A stretch of 64,000 bases of DNA, taken from contig NZ_DF968182.1 in the NCBI RefSeq assembly GCF_001192835.1, positions 1,924,345 to 1,988,344 on the forward strand. The letters are read 5' to 3'. Below the pieces are notes generated by a model. That model had not been told where the DNA came from. It saw only the letters and a program-made list of their open reading frames with translations, and made no database searches. Below, in pieces: positions 1 to 64,000 of this stretch. The stretch is from Lentimicrobium saccharophilum. Lineage in GTDB: Bacteria; Bacteroidota; Bacteroidia; Bacteroidales; Lentimicrobiaceae. A program made the translations under genes and the position numbers. Numbering within the stretch: position 1 is the first letter of the stretch; each line of letters opens with the position of its first letter.

Positions 1-992
1 ATATCGGCATAATACCTGGCACGGTCTTCAAACACGAGCTTTTTAGCTTCCGTAAAAAGATGAATATGCCTGGCCGATCCGAAAGGAATCTGCGAAAAAT
101 CGTATCCTTCGAGGATATTCAACATCTGAAGTGCCGCGATGCCCTGACCGGAAGGGGGAAGCTCCCACACATCGTATCCCCGGTAATTCACCGAAACAGG
201 GTCCACCCACCCGGAACGGTGTGACGCCAGGTCTTCGCGCGAAAGAAATCCGCCCTGACTCTTTATAAAATCAGCGATCACCCCGGCAATTTCCCCTTTG
301 TAGAAGGCATCCCGTCCTCCCTCTATCAGTTTGCGGTAGGTTGCGGCCAGGGCCGGATTCCTGAATATATCCCCCTTTCCGGGAACGGTTTTTCCGTCAA
401 GTGTATAGGTTTGCATTACATTCGGGAAGCGGCTTCCCAGCGAGGGGACCGAACGGCCCAGATACCAGGACACGAGTTCCGTCACCGGAAATCCTTTTTC
501 CGCATACTCAACCGAGGGCATCAGAATATCCTGCACCGGCAGCTTTCCGAAGCGCGCATGCAGCTCGAACCAGCCGTCGACACACCCGGGAACGCTTACC
601 GGCAGCGGCCCGTGCGACGGGATTCTGCCGATATTCAGGCTTTTGAGATGCTCAAGGGTAAGTCCCTGCGGGGAACGGCCGGAAGCATTCAGGCCGTAGA
701 GCCTGCCACTTTTGGCATCCCACACGATGGCAAACAGGTCACCACCAATCCCGCAGCCGGTGGGCTCCATCAGCCCCAGTGCCGCATTGGCGGCAATGGC
801 CGCATCCACCGCCGTTCCGCCCTTTTTCAGGATATCAATCCCGATCTGGGTTGCTAACGGATGACTGGTGGCCACCATCCCCTGCTGTCCAATGACTTCG
901 GAACGGGTCGCGAAGGTTTTGCCGGTTATCCGGTCCTGCGCGGAAACACAGGTTGCAAGTATTGTTGTTAACAGCAAAAAAAATATCTTCAT
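1..992 (-). CDS. ggt: gamma-glutamyltransferase, N-terminal part (cut by window edge)
   Basis: The minus-strand reading frame starts at the ATG at 992 and runs off the left edge after 330 codons, so only the large-subunit part is present. It begins with a signal peptide (MKIFFLLLTTILATCVSAQ), so the enzyme is exported. The segments GMVATSHPLATQIGIDILKKG, GGTAVDAAIAANAALGLMEP and GCGIGGDLFAIVWD are the classic start of the GGT family, which cleaves gamma-glutamyl amides such as glutathione. Later stretches (PVSVPGCVDGWFELHARFG, DLASHRSGW) also fit. The catalytic threonine at the autoprocessing site lies beyond the edge and cannot be checked. The next gene upstream in its sense is on the same strand, 47 bp away. 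Confidence 0.9.
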   Translation of the reverse strand, partial: MKIFFLLLTTILATCVSAQDRITGKTFATRSEVIGQQGMVATSHPLATQIGIDILKKGGTAVDAAIAANAALGLMEPTGCGIGGDLFAIVWDAKSGRLYGLNASGRSPQGLTLEHLKSLNIGRIPSHGPLPVSVPGCVDGWFELHARFGKLPVQDILMPSVEYAEKGFPVTELVSWYLGRSVPSLGSRFPNVMQTYTLDGKTVPGKGDIFRNPALAATYRKLIEGGRDAFYKGEIAGVIADFIKSQGGFLSREDLASHRSGWVDPVSVNYRGYDVWELPPSGQGIAALQMLNILEGYDFSQIPFGSARHIHLFTEAKKLVFEDRARYYAD

Positions 993-1039
993 TGGTTCTG
1001 TTTTTTAAGTTTTATACTTCACTACCTCTGATACCGGCT

Positions 1040-2905
1040 TTATTTCTTCTTATTACGGGCCGTTTTCTTACGACCGGCTTTGAGTGCCTGCATGGCCTGC
1101 TCCAATTTCGTCATCAGTGTCCGAAGCTCCGTTTCATAATCCGGTTCCGGCAGCACGATTCCAAAACGCGCTTTCAGCCTGTCCGAAAGATCGATACATG
1201 CCTGAACGGCTTTCAGTTGTTCCTTTATGCCGGACGTCAGTTTCCGGATTTCCTTCCGGAGTTCTGCGCCGGCTTCAGGATCAGCGGCCGGATGATCCGG
1301 CCTGGATTGCCGGTTTTCAGCATTCAGAAGTACCGGAACTTTTGCGATCAGTTGTTTTCCTTTCCTCAGCTGGCGGCCGGCTGCATAAGCACCCAGTACC
1401 AGCGCCCTGCTCCGGCCCTTGCCGTTAAGTTGTTCCACCGCCGACAGCAGCATCAGCACGGCTTTGTTGTAATCGCGGTTGAGATAAGCGGCCAGGGCGC
1501 GTTTCAGATAATTGGTTGCCTTCCCCGATTCCAGCTCACTGACCAGAAGGGTTTCGGGGGTTTCCTGTCTGGCAAACTCCAGCACCACGGGATCGGTTTT
1601 TATGGAACGCGCATTCAGCGGGGTTTTCAGAAGCAATCCGTTAAACGCTGTACACCGGCTGAGGGCAACGTACACCTGCCCCGGGGCAAAAGCTTCCTCC
1701 AGGTCGGCAATGATTTTCTCAAAAGTAAGCCCCTGGCTCTTGTGCACGGTAATGGCCCAGGCCAGCTTCAGCGGATACTGCACAAATGTACCGATGGTCT
1801 CCTCCACCACCTTGCTTTCCTTGCTGTCCCATGAGTAACGGATATTCCCCCACTCCTCCCGTTCCACGGCAATGATATCGCCTTCTGGCAACTCCACGAA
1901 TAGTCCCTCTTCCGATATCTCGATCACATGGCCTATCTTGCCGTTGTAGAAGCGTTTGTTCCTGTCGTTGCGCAGAAACATCACCTGGGCTCCCTCTTTC
2001 AGCTTAAGAATGGCGTCGGCCGGGAAACTGTTTTCGGGAAATGTACCTTCCACCACAGCTTCAAACCGCATCAGCGGTTCATCAATCTCACGCAGCCGCT
2101 TCTCGTTGGTCTCCTCCACCATGCGGTTGTGGGTCGCCAGAATGATATAATCCTCTTCCTCTTCGGGCGAAAAGCCGTGGAGGTAACGGCTGTTGAGCAG
2201 TGTCAGGTCTTCCGGCCCGAGACTGTTCACCCTGATTCGGTTGAGCAGGTCAATGAAATCCTGATCTGTCTGGCGGTAAATCTTCTTCAGTTCAATGTAA
2301 ACCGGTTTCATATCCTGTATGACCCTTGCACTGAAAAAGAAGGGGCTGGTGTAGAATTGTCCGAGAATACTCCAGTCGTCCTGATTCACGATGGGCGGTA
2401 ACTGAAAGCTGTCGCCGATCAGCACCACCTGCACCCCGCCGAAAGGGGTAAACTCCCTTTTCCGGAATACCCTGAGCAGGCGGTCGACCACATCAAGCAG
2501 ATCGCAGCGCACCATGGAGATTTCATCGATAACCAGCAACTCAAGCCCTCGGATGATATCCAGCTTATCGCGGTGGTAACGGAAATGGTCGTTGATAATG
2601 CTTTTATCGGGATCTTCAGGCGGAATCCGTGTCCTCAGCCGCTTGTCGCCCGGCACATAAACACTTGGTTTGATATTGAAAAAGGAATGAATCGTTTGCC
2701 CGCCCGCATTCACGGCCGCCACGCCGGTAGGCGCCAGCACCACCATATTTTTGTTGCAAACGGTTTTCAGGTATTTCAGAAAGGTAGTTTTGCCTGTTCC
2801 CGCTTTCCCGGTAAGGTAGAGCATACGGTTGGTATGCATCACGAAATCAACGGCATAACGGAATTCAGGATTGTCGGCGTCGAGGCTGAAACTGTTGAGC
2901 AACAT
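1040..2905 (-). CDS. Pif1/RecD-like superfamily 1B DNA helicase
   Basis: A 621-residue ATP-dependent helicase. The Walker A motif GKAGTGKTT is at residues 33-41, Walker B/DEID-type LLVIDEISMV near 122-131, a GDSFQLPP motif (motif III, GD..QLPP) follows, and the C-terminal motifs VHKSQGLTFEK (V) and YVALSRC (VI) are intact. This arrangement is the Pif1/RecD branch, whose members unwind DNA 5' to 3'. After the helicase core (about residue 440) there is a helical extension ending in a lysine/arginine-rich tail (GRKKTARNKKK) that may bind nucleic acid. No signal peptide, so cytoplasmic. It is transcribed alone or with the downstream ggt gene. Its exact cellular role (replication, R-loop or G-quadruplex handling) is not shown by the sequence. 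Confidence 0.88.
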   Translation of the reverse strand: MLLNSFSLDADNPEFRYAVDFVMHTNRMLYLTGKAGTGKTTFLKYLKTVCNKNMVVLAPTGVAAVNAGGQTIHSFFNIKPSVYVPGDKRLRTRIPPEDPDKSIINDHFRYHRDKLDIIRGLELLVIDEISMVRCDLLDVVDRLLRVFRKREFTPFGGVQVVLIGDSFQLPPIVNQDDWSILGQFYTSPFFFSARVIQDMKPVYIELKKIYRQTDQDFIDLLNRIRVNSLGPEDLTLLNSRYLHGFSPEEEEDYIILATHNRMVEETNEKRLREIDEPLMRFEAVVEGTFPENSFPADAILKLKEGAQVMFLRNDRNKRFYNGKIGHVIEISEEGLFVELPEGDIIAVEREEWGNIRYSWDSKESKVVEETIGTFVQYPLKLAWAITVHKSQGLTFEKIIADLEEAFAPGQVYVALSRCTAFNGLLLKTPLNARSIKTDPVVLEFARQETPETLLVSELESGKATNYLKRALAAYLNRDYNKAVLMLLSAVEQLNGKGRSRALVLGAYAAGRQLRKGKQLIAKVPVLLNAENRQSRPDHPAADPEAGAELRKEIRKLTSGIKEQLKAVQACIDLSDRLKARFGIVLPEPDYETELRTLMTKLEQAMQALKAGRKKTARNKKK

Positions 2906-2978
2906 GGGATATCGGATAATCAGATTGCAGAATTGCGTCTCGCTAAATTAGCAAAATGACCGGGATTATGCCTGCCTG

Positions 2979-3015
2979 AAAAAAGAAAAACCTGCCGGTT
3001 TTAAGCAGCAGGTTT
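2979..3015 (-). terminator. Rho-independent terminator of rhlE
   Basis: On the minus strand an 8-bp stem (AAACCTGC at 3015-3008, GCAGGTTT at 2995-2988) with a 12-nt loop is followed by a T-rich tail. It sits about 20 bp after the rhlE stop and before the Pif1-like gene, so it separates the two minus-strand genes. Confidence 0.7.
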
Positions 3016-3036
3016 ATTTAAGCGGTTTATCAGTTA

Positions 3037-4281
3037 CTACCAGCGCTTACGCTGAAAGGGGCGATGATTCGCGCCGGAAGGCCGTGGCATGCGGTTGCGG
3101 TGGTGAACAGCTTCAGCCTGCACATCCATTCCCACCTGAGCGGCAGGTACACTGGCCACAAAGCCATTCATGCGTTTCACCTCGATCGAGCGGGGCAACA
3201 GCTTATTGATATCCTTGAGACTTCCGCGCTCTTCCGAAGCACAGAACGAAATTGCCGTGCCGGCCTCTCCGGCCCTGCCGGTGCGCCCGATGCGGTGCAC
3301 ATAGGTTTCGGGAACTTCCGGAAGCTCAAAATTGATTACATGCGAAAGCTTGTCAACATCGATGCCGCGCGAGGCAATATCGGTGGCAACCAACACCTTG
3401 ACGGAACGGTTCTTAAATCCCTGCAGCGCCTTTTGCCTGGCCTGCTGTGATTTATTGCCGTGAATGGCAGCGGCGGAAATACCCAGCTTGTTCAGTTCAC
3501 GGGTTACCTTATCGGCGCCGTGTTTGGTCCTGGTAAAAATCAGCGCCGTTTCAATCTCTTCAGAGGCAAAAACCTGTTGCAGCATGGCGCGCTTATCGGC
3601 CTTTTCAACATAATATACTGACTGGCTGACCATTTCAGCCGGTGCTGAAACCGGAGCCACATTCACTTTTACCGGTTTGTTGAGCAGGCTGTCGGCAAGC
3701 GCCCTGATTTCGTTGGGAATGGTAGCGGTAAAAAATCCGGTTTGCCTCTCAGCCGGAAGTCTGGCTATGATGCGTTTGATATCGGGAGCAAAACCCATGT
3801 CAAGCATACGGTCTGCTTCGTCAAGGATAAAAATTTCTATGGAATTCAGGCTGACGAAGCCCTGGTTCATCAGGTCGAGCAAACGGCCGGGGGTCGCGAT
3901 CAGGATATCGATGCCTTTTCGCAGTATTGTCGTTTGAGGATTCTGTGAAACACCACCGTAAATAACGGTGTGGCGGAGTTTCAGTCCTTTGCTGTAGTCG
4001 CTGAAGCTTTCGCTGATCTGTATGGCCAGTTCGCGCGTGGGGGCGAGCACCAGTGCACGGATCCCGGAATTGTGCCCTTTACCGTTACTGTAAAGCCTTT
4101 GCAGAATGGGAATCGCAAATGCGGCAGTCTTTCCGGTTCCTGTCTGGGCTGTGCCGAAAACATCGGAACCATTTAAAAGATGGGGAATTGCTTTTTCCTG
4201 TATGGGGGTGGGTACTACATAACCCTTTTGTTTCAATGCCTGGGTAATGGGCGCAATGATGTTCAGATTTTCAAATGTCAT
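3037..4281 (-). CDS. rhlE: DEAD-box ATP-dependent RNA helicase, RhlE type
   Basis: A 414-residue DEAD-box helicase with all motifs: Q motif (GYVVPTPIQEKAIP), motif I AQTGTGKT, Ia PTRELAIQ, II DEADRMLDMGF, III as TAT instead of the usual SAT, then RGIDVDKLSHVINFELP, and VI HRIGRTGRAG. The RxLDMGF context and short basic C-terminal tail (NHRPFQRKRW) fit the RhlE branch, used in RNA remodelling and ribosome assembly, often at low temperature. Bacteroidota genomes usually carry several paralogues, so the symbol denotes family, not orthology. The start has no in-frame upstream alternative. A terminator follows the gene. Confidence 0.92.
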   Translation of the reverse strand: MTFENLNIIAPITQALKQKGYVVPTPIQEKAIPHLLNGSDVFGTAQTGTGKTAAFAIPILQRLYSNGKGHNSGIRALVLAPTRELAIQISESFSDYSKGLKLRHTVIYGGVSQNPQTTILRKGIDILIATPGRLLDLMNQGFVSLNSIEIFILDEADRMLDMGFAPDIKRIIARLPAERQTGFFTATIPNEIRALADSLLNKPVKVNVAPVSAPAEMVSQSVYYVEKADKRAMLQQVFASEEIETALIFTRTKHGADKVTRELNKLGISAAAIHGNKSQQARQKALQGFKNRSVKVLVATDIASRGIDVDKLSHVINFELPEVPETYVHRIGRTGRAGEAGTAISFCASEERGSLKDINKLLPRSIEVKRMNGFVASVPAAQVGMDVQAEAVHHRNRMPRPSGANHRPFQRKRW

Positions 4282-4474
4282 GAAATATTAAATAAAGTGA
4301 TCGCAGCCGGCAAACAACCGTGACTTATCGGAGAGTCCTGAGTTAAGTTCTGAAAGAATCGTGCATTAACGAAGGTTCGATGGGCAGGAAAGGATATAAA
4401 CCTATAAATGAGAAACAGCTACTTTAAATGAGCTGCAAAGATACGCATTTAATAAACACCTTCGACAAAACGCA

Positions 4475-6565
4475 TCAGTTGATAATAAGGGATGCCCATT
4501 GTGTCCCTGAATCTGATTTAAGTATCAGGAAATACCGCCCCTGTGCCGGTTTCCCCAGATCAAAAAACATTTCATTCTGAAGTACTGCTTCTCCCGACTT
4601 CACCAGCCTGCCGGCCTGATCGGCCAACAGCCAGCGGGTTTTGCCTCCTGCCAGTGACAGTCCGCTAATCCTTACCTGACCGCCGGAGGGATTAGGGAAG
4701 ACTGTAAAAGTTCCTGCCTGGATAATTTCAACATTGGTCACCAGACCTTCCTGCAATAAGAGCACTTCCGCAGATGGACCGCCATTCAACGTAGAAACGG
4801 TGATTACGGCAATCCGGTCATCTTCCGAAGGATTCGCTTCATACACGGCACTGATCTGTCCTTCACCCTCGCCTGAAGCCTCCGCATTGCACCAGGTCGC
4901 ATTGCAGACTGCATTCCATGAAGTATTTGAAAAAACGGAAAAAACGACCGATCCGGCATCCGGGGAAACCTGCTGCATCTCAGGCATTACGGCAAGGGTT
5001 GCCGCTGCAGCTTCCTGAACCAGCAACACCTGCTGATCCGGCGCTCCGGCGGCAGAAATTGTGATCGTAGCAGTTCTTGATGTGTTCACAGAATTGGCAT
5101 AATACTCAGCCAAAAGAGCGGCACTGCCGCTTCCTTCAGGAGTAACGGTGCACCATTCCGCGTTGCTGACCGCCGTCCACACAGTATTTGAAGTTACGGA
5201 AAATTCCGCTGCCCCCGCTTCGGACGTCACAAACTGCTCAACCGGAGAAACCGATAAAACGGCGCTTGCTCCGGCCTGAACTACTGTAACAATCTCCGGA
5301 TCAGCGCCCTCCGCGTTGACAGAAATCGTGGCTGTACGGGGCGACGAACCGCCATTGGCTTCGCATTCTGCAACCAGCATCCCGTTGCCACTTCCCGCCG
5401 GCGTTACCGTGCACCACCCTGCATCGCTCTGCGCATTCCAGCTGGTATTCGACACAACGTTAAATTCAGCGGTCCCGCTTCCGGATTCCACCTGTTGAGA
5501 CTGGGGGGTAACGTTCAGCACAACCGCTGCACCCTGCTGTGTCAAAGTCACTGTCTGGTCAGCGATCCCAGGCGAAGAAACGGTAATCAGCGCCGACCGC
5601 TGCGAAACTTCCGTATTTTCAGCATACTGGGCGTTAAGTATCCCGCTTCCCGATCCGGAAGGCGTTACTGTGCACCACCCGGCATTGCTCTGGGCCGTCC
5701 AGCCAAGCGTGGTGGTAACTGTAAATTCCGCGGTACCGGCCTGGGATGTTACCTGCTGGCTGGCCGGCATTACCGACAAAACAGCCGCACCCTGCTCATA
5801 GGCGATGGCCGCACCAAATATCTCGCTGACAAACTGAGGAGCAACCAGCGCGGTGGCCGCGGCATTCGGGTGACTGTCGGTGTTGCTCACCGCGTATTGG
5901 GGCATCTGGTAACCATTGGCATCCGTCAGCTTGGCGAAATAATTAAAAACGTAAACATTCGGAGGCATGGCGCCCATCACAGGGTCAAGTCCCTGCGCCA
6001 GGGTATCCTTTGCCCAGGTACAGAATGACTTTGCCAACATCGCGGCATTCGGATTGGTATTTGCCTGATTGAGCGGGGCATTGGTCCATATGGCGAAAAA
6101 GTTTTCCGGATGCTGCGCCATCACCGAAACAATGCTTCGCCAGTGCCATTTATAATTATACACGGATTTTACCGTGCGGTTCAGCGTATCGGAAGGTTGT
6201 CCCCATCCGGTCATGGCCGAAGAGGGAAAACAGGATTTGACCACAACAATCTTATTGTTTGTGAGGATGGGTGTGATGTTGGCAGCTGGATCCTCCCCGT
6301 CGAATATGCGGTGCCAGCGTTCCCATTCGTTTTCCCAGGGATTAAGCGGCCACGACTGCCGCACCATGCTCACAGCCTGACTGCCGGTATAACCATGATT
6401 TGTATTATAAACCTGGATTTCCTGGGGGATGCTGGTGGGCGAACCGTTGGGCCCCCAGATGTTCTGACCGGTGGAGTGGGTCAGAAAGACCCCACTGCGG
6501 AAAAGGGTTTGCGCAAAGCTGAATAATGGAAATAAGATGACTGCAGTTAGTATAATTCGCTTCAT
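4475..6565 (-). CDS. secreted protein with four BACON domains and T9SS sorting domain
   Basis: I choose the start at 6565 (MKRIILTAVILFPLFSFAQ), which gives a signal peptide and has CAGGAG about 9 bp upstream; the frame is open 23 codons further up. The 696-residue product has an N-terminal domain of about 250 residues that I do not recognise (begins SGVFLTHSTGQNIWGPNG; contains SNTDSHPN). Four tandem BACON-type beta-sandwich repeats of about 85 residues follow, each starting L.V.P..Q.V.S..G...F.V and carrying a W..Q/V.N..WC.V.P.GSG core. The C-terminus (VFPNPSGGQVRISGL ... GRYFLILKS) is a type A type IX secretion sorting domain. It is therefore probably exported and cell-surface attached. 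BACON domains are often linked to glycan or mucin binding, but the ligand here is unknown. Confidence 0.85.
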   Translation of the reverse strand: MKRIILTAVILFPLFSFAQTLFRSGVFLTHSTGQNIWGPNGSPTSIPQEIQVYNTNHGYTGSQAVSMVRQSWPLNPWENEWERWHRIFDGEDPAANITPILTNNKIVVVKSCFPSSAMTGWGQPSDTLNRTVKSVYNYKWHWRSIVSVMAQHPENFFAIWTNAPLNQANTNPNAAMLAKSFCTWAKDTLAQGLDPVMGAMPPNVYVFNYFAKLTDANGYQMPQYAVSNTDSHPNAAATALVAPQFVSEIFGAAIAYEQGAAVLSVMPASQQVTSQAGTAEFTVTTTLGWTAQSNAGWCTVTPSGSGSGILNAQYAENTEVSQRSALITVSSPGIADQTVTLTQQGAAVVLNVTPQSQQVESGSGTAEFNVVSNTSWNAQSDAGWCTVTPAGSGNGMLVAECEANGGSSPRTATISVNAEGADPEIVTVVQAGASAVLSVSPVEQFVTSEAGAAEFSVTSNTVWTAVSNAEWCTVTPEGSGSAALLAEYYANSVNTSRTATITISAAGAPDQQVLLVQEAAAATLAVMPEMQQVSPDAGSVVFSVFSNTSWNAVCNATWCNAEASGEGEGQISAVYEANPSEDDRIAVITVSTLNGGPSAEVLLLQEGLVTNVEIIQAGTFTVFPNPSGGQVRISGLSLAGGKTRWLLADQAGRLVKSGEAVLQNEMFFDLGKPAQGRYFLILKSDSGTQWASLIIN

Positions 6566-6919
6566 ATATAAAATCTCCTGATTTAAAACGAGAGAATTTG
6601 CAAGCCAGGGTTGTTCTTGAAAAGGTTCAGGCATCCCCTGCCCTATGAGTGAACGGCATGCGGATAAAATTGTTCAGCCCCGACATGAAAATCATCCCCT
6701 GATTCATTCCGAAGTACCAAATATACAACAAATTACAATAATAATCCAGAAAATACATACGCCTGTTTTGCATCCGGAATTCAACTTATGAAACGCCGCG
6801 AAATTAATTACCCTGAGCCACGGTTACCGGAGAATCATGCCTGCCGGGCCTATTTGCATTTCAACCGCCGATTTCAGCATCTCAGGAATTTTATTTAAAA
6901 CCCGGCTCCGGAGCAGCCG

Positions 6920-6927
6920 TAATTTTG
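6920..6927 (+). promoter_or_regulatory. candidate Bacteroidota -7 promoter element (TAATTTTG)
   Basis: TAATTTTG matches the Bacteroidota TAnnTTTG consensus and lies 30 bp before the chosen ATG of the efflux adaptor. No clear -33 TTTG box was seen, so this rests on one motif. The rest of the intergenic region 6566-6919 holds nothing else I recognise. Confidence 0.4.
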
Positions 6928-6956
6928 CATTTTCAATGTTAATCAACCATAAAAAT

Positions 6957-8027
6957 ATGACATCCATCAGAAGCATTGCATCAATCTGCCTGTTCCCCGG
7001 GCTGCTGGCCGGATGCAGCGGCATTTCACAAAAACCGGAAGAAATCGTCAGAAGCGTAAAAGTTGAAACTGTAGTTCCGGCCGATTCCCTGCTTGAGAAA
7101 TCATTTCCGGGAATCATTACCGGAGGCGGTGAAATCAACCTGGCATTCAGGGTGGCCGGGCCGATTGCTCAGATTGCCGTGAAGGAAGGAGATTTTGTGA
7201 GAACCGGTCAGCTGATAGCCCGCATCGACCCGCGCGACTACGAAGTACAGCTGCAGGCGGCTCAGGCGCAGTACGACCAGGTGAAGGCTGAAGCCGGGCG
7301 GGTTACCGAACTGCACAACCGCCAGAGCGTTGCCGGCAATGATTACGATAAGGCGGTTGCAGGAGAACGCATGGTTACCGCCAAATTGAAAAATGCGAAA
7401 GACCAGCTCAACGATACCCGCTTACTGGCACCTTCACAGGGGTATATTCAAAAAATCAATTTCAGTGTGAATGAGCTTATCGACGCGGGGATGCCCCTGG
7501 CTACCCTGCTTGATGCCGGACAGTTCCGGGTGGAAACCGACATCCCGGCATCGCTGTATCTCCGGCGCGATGAAATCGTTTCATACACCGGCATACAACC
7601 AAACCTTCCCGAAAATCAATTTAAGCTTAAGCTGCTCAGCTTCAGTAAAAAAGCCAGCCATAATCAGCTTTATAAACTTCAACTGGCCATGGATTCCGAA
7701 GCCCGCTCAAAACTTGCCGCAGGAATGGATATTGAAGTAAAAATTCTGCAAAAAATCAGCGAAGGATCACAATTATGCGTTTCTCTCAGCGCGTTGTTCA
7801 ACCGCGACGGTAAAACTTATGTTTGGATATACCAACCCGGTACGCAAACCGTGACCAGCCGTGAGGTAACCACAGGTAAGCTGACCGGCGACGGCAGAAT
7901 CCGTATCAGCGGTGGTCTGAAGCCGGAAGAACAGGTGGTAGTAGCCGGAGTCAGCCTGCTCAGCGAAAACCAGAAAGTTGTCCCTGTTGAACCCGTTTCA
8001 GAAACCAACGCCGGAGGAATGTTATGA
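6957..8027 (+). CDS. RND efflux periplasmic adaptor (membrane fusion) lipoprotein
   Basis: The open frame extends to 6837, but the ATG at 6957 gives a clean lipoprotein signal (MTSIRSIASICLFPGLLAGC) and lies just after a TAnnTTTG element. The 356-residue product has the adaptor layout: first half of a lipoyl/barrel-sandwich domain (GEINLAFRVAGPIAQIAVKEGDFVRTGQLIARIDPRDY), an alpha-helical hairpin (QLQAAQAQYDQVKAEAGRVTELHNRQSV), the second lipoyl half (LLAPSQGYIQKINFSVNELIDAGMPL), then beta-barrel and membrane-proximal regions. It would link the pump encoded next to the outer-membrane channel. Its stop overlaps the ATG of the pump gene (ATGA type), so the two are translationally coupled. Confidence 0.9.
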   Translation: MTSIRSIASICLFPGLLAGCSGISQKPEEIVRSVKVETVVPADSLLEKSFPGIITGGGEINLAFRVAGPIAQIAVKEGDFVRTGQLIARIDPRDYEVQLQAAQAQYDQVKAEAGRVTELHNRQSVAGNDYDKAVAGERMVTAKLKNAKDQLNDTRLLAPSQGYIQKINFSVNELIDAGMPLATLLDAGQFRVETDIPASLYLRRDEIVSYTGIQPNLPENQFKLKLLSFSKKASHNQLYKLQLAMDSEARSKLAAGMDIEVKILQKISEGSQLCVSLSALFNRDGKTYVWIYQPGTQTVTSREVTTGKLTGDGRIRISGGLKPEEQVVVAGVSLLSENQKVVPVEPVSETNAGGML

Positions 8028-11000
8028 TGCACATAACCGATTATATATTTCACCGGAAGGCGATATTCTATTTTATCTTCTTTGCCATGCTGGCCGGGGG
8101 TATCCTGGCCTTCCAGCGCATCAGCAAACTGGAAGATCCCGAGCTGGTGGTGATGCAGAGCCAGATTGTGACGGTTTACCCCGGGGCATCGGCCCATGAA
8201 GTGGAGATGCAGGTAACCAATGTGATCGAAGAAAAACTCAATACATTGGCCAATGTGGAAAGCATACGCTCCAAATCCATGGCCAATCTTTCAATAGTTG
8301 CCGTTACCCTTGAACTTACTGTTCCCCAGGATGAGATTGAACAACGCTGGGATTACCTGAGGCGCCGCATGAACGAAGTGCTGCCGGCATTGCCTGAAGG
8401 CGCTCAGCCACCCGTGATTTATGATGATTTCGGCGATGTATACGGCATGTTTTATGCCATGACGGCCGAAGGCTTCACCTACAGTGAAATGAGCCGTATG
8501 GCCCGTTATATCAAGCGCGAAATGCTGGCCGTTGAAGGGGTGGCGCGCGTTGAGATCTATGGTGAACAGGAACCTGTCACCGAAATCGTTTTCACTCCTT
8601 CGGGTATGGGCGAACTCGGCATTTACCCCCTTCAGGTGATGGCCGCCGTTAACGGCCGTACTTCCACCGTTTACCCGGGGCCCCTCCAAACCGGCGATCA
8701 GCGGATCGGTTTAAACGTGGACGGAAAGACAACCCACGCTAAGGATGTGGCCAATACCATGGTCAAAGGCATCAACGGCAACCTCTTCAAACTCTCCGAC
8801 ATCGCTGCTGTAAATGATACTTACAGCGACCCCTTGCGAAACACCCTTTACCTGAACAATCAGAAAGCCATCGGCATTTCCCTGTCGATGGAATCGGGCG
8901 AAAACATCGTCGAAGTAGGGAAAAGGGTGGAAAAACGACTGGCAGAACTGCAGCAAAACATGCCTGTTGGATACAATTTCGAAAAAGTATTCTTTCAGCC
9001 CGATATGGTTAAAAAATCCATCGACGGCTTTATGCTGAACCTTATCGCCTCGGTGGCCATCGTAATCCTGGTGCTGATGATTTCCATGGGACTGAGAAGC
9101 GGATTTATCATAGGAACAGGATTGATTCTTACGGTCCTGGCTACATTTCCCATCCTGCTCGCGGCCGGCGGAACGCTTCAGCGCATCTCGCTCGGGGCAT
9201 TTATCATCGCCATGGGCATGCTGGTGGACAATGCCATTGTTGTGCTCGACGGCATTCTGGTGAACTTTAAAAAGGGAATCCCCCGACCTGCGGCACTTAT
9301 AAATCCTGCAAAGAAAACAGCCTGGCCTTTGCTTGGCGCAACCTTTATCGCGGTGGCAGCCTTCCTGCCGGTGTACCTTTCGCAGGACGCTGCAGGCACC
9401 TATGCACGCGACCTGTTTGTGGTCCTGTGTATCTCATTGCTGATCAGCTGGCTGCTGGCCATGACCCAGGTGCCGCTGTTTGCCGGCCTGATGCTGAAGC
9501 CCTCCGCTGAAAAAGGCGAAGAAGCGCTCTTTACCGGAAAATCGTACCGCACACTTCGCAAGGTGCTATACAAACTGCTTCACTACAAAACCCTAACACT
9601 CACGGTATCGGCCCTGCTCCTGCTGGCCGCTGCCCTGAATTTCGGAAATATCAGGAAAACCTTCTTCCCTGACTTCAACTACAACCAGGCATACATCGAG
9701 TACCGCATGCCTGCAGGGGTGAGCCCCCGTAAGGTGCAGGATGACCTTAATCAGATCACAGCATATCTTAATTCGCTGGATGAGGTTAAAATGGTGGTTT
9801 CAAGTCACGGACAGACACCCACCCGTTACTGCCTGGTGCGTCCGCTGGGCGAAGCCGGCGATAATTACGGTGAACTGATCGTAAACTTTGACGATTATAA
9901 AACCATGATCCGGATGAAGCCATTAATTTCGGAATATCTTCACAGGAATTTTCCGGATGCAAGAACAAGGATCAGGAAGTATAACCTTTCCATAAAGGCT
10001 TCGCATACGGTGGAGGCCGAATTTTCCGGGCCCGATCCCGCTGTGCTCAGGGATCTCAGCCGGCAGGCCATGGATATTTTCAGAGAAAATCCTTATGTTG
10101 ACCCGTACACCCTCGAAGAGGACTGGGAATCTCCGGGCGAAGCGCTTACTGTGCGTTACAATGCTCAGGCAGCCGGCAGGGCGGGCGTCAGCAGGCAGGA
10201 TGTGAGCAATGCGCTGCTGGCAGCCACCGACGGATTGCCCATCGGCAGCTACTTTGAAGATCAGACCCGCGTGAATATCATGCTGAAACTGCGCAACAAC
10301 GATGGTTCGCGCATCGAAAATCCCGGAGAAATCCCCGTTTGGAGCATGTTGCCCGATATTTCAGGAATCAATGAGCAAACGGTCAGGGAACTGATGACGG
10401 GAATTAAGTCGATGGATGACCTGAGCCGGGAGCTGGTAAGCCCGGTCCCGCTGAGCGCGGTCACACACGGCATTGACCTGACTTGGCAGGAGCCTGTTGT
10501 GCACAGGGTGAACGGGCGGAGAGCCATTCAGGTGCAATGCGATCCAAAAGACGGTTACAGTCCCGCCGAAACGCGCAGATTCAGCAAAAAGGCGATAGAA
10601 GCCATCCCGCTGCCCGCGGGCTATCAGATGCAGTGGGTGGGCGAACATGAACTTCAGGGAGACGCGCTCAGAAACATCTTCAGATTTCTGCCCATCTCCA
10701 TTTTGCTGATTATCCTCACACTAATCCTCCTGTTCAACGATTTCAGGAAACCGCTGATCGTGATCCTTTGCATCCCCATGGCTTTCATCGGCATTGTTCC
10801 GGGCATGATTCTGGCGGGGCAGCCATTCACGTTTATGGCCATCATCGGCTCATTCGGGCTGATGGGAATGATCGTTAAAAACGCCATTGTGCTGATCGAC
10901 GAAGCGCAAGGGCTGATTGCAGCAGGTATTGAAAAGCACCTGGCACTGATTAATGCTACCATCTCGCGCGCGCGACCGGTGATCCTTGCTTCACTCACCA

Positions 11001-11182
11001 CCATCCTGGGCATGCTCCCTCTACTCACCGATCCCATGTACGCCAGTATGGCCGTTGCCATCATCAGCGGACTGCTGGTCGGCACCCTTATCACCCTGCT
11101 CTTTGTACCAATTCTTTACGCCGTTTTCTACGGGGTTAAACCCGCTTCAGTACCTGATAAAAATAACGACACATGCGCATGA
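8024..11182 (+). CDS. RND-family efflux transporter, inner-membrane pump (AcrB-like)
   Basis: At 1052 residues it has the usual length of HAE-type RND pumps (AcrB is 1049). Twelve membrane helices are expected, and both helix clusters and both large periplasmic loops are present. The first TM4 carries GMLVDNAIVVLDGI, with D-N where AcrB has D-D in the proton relay; the second cluster has GLMGMIVKNAIVLIDEAQ and SRARPVILASLTTILGMLPLL. It would use proton-motive force to expel hydrophobic compounds, bile salts or drugs. It overlaps the adaptor upstream by 4 bp and the channel gene downstream by 10 bp, giving a compact tripartite operon. Substrate cannot be told from sequence. Confidence 0.92.
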   Translation: MMHITDYIFHRKAIFYFIFFAMLAGGILAFQRISKLEDPELVVMQSQIVTVYPGASAHEVEMQVTNVIEEKLNTLANVESIRSKSMANLSIVAVTLELTVPQDEIEQRWDYLRRRMNEVLPALPEGAQPPVIYDDFGDVYGMFYAMTAEGFTYSEMSRMARYIKREMLAVEGVARVEIYGEQEPVTEIVFTPSGMGELGIYPLQVMAAVNGRTSTVYPGPLQTGDQRIGLNVDGKTTHAKDVANTMVKGINGNLFKLSDIAAVNDTYSDPLRNTLYLNNQKAIGISLSMESGENIVEVGKRVEKRLAELQQNMPVGYNFEKVFFQPDMVKKSIDGFMLNLIASVAIVILVLMISMGLRSGFIIGTGLILTVLATFPILLAAGGTLQRISLGAFIIAMGMLVDNAIVVLDGILVNFKKGIPRPAALINPAKKTAWPLLGATFIAVAAFLPVYLSQDAAGTYARDLFVVLCISLLISWLLAMTQVPLFAGLMLKPSAEKGEEALFTGKSYRTLRKVLYKLLHYKTLTLTVSALLLLAAALNFGNIRKTFFPDFNYNQAYIEYRMPAGVSPRKVQDDLNQITAYLNSLDEVKMVVSSHGQTPTRYCLVRPLGEAGDNYGELIVNFDDYKTMIRMKPLISEYLHRNFPDARTRIRKYNLSIKASHTVEAEFSGPDPAVLRDLSRQAMDIFRENPYVDPYTLEEDWESPGEALTVRYNAQAAGRAGVSRQDVSNALLAATDGLPIGSYFEDQTRVNIMLKLRNNDGSRIENPGEIPVWSMLPDISGINEQTVRELMTGIKSMDDLSRELVSPVPLSAVTHGIDLTWQEPVVHRVNGRRAIQVQCDPKDGYSPAETRRFSKKAIEAIPLPAGYQMQWVGEHELQGDALRNIFRFLPISILLIILTLILLFNDFRKPLIVILCIPMAFIGIVPGMILAGQPFTFMAIIGSFGLMGMIVKNAIVLIDEAQGLIAAGIEKHLALINATISRARPVILASLTTILGMLPLLTDPMYASMAVAIISGLLVGTLITLLFVPILYAVFYGVKPASVPDKNNDTCA

Positions 11183-12600
11183 ACAAACTGATAATCAATT
11201 CCCTGATACTGATACTGGCGTTTGGCTCACAGGCTGCAGGGCAGCAGCAACTCAGCCCGGAGCAATGCCGTAAAATGGCCCTGGAGAAGAACGAAGACCT
11301 GAAGATTGCCGGCATGCAAACCGAAAAAGCAAACCGCATGCAAGCCGCCGCGCGTACACTCCGGCTGCCTTCGCTTTCAGTATCAGGCACAGGCATCTAC
11401 CAGAACAAGGATTTTGAAATGGAGATGTTCCTGCCTACGCAAACTCCCAATCCATTGACCGGCCAGTTGGAGCCCAACATTATGGTCAATCCGCTGACCG
11501 GACAGCCGGTAATCGGCCCTGACGGCAATCCTGTTTTCAATATGTATGCCTGGCTGCCCCTCGAAATCAGTCTTAATGGCGCGTACCTTGCCGGCATCAG
11601 TCTTGAACAGCCTGTTTATGCGGGCGGCAGGATAAGGGCAGGAAATCAGATGGCTGATCTGGGGGTGGAAATGGCCGAAGAGAACACCCGCCTGCAACTG
11701 GGAAATACCCTGGAGGAAGCTGACCGCGCTTATTGGACGTTTGTATCGGTCAGGGGCAAAACCATGCTTGCCGAACAGGCGGTAATAATGCTTGAGGAAC
11801 TGGTTCAACTGGCATCCAACAGTTATGAAGTGGGCATGGCCAGCCGCAACGACCTGCTGAAAGCACAGGCCGAACTCAATCAGGCAAAACTGAACCGGCT
11901 AAAAGCACAGCACGGGCTGGAGCTCAGCCGCATGGACCTGTGCCGGGTGACCGGCTTGCCGTTTGACACAAGGATCATAGTTACCGACACCATACAGGAT
12001 ACGGAAAGCTTAACTCCAACAACCGTGAATCCGGAACCCGCCAGGCCTGAAAACCGGCCGGAATACCAGCTGCTGCTGAAAAAGATCGGCATACAGGATC
12101 ATCAGATCCGTATGGAAAGGGCAGAATTTCTGCCAACTGCAGGGGTGCGGGCAGGATACAACCACATCGGCGGAATTGAACTGAGCGGCACCGGCTTTGA
12201 AAATACCGGTTTCAATGTTTTGGCATCGGTCAGTATCCCGCTCTTTCACTGGGGTGAAGGCATACAGAAAATCAAAGCCGCCCGCCTCGAAAAGGAGATC
12301 AGGGAAACGGAGCTGACCAAATATCACCAACTGATGCTGCTCGAAGCAGAACAGGCAAGGCTTAACCTGATACTGGCTTCGGACCGGATCCGGATGAGCA
12401 AGGAAGCGTTGGAGCAGGCAAATGAAAACCTGCGCGTAAGCCGCGACAATTATGAAGTCGGCATGGGGACGATGAGCGACCTGCTGATCGCGCAAACACA
12501 ATGGCAGCAAGCGCACAGCGAACTGATCGATGCCCGCTCGGAATACAAAATAAAAGAAACCGCCTGGCTGAAGGTTTCCGGCATGCTCAATGCTGAATAA
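11173..12600 (+). CDS. TolC-family outer membrane efflux channel
   Basis: A 475-residue exported protein with a signal peptide (LIINSLILILAFGSQAAGQQ) and two outer-membrane efflux protein repeats. The sequence begins LSPEQCRKMALEKNEDLKIAGMQ, contains QPVYAGGRIRAGNQMADLGVEMAEEN, and repeats the motif SYEVGMASRNDLLKAQAELNQAK / NYEVGMGTMSDLLIAQTQWQQA in each half. This is the TolC/OprM fold, a trimeric barrel plus helical tunnel. Two close starts exist (11173 and 11179); both overlap the pump gene. It completes the adaptor-pump-channel system. Confidence 0.9.
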   Translation: MRMNKLIINSLILILAFGSQAAGQQQLSPEQCRKMALEKNEDLKIAGMQTEKANRMQAAARTLRLPSLSVSGTGIYQNKDFEMEMFLPTQTPNPLTGQLEPNIMVNPLTGQPVIGPDGNPVFNMYAWLPLEISLNGAYLAGISLEQPVYAGGRIRAGNQMADLGVEMAEENTRLQLGNTLEEADRAYWTFVSVRGKTMLAEQAVIMLEELVQLASNSYEVGMASRNDLLKAQAELNQAKLNRLKAQHGLELSRMDLCRVTGLPFDTRIIVTDTIQDTESLTPTTVNPEPARPENRPEYQLLLKKIGIQDHQIRMERAEFLPTAGVRAGYNHIGGIELSGTGFENTGFNVLASVSIPLFHWGEGIQKIKAARLEKEIRETELTKYHQLMLLEAEQARLNLILASDRIRMSKEALEQANENLRVSRDNYEVGMGTMSDLLIAQTQWQQAHSELIDARSEYKIKETAWLKVSGMLNAE

Positions 12601-12692
12601 AAACCAGCCCGCTGATGCATGGATTATAAAACATTTACGGCATGATCTGAATGCCGGGAATTCAAATATTCCGCTTCCTCATGAAAAAGAGC

Positions 12693-12700
12693 TAAATTTG
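12693..12700 (+). promoter_or_regulatory. candidate -7 promoter element (TAAATTTG) before the LytS-like kinase
   Basis: TAAATTTG is a perfect TAnnTTTG match 7 bp upstream of the first ATG (12708). A transcript starting about 7 bp downstream would be nearly leaderless for that ATG, or have a leader of about 15 nt for the second in-frame ATG at 12723. It suggests that the two-component pair can be transcribed apart from the efflux operon. Confidence 0.45.
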
Positions 12701-12707
12701 AGCAGGT

Positions 12708-13760
12708 ATGAAAACAAACAGCATGAACAATCACAACCTGCATTTCATCAGCCGGCTGTCGGATTACACCCTGAAAAGCGTACTGATCAGGATATCGCTG
12801 GTAAGCGCTACCGGCTGGCTGTTTCTGTTTTCTGCCTCCCGCCTTGCCGGCGACGGGACGGTAGAGGTTACACTCCTGAAATATTTACGCACTATACTGG
12901 TATTCAATATCATCAGCGAAGGAAATGTGCTTTTTGATCATATAGCTGAACGCTATCTGCCGATTCCTGAAAAAATCAGCCTCCGCATTGTCCTGCATGC
13001 CATAGTCAGCCTGCTGCTCGGAGTAGCCCTGCTGGCGGCTGTGGTGCTTACAGGGAATGAACCCCTGTTCTTTTCGAATCCCATCATGCAGATGATGATC
13101 CTGTTCGGACTGATCTTCACTTTTATCCTGATCCTGATCTCAGTCACCCTGCGCATCATCGACCAATGGATAAATTCCATCAGAGAACTCGAAGAGATGA
13201 AAAATCTCAAACTGGCCAGTGATTACAGTTCGCTGCAGGCGCAGCTTAACCCGCATTTTCTCTTCAACAACCTGAGTGTGCTGAAATCAATGATTACCTA
13301 CGAACCGGAATCTGCCATACAATTTACCCAGAACTTTACCGATGTATACCGTTACGTTTTGCAGAGCAAGGATAAAAGCACGGTGAAAGTTTCGGAGGAA
13401 CTCGGTTTTATCGGGGCTTATATTGCACTGCACAAGGAACGCATGGGAAACGCCCTGATTGTGGAAACAAATATCAGTAATGAAGCAATCAACCGGGAAA
13501 TCCCGCCGCTCGCCCTTCAGCTGCTGATCGAGAATGCCCTGAAGCACAACATCGCCCTGAAAGACTCCCCGCTGCATATTGTCATCAGAAGCAGCGACAA
13601 CAGCATTACAGTCACCAATAACATTAATCATAAAGAAGCTTCATGGTCCGGTAAAACCGGACTGACAAACCTGCAGCAGCGCTATGCCCTGCTCACGGGC
13701 CGTCCGGTTGAAGTCAGGCGGCAGAGCGGCTTTTTTGAAGTAGAAATCCCTTTGCTATGA
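12708..13760 (+). CDS. LytS/YehU-type sensor histidine kinase
   Basis: A 350-residue membrane kinase. About four hydrophobic segments occupy residues 25-150 (for example VLIRISLVSATGWLFLFSA, LHAIVSLLLGVALLAAVVL, MILFGLIFTFILILISVTL). A short coiled coil leads into the His_kinase domain with LQAQLNPHFLFNNLSVLKSM, where H183 is the expected phospho-accepting histidine. A HATPase_c domain with LLIENALKHNIA and GKTGLTNLQQRY closes the protein. There is no extracytoplasmic sensor domain, as is usual for this class. The ATG at 12723 is an alternative start. It overlaps the next gene by 4 bp (ATGA), so kinase and regulator are coupled. Confidence 0.88.
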   Translation: MKTNSMNNHNLHFISRLSDYTLKSVLIRISLVSATGWLFLFSASRLAGDGTVEVTLLKYLRTILVFNIISEGNVLFDHIAERYLPIPEKISLRIVLHAIVSLLLGVALLAAVVLTGNEPLFFSNPIMQMMILFGLIFTFILILISVTLRIIDQWINSIRELEEMKNLKLASDYSSLQAQLNPHFLFNNLSVLKSMITYEPESAIQFTQNFTDVYRYVLQSKDKSTVKVSEELGFIGAYIALHKERMGNALIVETNISNEAINREIPPLALQLLIENALKHNIALKDSPLHIVIRSSDNSITVTNNINHKEASWSGKTGLTNLQQRYALLTGRPVEVRRQSGFFEVEIPLL

Positions 13761-14536
13761 ACAGGCCGGTAAACATTCTCCTGATCGAAGATGAAGACTA
13801 TAACCTCAGGCTGCTGGAGGGCATGATCCTCAAACTGCGCCCCGGATGGAAAGTTTCCGGCACGTTTGAGAGTGTAAAACGCAGCGTGGAATGGCTGAAA
13901 CAGCATCCGCAACCCGACCTGATATTCATGGATATACAGCTGGCCGACGGACTTTGCTTCGCCATTTTTGATCAGGTTGAAGTCAGCAGCATGGTTATAT
14001 TTACCACAGCCTATGACAATTACGCCATTCAGGCCTTTAAAGTAAACAGCATCGACTACCTGCTCAAGCCCTTCAGGGAAAAAGAGCTTGAAGAGGCCAT
14101 CCTGAAATTTGAAAAATTCACGGGGCTTGCCGTTGACTTGCACCATACACCTGATTATCAAGACATTCTTGAAGCTATCCGGAAAGGGGTGAAAAAATTC
14201 CGCCGGCGTTTCCTGGTATCGAAAGGCGACGCCTACATCAGGCTGGAGGTATCCGACATTGCCTATTTCCATAATGAGAACCGCATCACCACCGCGGTTA
14301 CGTTTAACAAGCATACGCACATCCTCGACTTTTCACTGGATGCACTAGAAGAGCAGCTTGATCCCGATGAGTTTTACCGCGCCAACCGGCAGCTGCTGGT
14401 CAATGCAAAGGCTGTCGACAGGGTGGAAAACCATTTCGGAGGCAGGCTTAAACTGCGCCTGAACCCGCCCTTTTCCGGCGACCTGATGGTCAGCCGCCTG
14501 AAAGCCATAAACTTCAGGCAATGGATGGGGAATTGA
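13757..14536 (+). CDS. LytTR-family response regulator
   Basis: A 259-residue regulator. The receiver domain starts NILLIEDEDYNLRLLEG; D59 in DLIFMDIQL is the expected phosphorylation site, with FTTAYDNYAIQAFKVNSIDYLLKPF giving the conserved T/S, Y and K. The C-terminal half (RRRFLVSKGDAYIRLEVSDIAYFHNEN ... FYRANRQLLVNAKAVDRV) is a LytTR DNA-binding domain. It pairs with the kinase upstream. Its position right behind the RND efflux operon suggests control of, or response to, that pump, but this is inference from position. Confidence 0.9.
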   Translation: MNRPVNILLIEDEDYNLRLLEGMILKLRPGWKVSGTFESVKRSVEWLKQHPQPDLIFMDIQLADGLCFAIFDQVEVSSMVIFTTAYDNYAIQAFKVNSIDYLLKPFREKELEEAILKFEKFTGLAVDLHHTPDYQDILEAIRKGVKKFRRRFLVSKGDAYIRLEVSDIAYFHNENRITTAVTFNKHTHILDFSLDALEEQLDPDEFYRANRQLLVNAKAVDRVENHFGGRLKLRLNPPFSGDLMVSRLKAINFRQWMGN

Positions 14537-14560
14537 GGTTAGGATAAGATTGAGGTTGTG

Positions 14561-14735
14561 CTTCGGTTGGTCTCGGCTGGTCTCGGCTGGTCTCGGCTGG
14601 TCTCGGCTGGTCTCGGCTGGTCTCGGCTGGTCCCGGCTGGTCTCGGCTGGTCTCGGCTACTCTCGACCACCGCCGCTCGACCACCACCGCTCGACCACCG
14701 TCGCTCAGCAACCAGGGTTGAGGTTTCTCCAGATG
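14561..14735. repeat. tandem repeat block 1: 10-bp units then 14-bp units
   Basis: About ten copies of a 10-bp unit TCTCGGCTGG (14561-14660, one C/T variant) run into about three copies of a 14-bp unit CTCGACCACCACCG. It lies between the response-regulator stop and the hairpin before the protease gene. Open frames through it are low-complexity artefacts (10 bp is not a multiple of three). Confidence 0.9.
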
Positions 14736-14756
14736 GTATCTTCTAAAAATGTGTCC

Positions 14757-14911
14757 GGTTGGTTTGGTTCGGCTGGTCCCGGCTGGTCCCGGCTGGTCCC
14801 GGCTGGTCTCGGCTGGTCTCGGCTACGCTCGACCACCACCGCTCGACCACCACCGCCCGGCCACCGCTGCCCGGCCACCGTTGCCCGGCCACCGTTGCCC
14901 GCAGGCGCGGA
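14757..14911. repeat. tandem repeat block 2: same 10-bp and 14-bp unit types
   Basis: A second copy of the same architecture: about seven 10-bp units (TCCCGGCTGG/TCTCGGCTGG), then five 14-bp units grading from CTCGACCACCACCG to CCCGGCCACCGTTG. The two blocks are joined by about 30 bp of unrelated sequence. The order of unit types is the same in both blocks, which points to block duplication followed by drift. Confidence 0.88.
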
Positions 14912-14934
14912 CGTCCACGTCCGTGCCCATAAAT

Positions 14935-14969
14935 GTGCAAGCCCTGCCGGAATCCGGCAGGGCTTGCAC
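14935..14969. terminator. strong bidirectional hairpin between convergent genes
   Basis: A perfect 16-bp stem (GTGCAAGCCCTGCCGG paired with CCGGCAGGGCTTGCAC) with a 3-nt loop lies between the plus-strand regulator and the minus-strand protease. There is no long T tract, so it may be a transcript-end hairpin or boundary rather than a textbook intrinsic terminator. Confidence 0.6.
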
Positions 14970-14996
14970 TGCAAATCCATCCACAACCGTCGTGGA

Positions 14997-17900
14997 CTAC
15001 CTGATCTCCTTTTCTATCCATCCCGAGCGGTCGGGAGGAGCCGGAGACTTCACTTTCTTCACCGGGTTGGCTTCCAGCTCTTTCAGCAGTACTTCCACGG
15101 CTTTTTCGATGCCGGGGTCTATGCCTTTGGCCAGTTGTTCCGGACGGTCAACCACTTCAATATCCGGATAAACGCCAATACCCTCGATGATCCAGTTTTC
15201 ATTTTCATCGAAAATACCGAAACGGGGAACGGAGATGTATCCTCCATCCACCAGGCGTGCATTGCCCGAAATACCAACCAGGCCGCCCCAGGTGCGGGTA
15301 CCGATCAGCCTGCCCAGGCCCATTTTCTTAAAGAAATAAGGGAATGCATCCCCGCCTGATGAGCTGTATCCGTTGATCAGCATCACCTTCGGGCCGTCGT
15401 GGGCAATGCCGGGAGCCTTGCTGGGCTGCATGCCGTTACGGTGCCAGTAGGTGAGCGTACGGCGGTCGAGCAGGTCGGCCATGCGGTCAGGGATAAATCC
15501 GCCGCCATTGTAGCGGTCATCGATGATCAGCGCCTCTTTGTTATGATAGGTGTACATGCCGCGATAAAGTTCACGGTTGCCGTCCTGAGCCGTATTGGGC
15601 ACATAAATGTATCCGATGCGTCCGCCCGAAAGCTTGTCCACCATCAACCGGCGTTCTTCCACCCAGTTGAAGTGCCTGAGTTCAACCTCGCTTTCAATGG
15701 GTTTGATGGTTGAGGTTTCAGCACCGGAGCCATCGGCATTGGCGCTGACGGCGATTTCAACCGTTACGCCCGCCAGATTTTCGAGGAAGAGATAAGGATT
15801 GTCTTTGGTGGTGATTTCTCTTCCATTGATGCTGATCAGGAAATCGCCCTCTTTTACTTTCACACCCTGCTCGGTAAGCGGCGAACGGCGGGCTTCATTC
15901 CAGTTTTCGCCTTTGTAGATTTTTGCGATGCGGTAGCGCCCGGCCGCAGCATCGGCCTCCAGTTCGGCGCCCAGCAGCCCGGTATTCACGCGTTTCACCC
16001 GTTTGATGTCGCCCCAGTCAACATAAGCATGGCCCGTGTTGGATTCAGAAACGATCTCATTCAGGATATAATCCAGGTCGAAACGGCTTCCCACATAAGG
16101 CAACAGCTCGCCGTAACGCTGCTTCAGGCCCGGCCAGTCCACGCCGTGAAGGTTATCCACATAGAAATAATCCCTGAAAATGCGCCAGCCATCGGTATAA
16201 ATCTGGTTCCACTCCTTGCGGGGCTCTATCTTCATTTCCATGCGGCCAAGTTCAAGTTTGCCGGTGCCGGGTTTCTGACCCGGAGCAACTTTGGCGATTC
16301 CGTAATCACCACCCGAACGGTACAAGAACATTTTACCGTCGGCACTCGGAACAGCCACAAAAACGCGGTCCATAATCTCTTCGGTCTTCTCATCGGCGGC
16401 ATTGTACCGCATCAGTTTGCCATCGGCGATGTAAAGCAGACCACCATCAGCCGGACCAACGATACGGTAATTGCCTGCGGATACGGGTAAGGCTTCAACC
16501 CTGTTATTGATACCTTCAAAGTCGATACTCACCTTCACCTTGTCATCCTTCTTTTCAGGCTCTTCCTTCGACTTTCCTTTCGATTTGGAATCCTTTGCTT
16601 CCTCAGCAGGTTTTGATTCATTCACCGGCTCCACATCGTTCTTTGTCTTAATGAGGCGGGTACCGTCGTTCTTCAGCGCTACTGCATAGATTCTGGATGC
16701 GTTATTATAGAGGTAATCAAATTCAAAACCTGAGAACTCCAGGTTGAAGTCACGGTCAGACACAAAGAAGATGAACTTACCGCATTTGCTGAATACGGGT
16801 GAATAGTCCGCAAAGCGGTTATCGGTGAGCTGAGTGGCTTTTGCCGAAGGGATATGGTAAACCCAGACCGCGGAGAAACCGTTTTCGCTCTCCTTGCTGT
16901 AAGTGATCCATTCTGAATCGGGCGAGAAAGCGTAGGTACGGATTTCGCTGTCGGTGGCTTTATCAATTTCTGTCTCTTTACCGGATACCACATCTACCAG
17001 CCGGAGTTTCATGGTTCGGTCGCTGTAAACCAGGTATTTGCTGTCGGGTGACCATTCGGCGTCGTATTTCCAGGCAGCGGATCCCGAAGTCATTTTCCGG
17101 GGTTTGGCACCTTTTACATTTTCGAGCAGGTAAATCTCATACTCGCCCGATTCGTCAGAATAGTAAGAGATGTATTTGCCATTGGGCGACCAGGCGGGAT
17201 AAATCTCGCGTGCATCGGGCGTTTGGGTGAGGTTCTCCACCACCCCGTTTTCGGCAGGCACCGAAAAGATGTCGCCACGGGCGTCGAAGAGTGCACGTTT
17301 GGCGGTTGGCGAGATGTTGAAGCTGTGAATGTCGTCCTTCACATTCTTAAAATAAGCCACCAGGTTCGGATTGTCGAAATTCAGGCTGACGGTAATCTTT
17401 TCGGAACGGCCGGTTCCAATATCCAGCTTGTAGAGGTAACCCCCGTTTTCATATACCACCTGTCCGTTTTCGCCGGAAGGCCACATCACGTCAAAATCCT
17501 TGTGAAAGGTAAGCTGCGTAGTTTGTTTGGTGGCTGTGCTGTATCGGTACAGGTTCAGCCGCAGGTCGCGGTCGGAGGCAAAGATGATGTCGCTGCCCCA
17601 CCAGATCGGCCACTGATCGGATCCGGCGAAGCTGGTAATCTGTTCGGCGGTATTATTTTCAAGATCATAAGTCCACAACTCGGTTGCCCGACCGCCTTTG
17701 TAGCGCTTCCAGGTGCGGAACTCCCGGTCGACCGGGGTAAAGGCCAACTTTTTCGCGTCGGGCGAAAGTACGGCAAACCCGCCATTCACGATGGGCAGGG
17801 GGCGTTCAAATCCGCCTTCAAGACTCACCAGAAAGTATTTTCCGTTACGTTCGCCAAAGGTGGTGCGGTTGGCCCGGATAAGGATTTCCTTGCTGTCGGG

Positions 17901-18275
17901 CGTCCAGTCGAGCACCACATGGTCGTATCCGCCGCGCGGCGGCATTACACCGACTTCGTTGTACCAGGTGAGCTGACGGGCTGTACCTCCACCGGAAGGC
18001 ATCACCCATATCTGGCGGCTTCCCGAATATTCGGCCGAGAAGGCGATCCAGTTGCCATCGGGTGAAATCTTCGGGAAAAGCTCCAGCCCTTCGTGCGAAG
18101 TCAGCCTCCGGGCCTCTCCCCCATTGGCTGAAACCGTCCAGATATCGCCTGCATATACAAAGGCGACAAGGTTTTTATTGATGTCGGGAAAGCGCAGCAG
18201 ACGGGCATCGTCCATCGCTTTAACCCCGGCTGACAAACTGATTGCCAGCACCATAAGTAATAGTTTCCTGATCAT
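14997..18275 (-). CDS. tricorn-like S41 family serine protease
   Basis: A 1092-residue exported protein (signal peptide MIRKLLLMVLAISLSAGVKA). The first ~650 residues are two beta-propeller regions made of TolB/WD-like blades (SPDGNWIAFSAEYSGSRQIWVMP, SPNGKYISYYSDESGEYEIYLL, SPDSKYLVYSDRT). A charged linker rich in KSKGKSKEEPEKKDD follows, then the tricorn C1 region, a PDZ domain (TGLLGAELEADAAAGRYRIAKIYKG ... VKEGDFLISINGREI) and the C2 S41 core. The nucleophile serine should lie in GYSSSGGDAF (residues 969-978). Family members degrade peptides; in Bacteroidota they are periplasmic. Length and order match tricorn homologues. Confidence 0.9.
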   Translation of the reverse strand: MIRKLLLMVLAISLSAGVKAMDDARLLRFPDINKNLVAFVYAGDIWTVSANGGEARRLTSHEGLELFPKISPDGNWIAFSAEYSGSRQIWVMPSGGGTARQLTWYNEVGVMPPRGGYDHVVLDWTPDSKEILIRANRTTFGERNGKYFLVSLEGGFERPLPIVNGGFAVLSPDAKKLAFTPVDREFRTWKRYKGGRATELWTYDLENNTAEQITSFAGSDQWPIWWGSDIIFASDRDLRLNLYRYSTATKQTTQLTFHKDFDVMWPSGENGQVVYENGGYLYKLDIGTGRSEKITVSLNFDNPNLVAYFKNVKDDIHSFNISPTAKRALFDARGDIFSVPAENGVVENLTQTPDAREIYPAWSPNGKYISYYSDESGEYEIYLLENVKGAKPRKMTSGSAAWKYDAEWSPDSKYLVYSDRTMKLRLVDVVSGKETEIDKATDSEIRTYAFSPDSEWITYSKESENGFSAVWVYHIPSAKATQLTDNRFADYSPVFSKCGKFIFFVSDRDFNLEFSGFEFDYLYNNASRIYAVALKNDGTRLIKTKNDVEPVNESKPAEEAKDSKSKGKSKEEPEKKDDKVKVSIDFEGINNRVEALPVSAGNYRIVGPADGGLLYIADGKLMRYNAADEKTEEIMDRVFVAVPSADGKMFLYRSGGDYGIAKVAPGQKPGTGKLELGRMEMKIEPRKEWNQIYTDGWRIFRDYFYVDNLHGVDWPGLKQRYGELLPYVGSRFDLDYILNEIVSESNTGHAYVDWGDIKRVKRVNTGLLGAELEADAAAGRYRIAKIYKGENWNEARRSPLTEQGVKVKEGDFLISINGREITTKDNPYLFLENLAGVTVEIAVSANADGSGAETSTIKPIESEVELRHFNWVEERRLMVDKLSGGRIGYIYVPNTAQDGNRELYRGMYTYHNKEALIIDDRYNGGGFIPDRMADLLDRRTLTYWHRNGMQPSKAPGIAHDGPKVMLINGYSSSGGDAFPYFFKKMGLGRLIGTRTWGGLVGISGNARLVDGGYISVPRFGIFDENENWIIEGIGVYPDIEVVDRPEQLAKGIDPGIEKAVEVLLKELEANPVKKVKSPAPPDRSGWIEKEIR

Positions 18276-18517
18276 GACTGATTAGTTTTGGAAGATTGAA
18301 AACAGAAGGGCTAAAGTAAAGTTTTTTTTGATTTGAAAGTGCCTGTAATTCACCCTGCTGATGTGTTGCAGGCCTGGTCCGGAGTTTTCAGCTTCAGGGA
18401 TTTTTATGCCGGATGGATTGTTGCGCAGGTTTTTACCCAGCGGTTATTTCATAAAAATCAAGGGAGTCTGACCCTTAAAAAAAATCAGATTTTATCCTGC
18501 AGCCGGAAAAGCAATTG

Positions 18518-18958
18518 TTACTCCAGCATAAAAATCAGCACCGCCACCGGCAGCTTTCCTTCAATGTTATAAATAACGGATCCGTAATTGCTGGAACCAT
18601 GACGCACCAGGTTGCCGTCGAAATTGTACAGAATGGTGCCGTAATCGCTGCTTCCCTGACGGATATATCCACCGCCCCAGTTGTACAACACCTTGCCGTA
18701 GGTGCTCCTGCCCTGCCGGAAATTACGGCCATCCCAGTTAAAAAGCACTTCTCCATAGGTACTTGATCCCTGGCGGATTTCAGTCCCATCGTAGTTTATA
18801 ATAACTTGTCCGTAAGCGCTGCTTCCTTTCCGGAGGTAACGTCCGTCCCAATTCCAGAGCACCTCCCCGTAACTACTGCTGCCCTTCCTCACCAGCGTTT
18901 GTGCATGTGCCGTTCCTGTCATCAGGAGCGTGATCAGCACAATCAGGATTTGTTTCAT
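18518..18958 (-). CDS. exported small protein made of 20-residue repeats
   Basis: A 146-residue protein with a signal peptide (MKQILIVLITLLMTGTAHAQ) followed by six near-perfect 20-residue repeats with the pattern R.GSS.YG.VLYNWDGR.I, one per repeat with small changes. The spacing of Gly, Tyr and Trp suggests short beta-strands arranged around an axis. It resembles, by pattern only, the small beta-flower or propeller-like repeat proteins known from Bacteroidota; I cannot name the family with certainty. It stands alone. The 240 bp between it and the protease gene contain no gene I can support. Confidence 0.75.
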   Translation of the reverse strand: MKQILIVLITLLMTGTAHAQTLVRKGSSSYGEVLWNWDGRYLRKGSSAYGQVIINYDGTEIRQGSSTYGEVLFNWDGRNFRQGRSTYGKVLYNWGGGYIRQGSSDYGTILYNFDGNLVRHGSSNYGSVIYNIEGKLPVAVLIFMLE

Positions 18959-19015
18959 TGTACGAAGCTTTATGAATGCCCTGTTATCATTCCGGAATGC
19001 AGCCGGTCTGTATCT

Positions 19016-19579
19016 TCAGACTTTAAGCATGCCCCTGAATCCCCGGGATGCATAGTAAGATTCAGCACCATTGTGATAAACAAAAACCTTACCATAACGG
19101 AAATCGCCAAAAAGAGCACCGCCAAGTTTCCGCACCTCCTCAGGAGTGATGATCCAGCTGGAAGTAGTGGTATCGAAGCTGCCCAGCGTTTGCAAAACCC
19201 GGTATTCCGCTTCGGCCAGCACCTCAATGCCCATAGTCTCAGCCATTTCCAGCGCGCTGCCCACCGGCTTGTTCTGTCTGCGCGATTCCAGGGCCTTGCG
19301 GTCGTAACAGAGGCTTCTGCGCCCCGAAGGACTTTGCAACGAACAATCACAAAAAATAATTGCGCCGGTTGCGGGTTCCACTCCTGTTACATCCGGCTCA
19401 CCGCCTGTGCGTTCCATTTCATTCAACGACCAGAGCTTTTCCGGATGCTGCCTCAGCCTCTCCGAAACCGCCCCCCACACCATATCAGGGTGCCGGCGCA
19501 TATTTTTCAAAAAACGCGCTTCCAGCACTTTCAGCAAGGTTTCGCTATCTGCCGGGGATAAATGTCTTTTTGTTTTCAT
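19016..19579 (-). CDS. DUF4256 family protein
   Basis: A 187-residue cytoplasmic protein with no signal peptide. The start LSPADSETLLKVLEARFLKNMRRHP, the middle section with GGEPDVTG and CDCSLQSPSGRRSLCYDRKAL, and the ending LGGALFGDFRYGKVFVYHNGAESYYASRGFRGML match what I remember of the DUF4256 family, whose function is unknown. The GAESYYASRGFRG tail and YHNG are its most conserved parts. It has no operon partner; the next gene is 120 bp away. Confidence 0.7.
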   Translation of the reverse strand: MKTKRHLSPADSETLLKVLEARFLKNMRRHPDMVWGAVSERLRQHPEKLWSLNEMERTGGEPDVTGVEPATGAIIFCDCSLQSPSGRRSLCYDRKALESRRQNKPVGSALEMAETMGIEVLAEAEYRVLQTLGSFDTTTSSWIITPEEVRKLGGALFGDFRYGKVFVYHNGAESYYASRGFRGMLKV

Positions 19580-19699
19580 AACCGGATTGTTTTAGTGCCG
19601 GCATCCTGCACGGATACCCTGATCTCCATTAACAATCAGCAACCCATAACTGTTTAGGCCGCACCTGGTCATGAATAACAACAGACTGTCAGTAACCCT

Positions 19700-19939
19700 T
19701 CACATTTTATTGACCTCCAGAAACGCCTTCACAATCGGTTCCGCCTTATCCATGTCCGTATCAAGAATGTATAAATCAACCGAATAGGGAGTTCCGGTTG
19801 AGAATCCCCTGAAATTGGATTCTTCAAATTCATTTATAACGTTTGTTGCAATGCCTTCCTTTTCCAGTTCATGCCTAAGCAGGTTTACCGTTATTTCGGA
19901 ACCGGCAAAAACGCGGATCAGTTTGCTTTTTGTTTCCAT
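19700..19939 (-). CDS. DUF2007-like putative signal-transducing protein
   Basis: A 79-residue protein beginning KLIRVFAGSEITVNLLRHELEKEGIATNVINEFEES, with DLYILDTDMDKAEPIVKAFLE near the end. This beta-alpha-beta pattern (a value-of-tool segment, then Ala/Leu-rich helix and AxxIVxxFL tail) is that of the DUF2007 family, small ferredoxin-like-fold proteins of unclear role. Cytoplasmic and probably monocistronic. The 270 bp that follow to the MFS gene hold only a short hairpin (CCGGTT-ATTA-AACCGG at 20165-20180). Confidence 0.65.
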   Translation of the reverse strand: METKSKLIRVFAGSEITVNLLRHELEKEGIATNVINEFEESNFRGFSTGTPYSVDLYILDTDMDKAEPIVKAFLEVNKM

Positions 19940-20210
19940 AGCCTGATGAATTTATGGTATAAGGTTTATTGATATATTGATTTTACCAATATGAGTTAAC
20001 AGGCAATCCATGTTGTAGTATTTTCGAAACTGCCAATTATTTTGCAATTATTCCCTTTTCAGGAAGGTTTATAGGTTATTAGCCCGACAGTATTATGGTA
20101 ATAGTTAAAAAATGATCCCGGCGGCTTATCTGAAATTTTGCAGGATGCTGAATTTTAACCACCTCCGGTTATTAAACCGGGAAAGCAAAAAGACCACCCT
20201 GCCGCTTCAG

Positions 20211-21395
20211 TTATAATTCAGCAACTCCGTTGACAGGCTTTGGTACGGTGAAAAAATAAGCGGCAACGATCAATGTCATGGTCGCTGTTAAAACAAAGGC
20301 TGTTGCCGCCCCGAACTTAAACCAGACAAATCCGGTCAGTGAGCTTGCCAGCATTGTGCATATACTCTGAAGCCCTGAAAATGTCCCGATTGCCGTTGCA
20401 GTATCCTTTTTTCCGGTAATGTTCGAAATCCAGGCTTTGGAAATCCCTTCTGTTGCGGAAGCATAAACGCCATACAAAAAGAACAATCCGAAAAAGACGT
20501 AAAGATTTGTGTTTACTGCCATCCCAAAATATACAGCCGAAAACACCAACAGCCCGGCGATGAATATTGCTTTCAATCCGACGCTGTCGGCAAGGATGCC
20601 CATCGGGAATGCAAACAAGGCGTAAACCAGATTATAAAAAATATAAACCCCGATAACCATTGTGTCGTTTAATCCCGCCTGTTTTGCCTGCAGCAAAAGA
20701 AACACATCCGAACTGTTGAAAAGCGTAAAAACCAAAAGCCCGGCTACAACTTTTCTGTAAACCGCCGGGCTCTGTTTCCAGTACTTTAAAAATGAAAAGA
20801 AACCTGTTCTGACCTTTGGTTTGTCCTTGTGAACATTTTTTTCTTTGAGGCGGAGTGAAGAAATAATGGCGAGCAGTCCCGGAATCAGTGCAATGAAAAA
20901 CAGTGTCCTGTAGTCCTCAGGATAGAAATACAGATAAATTAAAGCCAGGCCTGGACCGATTACCGCGCCCAGTGTGTCCATAGAGCGGTGAAACCCGAAA
21001 ACTTTTCCCTTTGTTTCCGGAGTCGCTTCGTCAGAAAGCAAGGCGTCTCTGGCCCCTGTCCGGATACCTTTGCCAAAGCGGTCCATTGTCCGTGCAAAGA
21101 ATATCCAGAGCGGAAATGTAAATACCGCCATCATGGGCTTTGATAACGCACTTAAAGCATAACCCATCTGCACAAAAGGGACGCGCCTGCCTGAAGTGTC
21201 GGAAAGTTTTCCGAAATAACCCTTGCTTAAACCCGCCGTTGCTTCGGCAATGCCTTCAAGTACTCCGATCAGCACCACTGAAAACCCGATTGTTTTTAAA
21301 TAAATGGGCATTACCGGGTACAGCATTTCGCTTGCCGTATCGGTAAACAAACTTACTGCCGATAAAATCCAGACTGCCCGTGAAATGTATTTCAT
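20211..21395 (-). CDS. major facilitator superfamily transporter
   Basis: A 394-residue membrane protein with the 12-helix pattern of MFS carriers. The loop between helices 2 and 3 reads GYFGKLSDTSGRRVPF, the signature GxLaDrxGrR-like motif, and FGKGIRTGARDALLSD recalls the related family of putative multidrug or sugar-phosphate-like exporters. The second half repeats the motif weakly (PMGILADSVGLK). No substrate can be assigned. It is the last gene of the GC-richer region; a decayed attC-like copy follows upstream of its promoter. Confidence 0.85.
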   Translation of the reverse strand: MKYISRAVWILSAVSLFTDTASEMLYPVMPIYLKTIGFSVVLIGVLEGIAEATAGLSKGYFGKLSDTSGRRVPFVQMGYALSALSKPMMAVFTFPLWIFFARTMDRFGKGIRTGARDALLSDEATPETKGKVFGFHRSMDTLGAVIGPGLALIYLYFYPEDYRTLFFIALIPGLLAIISSLRLKEKNVHKDKPKVRTGFFSFLKYWKQSPAVYRKVVAGLLVFTLFNSSDVFLLLQAKQAGLNDTMVIGVYIFYNLVYALFAFPMGILADSVGLKAIFIAGLLVFSAVYFGMAVNTNLYVFFGLFFLYGVYASATEGISKAWISNITGKKDTATAIGTFSGLQSICTMLASSLTGFVWFKFGAATAFVLTATMTLIVAAYFFTVPKPVNGVAEL

Positions 21396-21460
21396 AATTC
21401 AGTTTGCTGATCTGCTATATCATTACCTGCCAAAAGGTTTGCCGCTGCCGCCCGGGTTCG

Positions 21461-21578
21461 TCAGCGGTTGAGGCCAAGCGCTGGACGGCAGTTTTGAAAG
21501 TATCTCTCCCGGGCCTGCAGAATTATTAATAAATGTACAAGCTTTCCCCTTACAACCATGCGCCCGTCCGCTTATTGT
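21461..21578 (-). repeat. decayed attC-like site C1 (type 1)
   Basis: Clearly related to the type 1 sites further right: GGTTGAGGCCAAGCGCTGG, then GGCAGTTTTGAAAGTATCTC, AATAAATGTACAAGC and ACCATGCGCCCG in order. The AAC core is AGC and the GTT end is unrecognisable, so it is probably inactive. It marks the left edge of the cassette array. Confidence 0.7.
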
Positions 21579-21596
21579 CTATCTTTCAAACAATAT

Positions 21597-22472
21597 TTAT
21601 CCTTTTACAATCTTTTTTACAACGTTTGTATTTACACCAAATACTCTTATAAAATAAACACCGTTTTCAAACTGAGACATGTCTATCTCTGTTTTGGCCT
21701 GTTGCATCGGATGATTAAATAATAGTTGTCCTTGAATGTTATAAACTGAAATTGACAAACCATTTTGAAATGCAGCATGTGAGATAATAATAGTATTATT
21801 TGCCGGATTCGGGAAAGCGCTTACTCCATTCCGGATTTCAATTTCAGGCGCGCCTTCGGTATGAATTAACAACTTAATGTCATCTAGTATCCAACCAGCT
21901 TTACCAGTCTGAACACTGTCACTAATAAATGTATAGCGAAACAGGAGCGTGTCAATATTTTCAACATTTGGTAACATCGCGAAAAATTCGGTCCATTCAG
22001 AAATTCTTCCGGTAAATATTGGCTTTGGGGTTAACCAGAACCCATCCGGAATGACATTGTTTGATAGTATATTGTTCCAGCTTAAGCCATTATCTGTTGA
22101 AAGTTCTATCAATCCAAAGTCTGTTAATGAGTCGCTTTCCATTTTGTAGAATGCTCCGATCATCGGCATGCACCAACACTGGGAATGATCTGTCAATTGA
22201 ACTGTAAATGAAGACGTGTCGTTAACCCGATAAGGCCCGGTACTATCGGTGAGAATAGCTAAAGGCGCAGAAAATGCACTTTCAAACGTTTGTTTATTTG
22301 GTATACAAATGTGCCAGTTACTCATGGAATATGATGTGTCAATTTTGTAAACACCCCAACAAGGATTGCTTTCAAAATTAATAACACAATCATAGTCATA
22401 AGATTGTCCGCTTGATGAACCAAATATTGCTATGATTGCCGATAGAAGAAGTAGTGTTTTTTTCATTTGCAT
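21597..22472 (-). CDS. secreted protein with T9SS type A sorting domain
   Basis: The frame is open from 22547, but a signal peptide begins at M (22472 or 22466: MKKTLLLLSAIIAIFGSSSGQ), giving about 290 residues. The body is a beta-rich domain with paired cysteines (DCVINFESNPCWGVYKI; SQCWCMPMIGAFYKME) and GWILDDIKLLIH, reminiscent of a jelly-roll module of surface proteins. The C-terminus GVSAFPNPANNTIIISHA ... LSISVYNIQGQLL ... FENGVYFIRVF is a classic type A type IX secretion signal. The protein should be surface-exposed or released; ligand unknown. It is the leftmost cargo gene of the array. Confidence 0.8.
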   Translation of the reverse strand: MQMKKTLLLLSAIIAIFGSSSGQSYDYDCVINFESNPCWGVYKIDTSYSMSNWHICIPNKQTFESAFSAPLAILTDSTGPYRVNDTSSFTVQLTDHSQCWCMPMIGAFYKMESDSLTDFGLIELSTDNGLSWNNILSNNVIPDGFWLTPKPIFTGRISEWTEFFAMLPNVENIDTLLFRYTFISDSVQTGKAGWILDDIKLLIHTEGAPEIEIRNGVSAFPNPANNTIIISHAAFQNGLSISVYNIQGQLLFNHPMQQAKTEIDMSQFENGVYFIRVFGVNTNVVKKIVKG

Positions 22473-22630
22473 GTTGTTAGTTTTGCCTGTAATGTCGTGT
22501 TGACAACAGTGATTATTATCTGTGTGAATCAAAATATCCCGGGTCACATGATATGTAAAGCAACAGATGAATGAAACTTCTTCCGAAGACGCTCAATAGT
22601 CTATATCAAACTAAAACTATTAAAGGCCAG

Positions 22631-23653
22631 TCAGTTCAATGCCTTTTGCACTGCAGGATGGTCTTCGGGAAGGCGTTTCCACATCTGATCGGTAATAACA
22701 ATTACCGCAACAAACACAAACAAGACTATAATCATGATATTCAGTTCTAAAGGCTGGAGAAATGCAACTACAGTATTTGCAGATGCGTGAGCGATGCCAG
22801 CGACCAGCACGCTTCCGCGACTCCGATTATAACACCAGCAAAGAATAATACCGGAAGGTATGTGCAGCAGGCAAGAATTGACCCAGAACGATATTGTCAA
22901 GACAGCTTTACCTTCACCGATCCAAAGAAATAAGTGCCACGGTACCCATAACAGAGCCAGTATCAGGCCGGCAACAAGAGGGCTGGCATACACCTGGAGC
23001 CTGGGAAGCGCGAAACCGCGCCATCCCACTTCTTCACCGGTTCCGTTAAAGAAAAAGAACTGTGACAGAAGTTTTACAACAATCAACCCGGCCAGGCCAA
23101 AACCTGTAGCCGGAAGGCTGGAAAATGAGGGTGACTCTGGACCCAGTAACCTGCTGATTAAAGCCGAAATCAATGTCAGGGAAGGAAAAACCAATAACGC
23201 GATAATAATCCACGCAGGAATCGCGCCTGATCTGAATGACTTCAGTTGAAACCCTCTTACAATGGAGTAACGGGTATAGACGAGATTCACGATGAATGCT
23301 ACAGGAAGAGCTGAGATAGCCACCAAAACCACAAGTGCGGTCGATACTGGCCCTTTATTAATGAAAAGATGATTTGCAATAAAGGCCACCGTTACAACGA
23401 TCCATGAGATGAAGAAAGCGATCCATGAAATCCTTTTTTTTGCCGATGGTCGGTTTGAACCGGAAATGCATGCTACCGTTATCCCAGCAAGGGCAGGTCC
23501 ACAGGTTGCCAGGAACATCAGGGGCAAAACAAGATACTTCCCGTTCATGACTGCTATATAGGAAAATCCCAAACCCCATGTTATCACGAATGTGATGATA
23601 AAAAAAGCTGTAACCTGGTGACAGCCGATCCATTTGAAAGTTTTAGCAATCAT
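22631..23653 (-). CDS. CPBP family intramembrane metalloprotease
   Basis: A 340-residue membrane protein with about eight hydrophobic segments. The active-site motifs of the CPBP (CAAX prenyl protease 2/bacteriocin-processing) family are present in order: GTGEEVGWRGFALPRLQ (EExxxR), PWHLFLW (motif 2 histidine) and IAHASANTVVAFL (motif 3, HxxxN). These metal-binding residues are all intact, so it is probably active. Bacterial members process peptides or give bacteriocin self-immunity; the target here is unknown. It shares the C1-C2 cassette with the T9SS protein gene. Confidence 0.85.
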   Translation of the reverse strand: MIAKTFKWIGCHQVTAFFIITFVITWGLGFSYIAVMNGKYLVLPLMFLATCGPALAGITVACISGSNRPSAKKRISWIAFFISWIVVTVAFIANHLFINKGPVSTALVVLVAISALPVAFIVNLVYTRYSIVRGFQLKSFRSGAIPAWIIIALLVFPSLTLISALISRLLGPESPSFSSLPATGFGLAGLIVVKLLSQFFFFNGTGEEVGWRGFALPRLQVYASPLVAGLILALLWVPWHLFLWIGEGKAVLTISFWVNSCLLHIPSGIILCWCYNRSRGSVLVAGIAHASANTVVAFLQPLELNIMIIVLFVFVAVIVITDQMWKRLPEDHPAVQKALN

Positions 23654-23909
23654 AATTTCTCGCTATTATTGGGTTTGAAAAAAAATGATATAATTTCGTA
23701 ATAACTGAATTATTAGGTTGTAATTTTCATTTTATAGAAAAGTTAAATAAAAGTACTTAATTGAGATTAATGAATTTACATTTGAAGCATTGCAATTTAC
23801 GAATAGCATATTTTGAAGAATCATCCCCATAAATTTCTCCGATTGTTTAAAATGGTTTGTTTGGTTTATTCTCAGGGTTTATCTTCTTTTCTTGTGCACT
23901 TTTCCTTAC

Positions 23910-24036
23910 CGCCAACATTTTGCGTTTAAGTGCTGTTGCCATTGCCACTATTGCTTCGTAAATAAAGATACGTTGCAAATATTGAACAGACAATAATTAC
24001 CACTAAGTGGCAATGGCATTTACACGCAGTTGTGCG
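23910..24036 (-). repeat. attC-like site C2
   Basis: CGCCAAC at the left and GTTGTGCG at the right bound inverted arms TGCGTTTAAGTGC..TTGCCATTGCCAC / GTGGCAATGGCATTTACACGCA. The 595-bp gap between genes (23654-24248) contains this site and otherwise AT-rich sequence without a gene. The cassette to its right starts GTTGTGCGAA and ends TTCGCACAAC at C3. Confidence 0.75.
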
Positions 24037-24248
24037 AAGTTGCTGGCTTTCGGGTAAGTTTATTTCATAGAAATATTGAATATTTTAGTAATATGTATTT
24101 CATTTATATCTATGATTTAAATCGCTCCGGGAGGTAATGGCAGTAAGCTGTTTAATGCAAATTCACAATCAAAACAGTGTCAAATATAAATCACTGAATT
24201 AATGAATAACCTCCGTCCCTGGAAATACAGATATAGCAGCCAAAAGAA

Positions 24249-24722
24249 TTATAACCACCGTCGAACGCGGTGCCGATAGCTGACAAACTGCTCACCAAAG
24301 GTTTGCTGGAGTTTTTTTTCTTCGGGGGGAATAAGTAGAAAGTTCGCAAGCACAAAGAAAAGAAGTGGGAAAAGAAAAGCAATCAGCGATCCGAGAAGTA
24401 CCGCCAGTCCTGTAAGCCATATCAGCATTCCCAAATACATCGGATTACGACTATAGCGGAATGGACCCGAGGTTACTAGTGCGCGACCGCCTGTCTGCAA
24501 TTGAAAATCGGTTCCGGCTTTGCGGAATTCTCCAGCACCCGAATTGGCCAATATCAATCCAAAAACAATGACAATAATTCCCGAGAATCTCCAGAATCCG
24601 GTTATCACCTTCTCAATTGGCAAAAGAAAGTGGAACAGAATCGGTGCACCCAGTAGTATCATAATTTCCAGAACTGTAGCAGCAGGATTTCGTCTTCGTT
24701 GCGTTGCGTTTTTCTCTTTCAT
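24249..24722 (-). CDS. isoprenylcysteine carboxyl methyltransferase-family protein
   Basis: A 157-residue integral membrane protein with about four helices. The signature GPFRYSRNPMYLGMLIWLTGLA followed by the C-terminal EEKKLQQTFGEQFVSYRHRVRRWL is that of the ICMT/phospholipid-methyltransferase superfamily, which binds S-adenosylmethionine at the conserved RNPMY, EE and Y..V.RW positions. The bacterial substrates are mostly unknown. Its ATG overlaps the end of the glycosyltransferase gene by 4 bp, so the two probably act together, for example in making a methylated glycosylated lipid or terpenoid (inference). Confidence 0.82.
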   Translation of the reverse strand: MKEKNATQRRRNPAATVLEIMILLGAPILFHFLLPIEKVITGFWRFSGIIVIVFGLILANSGAGEFRKAGTDFQLQTGGRALVTSGPFRYSRNPMYLGMLIWLTGLAVLLGSLIAFLFPLLFFVLANFLLIPPEEKKLQQTFGEQFVSYRHRVRRWL

Positions 24723-25978
24723 GTTACGTTCGCCCCTTTTCTTTCAAGAATCAATGTTTCAAGCTCGATAAGGGCACGTGCTGGTTCGTTTTTCCGTGCC
24801 ATCATCGATGCAATCGTCCTAGCCTTGTCGCGGTAACCCGATTCGTTGAGAGCACGTGTAATTGCCGAACGAAATGTCTGTGGTGTTGCCTTTTGGGAGA
24901 TTCTTATCCCCGCGCCCAGCCAAACCACACGCGCAGCAACATCTCCTTGATCGCGACCCATGGGCATACAAATAAGAGGAACCCCGTATGAAAGTGCTCC
25001 CAGAACCGTACCGTGGCCACCATGGGTTATTGCAAGAGCTGTGTGTGGAAGTATCCACTGGTGAGGCACAAACGAAACCAATGTAACATTCGCAGGAGCC
25101 TGAAACTGATCGGGACTCATGGAATATCCGAGGGTCACCATGACATGAACAGGAAGATCTTCTACGGCACGCAACAGCCGCCGTATTACATTGTCTTGTG
25201 CTTGATACGTTGTACTGAGGCTAACAAGTACCAAAGGCGTTTTGTCCTTATCATTCCACGGTAGCTTCCACGATTTAAACTGGCTCGCATCCTCTAGTTG
25301 CGGGCCACAGTATACCGTGTGGGCAGGCAATGTTGCGGGAAAGTCAAAGACGCTACTGCTCAAAACCAGCATGCGTCCTGCGCGCAGCATTTGGTCTTTG
25401 ATGGATTTTACTGAGGAGACACCAAACTGTGCGCGCGTTTCATTGAGTCTTTTCAGATTCATATTCCACAGACGTTGCAAAAGGAAATTGACCACCGAGT
25501 CACGTATTTTTCCGGCAGGGCCCTTTGCAAGAGAAAATCCGGATCCAAAAGGAGGTAATCCGGGCGCAGGTAGGGGATAAACGGTAGGGACAAGCGATGC
25601 GCACGGAATGGCCAACGCTTCAGCCACAATATACGCGCCGGTCAAGATGTAGTCGGTCACAATGATGTCAACGGGTGACAAAGCGATAGTTTCTTTTACA
25701 TCGTCGGCATATTCAGCACAAGCGGCAATTGCCACCGACGCCGGACTTTTTACTTTTCCGTCTTGATCGAGCTTCCTGGGATCGCGATCGGGTGCACGCC
25801 GATATGGGGAGAAATCGGCACCAAGCGCTTTTACTTTTTGTTCTATAGATCGGGGTCCCAATATCCTTACAATATGGCCGGCGGCAACAACCCGGCTGGC
25901 CAAAGTTAACGCCGGAGGAATAGTACCTCCTCCGTCCCATACAACAAAAAGGAATCTCTTTGTATTTGTCTGATTCAT
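24719..25978 (-). CDS. GT1-family (UGT/MGT-like) glycosyltransferase
   Basis: A 419-residue enzyme of the two-Rossmann GT-B fold. The N-terminal half begins RFLFVVWDGGGTIPPALTLASRVVAAGHIVRILG, typical of the acceptor-binding domain with its conserved Gly-rich/His-lacking loop; note WDGGG where many have GH. The C-terminal half contains the nucleotide-sugar binding signature HTALAITHGGHGTVLGALSYGVPLICMPMGRDQ. Related enzymes glycosylate macrolides, flavonoids, sterols or carotenoids. Coupled by a 4-bp overlap to the methyltransferase gene. The pair forms the C2-C3 cassette, somewhat GC-richer than its neighbours, suggesting a different source. Confidence 0.85.
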   Translation of the reverse strand: MNQTNTKRFLFVVWDGGGTIPPALTLASRVVAAGHIVRILGPRSIEQKVKALGADFSPYRRAPDRDPRKLDQDGKVKSPASVAIAACAEYADDVKETIALSPVDIIVTDYILTGAYIVAEALAIPCASLVPTVYPLPAPGLPPFGSGFSLAKGPAGKIRDSVVNFLLQRLWNMNLKRLNETRAQFGVSSVKSIKDQMLRAGRMLVLSSSVFDFPATLPAHTVYCGPQLEDASQFKSWKLPWNDKDKTPLVLVSLSTTYQAQDNVIRRLLRAVEDLPVHVMVTLGYSMSPDQFQAPANVTLVSFVPHQWILPHTALAITHGGHGTVLGALSYGVPLICMPMGRDQGDVAARVVWLGAGIRISQKATPQTFRSAITRALNESGYRDKARTIASMMARKNEPARALIELETLILERKGANVT

Positions 25979-26108
25979 TTTTTGGTTCCTGCTCTATACC
26001 TTTTCAATTCTTAATGCAACAGCCACATTTTTGGCTTCGTATAATAAATGTAATATACTTTATCAAGAAAAGATTTACGGCTGTTCAATTTCATTTTACG
26101 AGCAATTT

Positions 26109-26240
26109 CGCACAACGGTTTGCAGCTATGCCCAGCAGCCGTGTTGCGGGCTTGTCATTTTCCAGAGGTGCAATATTTCTGCGGGGCACAATGTTTCAAG
26201 TTTATATTTCATAGGCTATTGGGCAAAGGTGCTGTTATGT
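26109..26240 (-). repeat. attC-like site C3 (type 2 related)
   Basis: Left box CGCACAAC, right box GTTATGT; arms CAGCTATGCCCA / TGGGCA..GGTGCTG resemble the type 2 sites C7 and C9. The stop of the gene to its right falls inside the site, as is common for integron cassettes. Confidence 0.75.
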
Positions 26241-26650
26241 GGCGTTAATTCTTTTTCATTTAGTTTCTTAAAAAGTAGTTCATAAATACCCCAGGAGATC
26301 ATTCCAGCAATTAATGTTGCTGCAATATCTCTCCAATCACAAGTATTTGTTCCTGGCAATATAAATTGAATAAGCTCATAGACTATCAATCCCAATGTAA
26401 TAAAAATTATTAAAATTCTTCCCTGTCTATATTTTGGGTTAACAATTGCAAAATCAAAAAAGATTATCGCAATTGTGCCGGTAAAGTTTCCAATAGTGTC
26501 TGCAATCCAGAAATCAAATAAGTCATTTGAATAGATGTAAGGTCTGTATATTTTTCTGCCTATTTCAGTAAAGACAAACATGAAGACAAAAATCAGGAAG
26601 AATGCTATTCTTTTATTGTCAATAATGAATATCCTGCTTTTCTCTATCAT
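26216..26650 (-). CDS. VanZ-like small membrane protein
   Basis: A 144-residue protein with four predicted membrane helices (FFLIFVFMFVFTEIGRK, TGTIAIIFFDFAIV, RILIIFITLGLIVYELIQ, IAATLIAGMISWGIYEL). The segment QFILPGTNTCDWRDIAATLIAGMISWG resembles the QF.IPGR.FDW.D..ANT.G signature of VanZ-like proteins, but this is a weak likeness. Function unknown. Its stop lies within attC site C3. It shares the C3-C4 cassette with the small gene that precedes it. Confidence 0.65.
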   Translation of the reverse strand: MIEKSRIFIIDNKRIAFFLIFVFMFVFTEIGRKIYRPYIYSNDLFDFWIADTIGNFTGTIAIIFFDFAIVNPKYRQGRILIIFITLGLIVYELIQFILPGTNTCDWRDIAATLIAGMISWGIYELLFKKLNEKELTPHNSTFAQ

Positions 26651-26662
26651 CTGAAAGGTAAA

Positions 26663-26845
26663 TTATCTGGTCTTTTCTACAACTAAAACAAAGTCAATTT
26701 TGGATGTTGCTCCCATAAGTTGGAAAGTTGGCCGAACATTCGGTATTACCGAAATAACTTCACCATCCAGTTTATTCAGAAACTGTTCTAATTTTTCCTG
26801 CATATTGTCGCTATTGACTTCTATGCGATGTACTCTGTATTTCAT
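26663..26845 (-). CDS. small hypothetical protein (60 aa)
   Basis: A 60-residue protein, MKYRVHRIEVNSDNMQEKLEQFLNKL ... DFVLVVEKTR. A beta-alpha-beta pattern with an amphipathic helix and a closing beta-strand reminds me of small dodecin-like or DUF4177-like proteins, but I cannot assign a family. It lies 12 bp before the VanZ-like gene on the same strand and is likely co-transcribed. Codon use and the strong fit of start to the cassette boundary support a real gene. Confidence 0.6.
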   Translation of the reverse strand: MKYRVHRIEVNSDNMQEKLEQFLNKLDGEVISVIPNVRPTFQLMGATSKIDFVLVVEKTR

Positions 26846-26893
26846 AATGCTTTTTTTTAAATTATTTATTTAGTGTTGCCTGTTTTTATAATG

Positions 26894-27025
26894 CCACATA
26901 ACTTCTGAGGCTAGCACTGGCGGCAGTTTTGAAAACTTATCTTTCCGACCAGCACAATTTCTCATTAAATGTACAATCTTTCTCCTCACAACCATGCGCC
27001 CGATAGCGTTTAGGCTTTGTTACCC
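26894..27025 (-). repeat. attC-like site C4 (type 1)
   Basis: Left box CCACATAAC, right box GTTACCC. Arms and loop are those of type 1: GAGGCTAGCACTGGCGGCAG, AATGTACAATCTTTCTCC, ACCATGCGCCCG. The cassette to its right starts GTTACCCACG and ends CGTGGGTAAC. Confidence 0.85.
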
Positions 27026-27035
27026 ACGGTTTGTA

Positions 27036-27359
27036 TTATTCCACGAAAGTTTCCCTTATGGTATTTTTTACTTCAATGATTTCTTTATCAGCAAGTTCGC
27101 CTAATATTTTTATTATTCTTTGTTTATCGATTGTTCTGATTTGATCAATAACTACCCAGCCAATTTGATCATTGTGCTTTACTTTGACTCGTGTAGGATA
27201 TTTCCTTGACTGAGAGGTCATTGGAGCAATAGTAATTGTTTGCAGATGCTGATTCATTTCATCTGGAGAGATTACTACACAAGGTCTGGTTTTTTTGATC
27301 TCGCTACCGACAGTTGGATCCAGATTAACAAGAATAATAGAATATTGTACTATTTCCAT
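27036..27359 (-). CDS. mazF: MazF/PemK-type endoribonuclease toxin
   Basis: A 107-residue protein with the MazF layout: YSIILVNLDPTVGSEIKKTRPCVVISPDEMN (loop S1-S2 with conserved G.EI...RP.VV), then TITIAPMTSQSRKYPTRV (the T/S-rich loop) and GWVVIDQIRTIDKQRI (conserved DQ.R..D). Such toxins cut mRNA at short sequence motifs. The antitoxin gene lies directly upstream and overlaps by 10 bp. The pair fills the C4-C5 cassette; toxin-antitoxin cassettes are frequent in large integrons and are thought to stabilise them. Confidence 0.92.
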   Translation of the reverse strand: MEIVQYSIILVNLDPTVGSEIKKTRPCVVISPDEMNQHLQTITIAPMTSQSRKYPTRVKVKHNDQIGWVVIDQIRTIDKQRIIKILGELADKEIIEVKNTIRETFVE

Positions 27360-27595
27360 TCTTCAAAATGTTCATCATCAAAAACATCTGCTATCAGCGG
27401 CTTATCATCATTGTTTTCATGCATTTTTTTAAACGCTTTTTCCCAACCTTTTCTTGGGGTTGATTTTGGTCGAATAATAATATAGCCTTTCTCAAGGATC
27501 AGTTCAACCGTGTCCTTGATATTATATTTTTCAAGAAGGGTTTTGCTTAATCGTATCCCTTTTGAATTGCCTATTTGTATTACGGATAAATCCAT
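27350..27595 (-). CDS. mazE: MazE/AbrB-type antitoxin
   Basis: An 81-residue protein with an N-terminal swapped-hairpin AbrB/MazE DNA-binding domain (MDLSVIQIGNSKGIRLSKTLLEKYNIKDTVELILEKGYIIIRP) and an acidic C-terminal tail (DDKPLIADVFDDEHFEEWK) that would wrap around and inhibit the toxin. As in most mazEF operons the antitoxin is first and the complex probably represses its own promoter, located between this start and site C5. Confidence 0.9.
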   Translation of the reverse strand: MDLSVIQIGNSKGIRLSKTLLEKYNIKDTVELILEKGYIIIRPKSTPRKGWEKAFKKMHENNDDKPLIADVFDDEHFEEWK

Positions 27596-27672
27596 GGTAG
27601 ATTATTTTGTAAATACAAAGTTATTACATTTTTTTCTAAAAACGTACAACAATCGATTTTTTTTCAAATCGT

Positions 27673-27804
27673 GGGTAACGGTTGAGGCTAAGCGCTGGCG
27701 GGCTCTTTTGAAAATATATCATTCCGGTCAGCACAATTTTCAATAAATGTACAATCTTTCTCCTTAAAACCATGCGCCCGTTAGCGTTTAGCCTTTGTTG
27801 TGCG
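27673..27804 (-). repeat. attC-like site C5 (type 1)
   Basis: Left box GGGTAAC, right box GTTGTGCG. Type 1 arms GGCTAAGCGCTGGCGGGC / GCCCGTTAGCGTTTAGCC. Nearly identical to C10, with which it shares a duplicated cassette. Confidence 0.88.
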
Positions 27805-28522
27805 TAGTATTTCTTATTCAATCAGGATTTTTGACGTGTAATCTGTTACATAACTTCTTAAAAATGAGTCAATAAATTTTTTCGAATTTCCGCCTTTTCT
27901 TAAGTCTTTCTTGATTTTCTTGTATTCTCTTGTCTTTTTGAATGCCTGAAACTGCCTTCCTTTGAAATTCTCATACTCTATGTAATTGAAGTGTTTTTCC
28001 GTTTCCAAGTTTCCTTCGTTAATCTCTAGTAAGATATAGTTTTCGTATGTGGAACCATAACCCATATGAACATAATTCATAAGGTTTCCTAAAGGTAAAA
28101 CAAGCAATCCCGTAAACCAATCAACCTCCATTTCTTTCGGTTCGGGAAAAACTTCAATTATAACACTTTCCCAACTTATGTCATGATTGTTCCTATCTGC
28201 AGTGTCAATACAATGTATTTGAATGTCTTTGACTATGAGTTTGTTGTCTTTGATCTCAAAAGTAGCAACATATCCACGCCATAAGTCAGTAGATTCAATA
28301 ATTACACCTCCATAAACATGTCTAGGCCTTTTGTCAGGATTTTTCTCAAAATAGATTTCTAATGGATTACTAAATAGATCATACTCAATTCCTTTGTATA
28401 GGAGTTTATCAGCTCTTTGTGATGTTGCAAAAGCCTCTACTCCAAACAACAAGAGCAATATTTTTATAAAGATTGATTTCATAGATTTTCGAAAAAATGG
28501 TCTGATAATATTACGCATAACG
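27676..28522. repeat. duplicated cassette, copy 1 of 847 bp
   Basis: This stretch is repeated at 34651-35497 without a difference that I can see. Identity begins at TAACG in site C5 and stops at AACG in site C6, which is exactly at the core boxes where integron recombination happens. Confidence 0.92.
27814..28482 (-). CDS. exported hypothetical protein, cassette copy 1
   Basis: I place the start at 28482 because it yields a signal peptide (MKSIFIKILLLLFGVEAFA); the frame is open further upstream. The 222-residue product has no domain I recognise. It is beta-rich with a basic C-terminus (REYKKIKKDLRKGGNSKKFIDSFLRSYVTDYTSKILIE). VFPEPKEMEVDWFTGLLVLPLGNLMNYVHMG could be a surface-facing segment. 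The protein is identical in the second copy at 34789-35457. It is the only gene in its cassette. Confidence 0.72.
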   Translation of the reverse strand: MKSIFIKILLLLFGVEAFATSQRADKLLYKGIEYDLFSNPLEIYFEKNPDKRPRHVYGGVIIESTDLWRGYVATFEIKDNKLIVKDIQIHCIDTADRNNHDISWESVIIEVFPEPKEMEVDWFTGLLVLPLGNLMNYVHMGYGSTYENYILLEINEGNLETEKHFNYIEYENFKGRQFQAFKKTREYKKIKKDLRKGGNSKKFIDSFLRSYVTDYTSKILIE

Positions 28523-28646
28523 GTTGGTACATGTTGCGGAGCGGATTTCGGAGCGCGTTCCTGTCCGATAGGACGGAACGGCGATGCGAGAATCCGCAGT
28601 TGGCATACCACCGAACACCGCCCTGCAATATGTACTTTGTTATGGG
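28515..28646 (-). repeat. attC-like site C6
   Basis: Left box GCATAAC, right box GTTATGGG. Arms TTGGTACATGTTGCGGAGCGG.. / ..CGCCCTGCAATATGTAC, with a GC-rich loop. The cassette to its right starts GTTATGGGC and ends GCCCATAAC. Confidence 0.78.
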
Positions 28647-28682
28647 CTGATTTTTGTTTAATTCATTAATTTTTAAATAATT

Positions 28683-28904
28683 ATGTGTCAAAAAATTAAA
28701 GTTTTTCCAGATGAAGTAAACACCGTTTATAAAGATGGTTTTGTTTACGTGTCAATGAGCGAATATTTTAAAGTAGTACAAGACAACGTTTTATTACGTG
28801 AAACCCTCAAAGATGTCTGTCAGAGAGGAGTATCTGTCGAAGCAAGATTGATTTGTGCGCTTACAGAACCTTTTTCTGAAGGTCAGCAATCGATAACTCC
28901 ATAG
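28683..28904 (+). CDS. small hypothetical protein, plus strand
   Basis: A 73-residue frame (MCQKIKVFPDEVNTVYKDGFVYVSMSEYFKVVQDNVLLRETLKDVCQ ...) that reads like a real soluble protein and runs against the general gene direction of the array. Its last 44 bp overlap the end of the opposing gene. The start lies 37 bp after site C6. No known family; a role as regulator or small adaptor cannot be told. Confidence 0.5.
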   Translation: MCQKIKVFPDEVNTVYKDGFVYVSMSEYFKVVQDNVLLRETLKDVCQRGVSVEARLICALTEPFSEGQQSITP

Positions 28905-29118
28905 AGTTTATTTTACTCTCTATTCTTGACAATTTTGATTTTATTTCGTCGATTTTGTCGAATAAGTTTCGAACGTTTCCATAAGTCGGCTCCATTAAGT
29001 CAAACGTGTCATAGGTTCTCTTATTTATTTTATGCGTGTCTGCAAGAATAAGGTTAAAACCTTCAATGATTTTGTCATAGAGTTCTTGATTGGTTTTGTC
29101 AGTTGTTTTTTCAGTCAT
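28861..29118 (-). CDS. small coiled-coil hypothetical protein
   Basis: An 85-residue helical protein (TEKTTDKTNQELYDKIIEGFNLILADTHKI ... NLFDKIDEIKSKLSRIESKINSMELSIADLQKKVL). The last 35 residues have heptads of a coiled coil. No signal peptide. The start lies shortly after site C7 in gene sense, as expected for a cassette gene. It converges on, and overlaps by 44 bp, the plus-strand frame at 28683. Confidence 0.6.
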   Translation of the reverse strand: MTEKTTDKTNQELYDKIIEGFNLILADTHKINKRTYDTFDLMEPTYGNVRNLFDKIDEIKSKLSRIESKINSMELSIADLQKKVL

Positions 29119-29177
29119 GTTTGAAACTTATTAAATTATTAACTAAGTAATTATCTGTTGTGTGGCTTTTAAATTTG

Positions 29178-29312
29178 CCCATAACGTTTTGCAGCTACCC
29201 GAAGGTGGCGATTTCGAAGCACTTCACAGTCAACCAAGCACGAACTTTGATAGAAGCACAAAGCTTGATTTAACCACTGAACCGCCACTTTTGGGTAGGT
29301 GCTGTTATGGGC
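29178..29312 (-). repeat. attC-like site C7 (type 2)
   Basis: Left box CCCATAAC, right box GTTATGGGC. Arms CAGCTACCCGAAGGTGGCG / CGCCACTTTTGGGTAGGTGCTG, shared with C9. The loop contains AGCACTT and GAAGCAC repeats. Confidence 0.85.
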
Positions 29313-29319
29313 TGCCTTT

Positions 29320-29838
29320 CTATCGTCCATAGATTTCATATAAAGTGTTTAATCCTAGTCCTTCGTTGTCGTGTTGCGTCCAAAGGTCTGTGATTGTATA
29401 TATGATTTCAATTTTTCCATTTTCTGGTCCAAATTGATAGTCTGTCAAAAAATAAACTTTTTTAATTGGTGAGTTATCTAATGCAATTTTTAATAATTTG
29501 TCAATGTCAGACTTATATTGTTTTAAAAACTTGAACCTAAATTGTTGATTTGCTCCACGATTATATGTTGGGTCGTTATCGTCATACTCTGGGATAATAA
29601 TGTCTCCAGGTTCAAAGTCCCAGTCAACTATAGCACCAGCATAAAATCCACCTTCTTTGTCGTCCTTTAAGTCAGGATTTCCAATGTGAACAATGACTCC
29701 ATTTTGTTCTAAAAGCAGGTCATAAAATAGGCTGCGATGACTAATAAGTTTGTTTTCTTCAATAATAGAAATATCAAAGTCCGTTTGGCTTAGTCCAATT
29801 TTTGTCGAGTTTATAGATACTATTTCAATTGTCGGCAC
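29320..29838 (-). CDS. hypothetical protein (172 aa)
   Basis: A soluble protein without a signal peptide. It begins PTIEIVSINSTKIGLSQTDFDISIIEENKLISHRSLFYDLLLEQ and has an acidic middle section (DWDFEPGDIIIPEYDDNDP). No family recognised. The size, acidity and single-gene cassette would fit an immunity-type or binding protein, but there is no direct evidence. The stop lies 8 bp from the right box of C7. Confidence 0.6.
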   Translation of the reverse strand: MPTIEIVSINSTKIGLSQTDFDISIIEENKLISHRSLFYDLLLEQNGVIVHIGNPDLKDDKEGGFYAGAIVDWDFEPGDIIIPEYDDNDPTYNRGANQQFRFKFLKQYKSDIDKLLKIALDNSPIKKVYFLTDYQFGPENGKIEIIYTITDLWTQHDNEGLGLNTLYEIYGR

Positions 29839-29880
29839 TGTTTTCTTTTATTTATTAATTTTGTCGGTCTGTTAAGGTTG

Positions 29881-30014
29881 CCCATAACGTTTGTGGCTAA
29901 GCGCTGGCGGGCAGTTTTGAAAATATCTCTTTCCGGCCAGCACAATTTTCAATAAATGTACAATCTTTCTTCATACAACCATACGCCCGCTCGCGTTTTA
30001 GCCTTTGTTAGCAC
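29881..30014 (-). repeat. attC-like site C8 (type 1)
   Basis: Left box CCCATAAC, right box GTTAGCAC. Type 1 arms GGCTAAGCGCTGGCGGGCAG / CGCCCGCTCGCGTTTTAGCC; from the CGCTGG on it is identical to C13. Confidence 0.88.
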
Positions 30015-30525
30015 CTGTGCTTTATCTTTTCATTCTATTTTTAATTTCCTCGAATTCATCAAAAAAAATTTCAATGAGAAAGTATTCACCACTCCCCTTT
30101 GTTTTTATAATCAATCCGCTTGTCTTTCCGTTACCATATTGTATAGATTTGCTTTCTGCTAATTCATAATCTGTATCCAAGATATTAATTGTCTTTCCTT
30201 TGATGAAATTTACTTTTTCTGTACTCAAATTAATTCTTGAATCTTCAAATGTTAACTTCGAAATAACTTTTCCAAATTTCTTAGCTGCTATAGTTGGAGA
30301 AATAATTCCTATAAATACAAATAATAACAGAAAGATGGGAAGGGAAGCCCAAAAGAACAATGAACCTCTCATACTAATGTATGACAGACACAAATATGCA
30401 ATAAAGAAGAGAGGAAAACCAATGAATATTTTGAGATTTTCTTTTCTCCTTTTTTTTAATTCATCTAATCCGGCATTATTTAAATAGTAAATCATTGGGT
30501 TTATTTATTAGCATTGGTGCTAACG
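29902..30525. repeat. second duplicated cassette, copy 1
   Basis: The same sequence recurs at 37916-38539 (offset 8014). The only difference I noticed inside is one T/C change next to the AAC core. Left of position 29902 the arms differ in about seven bases, right of 30525 the sequences are unrelated. Confidence 0.9.
30022..30495 (-). CDS. hypothetical membrane protein with two helices, copy 1
   Basis: A 157-residue protein with a basic N-terminus (DELKKRRKENLK) followed by two membrane helices (IFIGFPLFFIAYLCLSYI and LFFWASLPIFLLLFVFIGII) and a cytoplasmic or periplasmic beta-rich domain (LTFEDSRINLSTEKVNFIKGKTINILDTDYELAESKSI ...). The layout is like small PH-domain-type membrane proteins. 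Identical protein at 38036-38509. No function assigned. Confidence 0.65.
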   Translation of the reverse strand: MIYYLNNAGLDELKKRRKENLKIFIGFPLFFIAYLCLSYISMRGSLFFWASLPIFLLLFVFIGIISPTIAAKKFGKVISKLTFEDSRINLSTEKVNFIKGKTINILDTDYELAESKSIQYGNGKTSGLIIKTKGSGEYFLIEIFFDEFEEIKNRMKR

Positions 30526-30651
30526 TTTTGCAGCTACCCGAAGGGCGGGCGATTCACCACAAATGTTGATTAAAAGTACTAAAGTTTCGTTCACCACAAA
30601 TCTGTCTTTAATGCACAAAAACCCGCCTTTTGGGTAGGTGCTGTTATATGC
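30517..30651 (-). repeat. attC-like site C9 (type 2)
   Basis: Left box GTGCTAAC, right box GTTATATGC. Arms CAGCTACCCGAAGGGCGGGC / CCCGCCTTTTGGGTAGGTGCTG. The 4.0-kb cassette to its right ends GCATATAAC, the exact complement of GTTATATGC. Confidence 0.87.
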
Positions 30652-30687
30652 TGTGCATTTTGTCAGTGTTGATTTAGGTATTTTCAC

Positions 30688-31365
30688 TTAGAATACAATT
30701 TTATATCCATGTCCACGGCTATTGATGATTTTTATATTGGGGTCGCTGGATAGTTTTTTTCTCAGTTTGGTGATAAACACATCCAGACTTCGGCCATTAA
30801 AAAAAGTATCGCTTCCCCATATTTTCTTTAGTATTAATGACCTGTCCACAATTTCGTTCTTATTATCGATAAGCATCAGCAACAGCTTCGCTTCCATAAA
30901 TGTGAGTGCGTGAACCTCTGTTTCGTATTGTATTGTTTGTCTACTGAAATCAAAAATATAGTTTCCTAATTTAAATACTTTGTCTTCAAATTGTTGGCTT
31001 TGTCTTCCTAGCAATGATTCTACTCTAACAATTAATTCCTCTATGCTAAAGGGTTTTTTTATATAATCGTTGGCTCCCGTTTTAAAACCATACACCACGT
31101 CCGAGGTTTGCGACTTAGATGTAAGCAATATGATTGGAATGGATTCGTTTTCTTGCCTTATTTCCTGAATAAGGGTGAAGCCGTCTTTTTCAGGCATCAT
31201 CACATCCAACAACAATACATCAAAGCCGTTTTTCTGATAAAGTTCCAGTGCTTCCCTTCCGTTATTGGCAACAGTAACAAGGAAATTACGGGTTTCCAAA
31301 CTTTCCTTAACTATAGTGGCCAATGCAATTTCATCTTCTGCCAGAAGTACATTTATCTTATCCAT
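30688..31365 (-). CDS. OmpR-family response regulator
   Basis: A 225-residue regulator with receiver domain (INVLLAEDEIALATIVK; phospho-acceptor D54 in VLLLDVMMPEKDG; conserved T in ILLTSK and K in YIKKPFS) and a winged-helix DNA-binding domain (LTFMEAKLLLMLIDN ... GRSLDVFITKLRKKLSSDPNIKIINSRGHGYKI). It overlaps the kinase gene by 13 bp. Together with the two plus-strand genes it fills the C9-C10 cassette. Its likely binding site is the set of TAAC repeats at 32733-32766 between kinase and target genes. Confidence 0.93.
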   Translation of the reverse strand: MDKINVLLAEDEIALATIVKESLETRNFLVTVANNGREALELYQKNGFDVLLLDVMMPEKDGFTLIQEIRQENESIPIILLTSKSQTSDVVYGFKTGANDYIKKPFSIEELIVRVESLLGRQSQQFEDKVFKLGNYIFDFSRQTIQYETEVHALTFMEAKLLLMLIDNKNEIVDRSLILKKIWGSDTFFNGRSLDVFITKLRKKLSSDPNIKIINSRGHGYKIVF

Positions 31366-32681
31366 AGTCTGATCAAAAATTTGTTTGGAGTTATTAATTC
31401 AATTGTTCCTTTGTGTTTTTCAATAATGTTTTTGGTGTAATATAAGCCAATGCCAAAACCTTTTATACTATGCATATTCTTTGTTCTTGCTCTGTAAAAT
31501 TTATCAAAAACGAAAGGTTCGTCTTGTTTTGAAATTCCTTCTCCATTATCGTGTACCGAAATCTGAACTTGGTCGGCACTATCCTTTGTGATGCTTACCG
31601 TTATTTCGATACCACCATATTTTATTGCATTGTCAATAAGGTTCGACACTGCATTTTCAAAATGAAATCCGTCCAGTTCGCACTCCAGAGAATCAAAAGT
31701 ACTCTCGAAGATTATTTTCTTTCCGGTGTTTAGTTGATGCCTTTGCACACACTCTTTAATCAACTTCACCAAATCATTCTTTTGGCAATCCAGTTTCAAT
31801 TCTGAACTTTCAAGGAGGGATGTTTCCATTACTTTTTCTACCAACAGATTAAGCTTTTTCAGTTGTTGTTCGGAAATATCGAGGTAGCGTTTTGTTTTAT
31901 CTGAGATTTCTTCGTTGCTGAAATTTTTAATGGCTTCTAATGCACTAGTCACTGTGGCTATAGGTGTTTTAAATTCGTGTGTAACATTACTTATAAAGTC
32001 GTGCTTAATTTCAGATAGATCTTTCTGCTTTTTAATTATTTGCAATAAATAATACAAGGCAAAAATAACTATGCAGCACAGAATAAACGATAATATTATC
32101 CCGGTTAAACCCTTCAATAATGAAGGTAAAACTGGATCGGCATAATTCATGACAATATCTGTACTCGATCCAAGCGGAGTTAATGATGAATTGGCCTGCA
32201 GCATATTAAAATTGTCCGACAATTGACCTAATGAGTCAGTTACTAGGCTATTATCAATTGCTTTTAGTCTATAATCCAAGGTATAGTTGTATAGCTTAAG
32301 TTCTTGCTTTAGTAGGCTGTCAAACTCGGTTAAATTCACCTTGACATCAATTACACTATAACTTATTGAGGGTGAATTGTCATTCAATGCACTTAGATGT
32401 TGATCCATCTTTAATTCCTCAAGGACCTTATTTACAATTCTTTGTATAGAGTCACTCTTCGAATCACCGATTTCTTTGGTTATTTCCTGATCGGATAGGG
32501 TTTTGCCATTGGAATGCGATTGGATATACTCCATGGTTACATCATCCAGAATGCGTTGTATGTCGTTAATTACCAGACTGCGGTTGCTGGCATACTGTAT
32601 GTAGTTCCAATACGCCTGAATACCAATAGTTAGCAGCACTATTGTAGCAATAAAGAGGACAGTTTTTTGATGTCTTTTCAT
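31353..32681 (-). CDS. membrane sensor histidine kinase
   Basis: A 442-residue kinase. Two membrane helices (about residues 7-27 and 190-213) enclose a periplasmic sensor region of about 160 residues with no recognised fold, rich in Ser, Asp and Asn. The dimerisation/phospho-acceptor domain has ISNVTHEFKTPIATV with H235, and the ATPase domain has NAVSNLIDNAIKYGG (N box), DNGEGISKQ (G1) and GFGIGLYYTKNIIEKHKG (G2). It is first in the minus-strand kinase-regulator pair and diverges from the target genes across a 133-bp promoter region. Confidence 0.92.
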   Translation of the reverse strand: MKRHQKTVLFIATIVLLTIGIQAYWNYIQYASNRSLVINDIQRILDDVTMEYIQSHSNGKTLSDQEITKEIGDSKSDSIQRIVNKVLEELKMDQHLSALNDNSPSISYSVIDVKVNLTEFDSLLKQELKLYNYTLDYRLKAIDNSLVTDSLGQLSDNFNMLQANSSLTPLGSSTDIVMNYADPVLPSLLKGLTGIILSFILCCIVIFALYYLLQIIKKQKDLSEIKHDFISNVTHEFKTPIATVTSALEAIKNFSNEEISDKTKRYLDISEQQLKKLNLLVEKVMETSLLESSELKLDCQKNDLVKLIKECVQRHQLNTGKKIIFESTFDSLECELDGFHFENAVSNLIDNAIKYGGIEITVSITKDSADQVQISVHDNGEGISKQDEPFVFDKFYRARTKNMHSIKGFGIGLYYTKNIIEKHKGTIELITPNKFLIRLWIR

Positions 32682-32732
32682 AGTTTAAAACTACTAAAAT
32701 AAATTGAAAAGGCAGTCAGGAGTTCTCAACTT

Positions 32733-32766
32733 TAACGAACGATAACTTTCGGTAACATTCTGTTAA
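32733..32766. promoter_or_regulatory. candidate response-regulator operator, 10-bp spaced TAAC repeats
   Basis: TAAC occurs at 32733, 32743 and 32753 with TTAA at 32763, a 10-bp period that puts each half-site on the same face of the helix. OmpR-family regulators bind such direct repeats. It lies in the divergent region between the kinase gene and the exported-protein genes, just upstream of a TAnnTTTG-like element (CACCTTTG, 32779-32786). Confidence 0.6.
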
Positions 32767-32814
32767 GATAAGTCACCACACCTTTGTACCGTAAATATTT
32801 AAACAATTAAAACG

Positions 32815-33240
32815 ATGAAAAATCAAATCAAAAATTCAGGGATGGCTATGGCCATTATTTTATTCACTTGCGCTTTTGCCAGTCTTTCCTTTGCGCAAAA
32901 CAAGCAAGTTTGCGAAGACATTGTAGCACAAATCTACAACGGTATTAATCAAAGAAAGGCAAATCATCTTACTCAGTATCTATCTAAAGATTTTAGTATG
33001 GCTGGACAAAAGGGTGAGATAGCACTAGAGATTTTTCCGGTGTATATCACCAGCTTAAAGGACAATGTAGCAGACATTAAAAAATTCTCCGAAAAACAAA
33101 CCGATGTTTTAACCTTGGTTTACGAAGCAAAATTTGCAGAGATGGGATTGAAGAAGTCAACTTTTGTTTTTGATAAAAACAACAAGCTGATAAAGATGGA
33201 TCTTTTACCTACTAAGGTACAACATCAAAAAGGACAGTAA
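32815..33240 (+). CDS. exported SnoaL/NTF2-like small protein
   Basis: A 141-residue protein with a signal peptide (about residues 1-27, ending ASLSFAQ). The mature part CEDIVAQIYNGINQRKANHLTQYLSKDFSMAGQKGEIALEIFPVYI ... KQTDVLTLVYEAKFAEMGLKKSTFVFDKNNKLIKMDLLP resembles the cone-shaped NTF2-like fold (helix, N..N/D.L..YLS.DF, beta-sheet). The N-terminal domain of the next gene is a close paralogue (shared TDVLTLVYEA.F.EMG.K.STF.F), so the two arose by duplication. It is probably the first gene controlled by the adjacent two-component system. Confidence 0.75.
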   Translation: MKNQIKNSGMAMAIILFTCAFASLSFAQNKQVCEDIVAQIYNGINQRKANHLTQYLSKDFSMAGQKGEIALEIFPVYITSLKDNVADIKKFSEKQTDVLTLVYEAKFAEMGLKKSTFVFDKNNKLIKMDLLPTKVQHQKGQ

Positions 33241-33271
33241 TTTATTCTATACAAACATCAAAAAAATTGAT

Positions 33272-34525
33272 ATGAAACGAATTGTAACCATAGTAATTTT
33301 CTTAGTATTAAACAATATTGCCTTTTCGCAGGAATCAGCAGAATGTGAAAAAATTGTTTTTCAAACCTACGAAGCAATCAATCGAAAAAGTGCTGAGCCA
33401 TTAATGAACCACTTATCGCCCGACTTTACTATTGCAGGATATACCGGTGAAGTAGCGCTGTTAATTCTGCCACAGCTATTTGACCAGCTGAATATGAAAG
33501 TAACGAATATCAAAAAAGTTAGTGAAGTTAAAACAGATGTACTGACGTTGGTTTATGAAGCAGAATTTGGAGAAATGGGGGTAAAACAATCCACCTTTAT
33601 TTTCAATGAAAAGAATCAACTTAAAGAATTGGGGCTTCTGCCAATGGAGGTAATGGCAACAAAAGCAGATGCCCAAGTTACCCAAAGCGAAAAAGCTTTT
33701 TTTTCTATACCGTTTAAAAGAATTGGTAACCTGATTTCGGTACAGACTAAATTAAATGGGGTTTCCAGAACATTTCTCATTGATAACGGTGCTCCAGTTT
33801 TTGTTCTAAATAGTGCACATCTTGGAAAGGATAGTACAGATAATAAATTGACTTTGAGTAATACGAAAGGTGCAGGAGGCACAATTTCCAATGTAGGTGT
33901 AGCGAAAATAGAAAGCTTTGACTTTGGCGGAATATCAATGGATACCCAAAATGTGATTTCTATGGATTTATCCCATTTGGAGAAGGCTACTAAAACTACT
34001 TTTTATGGATTGCTCGGTTATGATGTTTATAAGGAATATGATTTGTTTTTTGATTACAAGAAAAATACAATTACATTCATTAAACCAGAGGCTACAAAAG
34101 ACTTTCTAGAAAGCAACTTCAAATCTAAAAGACAAGTTGAAGTGCCTATTGAAATGGAGGGGCACATTGCAGTAGTTAAGGGTGTAATTAACGGTAAAGA
34201 ATATATGTTTGGAATTGATTGCGGAGCAGAATCTAGCTTGTTTGATATTAAACTGAAAGACGAATTAAAACCAAATTTCAGAAAGTTAAAGAAAGACAAG
34301 ATGGGTGGAGCTGACCTGAATGTAGTGGATATATATACTGGAAAATTAGATTCGATGGTTATTGGAGGTGTTGAATTCAAAAAAACCCAAACTGCATTCA
34401 GTGATATTTCTCATTTGAATGAGGGGTATAATTTGAAATTGGATGGTTTAATTGGTTATGATATTCTATCCGAGCAGCCCACGTTGATTAGTTATGTGAA
34501 CAAAAAAATAGTATTCTTGAAGTAA
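33272..34525 (+). CDS. exported NTF2-like domain fused to two retropepsin-like domains
   Basis: A 417-residue protein with a signal peptide (MKRIVTIVIFLVLNNIAFSQ). Residues about 25-130 are a paralogue of the preceding small protein. Two aspartic-protease-like units follow: FLIDNGAPVFVLNSAHLG with LLGYDVYKEYDLFFDYKKNTITFI, and FGIDCGAESSLFDIKL with LIGYDILSEQPTLISYVNKKIVFL. The active D-[ST]-G triad is D-N-G in the first and D-C-G in the second, so proteolysis is doubtful. The protein is 31 bp downstream of the small gene, same operon. A role in sensing or binding in the periplasm is inference. Confidence 0.8.
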   Translation: MKRIVTIVIFLVLNNIAFSQESAECEKIVFQTYEAINRKSAEPLMNHLSPDFTIAGYTGEVALLILPQLFDQLNMKVTNIKKVSEVKTDVLTLVYEAEFGEMGVKQSTFIFNEKNQLKELGLLPMEVMATKADAQVTQSEKAFFSIPFKRIGNLISVQTKLNGVSRTFLIDNGAPVFVLNSAHLGKDSTDNKLTLSNTKGAGGTISNVGVAKIESFDFGGISMDTQNVISMDLSHLEKATKTTFYGLLGYDVYKEYDLFFDYKKNTITFIKPEATKDFLESNFKSKRQVEVPIEMEGHIAVVKGVINGKEYMFGIDCGAESSLFDIKLKDELKPNFRKLKKDKMGGADLNVVDIYTGKLDSMVIGGVEFKKTQTAFSDISHLNEGYNLKLDGLIGYDILSEQPTLISYVNKKIVFLK

Positions 34526-34645
34526 CGTATTCTTTTCTTCTACAAAAGTAAATGACATGATGACAAATAACATTAGGTCATTTTATTTTTCCTTCAATTA
34601 TTTTTAAATATAATGTTTGCTTTGTTTGTTGATTTCTTTTGCATA

Positions 34646-34779
34646 GCATATAACGGTTGAGGCTAAGCGCTGGCGGGCTCTTTTGAAAATATATCATTCC
34701 GGTCAGCACAATTTTCAATAAATGTACAATCTTTCTCCTTAAAACCATGCGCCCGTTAGCGTTTAGCCTTTGTTGTGCG
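34646..34779 (-). repeat. attC-like site C10 (type 1)
   Basis: Left box GCATATAAC, right box GTTGTGCG. From AACG onward identical to C5. The 125 bp after the plus-strand gene stop (34526-34645) is AT-rich with no gene. Confidence 0.88.
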
Positions 34780-35497
34780 TAGTATTTCTTATTCAATCAG
34801 GATTTTTGACGTGTAATCTGTTACATAACTTCTTAAAAATGAGTCAATAAATTTTTTCGAATTTCCGCCTTTTCTTAAGTCTTTCTTGATTTTCTTGTAT
34901 TCTCTTGTCTTTTTGAATGCCTGAAACTGCCTTCCTTTGAAATTCTCATACTCTATGTAATTGAAGTGTTTTTCCGTTTCCAAGTTTCCTTCGTTAATCT
35001 CTAGTAAGATATAGTTTTCGTATGTGGAACCATAACCCATATGAACATAATTCATAAGGTTTCCTAAAGGTAAAACAAGCAATCCCGTAAACCAATCAAC
35101 CTCCATTTCTTTCGGTTCGGGAAAAACTTCAATTATAACACTTTCCCAACTTATGTCATGATTGTTCCTATCTGCAGTGTCAATACAATGTATTTGAATG
35201 TCTTTGACTATGAGTTTGTTGTCTTTGATCTCAAAAGTAGCAACATATCCACGCCATAAGTCAGTAGATTCAATAATTACACCTCCATAAACATGTCTAG
35301 GCCTTTTGTCAGGATTTTTCTCAAAATAGATTTCTAATGGATTACTAAATAGATCATACTCAATTCCTTTGTATAGGAGTTTATCAGCTCTTTGTGATGT
35401 TGCAAAAGCCTCTACTCCAAACAACAAGAGCAATATTTTTATAAAGATTGATTTCATAGATTTTCGAAAAAATGGTCTGATAATATTACGCATAACG
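34651..35497. repeat. duplicated cassette, copy 2 of 847 bp
   Basis: Copy of 27676-28522 with offset 6975. Here it sits between sites C10 and C11; flanking sequences on both sides are unrelated to those of copy 1. Confidence 0.92.
34789..35457 (-). CDS. exported hypothetical protein, cassette copy 2
   Basis: Identical in sequence to the 222-residue protein encoded at 27814-28482, with the same signal peptide. The absence of visible differences suggests recent duplication or ongoing exchange between the copies. Confidence 0.72.
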   Translation of the reverse strand: MKSIFIKILLLLFGVEAFATSQRADKLLYKGIEYDLFSNPLEIYFEKNPDKRPRHVYGGVIIESTDLWRGYVATFEIKDNKLIVKDIQIHCIDTADRNNHDISWESVIIEVFPEPKEMEVDWFTGLLVLPLGNLMNYVHMGYGSTYENYILLEINEGNLETEKHFNYIEYENFKGRQFQAFKKTREYKKIKKDLRKGGNSKKFIDSFLRSYVTDYTSKILIE

Positions 35498-35624
35498 TTT
35501 TGGCGGTATGTTTTTGTTGCCGATTTCGAAGTACTTTCCTGTCAAGTTATACGAAAGTTTATTAGATGCAGAAAAGCTGAACTCAGCACTATCTCGGCAA
35601 TAAAATATACCGCCTGTTATGCAC
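35489..35624 (-). repeat. attC-like site C11 (type 3)
   Basis: Left box CGCATAAC, right box GTTATGCAC. Arms GGCGGTATGTTTTTGTTGCCGA / TCGGCAATAAAATATACCGCC. Loop contains GTACTTTCCTGTCAAGTTA, shared with C23 and C24. Confidence 0.87.
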
Positions 35625-35627
35625 AGA

Positions 35628-36206
35628 TTATTCATTTAATTCAAGTTGTACGAAAACAAGTAGTAATACAAATTTTTGTAAAAAGGGTCTATTAAAATCA
35701 GAGGAATCATACTTTTTTAGTAATCCATTAATTATTACAATCATATTTAATTCAACATTTGGATCATTTACCGCAATTCCATGTATTAATTCATCGTTAA
35801 ATTCTTCTGCTTTAAATTTATCGTGGTACTTTTCAACTACAGGTTTTACTGTCTCATAAAACAGCTTTTGTATTCCATTTTCTGAGTCTAAACCAATGAA
35901 TTCCAGTTCTTTTTTTATTTTTGCTGTCAATGAATCATTAATAATTTTGTTTAGACCTCCTCCATGATCAGGTACAAATTTCAAATAGTTATAATAGATC
36001 AATCCTTTATCTTCATTTTTACTTACAATATGATTTGAACTTAAATAATTCTCAAAGTAAACTTCAAGTTCTTTGTTAAAATTTGAATTATTTATCGTCA
36101 ATCTTTTGTCAATGTTTTCATTTATCTCATTTTCAGCCTTCTCCAAATAAGTTTTTGAAGTACAACTTGCAAGAATAATAGCTATTAAAATCAGCAGTGT
36201 TCTCAT
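35628..36206 (-). CDS. lipoprotein, hypothetical
   Basis: The start at 36206 gives a lipoprotein signal peptide with lipobox (MRTLLILIAIILASC) and lies next to site C12; the longer frame up to 36488 reads through that site and is not used. The 192-residue product is helical (AENEINENIDKRLTI ... KELEVYFENYLSS ... GIQKLFYETVKPVVEKYHDKF) with no family recognised. The stop is 3 bp from the right box of C11. Confidence 0.68.
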   Translation of the reverse strand: MRTLLILIAIILASCTSKTYLEKAENEINENIDKRLTINNSNFNKELEVYFENYLSSNHIVSKNEDKGLIYYNYLKFVPDHGGGLNKIINDSLTAKIKKELEFIGLDSENGIQKLFYETVKPVVEKYHDKFKAEEFNDELIHGIAVNDPNVELNMIVIINGLLKKYDSSDFNRPFLQKFVLLLVFVQLELNE

Positions 36207-36217
36207 TCTTTTAATTT

Positions 36218-36351
36218 GTGCATAACGGTCGAGTGTATGTGCCGTAAGGGTTTGCGGAGCATTTCCCTGACCACTAACATGAAAGTTTGAGCGGGCTAAA
36301 AGGCTTGAATACCCACTGAAACCCTTATGGCATATACACTTTGTTAGCAAC
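36218..36351 (-). repeat. attC-like site C12 (type 4)
   Basis: Left box GTGCATAAC, right box GTTAGCAAC. Arms GAGTGTATGTGCCGTAAGGGTTT / AAACCCTTATGGCATATACAC, with one bulged base on one side, as in attC sites. Confidence 0.87.
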
Positions 36352-36381
36352 TGGCAGATTATAATTTCAATTTCTCTTTTC

Positions 36382-37878
36382 TTACTTGATCTCATTCTGA
36401 AACAATCGTTTTGCCTCATCTTGAAAAGTCTCGGCAGGGGTGAAGTCAATTTTTTTAGGGATGTATTTTGAAGTATCGACAATCCCATTACGATAAAACT
36501 TATCTACAAGATGTTCAAAACCTTCTCGTTGATTATATACAACTTCCATATGCCCCATTGACGGGATAATAACAATTTTACCATTACTCAAGTAAGGATT
36601 TAATTCCATAATGTAATCAGGAGGGCTTGAGAAATCCAGTTCTCCGTTGATTATAAGTGTTTTAGCCTTTATGGTGTCAAGTTGTCGGAATTCAGTTGGA
36701 ATTTGATTGACCGGCCATCCTCCCAATGAAGTTGAATTCCACCAGAATTTTCTTGAAGGGGAGCCAAAAATTGAACCTGTAGGTTCTGAATCATAGCTTT
36801 TCGTTGTATCCAAACCACCACTGACAACTTTATTAATAAAATCACCCCAATACTGTCTTGATGTATCAATAACAGTCTCATCATAACCCAGTGAGATCAA
36901 CGCCAAACCACTGTAATCACCCTTTTCTGCTGCAACGTAAGCATCAAAGAGCGCTGCTGCTGTTTCCGTTTCGTATAACAAATAAAACGAAGCAAGCTTT
37001 AGTTTATCAGGATCAATCCTGATATTTTGCCATTCAATTGGTAACGTTTGAAACACTTTTTTAATTGTTATTAGAATGTCGGGTGATTTTAAAACAGCTT
37101 CAGAATCTGATTTCCATAGAGTGTTGTAATTATTCAGCATCTTGTCAACCATTTCAGGTTCCCAACCCAATAAAAGACGCTCCCTGTTGCTTGCCCCAAT
37201 CATAAGATTGCGATGAATATACTGTGGATAACGCAAACAAGCTATGTATGCAACCTGCGTTCCATAGCTTGTTGAAAAAAGGTTGAAATCCTCATATCCC
37301 AGAGCATTACGTACAGCCTCTATGTCATCAACAACTTCAAGCATATTGTAACCATTTAAATCAATACTTTCCTGTAGAAGAGAATCGTAAGTTCCCCGTA
37401 ATGTTTTTCGCATAGTTATAAGCGAGGCTGGCGAAAGAGGATTATTTATGGTCATAGCTTCTCCAATTCCTTTACATTTCAGCTTAATATCACCATCAAC
37501 ACCCCGATAACCAACATTGATGACATCATTATGAGTGTAGAATACTTCCGGCATCTCTGTCCATAGATTACTTTTTCCTGGTCCACCACCCAATAGGAAA
37601 ATTGGTTTCTCAATTGAGTCATTTCTGGCGTAATGTCTGATGAATGGAATGGTTATGGGTCGTGATTGAGGATTACTTCTGCTCTCAGGTACTAGAATTA
37701 ATCCAAAATCTGCTTTGTTCTTGTAAATGGTACCACTTTTAATGACAAAATCTCCTGAATTTTTTCCCTCCAATTCAGATTTGTCGGGGAAAGGAGAATC
37801 CTGTGCATACAGCCTTGAAATGCTTAATAGCATAATTAACAAGGCTTTGAATATATTTATGCAATACGTATGTTCCAT
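36382..37878 (-). CDS. exported alpha/beta hydrolase (tripeptidyl-aminopeptidase-like)
   Basis: The start at 37878 gives a signal peptide (MEHTYCINIFKALLIMLLSISRLYAQ), 498 residues in all. Hydrolase features are: oxyanion motif PIFLLGGGPGKSN, nucleophile elbow FNLFSTSYGTQVAYIA (S in S-Y-G), acid in LIINGELDFSSPPDY and histidine in PSMGHMEVVYN. The cap domain lies between. The GGGPG and S.SYGT pattern is typical of the proline iminopeptidase/tripeptidyl aminopeptidase branch (S33), though many are esterases. It would act in the periplasm. Single gene of the C12-C13 cassette. Confidence 0.85.
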   Translation of the reverse strand: MEHTYCINIFKALLIMLLSISRLYAQDSPFPDKSELEGKNSGDFVIKSGTIYKNKADFGLILVPESRSNPQSRPITIPFIRHYARNDSIEKPIFLLGGGPGKSNLWTEMPEVFYTHNDVINVGYRGVDGDIKLKCKGIGEAMTINNPLSPASLITMRKTLRGTYDSLLQESIDLNGYNMLEVVDDIEAVRNALGYEDFNLFSTSYGTQVAYIACLRYPQYIHRNLMIGASNRERLLLGWEPEMVDKMLNNYNTLWKSDSEAVLKSPDILITIKKVFQTLPIEWQNIRIDPDKLKLASFYLLYETETAAALFDAYVAAEKGDYSGLALISLGYDETVIDTSRQYWGDFINKVVSGGLDTTKSYDSEPTGSIFGSPSRKFWWNSTSLGGWPVNQIPTEFRQLDTIKAKTLIINGELDFSSPPDYIMELNPYLSNGKIVIIPSMGHMEVVYNQREGFEHLVDKFYRNGIVDTSKYIPKKIDFTPAETFQDEAKRLFQNEIK

Positions 37879-37893
37879 GATTTTTTTCTGCTT

Positions 37894-38028
37894 GTTGCTA
37901 ACGGCCAAGGCTAAACGCTGGCGGGCAGTTTTGAAAATATCTCTTTCCGGCCAGCACAATTTTCAATAAATGTACAATCTTTCTTCATACAACCATACGC
38001 CCGCTCGCGTTTTAGCCTTTGTTAGCAC
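37894..38028 (-). repeat. attC-like site C13 (type 1)
   Basis: Left box GTTGCTAAC, right box GTTAGCAC. Arms CCAAGGCTAAACGCTGGCGGG / CGCCCGCTCGCGTTTTAGCC; identical to C8 from CGCTGG on, different before it. Confidence 0.88.
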
Positions 38029-38539
38029 CTGTGCTTTATCTTTTCATTCTATTTTTAATTTCCTCGAATTCATCAAAAAAAATTTCAATGAGAAAGTATT
38101 CACCACTCCCCTTTGTTTTTATAATCAATCCGCTTGTCTTTCCGTTACCATATTGTATAGATTTGCTTTCTGCTAATTCATAATCTGTATCCAAGATATT
38201 AATTGTCTTTCCTTTGATGAAATTTACTTTTTCTGTACTCAAATTAATTCTTGAATCTTCAAATGTTAACTTCGAAATAACTTTTCCAAATTTCTTAGCT
38301 GCTATAGTTGGAGAAATAATTCCTATAAATACAAATAATAACAGAAAGATGGGAAGGGAAGCCCAAAAGAACAATGAACCTCTCATACTAATGTATGACA
38401 GACACAAATATGCAATAAAGAAGAGAGGAAAACCAATGAATATTTTGAGATTTTCTTTTCTCCTTTTTTTTAATTCATCTAATCCGGCATTATTTAAATA
38501 GTAAATCATTGGGTTTATTTATTAGCATTGGTGCCAACG
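37916..38539. repeat. second duplicated cassette, copy 2
   Basis: Copy of 29902-30525 with offset 8014. It ends in CCAACG where copy 1 has CTAACG, one base from the AAC core, and then continues into a type 1 instead of a type 2 site. Confidence 0.9.
38036..38509 (-). CDS. hypothetical membrane protein with two helices, copy 2
   Basis: Identical 157-residue protein to that at 30022-30495. It keeps the same spacing to both flanking attC-like sites. Confidence 0.65.
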   Translation of the reverse strand: MIYYLNNAGLDELKKRRKENLKIFIGFPLFFIAYLCLSYISMRGSLFFWASLPIFLLLFVFIGIISPTIAAKKFGKVISKLTFEDSRINLSTEKVNFIKGKTINILDTDYELAESKSIQYGNGKTSGLIIKTKGSGEYFLIEIFFDEFEEIKNRMKR

Positions 38540-38665
38540 GTTGAGGCTAAGCGCTGGCGGGCAGTTTTGAAAAAAAACCTTGCCGGCCAGCACAATTTCC
38601 AATAAATGTACAATCTTTCTCCTTACAACCATGCGCCCGATAGCGTTTTAGCCTTTGTTAGCAAC
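38530..38665 (-). repeat. attC-like site C14 (type 1)
   Basis: Left box GGTGCCAAC, right box GTTAGCAAC. Arms GGTTGAGGCTAAGCGCTGG.. / ..GATAGCGTTTTAGCC. Its loop carries AAAAAAACCTTGCCGG where other type 1 sites have ATATCTCTTTCCGG. Confidence 0.87.
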
Positions 38666-38670
38666 CGTAA

Positions 38671-39282
38671 TTATTTCTTTTTCGATGAATTCGACAAAAG
38701 GAAATAACAAGGACAACATGTCTTTAATTCTTTACTGTTTTCTGAATAGTATCGGATAGTTTCACTTCTCGATCCTAAATCTTCCTCTACAACATGGGCT
38801 TTAGTTATGGAATGAAGTTTTATACCATTTGAAAAAATGTTAAATTCACCGGAGTCTAGCATTTGACAAATTAAATCATCATGTAAACTATTAACACTTC
38901 CCAATATTGCACCACTATAATTCGCATCTTTGTCAACAATAATATCAAAGTTTAGAGGGACTGTCAGTTTAATTATTCCGCTGGAGTTGAGATATTCACG
39001 AATGGATTTTATCAATAAAGCTACATTTTCAAGATCTTGTTTAGAGAATGCAGAAGTGTCGAGAGTGGTTTCAAAATTTCTGAGTTGTAAGCTGTCCAAA
39101 TATTTCAGCGACAAACTTTTGCTAAATCGCAAGACAATACCATTAACGCTGTATTCAAGTTCTGTGTCCGGCAATGATTTCGATGATATAATTTTTAGCA
39201 GTTCAATCTTCTTGGTACTCTGGTTCTGTCCAGATGAAAGTAAGGCCAAAAATATTAAAATTGTCAAGATGATCGTTTTCAT
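38671..39282 (-). CDS. exported hypothetical protein
   Basis: The start at 39282 gives a signal peptide (MKTIILTILIFLALLSSGQ); the longer frame to 39420 is a read-through of site C15. The 203-residue product has a central region KYLDSLQLRNFETTLDTSAFSKQDLENVALLIKSIREYLN and a cysteine pair near the end (TCCPCYF). Family not recognised. Single-gene cassette C14-C15. Confidence 0.65.
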   Translation of the reverse strand: MKTIILTILIFLALLSSGQNQSTKKIELLKIISSKSLPDTELEYSVNGIVLRFSKSLSLKYLDSLQLRNFETTLDTSAFSKQDLENVALLIKSIREYLNSSGIIKLTVPLNFDIIVDKDANYSGAILGSVNSLHDDLICQMLDSGEFNIFSNGIKLHSITKAHVVEEDLGSRSETIRYYSENSKELKTCCPCYFLLSNSSKKK

Positions 39283-39288
39283 ATTATG

Positions 39289-39420
39289 GTTGCTAACGGT
39301 GGCGGTATTAAAAGTTGCCGATTGCGGGCGATTTCTTATCAAGGTACACAAAAGTTGAAGCGGGCTGCAACCATTGAATGACCTACCGACCCGGCAATTT
39401 TTTATACCGCTTGTTGCCAC
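39289..39420 (-). repeat. attC-like site C15 (type 3)
   Basis: Left box GTTGCTAAC, right box GTTGCCAC. Arms GGCGGTATTAAAAGTTGCCG / CGGCAATTTTTTATACCGC. The cassette to its right begins GTTGCCACC and ends GGTGGCAAT, complementary except for a mutated core base. Confidence 0.86.
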
Positions 39421-39426
39421 CTGTTG

Positions 39427-39951
39427 TTATTTCAATCTCGTTTTAAATTTCTTTAATTCTTCTTTTGAATAAACACTTCGGTTCAATGCAGTCATTCCTC
39501 CTTCAATCCTAGCATTGACTTGTGGAGCATTTACAAGTTTATTGTCAATTATTAGGCCTAATCGCTTACCAATGGATTTTTCAGTCGCTGTTGCCCATAG
39601 ATTGACATATTCTTTATTAATCCTTATTTCTAATCCAATGTAGTCGGGATATTGTCCTTTAAAATCGGTTTCAAAAAGTTCGATTTTATCAAAGTGGTCT
39701 TTTACTAATATTGGTCTAGGGTCAACAAAATAAAATTCATCAGATTTGTCAAGTTGTCTTTTAAATCCATTGTTTGTTTCAATTATATAATACCAACCAG
39801 AAACTAATATAGAGTCCATTAAAATATGATTATAAACAGAGTCAATATTCACATTAACAACTTTATTATCTGCTTTTCTTAGTCCGCTGCAACTCGAAAA
39901 TGCAATCAAAAAAACAAAAACAATCAGTAAGGTATTTTTTAAATCTCTCAT
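39427..39951 (-). CDS. lipoprotein with SecD P1-like domain
   Basis: A 174-residue lipoprotein (lipobox in FLIAFSSC). The C-terminal half, PDYIGLEIRINKEYVNLWATATEKSIGKRLGLIIDNKLVNAPQVNARIEGGMTALN, follows the pattern of the P1 head region of SecD (L...G...F...T....G..LAI.LDG.V..AP.I...I.GG), here as a free lipoprotein. Similar stand-alone modules occur in Bacteroidota but no function is known to me. The N-terminal 80 residues are not recognised. Its start overlaps the preceding gene by 4 bp. Confidence 0.7.
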   Translation of the reverse strand: MRDLKNTLLIVFVFLIAFSSCSGLRKADNKVVNVNIDSVYNHILMDSILVSGWYYIIETNNGFKRQLDKSDEFYFVDPRPILVKDHFDKIELFETDFKGQYPDYIGLEIRINKEYVNLWATATEKSIGKRLGLIIDNKLVNAPQVNARIEGGMTALNRSVYSKEELKKFKTRLK

Positions 39952-40226
39952 TCTAATGCATTATAAAATTTATCAATCAAGTTCTCACAAATTAATCCAA
40001 ATCTGTTTGGGTTATAGTCTCGGTCAAATCCTTGATATATTAATTTGTCCTTAATTAACTCATCAAGTTCCGAAGCGTTATCTATGTTGTCAAATGTTAT
40101 AATATATTCATTTTCATTAATCTGATTTAATTCGAATAAACTATCAGAATTAGCCGTAATCTCATTGATTACTTCAAGTTCTGGTTTCGAAATTCTAATT
40201 GTTATATGTTTCACAGTGTCTTTCAT
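39948..40226 (-). CDS. small hypothetical protein, partner of the SecD P1-like lipoprotein
   Basis: A 92-residue soluble protein (KDTVKHITIRISKPELEVINEITANSDSLFELNQINENEYIITFDNIDNASELDELIKDKLI). Beta-alpha repeats suggest a ferredoxin-like fold. The 4-bp overlap with the lipoprotein gene shows translational coupling. No signal peptide, no family recognised. Confidence 0.62.
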   Translation of the reverse strand: MKDTVKHITIRISKPELEVINEITANSDSLFELNQINENEYIITFDNIDNASELDELIKDKLIYQGFDRDYNPNRFGLICENLIDKFYNALE

Positions 40227-40235
40227 ACAATTGGT

Positions 40236-40384
40236 GGCAATGGCCAGGCGGATAAGGCGAGTAGCCAGAGAGCTTGCTCTCGATGGCTACGTAAAGCCTT
40301 TAGACGCTATTCGCTTTATCCGCTGTTAGCGGATAGTGCCGAAGGCACGAAAGCGAATAGAGGCTACTGCCTGGCCATTAGCGA
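40236..40384 (-). repeat. core-mutated attC-like site C16 with branched hairpins
   Basis: Left GGCAATGG and right CCATTAGCG occupy the places of the AAC and GTT boxes but both cores carry a compensating C-to-T/G-to-A change (AAT/ATT). The arms AATGGCCAGGC / GCCTGGCCATT pair over 11 bp. Inside are two side hairpins: GTAGCC..GAGAGC/GCTCTC..GGCTAC (40261-40290) and CTATTCGCTTT/AAAGCGAATAG (40308-40360), the latter with ATCCGCT/AGCGGAT and GTGCC/GGCAC nested. Confidence 0.6.
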
Positions 40385-40444
40385 AAATAGCAGAAGTAAA
40401 GCCGTGCAACGGCGATTCTGCGTGCCTTCGGCATTTTCGCTAAC
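40378..40444 (-). repeat. gene-less mini-cassette between C16 and C17
   Basis: A 67-bp unit whose ends TTAGCGAAAAT and ATTTTCGCTAA pair over 11 bp. Inside are GCAGAA/TTCTGC, GCCG/CGGC and GCC-TTC-GGC hairpins. It is bounded like a cassette but has no room for a gene. Confidence 0.55.
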
Positions 40445-40540
40445 GTCCGCGTGTATATACAGTGCAAGCTCAGCCTGCTAAAAGTACTTTAAAAAACTCA
40501 AACCTGCTCAATCGCATTGGATATACACGCTGTTGTACGC
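40438..40540 (-). repeat. attC-like site C17 (type 4)
   Basis: Left box CGCTAAC, right box GTTGTACGC. Arms CGCGTGTATATACAGTGC / GCATTGGATATACACGC with a short loop. The cassette to its right ends GCGTACAAC. Confidence 0.86.
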
Positions 40541-40545
40541 TTTTT

Positions 40546-41145
40546 TCATTTTCTTTTAATCACTTTATATCTTGAAGATGCATACCCTTTGTCAGAAGAA
40601 CCAGCAACTAAAGCAAATGCCCATCTATTCACAGTGTAATCTATTAATAAAAAATCTCCTGATTTTCCGATTCTTGTTCTTTGGAAATTGTATCCGAATA
40701 TCAAGGGAATTAGAGGAATAATAAACCCTTTAGGTCTTAAATAAAAATATCCATTCTTAAATTTTCCACGTATTTTTTTAGTGAAAATGAAGTCATGGTT
40801 ATGATAGAAGCTTACATAAGCTTTTTTCGAGTCAATAAATTCAATCTGAATAAATTTTTCGTTAGGTTCAATTATAGTTCCCAAACTGTCCCTCCAAGAC
40901 AATTCAGGTACAGATAGAAAAAGTTGATTCAATATCGAAAGTCTTTCTAATTCATCGAAGCCATTTCCAGGAGAGTGTTTAAGTTTACCAGATACAGTAT
41001 CATGTTGATTTTCGTAAATGCCATTTAGTAAAGAAAAGTCACTTTTCTCTATATGTTCTATATCATAATATTCAATTCCAACTTTCGAAAGTGGGGTACA
41101 TCCGAATAGAATTAAGATTATTCCTATTAATAGTAGATACTTCAT
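40546..41145 (-). CDS. lipoprotein, hypothetical
   Basis: The start at 41145 gives a lipoprotein signal (MKYLLLIGIILILFGC); the longer frame to 41211 enters the insertion sequence. The 199-residue product has no family I recognise. The end FYLRPKGFIIPLIPLIFGYNFQRTRIGKSGDFLLIDYTVNRWAFALVAGSS is beta-rich and hydrophobic, resembling other small Bacteroidota lipoproteins. Stop is 6 bp from the right box of C17. Confidence 0.66.
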   Translation of the reverse strand: MKYLLLIGIILILFGCTPLSKVGIEYYDIEHIEKSDFSLLNGIYENQHDTVSGKLKHSPGNGFDELERLSILNQLFLSVPELSWRDSLGTIIEPNEKFIQIEFIDSKKAYVSFYHNHDFIFTKKIRGKFKNGYFYLRPKGFIIPLIPLIFGYNFQRTRIGKSGDFLLIDYTVNRWAFALVAGSSDKGYASSRYKVIKRK

Positions 41146-41166
41146 TTTATAAATTGCGTACAACGT

Positions 41167-42878
41167 CAGACTGTCTAAAAACCCCGTATCATCTCCCGAA
41201 AAAAACAGCATAAATTTTCAATAATGAATGTCGTAATAATCCAATAATAAGTTGTACATTTAATGCGTAAACAACACAACTTAAATGAAGTACCAACAAG
41301 GACAGGACAGGGAACAGCTGCATATCTTTCCAATGAGTATGGAAGCTGCCATCAGTTCCGACAATGAGGTGCGGATGATCGAACTGTTTGTGGAAAGCCT
41401 TGATATTAAGTCACTTGGATTCAAGGTTGATCACATGGAGAACGGTCGCCCGGCCTATCACCCCAAGGACTTGCTCAAGCTCTTTCTGTATGGCTATATG
41501 AACAGGATCCGCTCGTCACGTGAGCTGGAGAAGGAAACCAGACGCAACATCGAAGTGATGTGGCTGCTCAAAGGCCTGAACCCCGACCACAACACCATCA
41601 GTAACTTCCGCAGAGATAACCCCAACGCCATTAAAAAAGTGTTCAGAGCAACAGTTGCCCTGGCAAAGCACTTCAACCTGATTGGCGGCAAACTGCTGGC
41701 CGGCGACAGCACCAAACTCAGGGCACAGAACTCCAAGAAAAACAATTTCAACGAAAAGAAAATCCAGCGCCATTTAGATTATATCGAGAATAAACTGGGA
41801 GAATATGAGAAGCAATTAGCTGAAAATGATGGCGATAAAGAAAAAGAGCAAGAACTAAAGCAACAAATTGAAACACAGCAGCAACGCAAGCAATCCTACG
41901 AAAACATCCAGAAGCAGCTGGTAGAAAGCGGTGAAGTTCAGGTTTCAACCTCAGACCCTGAGAGCCGTCAGATGATTACCCGCAACAACATCACCGAAGT
42001 AGCCTACAATGTGCAAACCACAGTGGACGATCAGCACAACATTCCGATTGATTACAAAGTAACCAATGAGAATGATTCAAAAGCCATGGGCGATATGTTG
42101 CGCCGGGCAAAAGTCATTGTTGGAAACAATACATTTACAGCCCTTTACGACAAAGGTTACCACACAGGCAGTGAATTTGAGAAAGCAGCAGAGCTAGGCG
42201 TTGAGGTGTTGGTAGCTATTCCTGCTGTGGCCGCCAATGCACCCGATGAAGCCTACAATGTGGAGCATTTTCGTTATGAAGCAGCAGGAGACTATTATGT
42301 TTGTCCACAGGGATCGGAATTACACACCAATGGCACCTGGTATCAAAGCAAAGCAGCACCTTTTAAACAATACAAAACACCTGACTGTAAAACATGTCCG
42401 GTGAGGGAGTTATGCACTACATCCATCAAGAACGGAAAGATCGTCCAGCGCAATAAATATGTTGAATACATAGAAGCCAACAAGATTCGCATCCAACATA
42501 ACCAGAACTATTACCGCCGACGACAGGCCATTGTGGAACATCCCTATGGCACAATAAAAAGGCAATGGGGCTTCAATTACATCATGACCAAAAAAAGCAT
42601 CAAACGTGCCTCGGCCGATGTAGGATTGGTATTCACGGCCTACAATTTGCGCAGAATTTTGAATATCATTGGAAAAGAAGCACTTAGGTGTTTTCTTGTT
42701 GATTTTTTGATGTATATTGTCGTCTTTTGGGCTTTATTAGAGCATTTTTGGCGCATGCAAAAAAATCAGCTTCAAGTTTCGCTTGAAAAATCAAGTTGTT
42801 TAGAACCTAAGTATTTGTTAATTTAGCAGTGTAAAATTGAAGTAAAATGAGAATTAAAGGAGGTTTTTAGACGGACTG
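41167..42878 (+). mobile_element. IS1182-family insertion sequence (1712 bp)
   Basis: Ends are 17-bp inverted repeats with two mismatches (CAGACTGTCTAAAAACC and, on the other strand, CAGTCCGTCTAAAAACC), flanked by a 4-bp direct repeat ACGT at 41163-41166 and 42879-42882. It carries one intact transposase gene. It lies in the opposite direction to the array and within two bases of the AAC core of site C18. Confidence 0.88.
41285..42826 (+). CDS. IS1182-family DDE transposase
   Basis: A 513-residue transposase. The N-terminal region YQQGQDREQLHIFPMSMEAAI ... NEVRMIELFVESLDIKSLGF ... YHPKDLLKLFLYGYMNRIRSSRELEKE and the section LLAGDSTKLRAQNSKKNNFNEKKIQRHLDYIENKLGEYEKQL are hallmarks of IS1182 family enzymes. 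DDE acids are expected in GDSTK, ALYDKGYHTGSEF and the C-terminal HPYGTIKRQWGFNYIMTK (E not shown in the last, probably VEHPYG). The last 45 residues are hydrophobic and atypical. The gene seems intact, so the element may still be mobile. Confidence 0.92.
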   Translation: MKYQQGQDREQLHIFPMSMEAAISSDNEVRMIELFVESLDIKSLGFKVDHMENGRPAYHPKDLLKLFLYGYMNRIRSSRELEKETRRNIEVMWLLKGLNPDHNTISNFRRDNPNAIKKVFRATVALAKHFNLIGGKLLAGDSTKLRAQNSKKNNFNEKKIQRHLDYIENKLGEYEKQLAENDGDKEKEQELKQQIETQQQRKQSYENIQKQLVESGEVQVSTSDPESRQMITRNNITEVAYNVQTTVDDQHNIPIDYKVTNENDSKAMGDMLRRAKVIVGNNTFTALYDKGYHTGSEFEKAAELGVEVLVAIPAVAANAPDEAYNVEHFRYEAAGDYYVCPQGSELHTNGTWYQSKAAPFKQYKTPDCKTCPVRELCTTSIKNGKIVQRNKYVEYIEANKIRIQHNQNYYRRRQAIVEHPYGTIKRQWGFNYIMTKKSIKRASADVGLVFTAYNLRRILNIIGKEALRCFLVDFLMYIVVFWALLEHFWRMQKNQLQVSLEKSSCLEPKYLLI

Positions 42879-43013
42879 ACGTCCGACGGTATGACCCAGT
42901 TGCCGTGTACATGTGAGTTTCTGTCTAGTTACCGGAAAGTTAGTAAAAATTGTAATTTTTAAATAACCAATTCACCGGCAATTGGTTATACCGTTTGTTG
43001 TAAACCGTACTAC

Positions 43014-43718
43014 CTATTTTAGTTCAAATCTGCACAATATGCTATATTCCAACCTAATTTTTTCAAAATCAATATCTAGATCCGATGCGCGCGAGCCATA
43101 TATATTAGAGCTAGCATATCCTCTAACAACAAAATTCGAAGCTCTATTATCTACATAGCTATTGTTCAGTTCTTGAATATAAATTGCTCTTCCAATATCT
43201 TGATTTATGGCCATAGCTAATGATTGAGCCTTTTCTTTAGCAGCTTTTATTGCTTCCATCTTAACCTCTTTTCTATATTCTGTAATTTTACTATTGTCAA
43301 GCTGGTCAATTGAGACGTTTGAGATTCCAATTTTTTCTAATTCAATAAATACCTTACTGGCAGTTTTGGCATCTCTAACTATTACTTGATATTCCTTAGC
43401 TAGCAAAATCTCATTCTTAGTCAATAGATAATATTTAAAATTGCTTGATATATCTTTAACAAGCAAATCCTTTGAGATATCAATTCCAATTTCACTAAGT
43501 TTGTCCGCCATTTGTTGCTCCATTTCAGAAATAGATATCTTGTTTTTATTATCTTTTTCATTTAGCAATATTTTAAGATATATCAAATCCGGACTTATTT
43601 CCATCTCTGCTTTTCCTGTAACTTCAATGTAATTAAAGTCAATAAAGTTCTTTTCACTACTTTGCGCAAATGCAAATGATGGAATCAATAAGAGTATTCC
43701 AAATAATGTTTTTTTCAT
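43014..43718 (-). CDS. SIMPL (DUF541) domain exported protein
   Basis: A 234-residue protein with a signal peptide (MKKTLFGILLLIPSFAFAQ). It carries the SIMPL signature: IEVTGKAEMEISPDLIYLKI at the start of the domain, the ISDKLSEIGI-like stretch, YQVIVRDAKTASKVFIELEKIGISNVSI, and the helix YRKEVKMEAIKAAKEKAQSLAMAINQDIGRAIYIQE. SIMPL proteins (such as the periplasmic YggE) are linked to stress and signalling tolerance and form large assemblies. The domain is complete. Single-gene cassette C18-C19. Confidence 0.85.
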   Translation of the reverse strand: MKKTLFGILLLIPSFAFAQSSEKNFIDFNYIEVTGKAEMEISPDLIYLKILLNEKDNKNKISISEMEQQMADKLSEIGIDISKDLLVKDISSNFKYYLLTKNEILLAKEYQVIVRDAKTASKVFIELEKIGISNVSIDQLDNSKITEYRKEVKMEAIKAAKEKAQSLAMAINQDIGRAIYIQELNNSYVDNRASNFVVRGYASSNIYGSRASDLDIDFEKIRLEYSILCRFELK

Positions 43719-43747
43719 GGGTATTGTTTTATATGTGTTTCAGTATG

Positions 43748-43884
43748 GTTTACAACGGATGGCAATAAGAAACGTAGGGCATTTCAAAGCGCTTATCTTT
43801 CAAGTTACTAAGTCGCTTATTAAATGTTATGTCCTTCAAATTTAGCACTTTTTGCCCTATGTTTTTTATTGCGTGTTATGGCAC
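43748..43884 (-). repeat. attC-like site C19 (type 3)
   Basis: Left box GTTTACAAC, right box GTTATGGCAC. Arms GGCAATAAGAAACGTAGGGCA / TGCCCTATGTTTTTTATTGC, loop with CTTATCTTTCAAGTTACTAAG. Confidence 0.85.
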
Positions 43885-43885
43885 G

Positions 43886-44578
43886 TTATTCATATAGTAA
43901 TTTTTCTTTTTTCTTGTATATAATTTTCCCATTTACAGCATCTAAAATAAAGGTTTGCATCTCTCCAAGATATCCATCATGCTCACCTCTAATAGATCTG
44001 GAAATTTTCCAGGCAATACAGTTTTTCTTACCGTAATATCCAAATCTCACATAAATATCAGATTTATCATTCTTCCATTTATTTTTTACAATTGATTTTG
44101 CTTTTTCAAAGTCAATAAGAGTACAGTCCTTTTTGTCTGAATGGAGAAAATTGTTTTGTCCAATTATTTCACCCTTACTGTTCAAGTAAATATTGAAATA
44201 ATAAAATTGTTCAATCTGTGAGTTGTGAAATTTGTAGATCAATTCATAGGATGGCAAATTGTACAAAAAATTCTCAGGGTCATTTTGTTTTTTGTTGTAA
44301 AACCTTTTAAAATTAGGATTTAAAAATTTTGAGCCAGTCTTTATTATTTGCCCTTTCTCAAAAGTAATATTTGAGAAAAAGCATCCTGTAAGAGATTTTA
44401 ACGACTGATTAATACTTTCTTTGTCAATGCCAAGAATTGAATCAATGTTTTCAAAGGAGGGGTTTTCTTTTTCGTAATTCTCGAAGTCGAACTTAGACAA
44501 TCCATAATCAAAATTGTTTTGGGAGTAAGTCTTTAGTGTTAGAAGAACAAGAGTCGAAAATAATAATATTTTGTTCAT
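43886..44578 (-). CDS. exported PepSY-like hypothetical protein
   Basis: A 230-residue protein with a signal peptide (MNKILLFSTLVLLTLKTYSQ). The end of the protein, FEKAKSIVKNKWKN ... CIAWKISRSIRG ... GEMQTFILDAVNGKIIYKKKEK, has the alpha-beta pattern of PepSY-type domains (A..I...  ... W.v... g...VDA.TGki). The N-terminal half is not recognised. Stop almost touches the right box of site C19, so this cassette has essentially no 3' UTR. Confidence 0.62.
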   Translation of the reverse strand: MNKILLFSTLVLLTLKTYSQNNFDYGLSKFDFENYEKENPSFENIDSILGIDKESINQSLKSLTGCFFSNITFEKGQIIKTGSKFLNPNFKRFYNKKQNDPENFLYNLPSYELIYKFHNSQIEQFYYFNIYLNSKGEIIGQNNFLHSDKKDCTLIDFEKAKSIVKNKWKNDKSDIYVRFGYYGKKNCIAWKISRSIRGEHDGYLGEMQTFILDAVNGKIIYKKKEKLLYE

Positions 44579-44604
44579 TTGCTTGAACTTTTGTTTAATT
44601 TAAT

Positions 44605-44736
44605 GTGCCATAACGTTTGCCGGTATGAGCTGTTGCGTGATTCAAAGCGCTTGCTTGTCTAGTTAGCAGATCCTGACCAAGAGTATTAACCACCGCAACC
44701 CACTGACAGCAATAGCTTATACCGGCTGTTGTGCCC
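44605..44736 (-). repeat. attC-like site C20 (type 3)
   Basis: Left box GTGCCATAAC, right box GTTGTGCCC. Arms CCGGTATGAGCTGTTGCG / GCAATAGCTTATACCGG; loop CTTGTCTAGTTAGCAGATCC. Confidence 0.86.
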
Positions 44737-44745
44737 AGTTGTTTT

Positions 44746-45198
44746 TTATTTCTGTTTCAATTTATCTAAAATCTGAAAGTAATCATCTTTCTTGAATGTA
44801 AATGGTCCAATCTCTTTGTAATCATCTAAGTCTGGCTCTGAATAATTATTTTCATATCCAAAATCTTTCCAAATCACAAAGTTATCCGAAAACTCAATCT
44901 TAGCAGTTATTGCGCCACATCCAATGTCACCACATTCGGGACAGACGTAAAAAGGTATTCTACCAGTTTTTAATTCAGGGCTTTCAAATCCAAGAAATTC
45001 GTCAATTTGTTTGTTTTCATAATCTCTATTATCGCTCCAACCAAAAACTCCTATCAAGTCGGAATCAGGCAATCCAAAAATCTGTCCAAGTGATTGGCCT
45101 GAGACCACAAAATCAACATATTTTCGCTCAGTTTTTAAAGAACCATTCTTAAATGTTTCACCATTTCTAATGCCATATTCTAATGACAAAGTATCCAT
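44746..45198 (-). CDS. hypothetical protein with CxxC...C motif
   Basis: A 150-residue soluble protein. The stretch IPFYVCPECGDIGCGAITAKIEFSDNFVIWKDFGYEN has three cysteines that could bind zinc or reflect an oxidoreductase-like site, and the pattern recalls small immunity-like proteins, though I do not recognise the family. The start abuts directly on the stop of the gene before it (45199), so the two are coupled and share the C20-C21 cassette. Confidence 0.62.
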   Translation of the reverse strand: MDTLSLEYGIRNGETFKNGSLKTERKYVDFVVSGQSLGQIFGLPDSDLIGVFGWSDNRDYENKQIDEFLGFESPELKTGRIPFYVCPECGDIGCGAITAKIEFSDNFVIWKDFGYENNYSEPDLDDYKEIGPFTFKKDDYFQILDKLKQK

Positions 45199-45441
45199 CT
45201 ATCTTTCTAATTTTTTTATAAGTCTAAAAATATCGGAATTGTAATCATCATAAGTACTTTGTCTCACGCCTAAAAATCCCCCGAGTTTTGGTTGATGTTC
45301 TATCAAATCAAACAATGAATCTATTTCATCGTCTCCAGTGTCAGTAGGATATTGGTCAACAAATTGCTCGTAAGAAATCTTTTTATCCATGATTTTCTGA
45401 GCTAATTGTGATGCTAGTTGTCTATGTGTCTGTGTTTTCAT
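45199..45441 (-). CDS. small hypothetical protein (80 aa)
   Basis: The start at 45441 (MKTQTHRQLASQLAQKIMDKKISYEQFVDQYPTD...) is chosen because the longer frame to 45549 reads through site C21. The 80-residue acidic helical protein ends PKLGGFLGVRQSTYDDYNSDIFRLIKKLER. It precedes and abuts the CxxC protein gene and may form a complex with it. No known family. Confidence 0.6.
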   Translation of the reverse strand: MKTQTHRQLASQLAQKIMDKKISYEQFVDQYPTDTGDDEIDSLFDLIEHQPKLGGFLGVRQSTYDDYNSDIFRLIKKLER

Positions 45442-45447
45442 ACAATT

Positions 45448-45583
45448 GGGCACAACGTTTTGCGTGTATGAGAAGTAGCGGATTAAAAAGCACTTCACTT
45501 TCAGTTTGGTACTGACTTTTATTAAAAGCACTGACCTTTGATTTAGCACTGAACCCGCTATTTCTTATACACGCTGTTGTGCG
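45448..45583 (-). repeat. attC-like site C21 (type 4)
   Basis: Left box GGGCACAAC, right box GTTGTGCG. Arms GCGTGTATGAGAAGTAGCGG / CCGCTATTTCTTATACACGC with one bulge; spacers between box and arm are GTTTT and CT, the asymmetric unpaired region expected of attC. Confidence 0.88.
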
Positions 45584-45593
45584 TTCGTACTTT

Positions 45594-46172
45594 CTATTTT
45601 TCAATTTTTTTCCCACTTATTATTCTTGAGATAATACCTTTCTGATTAGTGAATTCTGCCATTAAGACACCTCCTAAATGTATCCCAATAAATGCTACTA
45701 AATAGTAGATGCCCAAAACGTGAATTTCTTCCATTGGTTTTTTTAGTTCTTTTGGTCCTAATTCGATGATAAGTCCTGTTACCAAAGAAATTAAAACACA
45801 GATATAAAATATTAGATAAGTCCATTTTTGAAATTTCTCCTTTACAGTTAGGTTTTTAGTAAAAGGATTTTGAAACTTCATTTGCCCTAATGTCGGAAGT
45901 ATGATGCGAATACTAAATAATCCAACCAATACATATCCGATATAAATATGCCAATCCCACATTGGTTGTCGAATTTTTTTGGCTAAGACAATTAGTTGCT
46001 CTTGAGATAATGTCTGGTCGGTACCGCTCAAATAATCTTGAATAATGGCTGCAACATTAAACTTATTCAACCACGTCAATCTCAAAAAGATAGTCAATAG
46101 TAATAAAGTAAATGATATTGCTATCGTCCAATGAATTATTCGATATACTTTAGAATAATTTGTCTGTTCCAT
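45594..46172 (-). CDS. prokaryotic cytochrome b561-like membrane protein
   Basis: The start at 46172 (MEQTNYSKVYRIIHWTIAISF...) gives a 192-residue protein with four helices and four histidines at the positions of heme ligands: H14 (RIIHW), H75 (WDWHIYIGY), H151 (EEIHVLG) and H165 (GIHLGG). This is the two-heme cytochrome b561/Ni-hydrogenase b-subunit type. It would pass electrons between quinols and periplasmic partners such as superoxide or hydrogenase-type enzymes; no partner gene is next to it. Single-gene cassette C21-C22. Confidence 0.82.
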   Translation of the reverse strand: MEQTNYSKVYRIIHWTIAISFTLLLLTIFLRLTWLNKFNVAAIIQDYLSGTDQTLSQEQLIVLAKKIRQPMWDWHIYIGYVLVGLFSIRIILPTLGQMKFQNPFTKNLTVKEKFQKWTYLIFYICVLISLVTGLIIELGPKELKKPMEEIHVLGIYYLVAFIGIHLGGVLMAEFTNQKGIISRIISGKKIEK

Positions 46173-46220
46173 ATTGTCTTGTATTAAGTTATTAAATTCT
46201 CTTGTCTGTTTTTGTATGAC

Positions 46221-46354
46221 GCACAACGGTTCGGGTATTGCCGCAGTGGGGGATTTTCAGCACCAAAGTTCAATAGATGTACTACCGTTTGTTTAAGCAC
46301 AAAAGTTTCATAGAAGCACTTTACCCCCCATTGCGGCAATACCTTGTTAGCGGC
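46221..46354 (-). repeat. attC-like site C22 (type 4)
   Basis: Left box GCACAAC, right box GTTAGCGGC. Arms GGGTATTGCCGCAGTGGGG / CCCCATTGCGGCAATACC. Loop contains repeated AGCAC and TTCATAGAAG/TTCAATAGATG stretches. Confidence 0.86.
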
Positions 46355-46364
46355 TGTATTTTTA

Positions 46365-47951
46365 TCAAAGTTCAATTGTCCGTTCTATGTTTATTTGTTC
46401 TAAAAATGTTTCATCGTGCGACACAACAATGATTGTCCCTTGGTATTCATTTATTGCTGCTGTCAGTATTTCAACATTCTGTATGTCTAAATTATTTGTT
46501 GGCTCGTCAAAAATAATAATATCTGGTGACTTACTGTTAATCGTCAAGCAACAAAGTAACAAACGCATTCTTTCGCCACCACTCAAAGCACTACAAGATT
46601 TGTCCCAATCATTTTTTGTAAACAAAAAGCGGTTGAGCCGGATTTTGATTTCGTGTTCTTGTAATGCAGAAACATTGAATTGTTCGGCTTGTTCGTAAAC
46701 TTTTAGTTTGTTGTCAAGCAAAGAATAGTCTTGGTCAATGTAAACCGCTTTGTTGTCTGCTCGGTAAATTGTTCCTGCTTGCGGTTTAATGTCGCCCAAG
46801 ATGAGTTTTATCAAAGTAGTTTTTCCCGAACCATTTGTACCTTTCAATGCGATTCGTTCGCCACTTGTAATTTGAAAGTTCAGATTGTCTTTCCAAAGCG
46901 GTTGTTTGTGGTAAGCATAATTGATATTTGTTGCCGTAAACAAAACTTTTCCTTTGTGTAATGCTGAATTGTCAAAACCAAACTTCATTTTGTCAATGTC
47001 AGGCAACGAAGAACGAAGTTCTTGTAAGTCTTGCGAAATGCCCCCGATTTTTTCTGCGTGAACACTTTTCATTTTTGATGTGCTGTTTTCTGCATTGTTT
47101 CGCAAAGTGTTCAACATTATTCGGGCAACGCCCGCTTTTTCTTGTTTGCCTCTTCCACGACTGTCTAATTTTTGCTGTCGTTCCAATGTTTCCCGTTCTT
47201 TTTCTTTGGCTTTTCGCAGTTCTTTTTCTTTGCTTTGAATGTCTTGACTTAAAGCGTTGTTTTCAATTTGTTTTTGCTCTTTGTAAAAGTCGTAATTACC
47301 GCCATAAACTTTAACTCCGTGTTTACTTAATTCGCAAATTGTGTCCAACAAGTTTAGTAATTTTCTGTCGTGGCTTACAACAATCAATGTGCTTTTTGTG
47401 GACTTAATGAAGCTATACAAAAGTTGTCTGCCCGAAACGTCTAAATGATTGCTTGGCTCGTCCAACAAAACCAATTCGGGTTGATGAATGGAAATTCCCG
47501 CCAAAAAAACTTTTGTTTTTTGTCCTCCGCTTAACGTTTCCATTTTTTGCGATAAGTCTAAGCCGTCCAATTGCCAAAAGTTCAGTGCCTCTTTGCAACG
47601 GTCTTCTATTGTCCAATCGTCATTCAGCAAATTGAAATTTTCCTCGCTTGTGTTTCCGTTCAAGATGTCTTTCAAAGCGTTCAATTTGCCTTCAATTCGC
47701 AACGCTTGTGCTATTGTCAAATGATTGAATTGTCCGAAAATTTGCGGAACATAATACGGCTCTGCGTCAATGTTTATTTGTCCGCTTGAAGGTTGAAGTT
47801 CGCTTGCAATAATTTTGAGCAAGGTAGATTTCCCTACTCCGTTGTTGCCTATTAAAGCTGTCTTTTCGTGATTGTTTACTGTCAGATTGATGTCGCTAAA
47901 CAGTAAATCTTTGCTTGGGTGTGTATATGAAATGTTTTGTAAAATCAACAT
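46365..47951 (-). CDS. ABC-F family ATP-binding protein
   Basis: A 528-residue protein with two ABC ATPase domains and no membrane part. The first has LIGNNGVGKSTLLK (Walker A), SGGQKTKVFLA (signature) and LLDEPSNHLD (Walker B); the second has LKGTNGSGKTTLIK, SGGERMRLLLC and IFDEPTNNLD. A charged linker (KEKELRKAKEKERETLERQQK..RGRGKQEKAGVARI) joins them. ABC-F proteins act on the ribosome, and several give resistance to macrolides, lincosamides, streptogramins or phenicols. The leader with a possible start-stop ORF and hairpins upstream suggests induction by ribosome stalling. The subclass cannot be decided by eye. Confidence 0.9.
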   Translation of the reverse strand: MLILQNISYTHPSKDLLFSDINLTVNNHEKTALIGNNGVGKSTLLKIIASELQPSSGQINIDAEPYYVPQIFGQFNHLTIAQALRIEGKLNALKDILNGNTSEENFNLLNDDWTIEDRCKEALNFWQLDGLDLSQKMETLSGGQKTKVFLAGISIHQPELVLLDEPSNHLDVSGRQLLYSFIKSTKSTLIVVSHDRKLLNLLDTICELSKHGVKVYGGNYDFYKEQKQIENNALSQDIQSKEKELRKAKEKERETLERQQKLDSRGRGKQEKAGVARIMLNTLRNNAENSTSKMKSVHAEKIGGISQDLQELRSSLPDIDKMKFGFDNSALHKGKVLFTATNINYAYHKQPLWKDNLNFQITSGERIALKGTNGSGKTTLIKLILGDIKPQAGTIYRADNKAVYIDQDYSLLDNKLKVYEQAEQFNVSALQEHEIKIRLNRFLFTKNDWDKSCSALSGGERMRLLLCCLTINSKSPDIIIFDEPTNNLDIQNVEILTAAINEYQGTIIVVSHDETFLEQINIERTIEL

Positions 47952-48072
47952 AATTTCTTTCGTTAAAGATGAAACAATACAGCAACCGCTTTGCGGTTGT
48001 TGTTCTGATATGTCTGAAAGAAATTATTTTTTACATTCTGTCTTTACTTAATTTTTTGTGTCTGCAAATATA
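47952..48072 (-). promoter_or_regulatory. ABC-F gene promoter and attenuator-like leader
   Basis: Read on the minus strand: TATATTTG (48072-48065, perfect TAnnTTTG), then a start-stop pair ATGTAA (48036-48031), then AATTTCTTTC (48025-48016), a hairpin CAACCGC-AAA-GCGGTTG (47999-47983), and GAAAGAAATT (47961-47952) directly before the ATG. The 10-bp arms pair perfectly and would hide the translation start. A ribosome stopped on ATGTAA would cover the first arm. Confidence 0.55.
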
Positions 48073-48107
48073 TGAACTTTCTGTTTAGCACGGTCGGTTG
48101 TAATATA

Positions 48108-48242
48108 GCCGCTAACGGATGGCGGTATGGTTAGTTGCCGATTACGAGGCACTTTCCTATCAAGTTACAACTACTTTTGATACGAGCTGTGCCGCTCGAA
48201 TAACCACTGCACCGGCAATTAACTATACCGCGTGTTGGCAAC
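48108..48242 (-). repeat. attC-like site C23 (type 3)
   Basis: Left box GCCGCTAAC, right box GTTGGCAAC. Arms GGCGGTATGGTTAGTTGCCG / CCGGCAATTAACTATACCGC. The 5.4-kb cassette to its right ends GTTGCCAAC, the exact complement. Confidence 0.88.
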
Positions 48243-48380
48243 TGGTGTTCATTCATATCCGTCTGTTTATCATTTATTTAGCTTTAATTTTCATATCATT
48301 CTCAATCTGCACCAACCTATCCACGAAGCACAAATTTATTTTGTTTTTTTGAGCGTTGGACAAAATGGCTATGCCAAGGT

Positions 48381-48466
48381 GCGTTGTAAAGGCGGAAGCT
48401 CTTTTGCAAGCCTTTGGTTTGAGCGTTGGCTCGTGAGGGCTTGCAAATGTGCTTACGACTGTGGGT
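48381..48466. repeat. two-stem hairpin element A
   Basis: Inner stem TTTGCAAGCC / GGCTTGCAAA (48403-48412, 48438-48447), conserved 25-nt loop containing AGCGTTGGCTCGTG, conserved CTC and TGTG internal-loop bases, and outer stem GTTGTAA / TTACGAC. It lies directly after the stop of the outer-membrane protein gene. Confidence 0.72.
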
Positions 48467-50877
48467 TAGAATTTGTAATTGTAACCAAGCCTTATTACCT
48501 GCGTCTCGTAATAATCACTGCTAATGTAATTGAACCCATTACCCTGAATTTCTTTTTTAATAATCATTGTATTTAAAATATCTGTTGCGTTTAAAAACAA
48601 TTCACCTTTCCCTTTTTGTACACTCTTTTTTATTCCAATGTCTAAAGAAAACCGTTGTGCAATTCTTCCTTGCGGAATAATGTCAGGAGCCAAATAAATT
48701 GCGGTTAATTGTGCATCAATGTTTTTAGGCAAATGAAAAGTATTATTTAGTTTAAAATTTCCTGAAATAATTTCTTGTTTTTCGTCTGTAAACGTGTTTG
48801 GAACTGGATATTTATTTTCAACACTAAAAGCGTTGATTTGATTGTGGTATCCATTGATATTTAAATTGATTGAATACCATTTTGCAATTTCCTGAGACAA
48901 CACAATTTCTAAACCTGTATTATAACTTCTTCCTGCATTTTGAAATATCGCATATACGATATCACTGTTTGGAGCAATACTCGAAATACGTGTAATTGTT
49001 CCTTTCGCAAAACGGTGATAGACGGCAGAATAAAAATATCCTTTTCCCCAGCTTGTTTTGTAACCAAGCTCAAATGAATTGGTAAACTGTGGACGCAAAG
49101 CTGGATTTCCAACTTTAATAATTTCAGCATCATCGTATTTAGGGAATATTCTTATATCAACTTCATTCGGTCTATCAACCCTGCGATTGTAAAATAGTGA
49201 AATTTTATTGTTATCGTTTATTTTGTATGCTAATCTAAAATTAGGAAATGGCTGTGTATAATTATATCCATCGCTACTATAAGTGTTATGATTAGGATTG
49301 ACATCATATTGAATTTTCACATATTCTATTCTCAAACCCAACTCTGCTTCCCATTTTTTGTTTTCAAAAATATAGTTACCATAAATTGCAGGAATTAACT
49401 CCTTGTAGGTTGCCCAACCACCCGCATTTGTGTCTAAAACGGAATTTACTCCTGGTATAAATTGCATATTTGTTGGAATATTCCTATTGCGAAGTTTTAC
49501 ACCTGTTTCAATTCGTCCGTATTTCAGTGGTTTAATATAGTCGAAATTAAAGTCATAAACCTGCTCGTCTGATAATAATTTAAAAGCATCTGTTCCAGTT
49601 TTTGACGGTAAATAGTTGTCATAAAAATATTTTTCATCTTCTCTATGAAATGTATAGTTCAACCCAATATTAAACAAATGACCTGCTTGTTTAAATTTAT
49701 GTTGATAGGAGGCAGTTGCCATTGCCGTTGTCTTTAGTTCATCTTCCAAAAACTGCCACAATCTATATCTTTCTGAATTGTCTGAATTAAAAAACGGTTG
49801 GTCGCCTCTATCAATTATTTTTTCACTTCCAAAAAGCCCTGAAATTGTTAATGAATTTTGGTTATTAATTGTATAATCAATTCCAGATTTGACTGTTGTA
49901 AAATGGGTATTCCTATTTCGTTTTAATTGCGAATTTATCACATCACCATTGTCATAACTTCTTGTTACAAATTCATTTTTATTCAGTGTTTCGGTGTATA
50001 AATAATCACCTTGAAAAAAAACATTGACTTTGTCTTTTCTGTAATTAAAAGAAACGCTTGGATTTATTTTTGGAGTAAATGTGTATTGTGGTCGTATGGT
50101 TGGTAGATTTTCTTGTCGAACCCATAACGAACCTATACCTGTTGTGAAGCCAACTTTCCCATTAAATCCCTCTTGATTGTTCTTCTTCATTACAATATTA
50201 ATTATGCCTGCATTTCCATTTGCATCATACTTTGATGAAGGATTGTTAATTATTTCTATTTTGTCGATTGACGAAGCAGGAATGTTATCTAAACCTGACT
50301 GACTTCCAAAACCGGTTAAGGAAGTTTGTTTGTTGTCAATCAAAATGGTTACTTTATCATTGCCTCTTAATTGCACTTTTCCGTCTTGAACTGTTACGCC
50401 TGGCAGGTTTTGCATTGTTTGTAAAACCGAACCTCCGCTTTGGCTAATATTATCTTCAACCATAAAAGTCTTTTTCTCCATTTTACTGCCTACATCATCT
50501 TGTTTTGCAGAAACAACAACTTCATCTAATGGTGTTATTAGTTCTTCTAACTCGATAGTGGCTATATCCAAAAAGTCTGAAAGGCTTCCAACATAAATGG
50601 ATTGCTTTTTAGTGGCATAGCCGATGAAAGAAATTTCAAAGTAATAATTGTTTGGCTTTATGTTAGAAAGAGTAAAGCGACCTTCTTCGTTAGTTACTGT
50701 TCCTGTTACAAAGGCACTATCTTTTTCGGTTTTCAAGACTACATTTACATAAGACAAAGCGGATAAATCCGCTTTGCCCTTTATTAAACCTGATATCGTA
50801 ACACCTTTGTTTTGCCCAAATGAATATGAAATCAAAAATGTGAAAAAGATTACTGTGGAAATTAATTTAGCTTGCAT
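48466..50877 (-). CDS. outer-membrane TonB-receptor-like beta-barrel protein
   Basis: An 803-residue protein with signal peptide (MQAKLISTVIFFTFLISYSFGQ). A carboxypeptidase-like regulatory domain comes first (ISGLIKGKADLSALSYVNVVLKTEKDSAFVTGTVTNEEGRFTLSNIKPNNYYFEISFIGY), then a plug (DEVVVSAK ... MEKKTFMVEDNISQSGGSVLQTMQNLPGVTVQDGKVQLRGNDKVTILIDNK), then a beta-barrel. It is the OMP_b-brl_3 type, without the TonB-box clarity of SusC proteins, and has no SusD partner. The final residues FVLGYNYKF-like (IRLGYNYKF) end in aromatic F as outer-membrane barrels do. The substrate is unknown. It is the last gene of a four-gene unit with a PepSY-like protein and a two-component system. Confidence 0.9.
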   Translation of the reverse strand: MQAKLISTVIFFTFLISYSFGQNKGVTISGLIKGKADLSALSYVNVVLKTEKDSAFVTGTVTNEEGRFTLSNIKPNNYYFEISFIGYATKKQSIYVGSLSDFLDIATIELEELITPLDEVVVSAKQDDVGSKMEKKTFMVEDNISQSGGSVLQTMQNLPGVTVQDGKVQLRGNDKVTILIDNKQTSLTGFGSQSGLDNIPASSIDKIEIINNPSSKYDANGNAGIINIVMKKNNQEGFNGKVGFTTGIGSLWVRQENLPTIRPQYTFTPKINPSVSFNYRKDKVNVFFQGDYLYTETLNKNEFVTRSYDNGDVINSQLKRNRNTHFTTVKSGIDYTINNQNSLTISGLFGSEKIIDRGDQPFFNSDNSERYRLWQFLEDELKTTAMATASYQHKFKQAGHLFNIGLNYTFHREDEKYFYDNYLPSKTGTDAFKLLSDEQVYDFNFDYIKPLKYGRIETGVKLRNRNIPTNMQFIPGVNSVLDTNAGGWATYKELIPAIYGNYIFENKKWEAELGLRIEYVKIQYDVNPNHNTYSSDGYNYTQPFPNFRLAYKINDNNKISLFYNRRVDRPNEVDIRIFPKYDDAEIIKVGNPALRPQFTNSFELGYKTSWGKGYFYSAVYHRFAKGTITRISSIAPNSDIVYAIFQNAGRSYNTGLEIVLSQEIAKWYSINLNINGYHNQINAFSVENKYPVPNTFTDEKQEIISGNFKLNNTFHLPKNIDAQLTAIYLAPDIIPQGRIAQRFSLDIGIKKSVQKGKGELFLNATDILNTMIIKKEIQGNGFNYISSDYYETQVIRLGYNYKF

Positions 50878-50892
50878 TGTCTAATAGTAAGT

Positions 50893-51354
50893 TTAGTCAT
50901 TGGTTTCTTCGTCTTTCTCGGTTTTTACTTCTTTTTTCACTACTTTCCCATCGGGCGAAACAGCTACTTCCATATTTGTTTTGTCTTTTTCCAATTCAAA
51001 TTCATAAACGCTTCCTTCGGCAGTTTCCGAAATTTCTGCTTCTTCAATTTTGTAGCCGGCAAATTCGGTATCCAAAGTTTGTTTTACATTAGCCGGAATG
51101 GCTGATTTTTCAATTTCATGTTCGGTTTCTATCCAAACGCCATCTGTAGAATAGTTCGCCGAATACTCTTGTCCATTGATTTTAAACTCGGCTTCCCATT
51201 CCGTTTCGTTTTCTTTGTCCCATTTTACCGATTTGGCATCAGAAAATTTTTGTGTAAAGGCTTTGTTTACTTTCTCAGGAACATTAGGTTTTTGAGCACA
51301 AGCATTGATGCTGATTGCTGCAAAAGCAATGACAAATAATTTTGATGTTTTCAT
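50893..51354 (-). CDS. PepSY-like periplasmic lipoprotein (PF11396 type)
   Basis: A 153-residue exported protein (MKTSKLFVIAFAAISINACAQ, possible lipobox INAC). The mature part VPEKVNKAFTQKFSDAKSVKWDKENETEWEAEFKINGQEYSANYSTDGVWIETEHEIEKSAIPANVKQTL is the duplicated PepSY-like pattern (V..AF...FP.A..V.W......Y.V.F...G....V.fd..G.W.e....i....lP..V...i). Such proteins are often encoded beside two-component systems. It lies 15 bp before the barrel gene and 73 bp after the kinase gene. Confidence 0.85.
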   Translation of the reverse strand: MKTSKLFVIAFAAISINACAQKPNVPEKVNKAFTQKFSDAKSVKWDKENETEWEAEFKINGQEYSANYSTDGVWIETEHEIEKSAIPANVKQTLDTEFAGYKIEEAEISETAEGSVYEFELEKDKTNMEVAVSPDGKVVKKEVKTEKDEETND

Positions 51355-51427
51355 TTCTGTAATTTTTTATGTGAATTAAAATTTATATCGCAATATTATA
51401 ACCCGATTTAGAAGAAATTTTGAATTT

Positions 51428-52693
51428 TCAAAAAATCAAAGAAAAAGAATGAATGTTTTCGGTAAAAGAATAAAACACAGACCATTGGTTAATCTCTGTT
51501 ATTTTTTTTACAATAGCCAAACCAAGTCCGTTTCCTTTTTCCAAAGGGTTTGTTTTTGAGAAACGTAAAAATAACTTTTCTCTATTTAATGATTGCGGGA
51601 TTCCTGTATTTGAAAAAACAATCGAATTTTCAGTCAGTTTTATCCATACTTGGCCGTTTTTTATATTATGTTTGATAGCATTCATAAATAAATTGCTAAT
51701 AAGAATTTCGGCTAATGTTTGGTTTGATTGAATAATAAGTCTTTTGCTCAATTCTGTTTTTAAACTAATACCTTTTGAAAGAGCTTGTTCGGTAAAAAAA
51801 ACGAGTTGTTTTTCGATAATTTCATTTATACAAATTGGCTCTATGCTGCTGTAGATTTCATTTTCGATTTTTGAAAGTAGCAATAAGTTCTTATTTAATC
51901 GGTTTAATCGTGAAACACTCTCATTTAAAGAACACAAAATCACCGATTGTTCTTCACTTACATCTGAGCGTTGAATCAAAGTATCAATTTTTGCTTGAAA
52001 AACAGCCAAAGGCGTTTGTAACTCGTGTGCTGCATTTTCAACAAATTCTCGTTGATTTCTATAAATGGTAGTATTTTTCTCTATAAGTTTTTCAATACTT
52101 TGATTCAACCGGTTAAATTCTTCAATGTTCGTTTTGGTCAACTGTGGTTGATTGGTTTTATCAATCTCAAACATTTCTATTTTCTCTAAAGTTAGGTAAA
52201 AAGGCTTCCAAAGTTTAGCCGATAATCGTTTGTTGATAAAAAATAATCCAAGGAGTAAAAAACTTAATAAAAATATAAAAATGATGAATATACTTATTAT
52301 TAAATCCTCAGATTCGACCATGTTCGCACGAACTGACAAGGTATAAGGTTTTCCTTCGATGGAAATAGGAGTATATAATTCCCTAAAAGGTTCATTTTCT
52401 TCACTCAATGAATCGTAATAATTTTTATAAAAGTAAGTATCACTTTTTGCAGATTGGTTTTCCAAAATTTTTATATCACGATTATATCTGTTCCATATAG
52501 AAATGTCGGCTTCTTTCAATTGGATACTTGAGTATTTTAAAAATTCATCTTTGTGAAGTTCCAATCCTTCATCTATATCTTCGAGATACAAATTTTGAAT
52601 AACGTAATAAAAAGCAGGAGCCGCTATTACAATTAATATAATTGTAAATAACAGGTAAGATTTTGATGTTGTATTTAAAAGTTTTTTAGTCAT
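51428..52693 (-). CDS. membrane sensor histidine kinase
   Basis: A 421-residue kinase. Membrane helices at about residues 14-34 and 131-153 enclose a periplasmic domain of roughly 95 residues. The HisKA box FVENAAHELQTPLAVFQAKIDTL has H223. The ATPase domain has LISNLFMNAIKHN and KGNGLGLAIVKKITEI. It overlaps the regulator gene by 8 bp and belongs to the PepSY/barrel unit. Confidence 0.92.
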   Translation of the reverse strand: MTKKLLNTTSKSYLLFTIILIVIAAPAFYYVIQNLYLEDIDEGLELHKDEFLKYSSIQLKEADISIWNRYNRDIKILENQSAKSDTYFYKNYYDSLSEENEPFRELYTPISIEGKPYTLSVRANMVESEDLIISIFIIFIFLLSFLLLGLFFINKRLSAKLWKPFYLTLEKIEMFEIDKTNQPQLTKTNIEEFNRLNQSIEKLIEKNTTIYRNQREFVENAAHELQTPLAVFQAKIDTLIQRSDVSEEQSVILCSLNESVSRLNRLNKNLLLLSKIENEIYSSIEPICINEIIEKQLVFFTEQALSKGISLKTELSKRLIIQSNQTLAEILISNLFMNAIKHNIKNGQVWIKLTENSIVFSNTGIPQSLNREKLFLRFSKTNPLEKGNGLGLAIVKKITEINQWSVFYSFTENIHSFSLIF

Positions 52694-53363
52694 TTTGCCA
52701 TTTATATCCTAATCCGTAAACTGTTTTTAAATAATCGCAACTTCCGGCACCTTTTAGTTTGTTTTTCAGGTTTTTAACGTGAGCGTAAACAAAATCGTGA
52801 TTATCGAGCATATCAGCCATATCACCCGAAAGATGCTCTGCAATTGCACTTTTCGAAAGAACTCTATTTTTGTTTCCAATCAAAAACAGAAGCAATTCAA
52901 ATTCTTTTTTAGTAATTTCAATTTTAGTGTTTTTGACTTTTACAGTCTTAGATAAAATGTCAATTTCAATTTCGTTATAAAATAAAATATTGTTGCCATT
53001 GAAGTTTTTTCTTCTTATAAGTGCCTGTATCCTGACTAATAACTCAGATAAATGAAAAGGTTTTGTAAGATAATCATCAGCACCCAGATTAAACCCTTCA
53101 ATCCGTGTTTCTAAAGTTTCTTTGGCAGAAATAATGATTACACCTTCGATTTTGTTTTGACTTTTAAGTTCTTTTAAAATTTCAAAGCCATTGCCATCGG
53201 GCAGCATCAAATCCAATAATATGCAGTCGTATTCATAATCAGAAATTTTATCCATTGCGGAATGTAAACTGTTTGCCCACTCACAAACAAATTTATTTCC
53301 TGTCAGATAGCCAATAATGCTTTCTGCAAGTTCATTTTCGTCTTCAATGAGTAAAATTTTCAT
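52686..53363 (-). CDS. OmpR-family response regulator
   Basis: A 225-residue regulator with receiver domain (MKILLIEDENELAESI; D51 in CILLDLMLPDGNG; S in IIISAK; K in YLTKPFH) and winged-helix output domain (ITKKEFELLLFLIGN ... VYAHVKNLKNKLKGAGSCDYLKTVYGLGYKW). It is the first gene of the unit. Two perfect 11-bp direct repeats stand about 20 bp upstream of its start and may be its own binding site. Confidence 0.93.
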   Translation of the reverse strand: MKILLIEDENELAESIIGYLTGNKFVCEWANSLHSAMDKISDYEYDCILLDLMLPDGNGFEILKELKSQNKIEGVIIISAKETLETRIEGFNLGADDYLTKPFHLSELLVRIQALIRRKNFNGNNILFYNEIEIDILSKTVKVKNTKIEITKKEFELLLFLIGNKNRVLSKSAIAEHLSGDMADMLDNHDFVYAHVKNLKNKLKGAGSCDYLKTVYGLGYKWQND

Positions 53364-53381
53364 AGCACAAATAAAAATATC

Positions 53382-53403
53382 AATTTAGAATAAATTTAGA
53401 ATA
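53382..53403. promoter_or_regulatory. two tandem 11-bp direct repeats upstream of the response regulator
   Basis: AATTTAGAATA occurs twice without a gap. The 11-bp spacing is one helical turn, the arrangement bound by OmpR-family dimers; hence a possible autoregulation site. Confidence 0.45.
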
Positions 53404-53434
53404 ATTTCTTTATTAGTTGAACGAGGTGGCAAGA

Positions 53435-53497
53435 TTGCACTCTTTGGCAAAGCTTTGGTTAGAGCGTTGGCTCGTGGGGCTTTGCCAATGTGTGCAA
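53435..53497. repeat. two-stem hairpin element B
   Basis: Inner stem TTGGCAAAGC / GCTTTGCCAA, outer stem TTGCAC / GTGCAA, the same 25-nt loop with AGCGTTGGCTCGTG and the same CTC and TGTG as elements A and C. It lies upstream of the response regulator, so A and B bracket the four-gene unit. 53498-53654 holds poly-G/T and AT-rich sequence without a gene. Confidence 0.72.
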
Positions 53498-53654
53498 TGT
53501 GGGTGGGGTTTCTTTCTTTTTTTTGAGGGGGGGGAAGAAAAAAAACAAAATAAATTTCCATCAGATTTGCACTGTCCTATCAAAAAGCTAAATCCTTTCT
53601 TTCGTTATTATTTATCACTATCGTATCTGTCTGGTCGTCTGTCTTTTTACACTT

Positions 53655-53790
53655 GTTGCCAACGGTTACGTATATGAAACGTTTGGCATTTCGAAGCACT
53701 TTCCTGTCAAGTTACAAGTACTTTTGATACGAGCTGAAATGCTCGATAACCCACTGACTGCCAAATGTTTTATATACGATGTTACCATGC
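53655..53790 (-). repeat. attC-like site C24 (type 3)
   Basis: Left box GTTGCCAAC, right box GTTACCATGC. Arms CGTATATGAAACGTTTGGCA / TGCCAAATGTTTTATATACG; loop with GCACTTTCCTGTCAAGTTAC as in C11 and C23. The cassette to its right ends GCATGGTAAC. Confidence 0.87.
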
Positions 53791-53794
53791 GTTT

Positions 53795-54226
53795 TTATTT
53801 TCTAAGTTTTACTTTTTCAATATCTTCAACAGGCAACCAATCGTCCATATTTCCATATTCAGACCTATCAATCTTGAAAGGTTCAATATCACTAAAATCC
53901 TTTATTGTAATCAACACCAAATATCTTTTGCCTGCAAATCTTTGTTCAAGTCCTTTGTTCAAATGCAGTTTTGGTTGATTCTGCAAAACAATTTCTATAG
54001 ATTGTTCTTTTGTCAATATATCCGAATTGAAAACACTTTCGACGGTTGCTTTCCCTTTTACGACTCCATCTCCGTTGTTTTCGATGAAATACAAAACATC
54101 ACCCTTATTGACACGTCCATAAGGCAACTTACGTCCCATGGCTCCTCGAATAATCATAGTTTTATGACCACTTCTAATATTGTCAAGCTCTTTTGCCTTG
54201 AAATCTAAATACACTACATTATCCAT
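53795..54226 (-). CDS. ASCH-domain protein
   Basis: The start at 54226 (MDNVVYLDFKAKELDNIRSGHKTMIIRGAMGRKLPYGRVNKGDVLYFIENNGDG) is preferred over the open frame to 54289 since the latter has no supporting signal and overlaps the gene before it. The 143-residue protein follows the ASCH (PUA-like) pattern: an N-terminal K.LD.I.sG.KT...R....K..yg....GD.l.f....g, then VVKGKATVESVF. ASCH proteins bind or act on RNA or modified nucleosides. First of two genes in gene sense after the small membrane protein, in cassette C24-C25. Confidence 0.72.
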   Translation of the reverse strand: MDNVVYLDFKAKELDNIRSGHKTMIIRGAMGRKLPYGRVNKGDVLYFIENNGDGVVKGKATVESVFNSDILTKEQSIEIVLQNQPKLHLNKGLEQRFAGKRYLVLITIKDFSDIEPFKIDRSEYGNMDDWLPVEDIEKVKLRK

Positions 54227-54245
54227 TTGAATTATTGTTAAACTT

Positions 54246-54563
54246 TTAATCAATAAATTTTGCTCCAGCAATTCCAATTCCGGCACCAAGTATCAATGAA
54301 AATATAATCATTGGAATAATTGCTTTCTTGTCTTTTGGGTAAACAATAATCATAACTGGAATTGCAGAAAGAAATGAAATTATTACCCCCTTAAGCCAAG
54401 GAGTCATATCCCAACCGACAAATGGAATAATCAATCCAAGTACAAAATAATGAACGAAAGCTGAGATATTTGCAACCTTCTCAAGTTTCATAATTACCAT
54501 AGGTGTAACATCTATCAATCCTGCTACAAGTCCTATTATTATTGCTATTAACAAATCATTCAT
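54246..54563 (-). CDS. small membrane protein, hypothetical
   Basis: A 105-residue very hydrophobic protein with about four helices (LLIAIIIGLVAGLIDVTPMVIMK, AFVHYFVLGLIIPFV, WLKGVIISFLSAIPVMIIV, IIPMIIFSLILGAGIGIAGAKFI). No family recognised. It lies 19 bp before the ASCH gene and shares its cassette. Confidence 0.65.
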   Translation of the reverse strand: MNDLLIAIIIGLVAGLIDVTPMVIMKLEKVANISAFVHYFVLGLIIPFVGWDMTPWLKGVIISFLSAIPVMIIVYPKDKKAIIPMIIFSLILGAGIGIAGAKFID

Positions 54564-54600
54564 ATCGTATTTTATTTGTTGTACTGTCGTTCTTCAAAAT

Positions 54601-54736
54601 GCATGGTAACGGCTGGGGGTGTGGCAAGTGTGGGAGAGCGTGTTACGTTTTCGTCCCCCGACGAAAACGCCCGAGCGGGCGAAACAGCTCCGTAGTCCCA
54701 CTCTCAACCCACATTGGCTACACCCCTTGTTGTGCG
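54601..54736 (-). repeat. attC-like site C25 (type 4)
   Basis: Left box GCATGGTAAC, right box GTTGTGCG. Arms GGGGGTGTGGCAAGTGTGGG / CCCACATTGGCTACACCCC. The loop holds a further inverted repeat CGTTTTCGTC-CCC-CGACGAAAACG. Confidence 0.84.
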
Positions 54737-54745
54737 TTCGGCGTT

Positions 54746-55333
54746 TTATAAATCATCTATCGCTTTTGTTTTGATTATTTCACTATTAATTTTGTCATAA
54801 TATGACAACATTACAAAGCATCTTGTTACTCCATCGTGTTCAATTGAAAGTTGAATACTTCCTTTGTCAGTCTCATAAGTTGTATAATATTTGCAGTTAT
54901 CCATTTTAACTGCGTGCATTCTGTCACCGTCATCTTCTGGTTCAGAATAGGTATCAAACTTTTCAACACAATTTGATGGTTTGCCATATTTTTGTGTAAG
55001 CATTTCTTTCAAATTCAAATAATTTCCCGACAGCAAAGACCAAGTATCACAATCAGGAAAAATTACTGTAATTTTACTAACTAAGTCCTTCTGTTTTAAA
55101 GTTGCTACTCCTACAATACAATTTTTATATGCCGCAAAATCACCCGTTAGCATTGCAACCCCATCTTTTGTGTTTATGAGGGTAAATCCATTATGTTTCA
55201 TCTTTGACACATATTCATTGAGTGTACCGTCAATCGGAACTCCCTTAAATATAAGGTGGTCTGACAACTGCGTTTGCGCAAACGAAACTATTGTCGTTAA
55301 TGCAACAATTAATGTGATAATTATTTTTTTCAT
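54746..55333 (-). CDS. exported hypothetical protein
   Basis: A 195-residue protein with signal peptide (MKKIIITLIVALTTIVSFAQ). LSDHLIFKGVPIDGTLNEYVSKMKHNGFTLI is the start shared by many small exported Bacteroidota proteins (F.G.pidG....f...L...Gf), and KEMLTQKYGKPSNCVEKFDT and GSIQLSIEHDGVTRCFVMLSYYDKIN complete the pattern. No function is known to me. Lies next to site C25. Confidence 0.72.
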   Translation of the reverse strand: MKKIIITLIVALTTIVSFAQTQLSDHLIFKGVPIDGTLNEYVSKMKHNGFTLINTKDGVAMLTGDFAAYKNCIVGVATLKQKDLVSKITVIFPDCDTWSLLSGNYLNLKEMLTQKYGKPSNCVEKFDTYSEPEDDGDRMHAVKMDNCKYYTTYETDKGSIQLSIEHDGVTRCFVMLSYYDKINSEIIKTKAIDDL

Positions 55334-55368
55334 ACCGTTAATTTTATGTTTCTAAAAATTGCTTGTAT

Positions 55369-55677
55369 TTAATGATGTTTAGAATTATGACAATTGTTAC
55401 AGACAGATACAAGCCATTCGATAGGCTCTTTACCAATATTTCTCTTAGCATAACGTTTATGATGGACTTGTGTTGCCCTAGCACCACAATACACACACCG
55501 CCAATTGTCTCGTTTGAGCACTACATAACGTTTTCTTTTCCATTCGTCTGATTGTAGATATACGTTCCTGTAATAGTCTCTTCGCTGTTTTCGACTTATA
55601 TCGAACCCCCATCTCTTAAATGCAAAGATGATAACTGCTAATATTATCAAAAGTAAAAACTGATATTCCATTATCAA
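55369..55677 (-). CDS. membrane-tethered HNH endonuclease-like protein
   Basis: A 102-residue protein. The N-terminus (MEYQFLLLIILAVIIFAFKRWG) is a membrane anchor, followed by an HNH domain: WKRKRYVVLKRDNWRCVYCGARATQVHHKRYAKRNIGKEPIEWLVSVCNNCHNSKHH, with CxxC, HH and CxxCH zinc and catalytic residues in place. A translated start two codons in (MEYQ) is equally likely. Most HNH proteins are soluble nucleases; the anchor is unusual. It precedes the exported protein gene by 36 bp in the same cassette. Confidence 0.8.
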   Translation of the reverse strand: MIMEYQFLLLIILAVIIFAFKRWGFDISRKQRRDYYRNVYLQSDEWKRKRYVVLKRDNWRCVYCGARATQVHHKRYAKRNIGKEPIEWLVSVCNNCHNSKHH

Positions 55678-55731
55678 TTACTTTTTCACATTCAGTTTGC
55701 TTTTCTTGTCCGCACTGTTCTGTCCTACGCT

Positions 55732-55834
55732 GACGCACAACGGCAAAAATATATTTAGTGCAGACTTGTGATCCAAAGTTACTCAGATTGCTCATTCTTC
55801 ACACCTGCATTGAATATATTTTTATGTTGTGTGG
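55732..55834 (-). repeat. attC-like site C26
   Basis: Left box GACGCACAAC, right box GTTGTGTGG. Arms GGCAAAAATATATTTAGTGCAG / CTGCATTGAATATATTTTTATG. One of the shorter sites. Confidence 0.82.
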
Positions 55835-55877
55835 AGTTTTTTCTTTGTTGTTAAACAATCCTTGAAAAAACTGAAAG

Positions 55878-56194
55878 TTTGAGCCTGTGTCACCGTGAAA
55901 GACTTTAGGCAAAAAATATTGAGTCGATAGCGGGAGCCGGAGCTATGATCAGTCTTTTTTACCGTGAAAATACTCATATCAAACAGCTTAAATTGGCAAA
56001 TTTCCATCCAAAATTTGACTATCTCAATTTTTTCCTGTAACTTTGCCGGGCATTTTAAGCGTGCCAACGCTTTTGAAAGTGAACTTTCACGCGGTTTCTC
56101 CCGCTAATGCCCGCCAGTTTTTCTGAACTTCCATTATTTAAGCTGTTGACTATTTCTTGTTCCTGTATTTTCATGTCTTCACGGTGGGCTCAAA
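55878..56194. mobile_element. possible MITE-like element in a gene-less cassette
   Basis: The ends TTTGAGCC..CACCGTGAAAGAC (55878-55903) and its inverse GTCTTCACGGTGGGCTCAAA (56175-56194) form imperfect terminal inverted repeats with a 5-nt indel. ACCGTGAAAATAC occurs again inside (55962). It fills the C26-C27 cassette, in which no convincing gene is present. No target duplication seen. A degraded IS remnant is an alternative. Confidence 0.4.
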
Positions 56195-56197
56195 TTA

Positions 56198-56331
56198 CAC
56201 ACAACGGATTGGTATATGAAAAGTTGGGCAATACGGAGCGATTCACTGTCAAACCACACAAAGTTAAATGCGAGCTACACACTTGAAATTTAACACTATC
56301 TGCCCAATTTTTTATATACCGTGTTACCAAC
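56198..56331 (-). repeat. attC-like site C27 (type 3), rightmost
   Basis: Left box CACACAAC, right box GTTACCAAC. Arms TTGGTATATGAAAAGTTGGGCA / TGCCCAATTTTTTATATACC. The module to its right should end in GTTGGTAAC if it too is a cassette; I do not see that sequence before 64000. Confidence 0.86.
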
Positions 56332-56442
56332 TGGGCGTTATTGTCTGTCAATGGTTTGAGATATTTTTTTAATCCTGTCATACCGTTTTCCCTGTCTTAA
56401 AAGATTTAGTTTTTTTGTGTCGGGTAAGTCAGGGTAGGAAAA

Positions 56443-56509
56443 TAGCCAAGCTCTATGGCAGGTTTTGGCTTTAGCGTTGGCTTGTGCGACCTGCCATTGT
56501 GCTTGGCTA
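56443..56509. repeat. two-stem hairpin element C
   Basis: Outer stem TAGCCAAGC / GCTTGGCTA and inner stem ATGGCAGGT / ACCTGCCAT differ from A and B in sequence but keep pairing; the apical loop keeps AGCGTTGGCTTGTG. It lies just after the stop of the P-type ATPase gene. Confidence 0.74.
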
Positions 56510-56515
56510 TGTGCG

Positions 56516-59392
56516 TTAGCGTTTAATTGCTCGAATAATTTCACCTAACCATAAGACAAAAGACGTCGACCCAATAATTACTGCCCAGTCTTTCAATGTT
56601 AATGGAACAGTCCTGAAAACTTCGCCTCCAAATTCAACAATTAATATTTGACCTACTAAAATGACAAAAGCTACAATTAAGAAACCAATAGATTTATTTA
56701 ATCCATGGAAAGCAGATTTACCTGATGCGAATGCTTTTGCATTAAACATATTCCAGAATTGTAACATTACAAATATTGTGAAGAAACGAGATAAGTCATA
56801 ACGACTAACTTCACCATTATTTGAAAAATAAAAGAGAAGTCCTAATAAAATAATTACGAATGAAAAACCGACAAAAAGAATATTGAACCTCATTGAAGGT
56901 GTAATTATAAAATCCTCATTTTTCCTAGGTTTATTATCCATTACACGCAAATTCGGAGGCAGAGAAGCCAATGCCCCTGCTGCAAATGTGTCCATAATTA
57001 AGTTCACCCAAAGCATTTGCGTAACAGTCAAAGGTAATTCATGACCGAATATTGAACCTAAAAAGACAATAATAAGGGCAGCAACGTTTATTGTTAATTG
57101 AAAAAGAATAAAACGTTGAATGTTCTGGTATAATGAACGACCCCACATTACAGCAGTTGTAATACTACTAAATGAGTCATCTAACAGTGTTATGTCGCTG
57201 GCTTCTTTGGCAACAGAAGTCCCTGAACCCATTGATAAGCCAACATGAGCAAAATTCAAAGCTGGTGCATCATTTGTGCCATCACCTGTAACAGCAACAA
57301 CAGAACCGTTTCTTTGCAATAGTTGAACTAATCTTTGTTTATCGGTTGGTCTTGCTCTGCACATTATTTTTAAATGTTGCACTCTTTTTAGAGCTTCTTC
57401 ATCGGAAAGATTTTCAAACTCAATACCAGTAATAATATTATGAAAGTTATCACTGTCATTCCAAATACCTATCTGACGACCAATTTCCTTAGCCGTACCC
57501 GGAGTATCACCAGTTACAATTTTCACTTCAATACCGGCATTTAAACATTTTGTTACTGCGGAAGGAACATCTAATCTAACAGGGTCAGAGATTGCTGTTA
57601 CTCCAAGAAAAACAAGATTTGAATTAACTAATTTTCCATTTTCAAATCTGTCAATATTGTCTTCGATAATCTCGTACGCAAACCCCAAAGTCCTCATTGC
57701 CTGATTCTGATATTGGGTTAGGGAATTTTCGATTATCGAGTTATATTCCTTAGCATCTTTTAAACCTTGCTCTGTTAATATCTTACCACATTTTGACAAA
57801 ACAATCTCAGGAGCACCTTTAACATATAAGACTTTTTTACTTAACAAAGGGCTGTTAATCAAAGAAGCCATAAATTTTCTTTCGGTTGAAAATGTAAGTT
57901 GTTCGATTACTTCCGAATCTTCACGAATATCTAAATAATTTATTCCTTGTTCATGCAACCATAATAACAGAGCAGCTTCTGTTGGATTGCCTAAAGTTTT
58001 TATTTTTGATGGTTCAGAATAATCAAGATATGCTGTTGAATTAACAGAAATACTCTCCTTGATAATATTATGGTTTTCATCATTTGAAAGTTTACCACCA
58101 TTTAAACAGAAAAAATCAGCTTTATAAACTTGCATTTGATTCTGGGTCAAAGTGCCAGTTTTATCAGTACAAATAACAGTTGTTGCTCCCATTGTTTCAC
58201 AAGCATGCATCTTTCTCACAAGATTATTGTTTTGAAGCATTCTACGCATGCTTAATGCTAAACTAAGGGTTACACTCATTGGCAAACCTTCCGGAACTGC
58301 AACCACAATTAATGTAACAGCTACCATAAAATATTGCAATATCCGACCTGCAACGTCTAGGCTAACCCAAGATTCAGAATTTAAAGGGTTTATACCAAAT
58401 AAATAACCAGCAGCGGCAAGTATTACAAATGTTCCAATCCCATATAATATCCATCTAAACCAACTACCTTCTTCAACACTTTTAGGTAGTTCTTTTTCAT
58501 TGCCTAATAACTCAAATGAATCGTAGATGATAGGCAACCAAACTTTGGTCAAGACTATTGAAGCAGATAAAATTACTATGCCAATTGAACCTAATTGAAT
58601 AATTGTATATTGAGCTTCCCCTAAGAATAAATCTTTAACAAAAAGGGCGAGAAATGTCAAGACTGCCAAAGCAAAACCAACAACACCAATAAATTTAGCC
58701 AGTTTGTCCAATTGCTTATTCAACGGCGTTTCTTCACCACTCATTTCAGTTGCTTTCTCTGCAACTTTACCAAATTCTGTTTCATCGCCAACCTTTTTTA
58801 TTTCAAGAATACCATGACCATCCATTAACTTCGTGCCTCTCATAGCCCAATTTGAGGGATATGTTGCATCCGAATGAAAATTTGCAGGATTGGTAGTTTT
58901 ATCAATGATTGGTTCTCCTGTTAAACATGATTCATCAATTTGAAGAGACACTGCTTCTAGTAATTCTCCATCCGCAGGAACTTCTTCACCCGTACCGAGA
59001 ATTACAATATCACCAACAACAATTTCTTTTTTTGGTATTTCGCAAATATTTCCATTTCGTATTACCTTGTAAAGCGTGTCGTCATTAACTTTATTTAAAA
59101 CATCAAATTTCTTATTTGCGTCCATCTCAAACCAAAAAGCAACACCGGTTGCTAAAAGAATAGCACAAAAGATACCTATTGTTTCAGCAAACTCCATGTG
59201 AACAAATGAAATACCTAATGAAAGAAATGCAGCAATTAAAAGTATTCTGATAATTGGGTCTTCAAACTTTTCTAAAAAAAGTTTCCATAAAGGTTCTCTC
59301 TCTGGTGGAGTTAAAATATTTTCTCCATATTTATTGCGGCTTTCGAGTACTTGCTCATTAGAAAGCCCGGTATAGTGCTTCTTGTGTTCCAT
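56516..59392 (-). CDS. P-type ATPase, Ca2+-transporting (P2B/PMCA-like)
   Basis: A 958-residue pump. N-terminal cation ATPase segment (TGLSNEQVLESRNKYGENIL), actuator loop with DESCLTGEP (158-161; TGEP rather than TGES), VAVPEGLP in the ion-binding helix M4 (about 364-371), phosphorylation site CTDKTGTLTQNQM (D410), KGAPE nucleotide-binding motif, and TGDGTNDAPAL hinge. The C-terminal helices end LWLGEIIRAIKR. PEGLP and general layout indicate Ca2+ transport. Between M3 and M4 (about residues 255-345) it has an extra segment with two added hydrophobic stretches that I do not know from the family. It follows the TerB-like gene by 1 bp. Confidence 0.9.
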   Translation of the reverse strand: MEHKKHYTGLSNEQVLESRNKYGENILTPPEREPLWKLFLEKFEDPIIRILLIAAFLSLGISFVHMEFAETIGIFCAILLATGVAFWFEMDANKKFDVLNKVNDDTLYKVIRNGNICEIPKKEIVVGDIVILGTGEEVPADGELLEAVSLQIDESCLTGEPIIDKTTNPANFHSDATYPSNWAMRGTKLMDGHGILEIKKVGDETEFGKVAEKATEMSGEETPLNKQLDKLAKFIGVVGFALAVLTFLALFVKDLFLGEAQYTIIQLGSIGIVILSASIVLTKVWLPIIYDSFELLGNEKELPKSVEEGSWFRWILYGIGTFVILAAAGYLFGINPLNSESWVSLDVAGRILQYFMVAVTLIVVAVPEGLPMSVTLSLALSMRRMLQNNNLVRKMHACETMGATTVICTDKTGTLTQNQMQVYKADFFCLNGGKLSNDENHNIIKESISVNSTAYLDYSEPSKIKTLGNPTEAALLLWLHEQGINYLDIREDSEVIEQLTFSTERKFMASLINSPLLSKKVLYVKGAPEIVLSKCGKILTEQGLKDAKEYNSIIENSLTQYQNQAMRTLGFAYEIIEDNIDRFENGKLVNSNLVFLGVTAISDPVRLDVPSAVTKCLNAGIEVKIVTGDTPGTAKEIGRQIGIWNDSDNFHNIITGIEFENLSDEEALKRVQHLKIMCRARPTDKQRLVQLLQRNGSVVAVTGDGTNDAPALNFAHVGLSMGSGTSVAKEASDITLLDDSFSSITTAVMWGRSLYQNIQRFILFQLTINVAALIIVFLGSIFGHELPLTVTQMLWVNLIMDTFAAGALASLPPNLRVMDNKPRKNEDFIITPSMRFNILFVGFSFVIILLGLLFYFSNNGEVSRYDLSRFFTIFVMLQFWNMFNAKAFASGKSAFHGLNKSIGFLIVAFVILVGQILIVEFGGEVFRTVPLTLKDWAVIIGSTSFVLWLGEIIRAIKR

Positions 59393-59393
59393 C

Positions 59394-59774
59394 TTATTTC
59401 AATAAATTTAATAATGATTGAGGTAATTGCTTTGATTTTGCTTTTAGGTTATTTAATAAGGTAAGTTCGATTTTATCCAACTTCCCATCACCTTGAATTT
59501 TTGCCAAAAGCCATTTTGCTTCTTCTTCATCAACGACACCGGGAGATGTTTCATCTTCTAATAAGAAACTGGTTATTGCATCAACAAAAAGCGTTTCCCA
59601 ATTAGGATGATTTTCTTTACCGCTTACAGCATCGTTTAACTCGAAAAGAAATTCTGCTTCTTCCTTGTCAATTACGCCATCAGCATACAATACTTCACGT
59701 AATTGTTTTACTTCTTGTTCATCAATTACGCCATCGGCGAGTATTGATTTTTTTAGTTCATTTAATTTGCTCAT
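59394..59774 (-). CDS. TerB-like/EF-hand-like acidic protein
   Basis: The start at 59774 (MSKLNELKKSILADGVIDEQEV...) is preferred over the one 8 codons up. The 126-residue acidic helical protein contains repeated units ILADGVIDEQEVKQLREVLYADGVIDKEEAEFLFEL and TSPGVVDEEEAKWLLAKIQGDGKLDKIELTLL, each with D-G-.-[IL]-D-..E, an EF-hand-like loop followed by a helix. TerB-type proteins of tellurite-resistance (ter) clusters share such a metal-binding helical fold. It lies between the kinase and the Ca2+ pump, one base from the pump gene, which suits a calcium-linked role. Confidence 0.75.
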   Translation of the reverse strand: MSKLNELKKSILADGVIDEQEVKQLREVLYADGVIDKEEAEFLFELNDAVSGKENHPNWETLFVDAITSFLLEDETSPGVVDEEEAKWLLAKIQGDGKLDKIELTLLNNLKAKSKQLPQSLLNLLK

Positions 59775-59823
59775 TTTAAAAAATTTTAAGTTTGACAATA
59801 AAAGGATTTTGAAATATTACGTT

Positions 59824-61320
59824 TTATGATTTTACTAATTGCACAATAATTAATCTCCCTCCATTTTCCTTTGATAAAAGAATTTTTTTGCCTTCAGTTA
59901 ATTCAACAGCTTCGCCAATCTCAATCTTTTTATCAATGTCCTTATCGTACATACTTGTAAGTTTTCTATTTATTAGAATCCATTTGCCATTATGAAAATG
60001 AAAGTCTCCTACAGGAATTTTTTGGTCAGGGGTAGTTTTTTCATTAGCATTTACAAAACGATTTACATGCCACATGTACAAAAGTTGCTTATTGTAAACC
60101 ATCAATCTGTAGTTTTCAGGTTTGAAAACACCTACTTTTGGGGAATAATATAAATTTAAAACAGGTAACTGTCCTTTATATTCAGTACCACAAAATGGGC
60201 ATTTAGGTTTTGTCGAATTATCAAATACAAACCATTTGTGCCAGCAGTTAGGATTTTGACAAGGTTGCATTAAATCTACAGTTTTTAACAATGCTTGCTC
60301 CCATTCGTCAGCAGTTGGTCTAATATCTGGATTTTGTAAACCATCAATAAAAGCCTTATTAAATAGTTCTTTTAAATATGGGCCACAAACAGAATATGGA
60401 ATCTTAACAGGGTCACCTTGAGGTAGCTGACTTGGGTGTAACTGGTCAACTTTTACTCTGTTACTTCTATCTGTTGGATGTTCAATAAATAGAGCCTTGA
60501 TACCCATAGAAAGCTCTTCATCCTTTGCTGAATCTAAATCATTAACTTTACCACCTCTTAAAGGATGTCGATATAACAAATACATATAAATCATTACAGC
60601 TAAGGCATGTCTATCTGTTTTTATACTTGGCAATTTTCGTTTAGCATCAGTAATTGGAAGGTGTTTTGTTGAAATTACTTCGGGAGCAATAAAATCAGGA
60701 GTACCTAAAACATCGGGGGGGTACTTGCCAGGAACGACTAATCCGTCAATGTCTATTATTGAAGCTTGGCCTGTTGTTGGGTCTACTAAAACATTTTTAT
60801 ACGACAAATCAGAATGAGCTAAGCCAGCAGCATGAAGTCTTTTAACTGCACGACTAATTCTAATACAAATTTGAAAATATTTAAACCAATCACCTTTTTC
60901 TTCAGGTGCTAAAAATTTGTTTAAATTTTTAGCGGAAGCATACCATTTTCCTTCCTTTTCTTTTCCTTTAATTCCTAAAAAATCATTATTTATAGAGCCC
61001 TTCTTAAAGAAAAATTGCTTTTGATATGTTGGGCAAGTAATTCCTAGTTTACCATTATACTCCACAATTTTAGTTGGCCAACAATATAAATCTTTCCAAT
61101 ATTCACCACCAGCTTGGTTAAAAATGTTTTCTCTGTATTTGCCCGTAATATTTTGTAATCGGTCTTTTGCATTAAAATCCTGTTTATCTCTAAAAAAAGC
61201 CACTACATAACTTTTGTCAGGGCTAAAATAGACATCTTTCATACCGCCAGCACCAATCATTTCGTCCACAAATTCAACTTGTGAGCCGTCTGTCGCTGTA
61301 ATTTTTACTGTTTTTGCCAT
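59824..61320 (-). CDS. Ser/Thr protein kinase with zinc ribbon (TerY-P triad kinase)
   Basis: A 498-residue kinase. Residues 20-30 form a glycine loop (GAGGMKDVYFS), the catalytic loop is AHSDLSYKNVLVD (D171, N176), the metal site reads IDIDG (D192) where others have DFG, and APEV marks the activation segment end. After the kinase domain (to about 345) comes a zinc ribbon (CQNPNCWHKWFVF ... CPFCG) and a beta-rich C-terminal domain. This is the kinase of the vWA/PP2C/kinase triad described from ter-gene neighbourhoods. It lies 2 bp from the phosphatase gene. Confidence 0.85.
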   Translation of the reverse strand: MAKTVKITATDGSQVEFVDEMIGAGGMKDVYFSPDKSYVVAFFRDKQDFNAKDRLQNITGKYRENIFNQAGGEYWKDLYCWPTKIVEYNGKLGITCPTYQKQFFFKKGSINNDFLGIKGKEKEGKWYASAKNLNKFLAPEEKGDWFKYFQICIRISRAVKRLHAAGLAHSDLSYKNVLVDPTTGQASIIDIDGLVVPGKYPPDVLGTPDFIAPEVISTKHLPITDAKRKLPSIKTDRHALAVMIYMYLLYRHPLRGGKVNDLDSAKDEELSMGIKALFIEHPTDRSNRVKVDQLHPSQLPQGDPVKIPYSVCGPYLKELFNKAFIDGLQNPDIRPTADEWEQALLKTVDLMQPCQNPNCWHKWFVFDNSTKPKCPFCGTEYKGQLPVLNLYYSPKVGVFKPENYRLMVYNKQLLYMWHVNRFVNANEKTTPDQKIPVGDFHFHNGKWILINRKLTSMYDKDIDKKIEIGEAVELTEGKKILLSKENGGRLIIVQLVKS

Positions 61321-61322
61321 AA

Positions 61323-62936
61323 TTAAAATAGTATTGCTATTGTCCTATCATCATGATTACCCGGCGACCAAAAGTCTAGCCAGTTTAACAATTGGTCTGC
61401 TGAGGCTTCGTTATCATCCGAAAAATCAACCTCTTTTGATAGGTCTTGCCATAATTCATTCCATTTTTCAACTTTCAACAAATTTGCATCTGTTTCAAAT
61501 TTCGGGTCAGTAATTCCATCAGACATAAGAATTAATGCTGTGAAATCATCAACAATATCAAACCTCAGTCTTCTGTATAATTCTGTGGGTTGGGTTATCT
61601 CAGGCATTGTTAAAAAACGTGTCTGACCTGCATATTCACCACCATCAGATTCTCCTAGAATCTTTAAAAAATTAGTGTCTTTATTGTAAATACCAATACC
61701 ACCATCACCTACCCAAAATGCTCCAACAAACCATCCAAATTTGAATTTCTTACAAATTGATACTATTAGAGTCGTGGAATAATCTTTTAAAGGTTTGTTA
61801 GTTTTCTTTGCTTCTTCTTCAATGTTTTTTACTGCTTTAAACACTGAATTACCAAGAATACCGTACAAAGAATCTCCCATTTTTTTTCTTCTCTCATCCG
61901 ATTTTTCAGTGCTAAAGTCTTTGATTAGATTTTCAAATTCTTTCGTCTTTTCCTTAATTAGTTGTTCGCAAACTTCAACTACCGTTTTACATGCTATTTC
62001 AGAACCTTTTCTTGAGGATTTAGCAGAACCGGCACCATCAGCAACGGATAAAATATACCAATCTACTTCACTTATATATCTAATATTAAAATCATCATCA
62101 CGGGGTTTACCTTCTTGGGCATGTGAACGACCTCTTTGGCTTGCTGCAACAATGTCTTTTTTGTGGGTTTTTCCAAGTCCAAATATATTGGTAGAGGATG
62201 TGACTTTTACAAAACATTTGTCGCTATCAGGTTTATAATATTCAATGTCATTTGGAGTAGGAATATTTTTCCATAATGATTTTGGGTCTGGATTAATTAT
62301 AAATGTAATTTGTCTTTCGAATACTGGTTTTCCATCTGACCAATCGTTTCTCTTAATCTTTAGTTTTATTTTATGGTCGCCAGCAGTGTTTGGTTTTCCT
62401 TTAATTTCATTTGTGTCAGAATTAAAAATCAGCCCAATTGGCTCTAGTCCTTCAAACCAATAATCGCCAATTTCTGTTAAACCGAGTTCCTCAATTTTAA
62501 AAAGAAAGCAATACTCTTGATTTACTTTCCCATTTGGAATAATTATGCTTTTATTCTTTATCTGTAATTCAAAGGAGTTAGAACTTTTATCTTTTATTTG
62601 TTCAACTTTTACGGGTGCAGGTGCAGTTTTACTCTCTGCGATTATTGTATTTTCGTTTTGTATAAATACTGATTCGGTTTTATCGGAAGTTACAATCATT
62701 TCATTTTCTGCATCAATTTTTGAATCTTCGTTTATTTCTGTTTCTTCTGCTGACACATCATTTATTTTTATTGCATCTTCGTCTGGAATTGTATTAGTGT
62801 TAATCACAGAAAAGTTTTGCCATGATGCTTTTATAAAGTCTTTAATTTCTGATTCCTTTTCGTTAAGGAATTTTGATAATTGTTCTTCGTCTTTTGCATC
62901 TATTTCAAGACTACCCATATATTTTAAAATATCCAT
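61323..62936 (-). CDS. PP2C-type phosphatase with N-terminal Ig-like domain (TerY-P triad)
   Basis: A 537-residue protein. The N-terminal ~110 residues are acidic and low-complexity. A putative Ig-fold domain follows (about 125-215) with the He_PIG-type motif GLIFNSDTNEIKGKPNTAGDHKIKLKI. The C-terminal half is PP2C: AASQRGRSHAQEGKPRDDDFNI, VADGAGSAKSSRKGSEIACKTVVEV (metal-binding DG), DYSTTLIVSICKKFKFGWFVGAFWVGDGGIGIY, LILMSDGITDP and HDDRTIAILF, with all metal-binding aspartates present. It would counteract the adjacent kinase. Gap to the vWA gene is 2 bp. Confidence 0.88.
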   Translation of the reverse strand: MDILKYMGSLEIDAKDEEQLSKFLNEKESEIKDFIKASWQNFSVINTNTIPDEDAIKINDVSAEETEINEDSKIDAENEMIVTSDKTESVFIQNENTIIAESKTAPAPVKVEQIKDKSSNSFELQIKNKSIIIPNGKVNQEYCFLFKIEELGLTEIGDYWFEGLEPIGLIFNSDTNEIKGKPNTAGDHKIKLKIKRNDWSDGKPVFERQITFIINPDPKSLWKNIPTPNDIEYYKPDSDKCFVKVTSSTNIFGLGKTHKKDIVAASQRGRSHAQEGKPRDDDFNIRYISEVDWYILSVADGAGSAKSSRKGSEIACKTVVEVCEQLIKEKTKEFENLIKDFSTEKSDERRKKMGDSLYGILGNSVFKAVKNIEEEAKKTNKPLKDYSTTLIVSICKKFKFGWFVGAFWVGDGGIGIYNKDTNFLKILGESDGGEYAGQTRFLTMPEITQPTELYRRLRFDIVDDFTALILMSDGITDPKFETDANLLKVEKWNELWQDLSKEVDFSDDNEASADQLLNWLDFWSPGNHDDRTIAILF

Positions 62937-62938
62937 AA

Positions 62939-63988
62939 CTACCCCCTTGTCCTGTTAATATTAATACTACCTTCTCCAAAACCAAATTTTGCTTCAATGC
63001 CACACCAAGGACATTTACTAACTTCTTCTTCACCCGTACACATAATATTTCCACAGCCACAATGACTAAAACCAAATTGATTACCACAACAAGGGCAAGC
63101 AGGAAAACCAACTAATTCAGAGGTGTTTATTTTGATTTGATTTGAATCACTTTCGCACAAATCAAAGTAAGAGTTTTCAACTGGATATGCACCAACGAGT
63201 TTGTAATCTACAGTGTTTAATGCTAATTCTTTAAATTCTGATGGTGAAATTCTTTTTTGATACTTGATTAAATATGGTCTTTTGGTGCTTTGACACTTGG
63301 CTAAAATAACAGCAAAATTCTCATCAACCTTTTTACTAAAGCCCTTTTCAAGGTCAATTTTTGATAAATAACCATTTGTGATTGGTGCTAAATGCAAACC
63401 ATCATCTTTTGATTCCGATACACTTACACTACTTGTTTTGATTGAAGCTGTTACCCATTTAAAAAACTTCTTAAATGATTCAGAATCCGTATTTTTAAGC
63501 AATAGCACCTGGTCAGTAATTTTACCAAATATGTTCGTATCAGTATTGTCACCCAATGAGATTACTACAAGATTGGATTTTGATTTATATTTTTGATTCC
63601 ATTTATCAAAAGCAGATTCATACTTGTCTGTTGGATTTCCATCGGTAAATAAAAAAACAATTGGTTTCCAATCGCCCTTAATTTCAGGAGTAGTTTTTTG
63701 AAGCGAAGAATCAAAATCATTCATTAAATAATTTAGTGCATTTCCCAATGAAGTGCCACCACCAATAGGTAATTTTGGCGGATAGAAATTGTAAAGTTCA
63801 ATTAAAGGTGTTACTTTTTGAGCTTTTCCAGCAAAGACAATTATTGAAATATAAACAGTTTCTAACGCATAAGGGTCTGTTCTAAGTTCCTTAATGATAT
63901 TACCAATTCCTTCTTGAACTTGTTCAATAGGCTCGCCAATCATTGACTCAGAAACGTCAATTACAAAATATATGGGTAATCTTCTCAT
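62939..63988 (-). CDS. TerY-like vWA-domain protein with C-terminal zinc-binding TerY-C region
   Basis: A 349-residue protein. The vWA domain begins LPIYFVIDVSESMIGEPIEQVQEG with an intact MIDAS (D11, S13, S15), IGGGTSLGNALNYL supplying the Thr, and VFLFTDGNPTD the Asp. The C-terminal part carries cysteine clusters CPCCGNQFGFSHCGCGNIMC and CPWCG typical of the TerY-C zinc ribbons. TerY proteins are part of ter stress-response networks and act with a PP2C phosphatase and kinase, encoded next here. It is the first gene of the operon within the window; only 12 bp of sequence precede it. Confidence 0.88.
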   Translation of the reverse strand: MRRLPIYFVIDVSESMIGEPIEQVQEGIGNIIKELRTDPYALETVYISIIVFAGKAQKVTPLIELYNFYPPKLPIGGGTSLGNALNYLMNDFDSSLQKTTPEIKGDWKPIVFLFTDGNPTDKYESAFDKWNQKYKSKSNLVVISLGDNTDTNIFGKITDQVLLLKNTDSESFKKFFKWVTASIKTSSVSVSESKDDGLHLAPITNGYLSKIDLEKGFSKKVDENFAVILAKCQSTKRPYLIKYQKRISPSEFKELALNTVDYKLVGAYPVENSYFDLCESDSNQIKINTSELVGFPACPCCGNQFGFSHCGCGNIMCTGEEEVSKCPWCGIEAKFGFGEGSININRTRG

Positions 63989-64000
63989 AAAATGAATTTT

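Follow-up and report, generated by a model that had tools for sequence, protein, structure and literature searches.

Features of the locus

We analysed a window of 64,000 nucleotides from the genome of Lentimicrobium saccharophilum (contig NZ_DF968182.1, positions 1,924,345 to 1,988,344), whose assembly comprises two contigs and 4.5 Mb, the contig with the cassettes accounting for 3.1 Mb. Over 52 kb, ~31 attC sites, every one of them on the minus strand, separate cassettes that are mostly single-gene; the part of this array that lies within the window occupies 21483-64000 (minus strand), and the array continues past the window to extrapolated position 73562. The gene of a 603-aa tyrosine recombinase (C1:1999818-2001629, equivalent to extrapolated window positions 75474-77285 and to L009:4819-6630; minus strand) is located 11.5 kb past the window end, upstream of the array and co-stranded with it, with three small genes between it and the first attC site. 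An attI-like core is situated directly 3' of the recombinase gene, at ~75453 in extrapolated window coordinates. Since a recombinase gene adjoins it, the main array differs from an attC cluster without an integrase (CALIN). A search of the window against Rfam gave no match.

The extent of the array was defined in two ways. First, the window and neighbouring loci were joined into 130 kb of sequence and scanned for YAAC...GTTR sites whose arms are complementary; ~20 such sites, 98-134 nt in length, were identified from window 29 kb to 73.6 kb. A covariance model (R1) was then trained on 51 sites, drawn from the window and from other genomes, and returned 33 rows in the window and flanking loci, which correspond to the ~31 distinct sites between 21483 and extrapolated 73562 once overlaps, counted twice, are merged. 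The training sites of R1 came from the complementary-arm scan, and part of the covariation is therefore expected by construction. A 40-kb control flank scanned for attC contained no site. Genome-wide, R1 gave 47 matches, including smaller clusters at C1:2.80-2.82 Mb, C1:1.50-1.52 Mb, C1:1.43-1.44 Mb and C2:0.318 Mb. In three loci, a strict canonical R''/R' pattern (RYYYAAC/GTTRRRY) missed the Bacteroidota sites and was kept only as a control for canonical attC.

A recombinase without the I2 domain and its attI-like site

The 603-aa recombinase has the strongest integron-integrase score in the genome. Its best NCBIfam family is TIGR02249 (integron integrase), at 215 bits and thus short of the curated cut-off of 265 bits, and its top PDB match is VchIntIA (2A3V, 8e-42). 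An AlphaFold model reached a pLDDT of 78.5 and a pTM of 0.38, the latter leaving the domain arrangement unsure. With this model as query, Foldseek ranked 2A3V first and a fold comparison by Z-score placed the archaeal Xer 4A8E above 2A3V, the fold search saying little about the N-terminal part of the protein. The expected catalytic residues R438, K463, R531, H554 and Y563 are invariant among 18 homologues. By contrast, the additional (I2) domain of canonical IntI is absent: positions 182-241 of the TIGR02249 profile find no match, and VchIntIA residues 178-248 lack a counterpart and are replaced by a link of 29 residues. The distance from the KGxxxR motif to LRH is 67 aa in this recombinase and 61-71 aa (nearly always 66-67) in the measurable Bacteroidota homologues, compared with 108-109 aa in six canonical IntI proteins. 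In an unrooted maximum-likelihood tree, canonical IntI proteins group in a single clade (100/100), outside which the Bacteroidota proteins fall in several clades. An N-terminal repeat extension was considered as an essential element and rejected; at one locus (L058) a 283-aa frame without the extension still adjoins attC.

Immediately past the recombinase stop codon, the window genome carries the putative attI core GATATTCACTAG^TTGGCGG. Sequences 3' of the recombinase stop have in common a core close to ATATAAACKAG^TTR, ~20 to 200 bp past the stop, and a related attI-like pattern occurs in 22 of 38 co-oriented loci and in 3 of 36 upstream controls. As the pattern was drawn up with these sequences in view, the evidence lies in the contrast with the controls and not in the absolute count. 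A few of the 22 matches may be due to chance. Two contigs (L047 and L068) end exactly at the ...AGTT of attI and a third (L089) ends at ...TTGTTA, the assembler outcome expected if different first cassettes, all starting with TTR, coexist in a population.

attC sites with a strand asymmetry but without consistent extrahelical bases

The attC sites are ~130 nt long and consist of R''/L''/L'/R' arms, which are inverted and foldable, around a central spacer that stays unpaired; the spacers measure 1-3 nt versus 3-6 nt. In 14 of the 15 pairs that make up the consensus hairpin, both partners vary between sites, a pattern to which the search procedure contributed in part. Canonical attC sites bear extrahelical bases on the R''-L'' arm, and none was consistent among the 113 sites compared here: 89 had no indel in the L stem, and the extra bases of the others were spread evenly between the two arms (13 and 13). 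A similar method applied to canonical attC next to canonical IntI (L128 and L140), a control comprising two clear sites, recovered 2-3 extra bases on one arm.

What the Bacteroidota sites have instead is a biased set of mismatches. Top-strand A.C mismatches, which correspond to T.G wobbles in the bottom strand, make up 203 of the 314 mismatches in stems, against 41 of the opposite kind, and one A.C mismatch, at columns 23/115, is almost invariant (49 of 51 sites) and reads as a G.T wobble on the bottom strand. The bottom strand is predicted to fold more stably in 43 of 51 sites, by a mean of -2.4 kcal/mol (p = 7e-8, relatedness among sites being ignored). In canonical attC, extrahelical bases give rise to strand bias (PMC2727003), to which the wobble-linked asymmetry computed here would be a parallel, and we infer that the conserved G.T wobble replaces the extrahelical bases as the strand signal. 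Integron evolution has been explained by co-evolution of the I2 domain with the extrahelical bases (PMC4792948), and the joint absence of both from the present system fits that proposal.

Duplicated cassettes with edges at the crossover point

Two 847-bp blocks of the array, at 27676-28522 and 34651-35497 (both minus strand), had been described in the first-pass annotation as identical base for base and as carrying the same exported-protein gene. Pairwise comparison bears this out, with 0 differences and with a 234-aa ORF in each copy (27814-28518 and 34789-35493); the encoded protein had no match in Pfam or NCBIfam. The annotation also placed the limits of identity at attC-like cores, and indeed the identical run is maximal at exactly these coordinates, outside which the flanks are at once unrelated. 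Read on the minus strand, which is the coding strand of the cassette, the block is CG|TTATGCG...CAACCG|TTA, so that both edges fall in the R' core (CG^TTR) of two attC sites. Each copy includes its own attC (27673-27803, 89.1 bits with R1, and 34648-34778, 89 bits) and abuts a neighbouring attC on its upstream side (28515-28645, 63.6 bits, and 35490-35622, 105.4 bits; all four minus strand). A whole-genome search found exactly two copies of the block, and a plasmid collection contained no relative of it.

An assembly artefact, with one cassette placed twice, would account for the identity of the copies, and yet each is bordered on both sides by unique flanks that differ from those of the other, and the array contains two independent duplicated cassettes, one of them with differences, on a 3.1-Mb contig; we regard an artefact as very improbable. 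The annotation had further excluded unequal crossing-over and insertion sequences. Recombination between homologous sequences could be seeded on one side of the block, where array attC sites are 84-90% alike over ~125 bp. On the other side, however, the upstream attC neighbours (GTTGGTACATGTTGC and TTTTGGCGGTATGTT) have only AACG and scattered bases in common and are otherwise dissimilar, and therefore offer no substrate for homologous recombination. With flanks that differ on both sides and edges free of insertion sequences, an origin of the duplicates by homologous recombination, unequal crossing-over, gene conversion or an IS is very improbable, and the annotation was right on this point. 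Insertion linked to a tRNA was also considered and rejected, as no tRNA was found. Copying by an integrase, as first proposed, stays the best reading: the edges lie at G^TTR, the upstream neighbours agree only in the core, and a recombinase gene and an attI-like site terminate the array. The proposal that the activity was recent is reasonable in view of the lack of differences over 847 bp; gene conversion between the copies could nonetheless also account for it.

A second cassette, with the gene of a 157-aa membrane protein, is duplicated at 29890-30525 (gene 30022-30495) and 37904-38539 (gene 38036-38509), both on the minus strand, with attC sites at 29882-30013 (R1, 97.2 bits) and 37896-38027 (R1, 91.1 bits; both minus strand). 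The copies are 99.7% identical over 29895-30525 and 37909-38539 and agree without a difference over 619 bp (29902-30520); they differ in the 5-nt spacer beside the crossover (29890-29894) and at two single positions, one in the L box (29901) and the other at the far end (30521). A change of the entire spacer is not predicted by plain G^TT exchange and counts against the reading preferred here; a second strand exchange inside the spacer is one possibility. Both pairs of duplicates are located in mid-array, away from attI, a position that also counts against that reading and that suggests insertion by attC x attC recombination.

The spacer difference bears on whether the exchange is classical and double-stranded, in the manner of Xer recombinases, at the R'-spacer-L' core and not by way of a folded single strand. 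Mixed resolution of the second strand exchange could yield copies that differ exactly in the 5-nt R'-L' spacer, and the recombinase fold is equally close to XerA/archaeal Xer and to VchIntIA. A double-stranded core, however, would require neither the conserved ~130-nt hairpin with its R'' and L'' arms nor the strand-asymmetric wobble that accompanies a more stable bottom strand, and we consider double-strand exchange unlikely.

Comparisons between genomes also place cassette ends at G^TTR. A cassette at 45454-46231 (minus strand), with the gene of a 210-aa membrane protein (45594-46226), has a 95.5% identical counterpart in an array of a Sphingobacteriales MAG (JACXVB010000004.1). Both ends of the similar stretch fall at CG^TT; this comparative evidence, drawn from sequence, points to the probable transfer of a single cassette between orders. 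In another species of the genus (G017, L066), the cassette start that lies directly at attI matches a mid-array cassette start of the window genome (88% over 231 bp, extrapolated window positions 70820-71050).

Linkage of recombinase and attC across Bacteroidota

Loci fetched by recombinase similarity alone (80 named loci) contained 94 attC sites detected with R1, 89 of which lie downstream of the recombinase gene and co-oriented with it, four upstream and divergent, and one upstream and co-oriented; some of these loci had supplied sites to R1, and the evidence is accordingly the contrast between sides and not the count. Their hosts include Flavobacterium, Arundinibacter, Algoriphagus, Winogradskyella, Seonamhaeicola, Rufibacter, Zunongwangia, Algibacter, Lutibacter, Cyclobacterium and Aquiflexum, and MAGs named Chitinophaga and Sphingobacteriales. 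In further related loci the array is divergent, and the additional domain is absent wherever it could be measured. In 11 rows of the tree, most of them belonging to one separate clade without I2, the array diverges from the recombinase, and co-orientation was for this reason not retained as a defining feature. Sixty relatives of the window genome were compared, and such attC sites are present in 46 of them. With the window genome left out, attC sites occur in 27 of 28 relatives that encode this type of recombinase (E below 1e-33, a cut-off placed above the XerC/D background) and in 18 of 31 that do not (p = 5e-4). The 18 may represent CALINs or fragmented genomes.

These distributions bear on an alternative view of the array as a CALIN, with attC sites moved by a canonical IntI that acts in trans or has since been lost and with a neighbouring recombinase that is unrelated to them. 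The persistence of attC in relatives devoid of the recombinase would agree with such a history, as would a report that IntI needs the additional domain for its activity (Messier and Roy 2001, as cited in PMC2426708) and the description of the corresponding insertion as essential for integron function (PMC8138268). Set against this are the tight co-oriented linkage in many Bacteroidota genera, the attI-like motif together with the contigs that terminate at it, the attC sites devoid of the extrahelical bases that I2 recognises, and the scarcity of canonical IntI, which exceeds the cut-off in one of the 60 relatives and is absent at that level from the other 59. A CALIN unrelated to its neighbouring recombinase is in our estimation quite improbable.

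A model for cassette movement

The locus is very probably a large sedentary chromosomal integron of a Bacteroidota type, with a recombinase of the integron/XerA kind that is devoid of I2, an attI-like site, co-stranded cassettes and recombination of the attC bottom strand. Integron activity, deduced here from sequence patterns, would be carried out by the neighbouring I2-less recombinase, with the folded attC bottom strand as its probable substrate. The recombinase gene would be transcribed towards the attI-like site, beyond which the cassettes with their ~130-nt attC sites come next on the same strand. The attC bottom strand would fold and be recognised by the recombinase, and cleavage at CG^TTR would be followed by joining to attI or to another attC. 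If a single strand of the excised cassette takes part, the cassette may be retained on a replicated chromatid, and re-insertion of the cassette circle elsewhere would then generate exact duplicates such as the 847-bp pair; replication of the junction may likewise leave a copy behind, as is established for canonical integrons and presumed here. Exact duplication is by itself ordinary integron behaviour.

On a broader scale, we lean towards a phylum-wide Bacteroidota integron whose integrases never had or lost I2 and in which the G.T wobble sets the choice of strand, as an independent solution or an ancestral state. A natural system without both I2 and extrahelical bases opens the co-evolution idea (PMC4792948) to direct test and may reveal a route that is either ancestral or parallel. 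A large cassette pool moving between Bacteroidota orders is indicated as well. In surveys of integrons, the defining mark of the integrase is the additional domain or a match to IntI profiles, and for this reason arrays of this kind would probably be scored as CALINs or missed. In the open-licence literature searched, we found no description of I2-less recombinases tied to attC arrays, and this type of integron appears to be undescribed there.

Comparison with known systems

Canonical chromosomal integrons with IntI, such as the Vibrio cholerae superintegron, resemble the present locus in the array of mostly single-gene cassettes, the R''/L''/L'/R' attC sites with an unpaired spacer, the G^TTR crossover, the position of attI next to the integrase gene and the occurrence of exact cassette duplicates. 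The present system differs in the absence of the I2 domain (the catalytic K motif and LRH lie 66-67 aa apart, versus 108-109), in attC sites that have a conserved G.T wobble and no consistent extrahelical bases, and in the usual co-orientation of cassettes and integrase. XerA-type archaeal/Xer recombinases are not known to be associated with cassette arrays. Their likeness to the enzyme described here (5HXY, 4A8E) is the compact two-domain fold without I2. Going by their description (PMC3607928), Treponema integrons share an integrase gene transcribed towards attI and cassettes in the same direction, but belong to another phylum and are described as IntI integrons. Within Bacteroidetes, complete integrons were reported to be nearly absent, that of Salinibacter ruber being the one identified (PMC9024848); it is like the present locus in residing in the same phylum and unlike it in having been detected with the canonical IntI profile. 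Finally, a survey of tyrosine recombinases found the integron insertion to be incompletely conserved in an 'integron-like' subgroup while calling it essential for integron function (PMC8138268), whereas the insertion-less members described here are linked to attC arrays and attI.

Repeated cassettes within and beyond the array

In the second pair of duplicated cassettes (window 29890-30525 and 37904-38539), the 5-nt spacers adjoining the crossover (29890-29894 vs 37904-37908) are wholly unlike, and the two copies are otherwise identical throughout 619 bp (29902-30520 in the first copy). Elsewhere on the contig, locus L171:15660-16530 (C1:2.8157 Mb) holds at least three tandem copies, 94-97% identical, of a 287-bp cassette whose attC is short (~101 nt). 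Outside the array, window 14554-14889 and 18582-18888 are tandemly repetitive, the periods being 10 and 57 bp.

Long intervals between attC sites

The 12.7-kb attC-free gap extending from window 56329 to 64000 and onward to ~68883 (L008:9169-17943) is perhaps a single very long cassette or an insertion. It contains TerD-like, vWA-type and kinase/phosphatase-like genes, which lie on the array strand. A 4.1-kb interval with attC sites on either side (window 30649-34648) carries genes on both strands: those of a two-component system follow the array's direction, and two genes for exported proteins run opposite to it. Also within the array, and opposite to its strand, is an IS1182-family transposase gene (window 41285-42826).

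The recombinase and its relatives

The N-terminal part of the 603-aa recombinase (L009:4819-6630, residues 1-300) includes an apparent three-fold repeat of a ~50-aa module, with one DUF5710-like match, under cut-off; module copy number varies among homologues, falling to zero in that of L058. A related clade lacking the IntI-specific I2 domain comprises recombinases of ~300-340 aa (L151, L152, L157, L164, L165 and L166) oriented divergently from their own attC arrays, the usual integron orientation. One relative, G024, encodes both an I2-less recombinase and a canonical IntI (C50:52308-53159; 367 bits).
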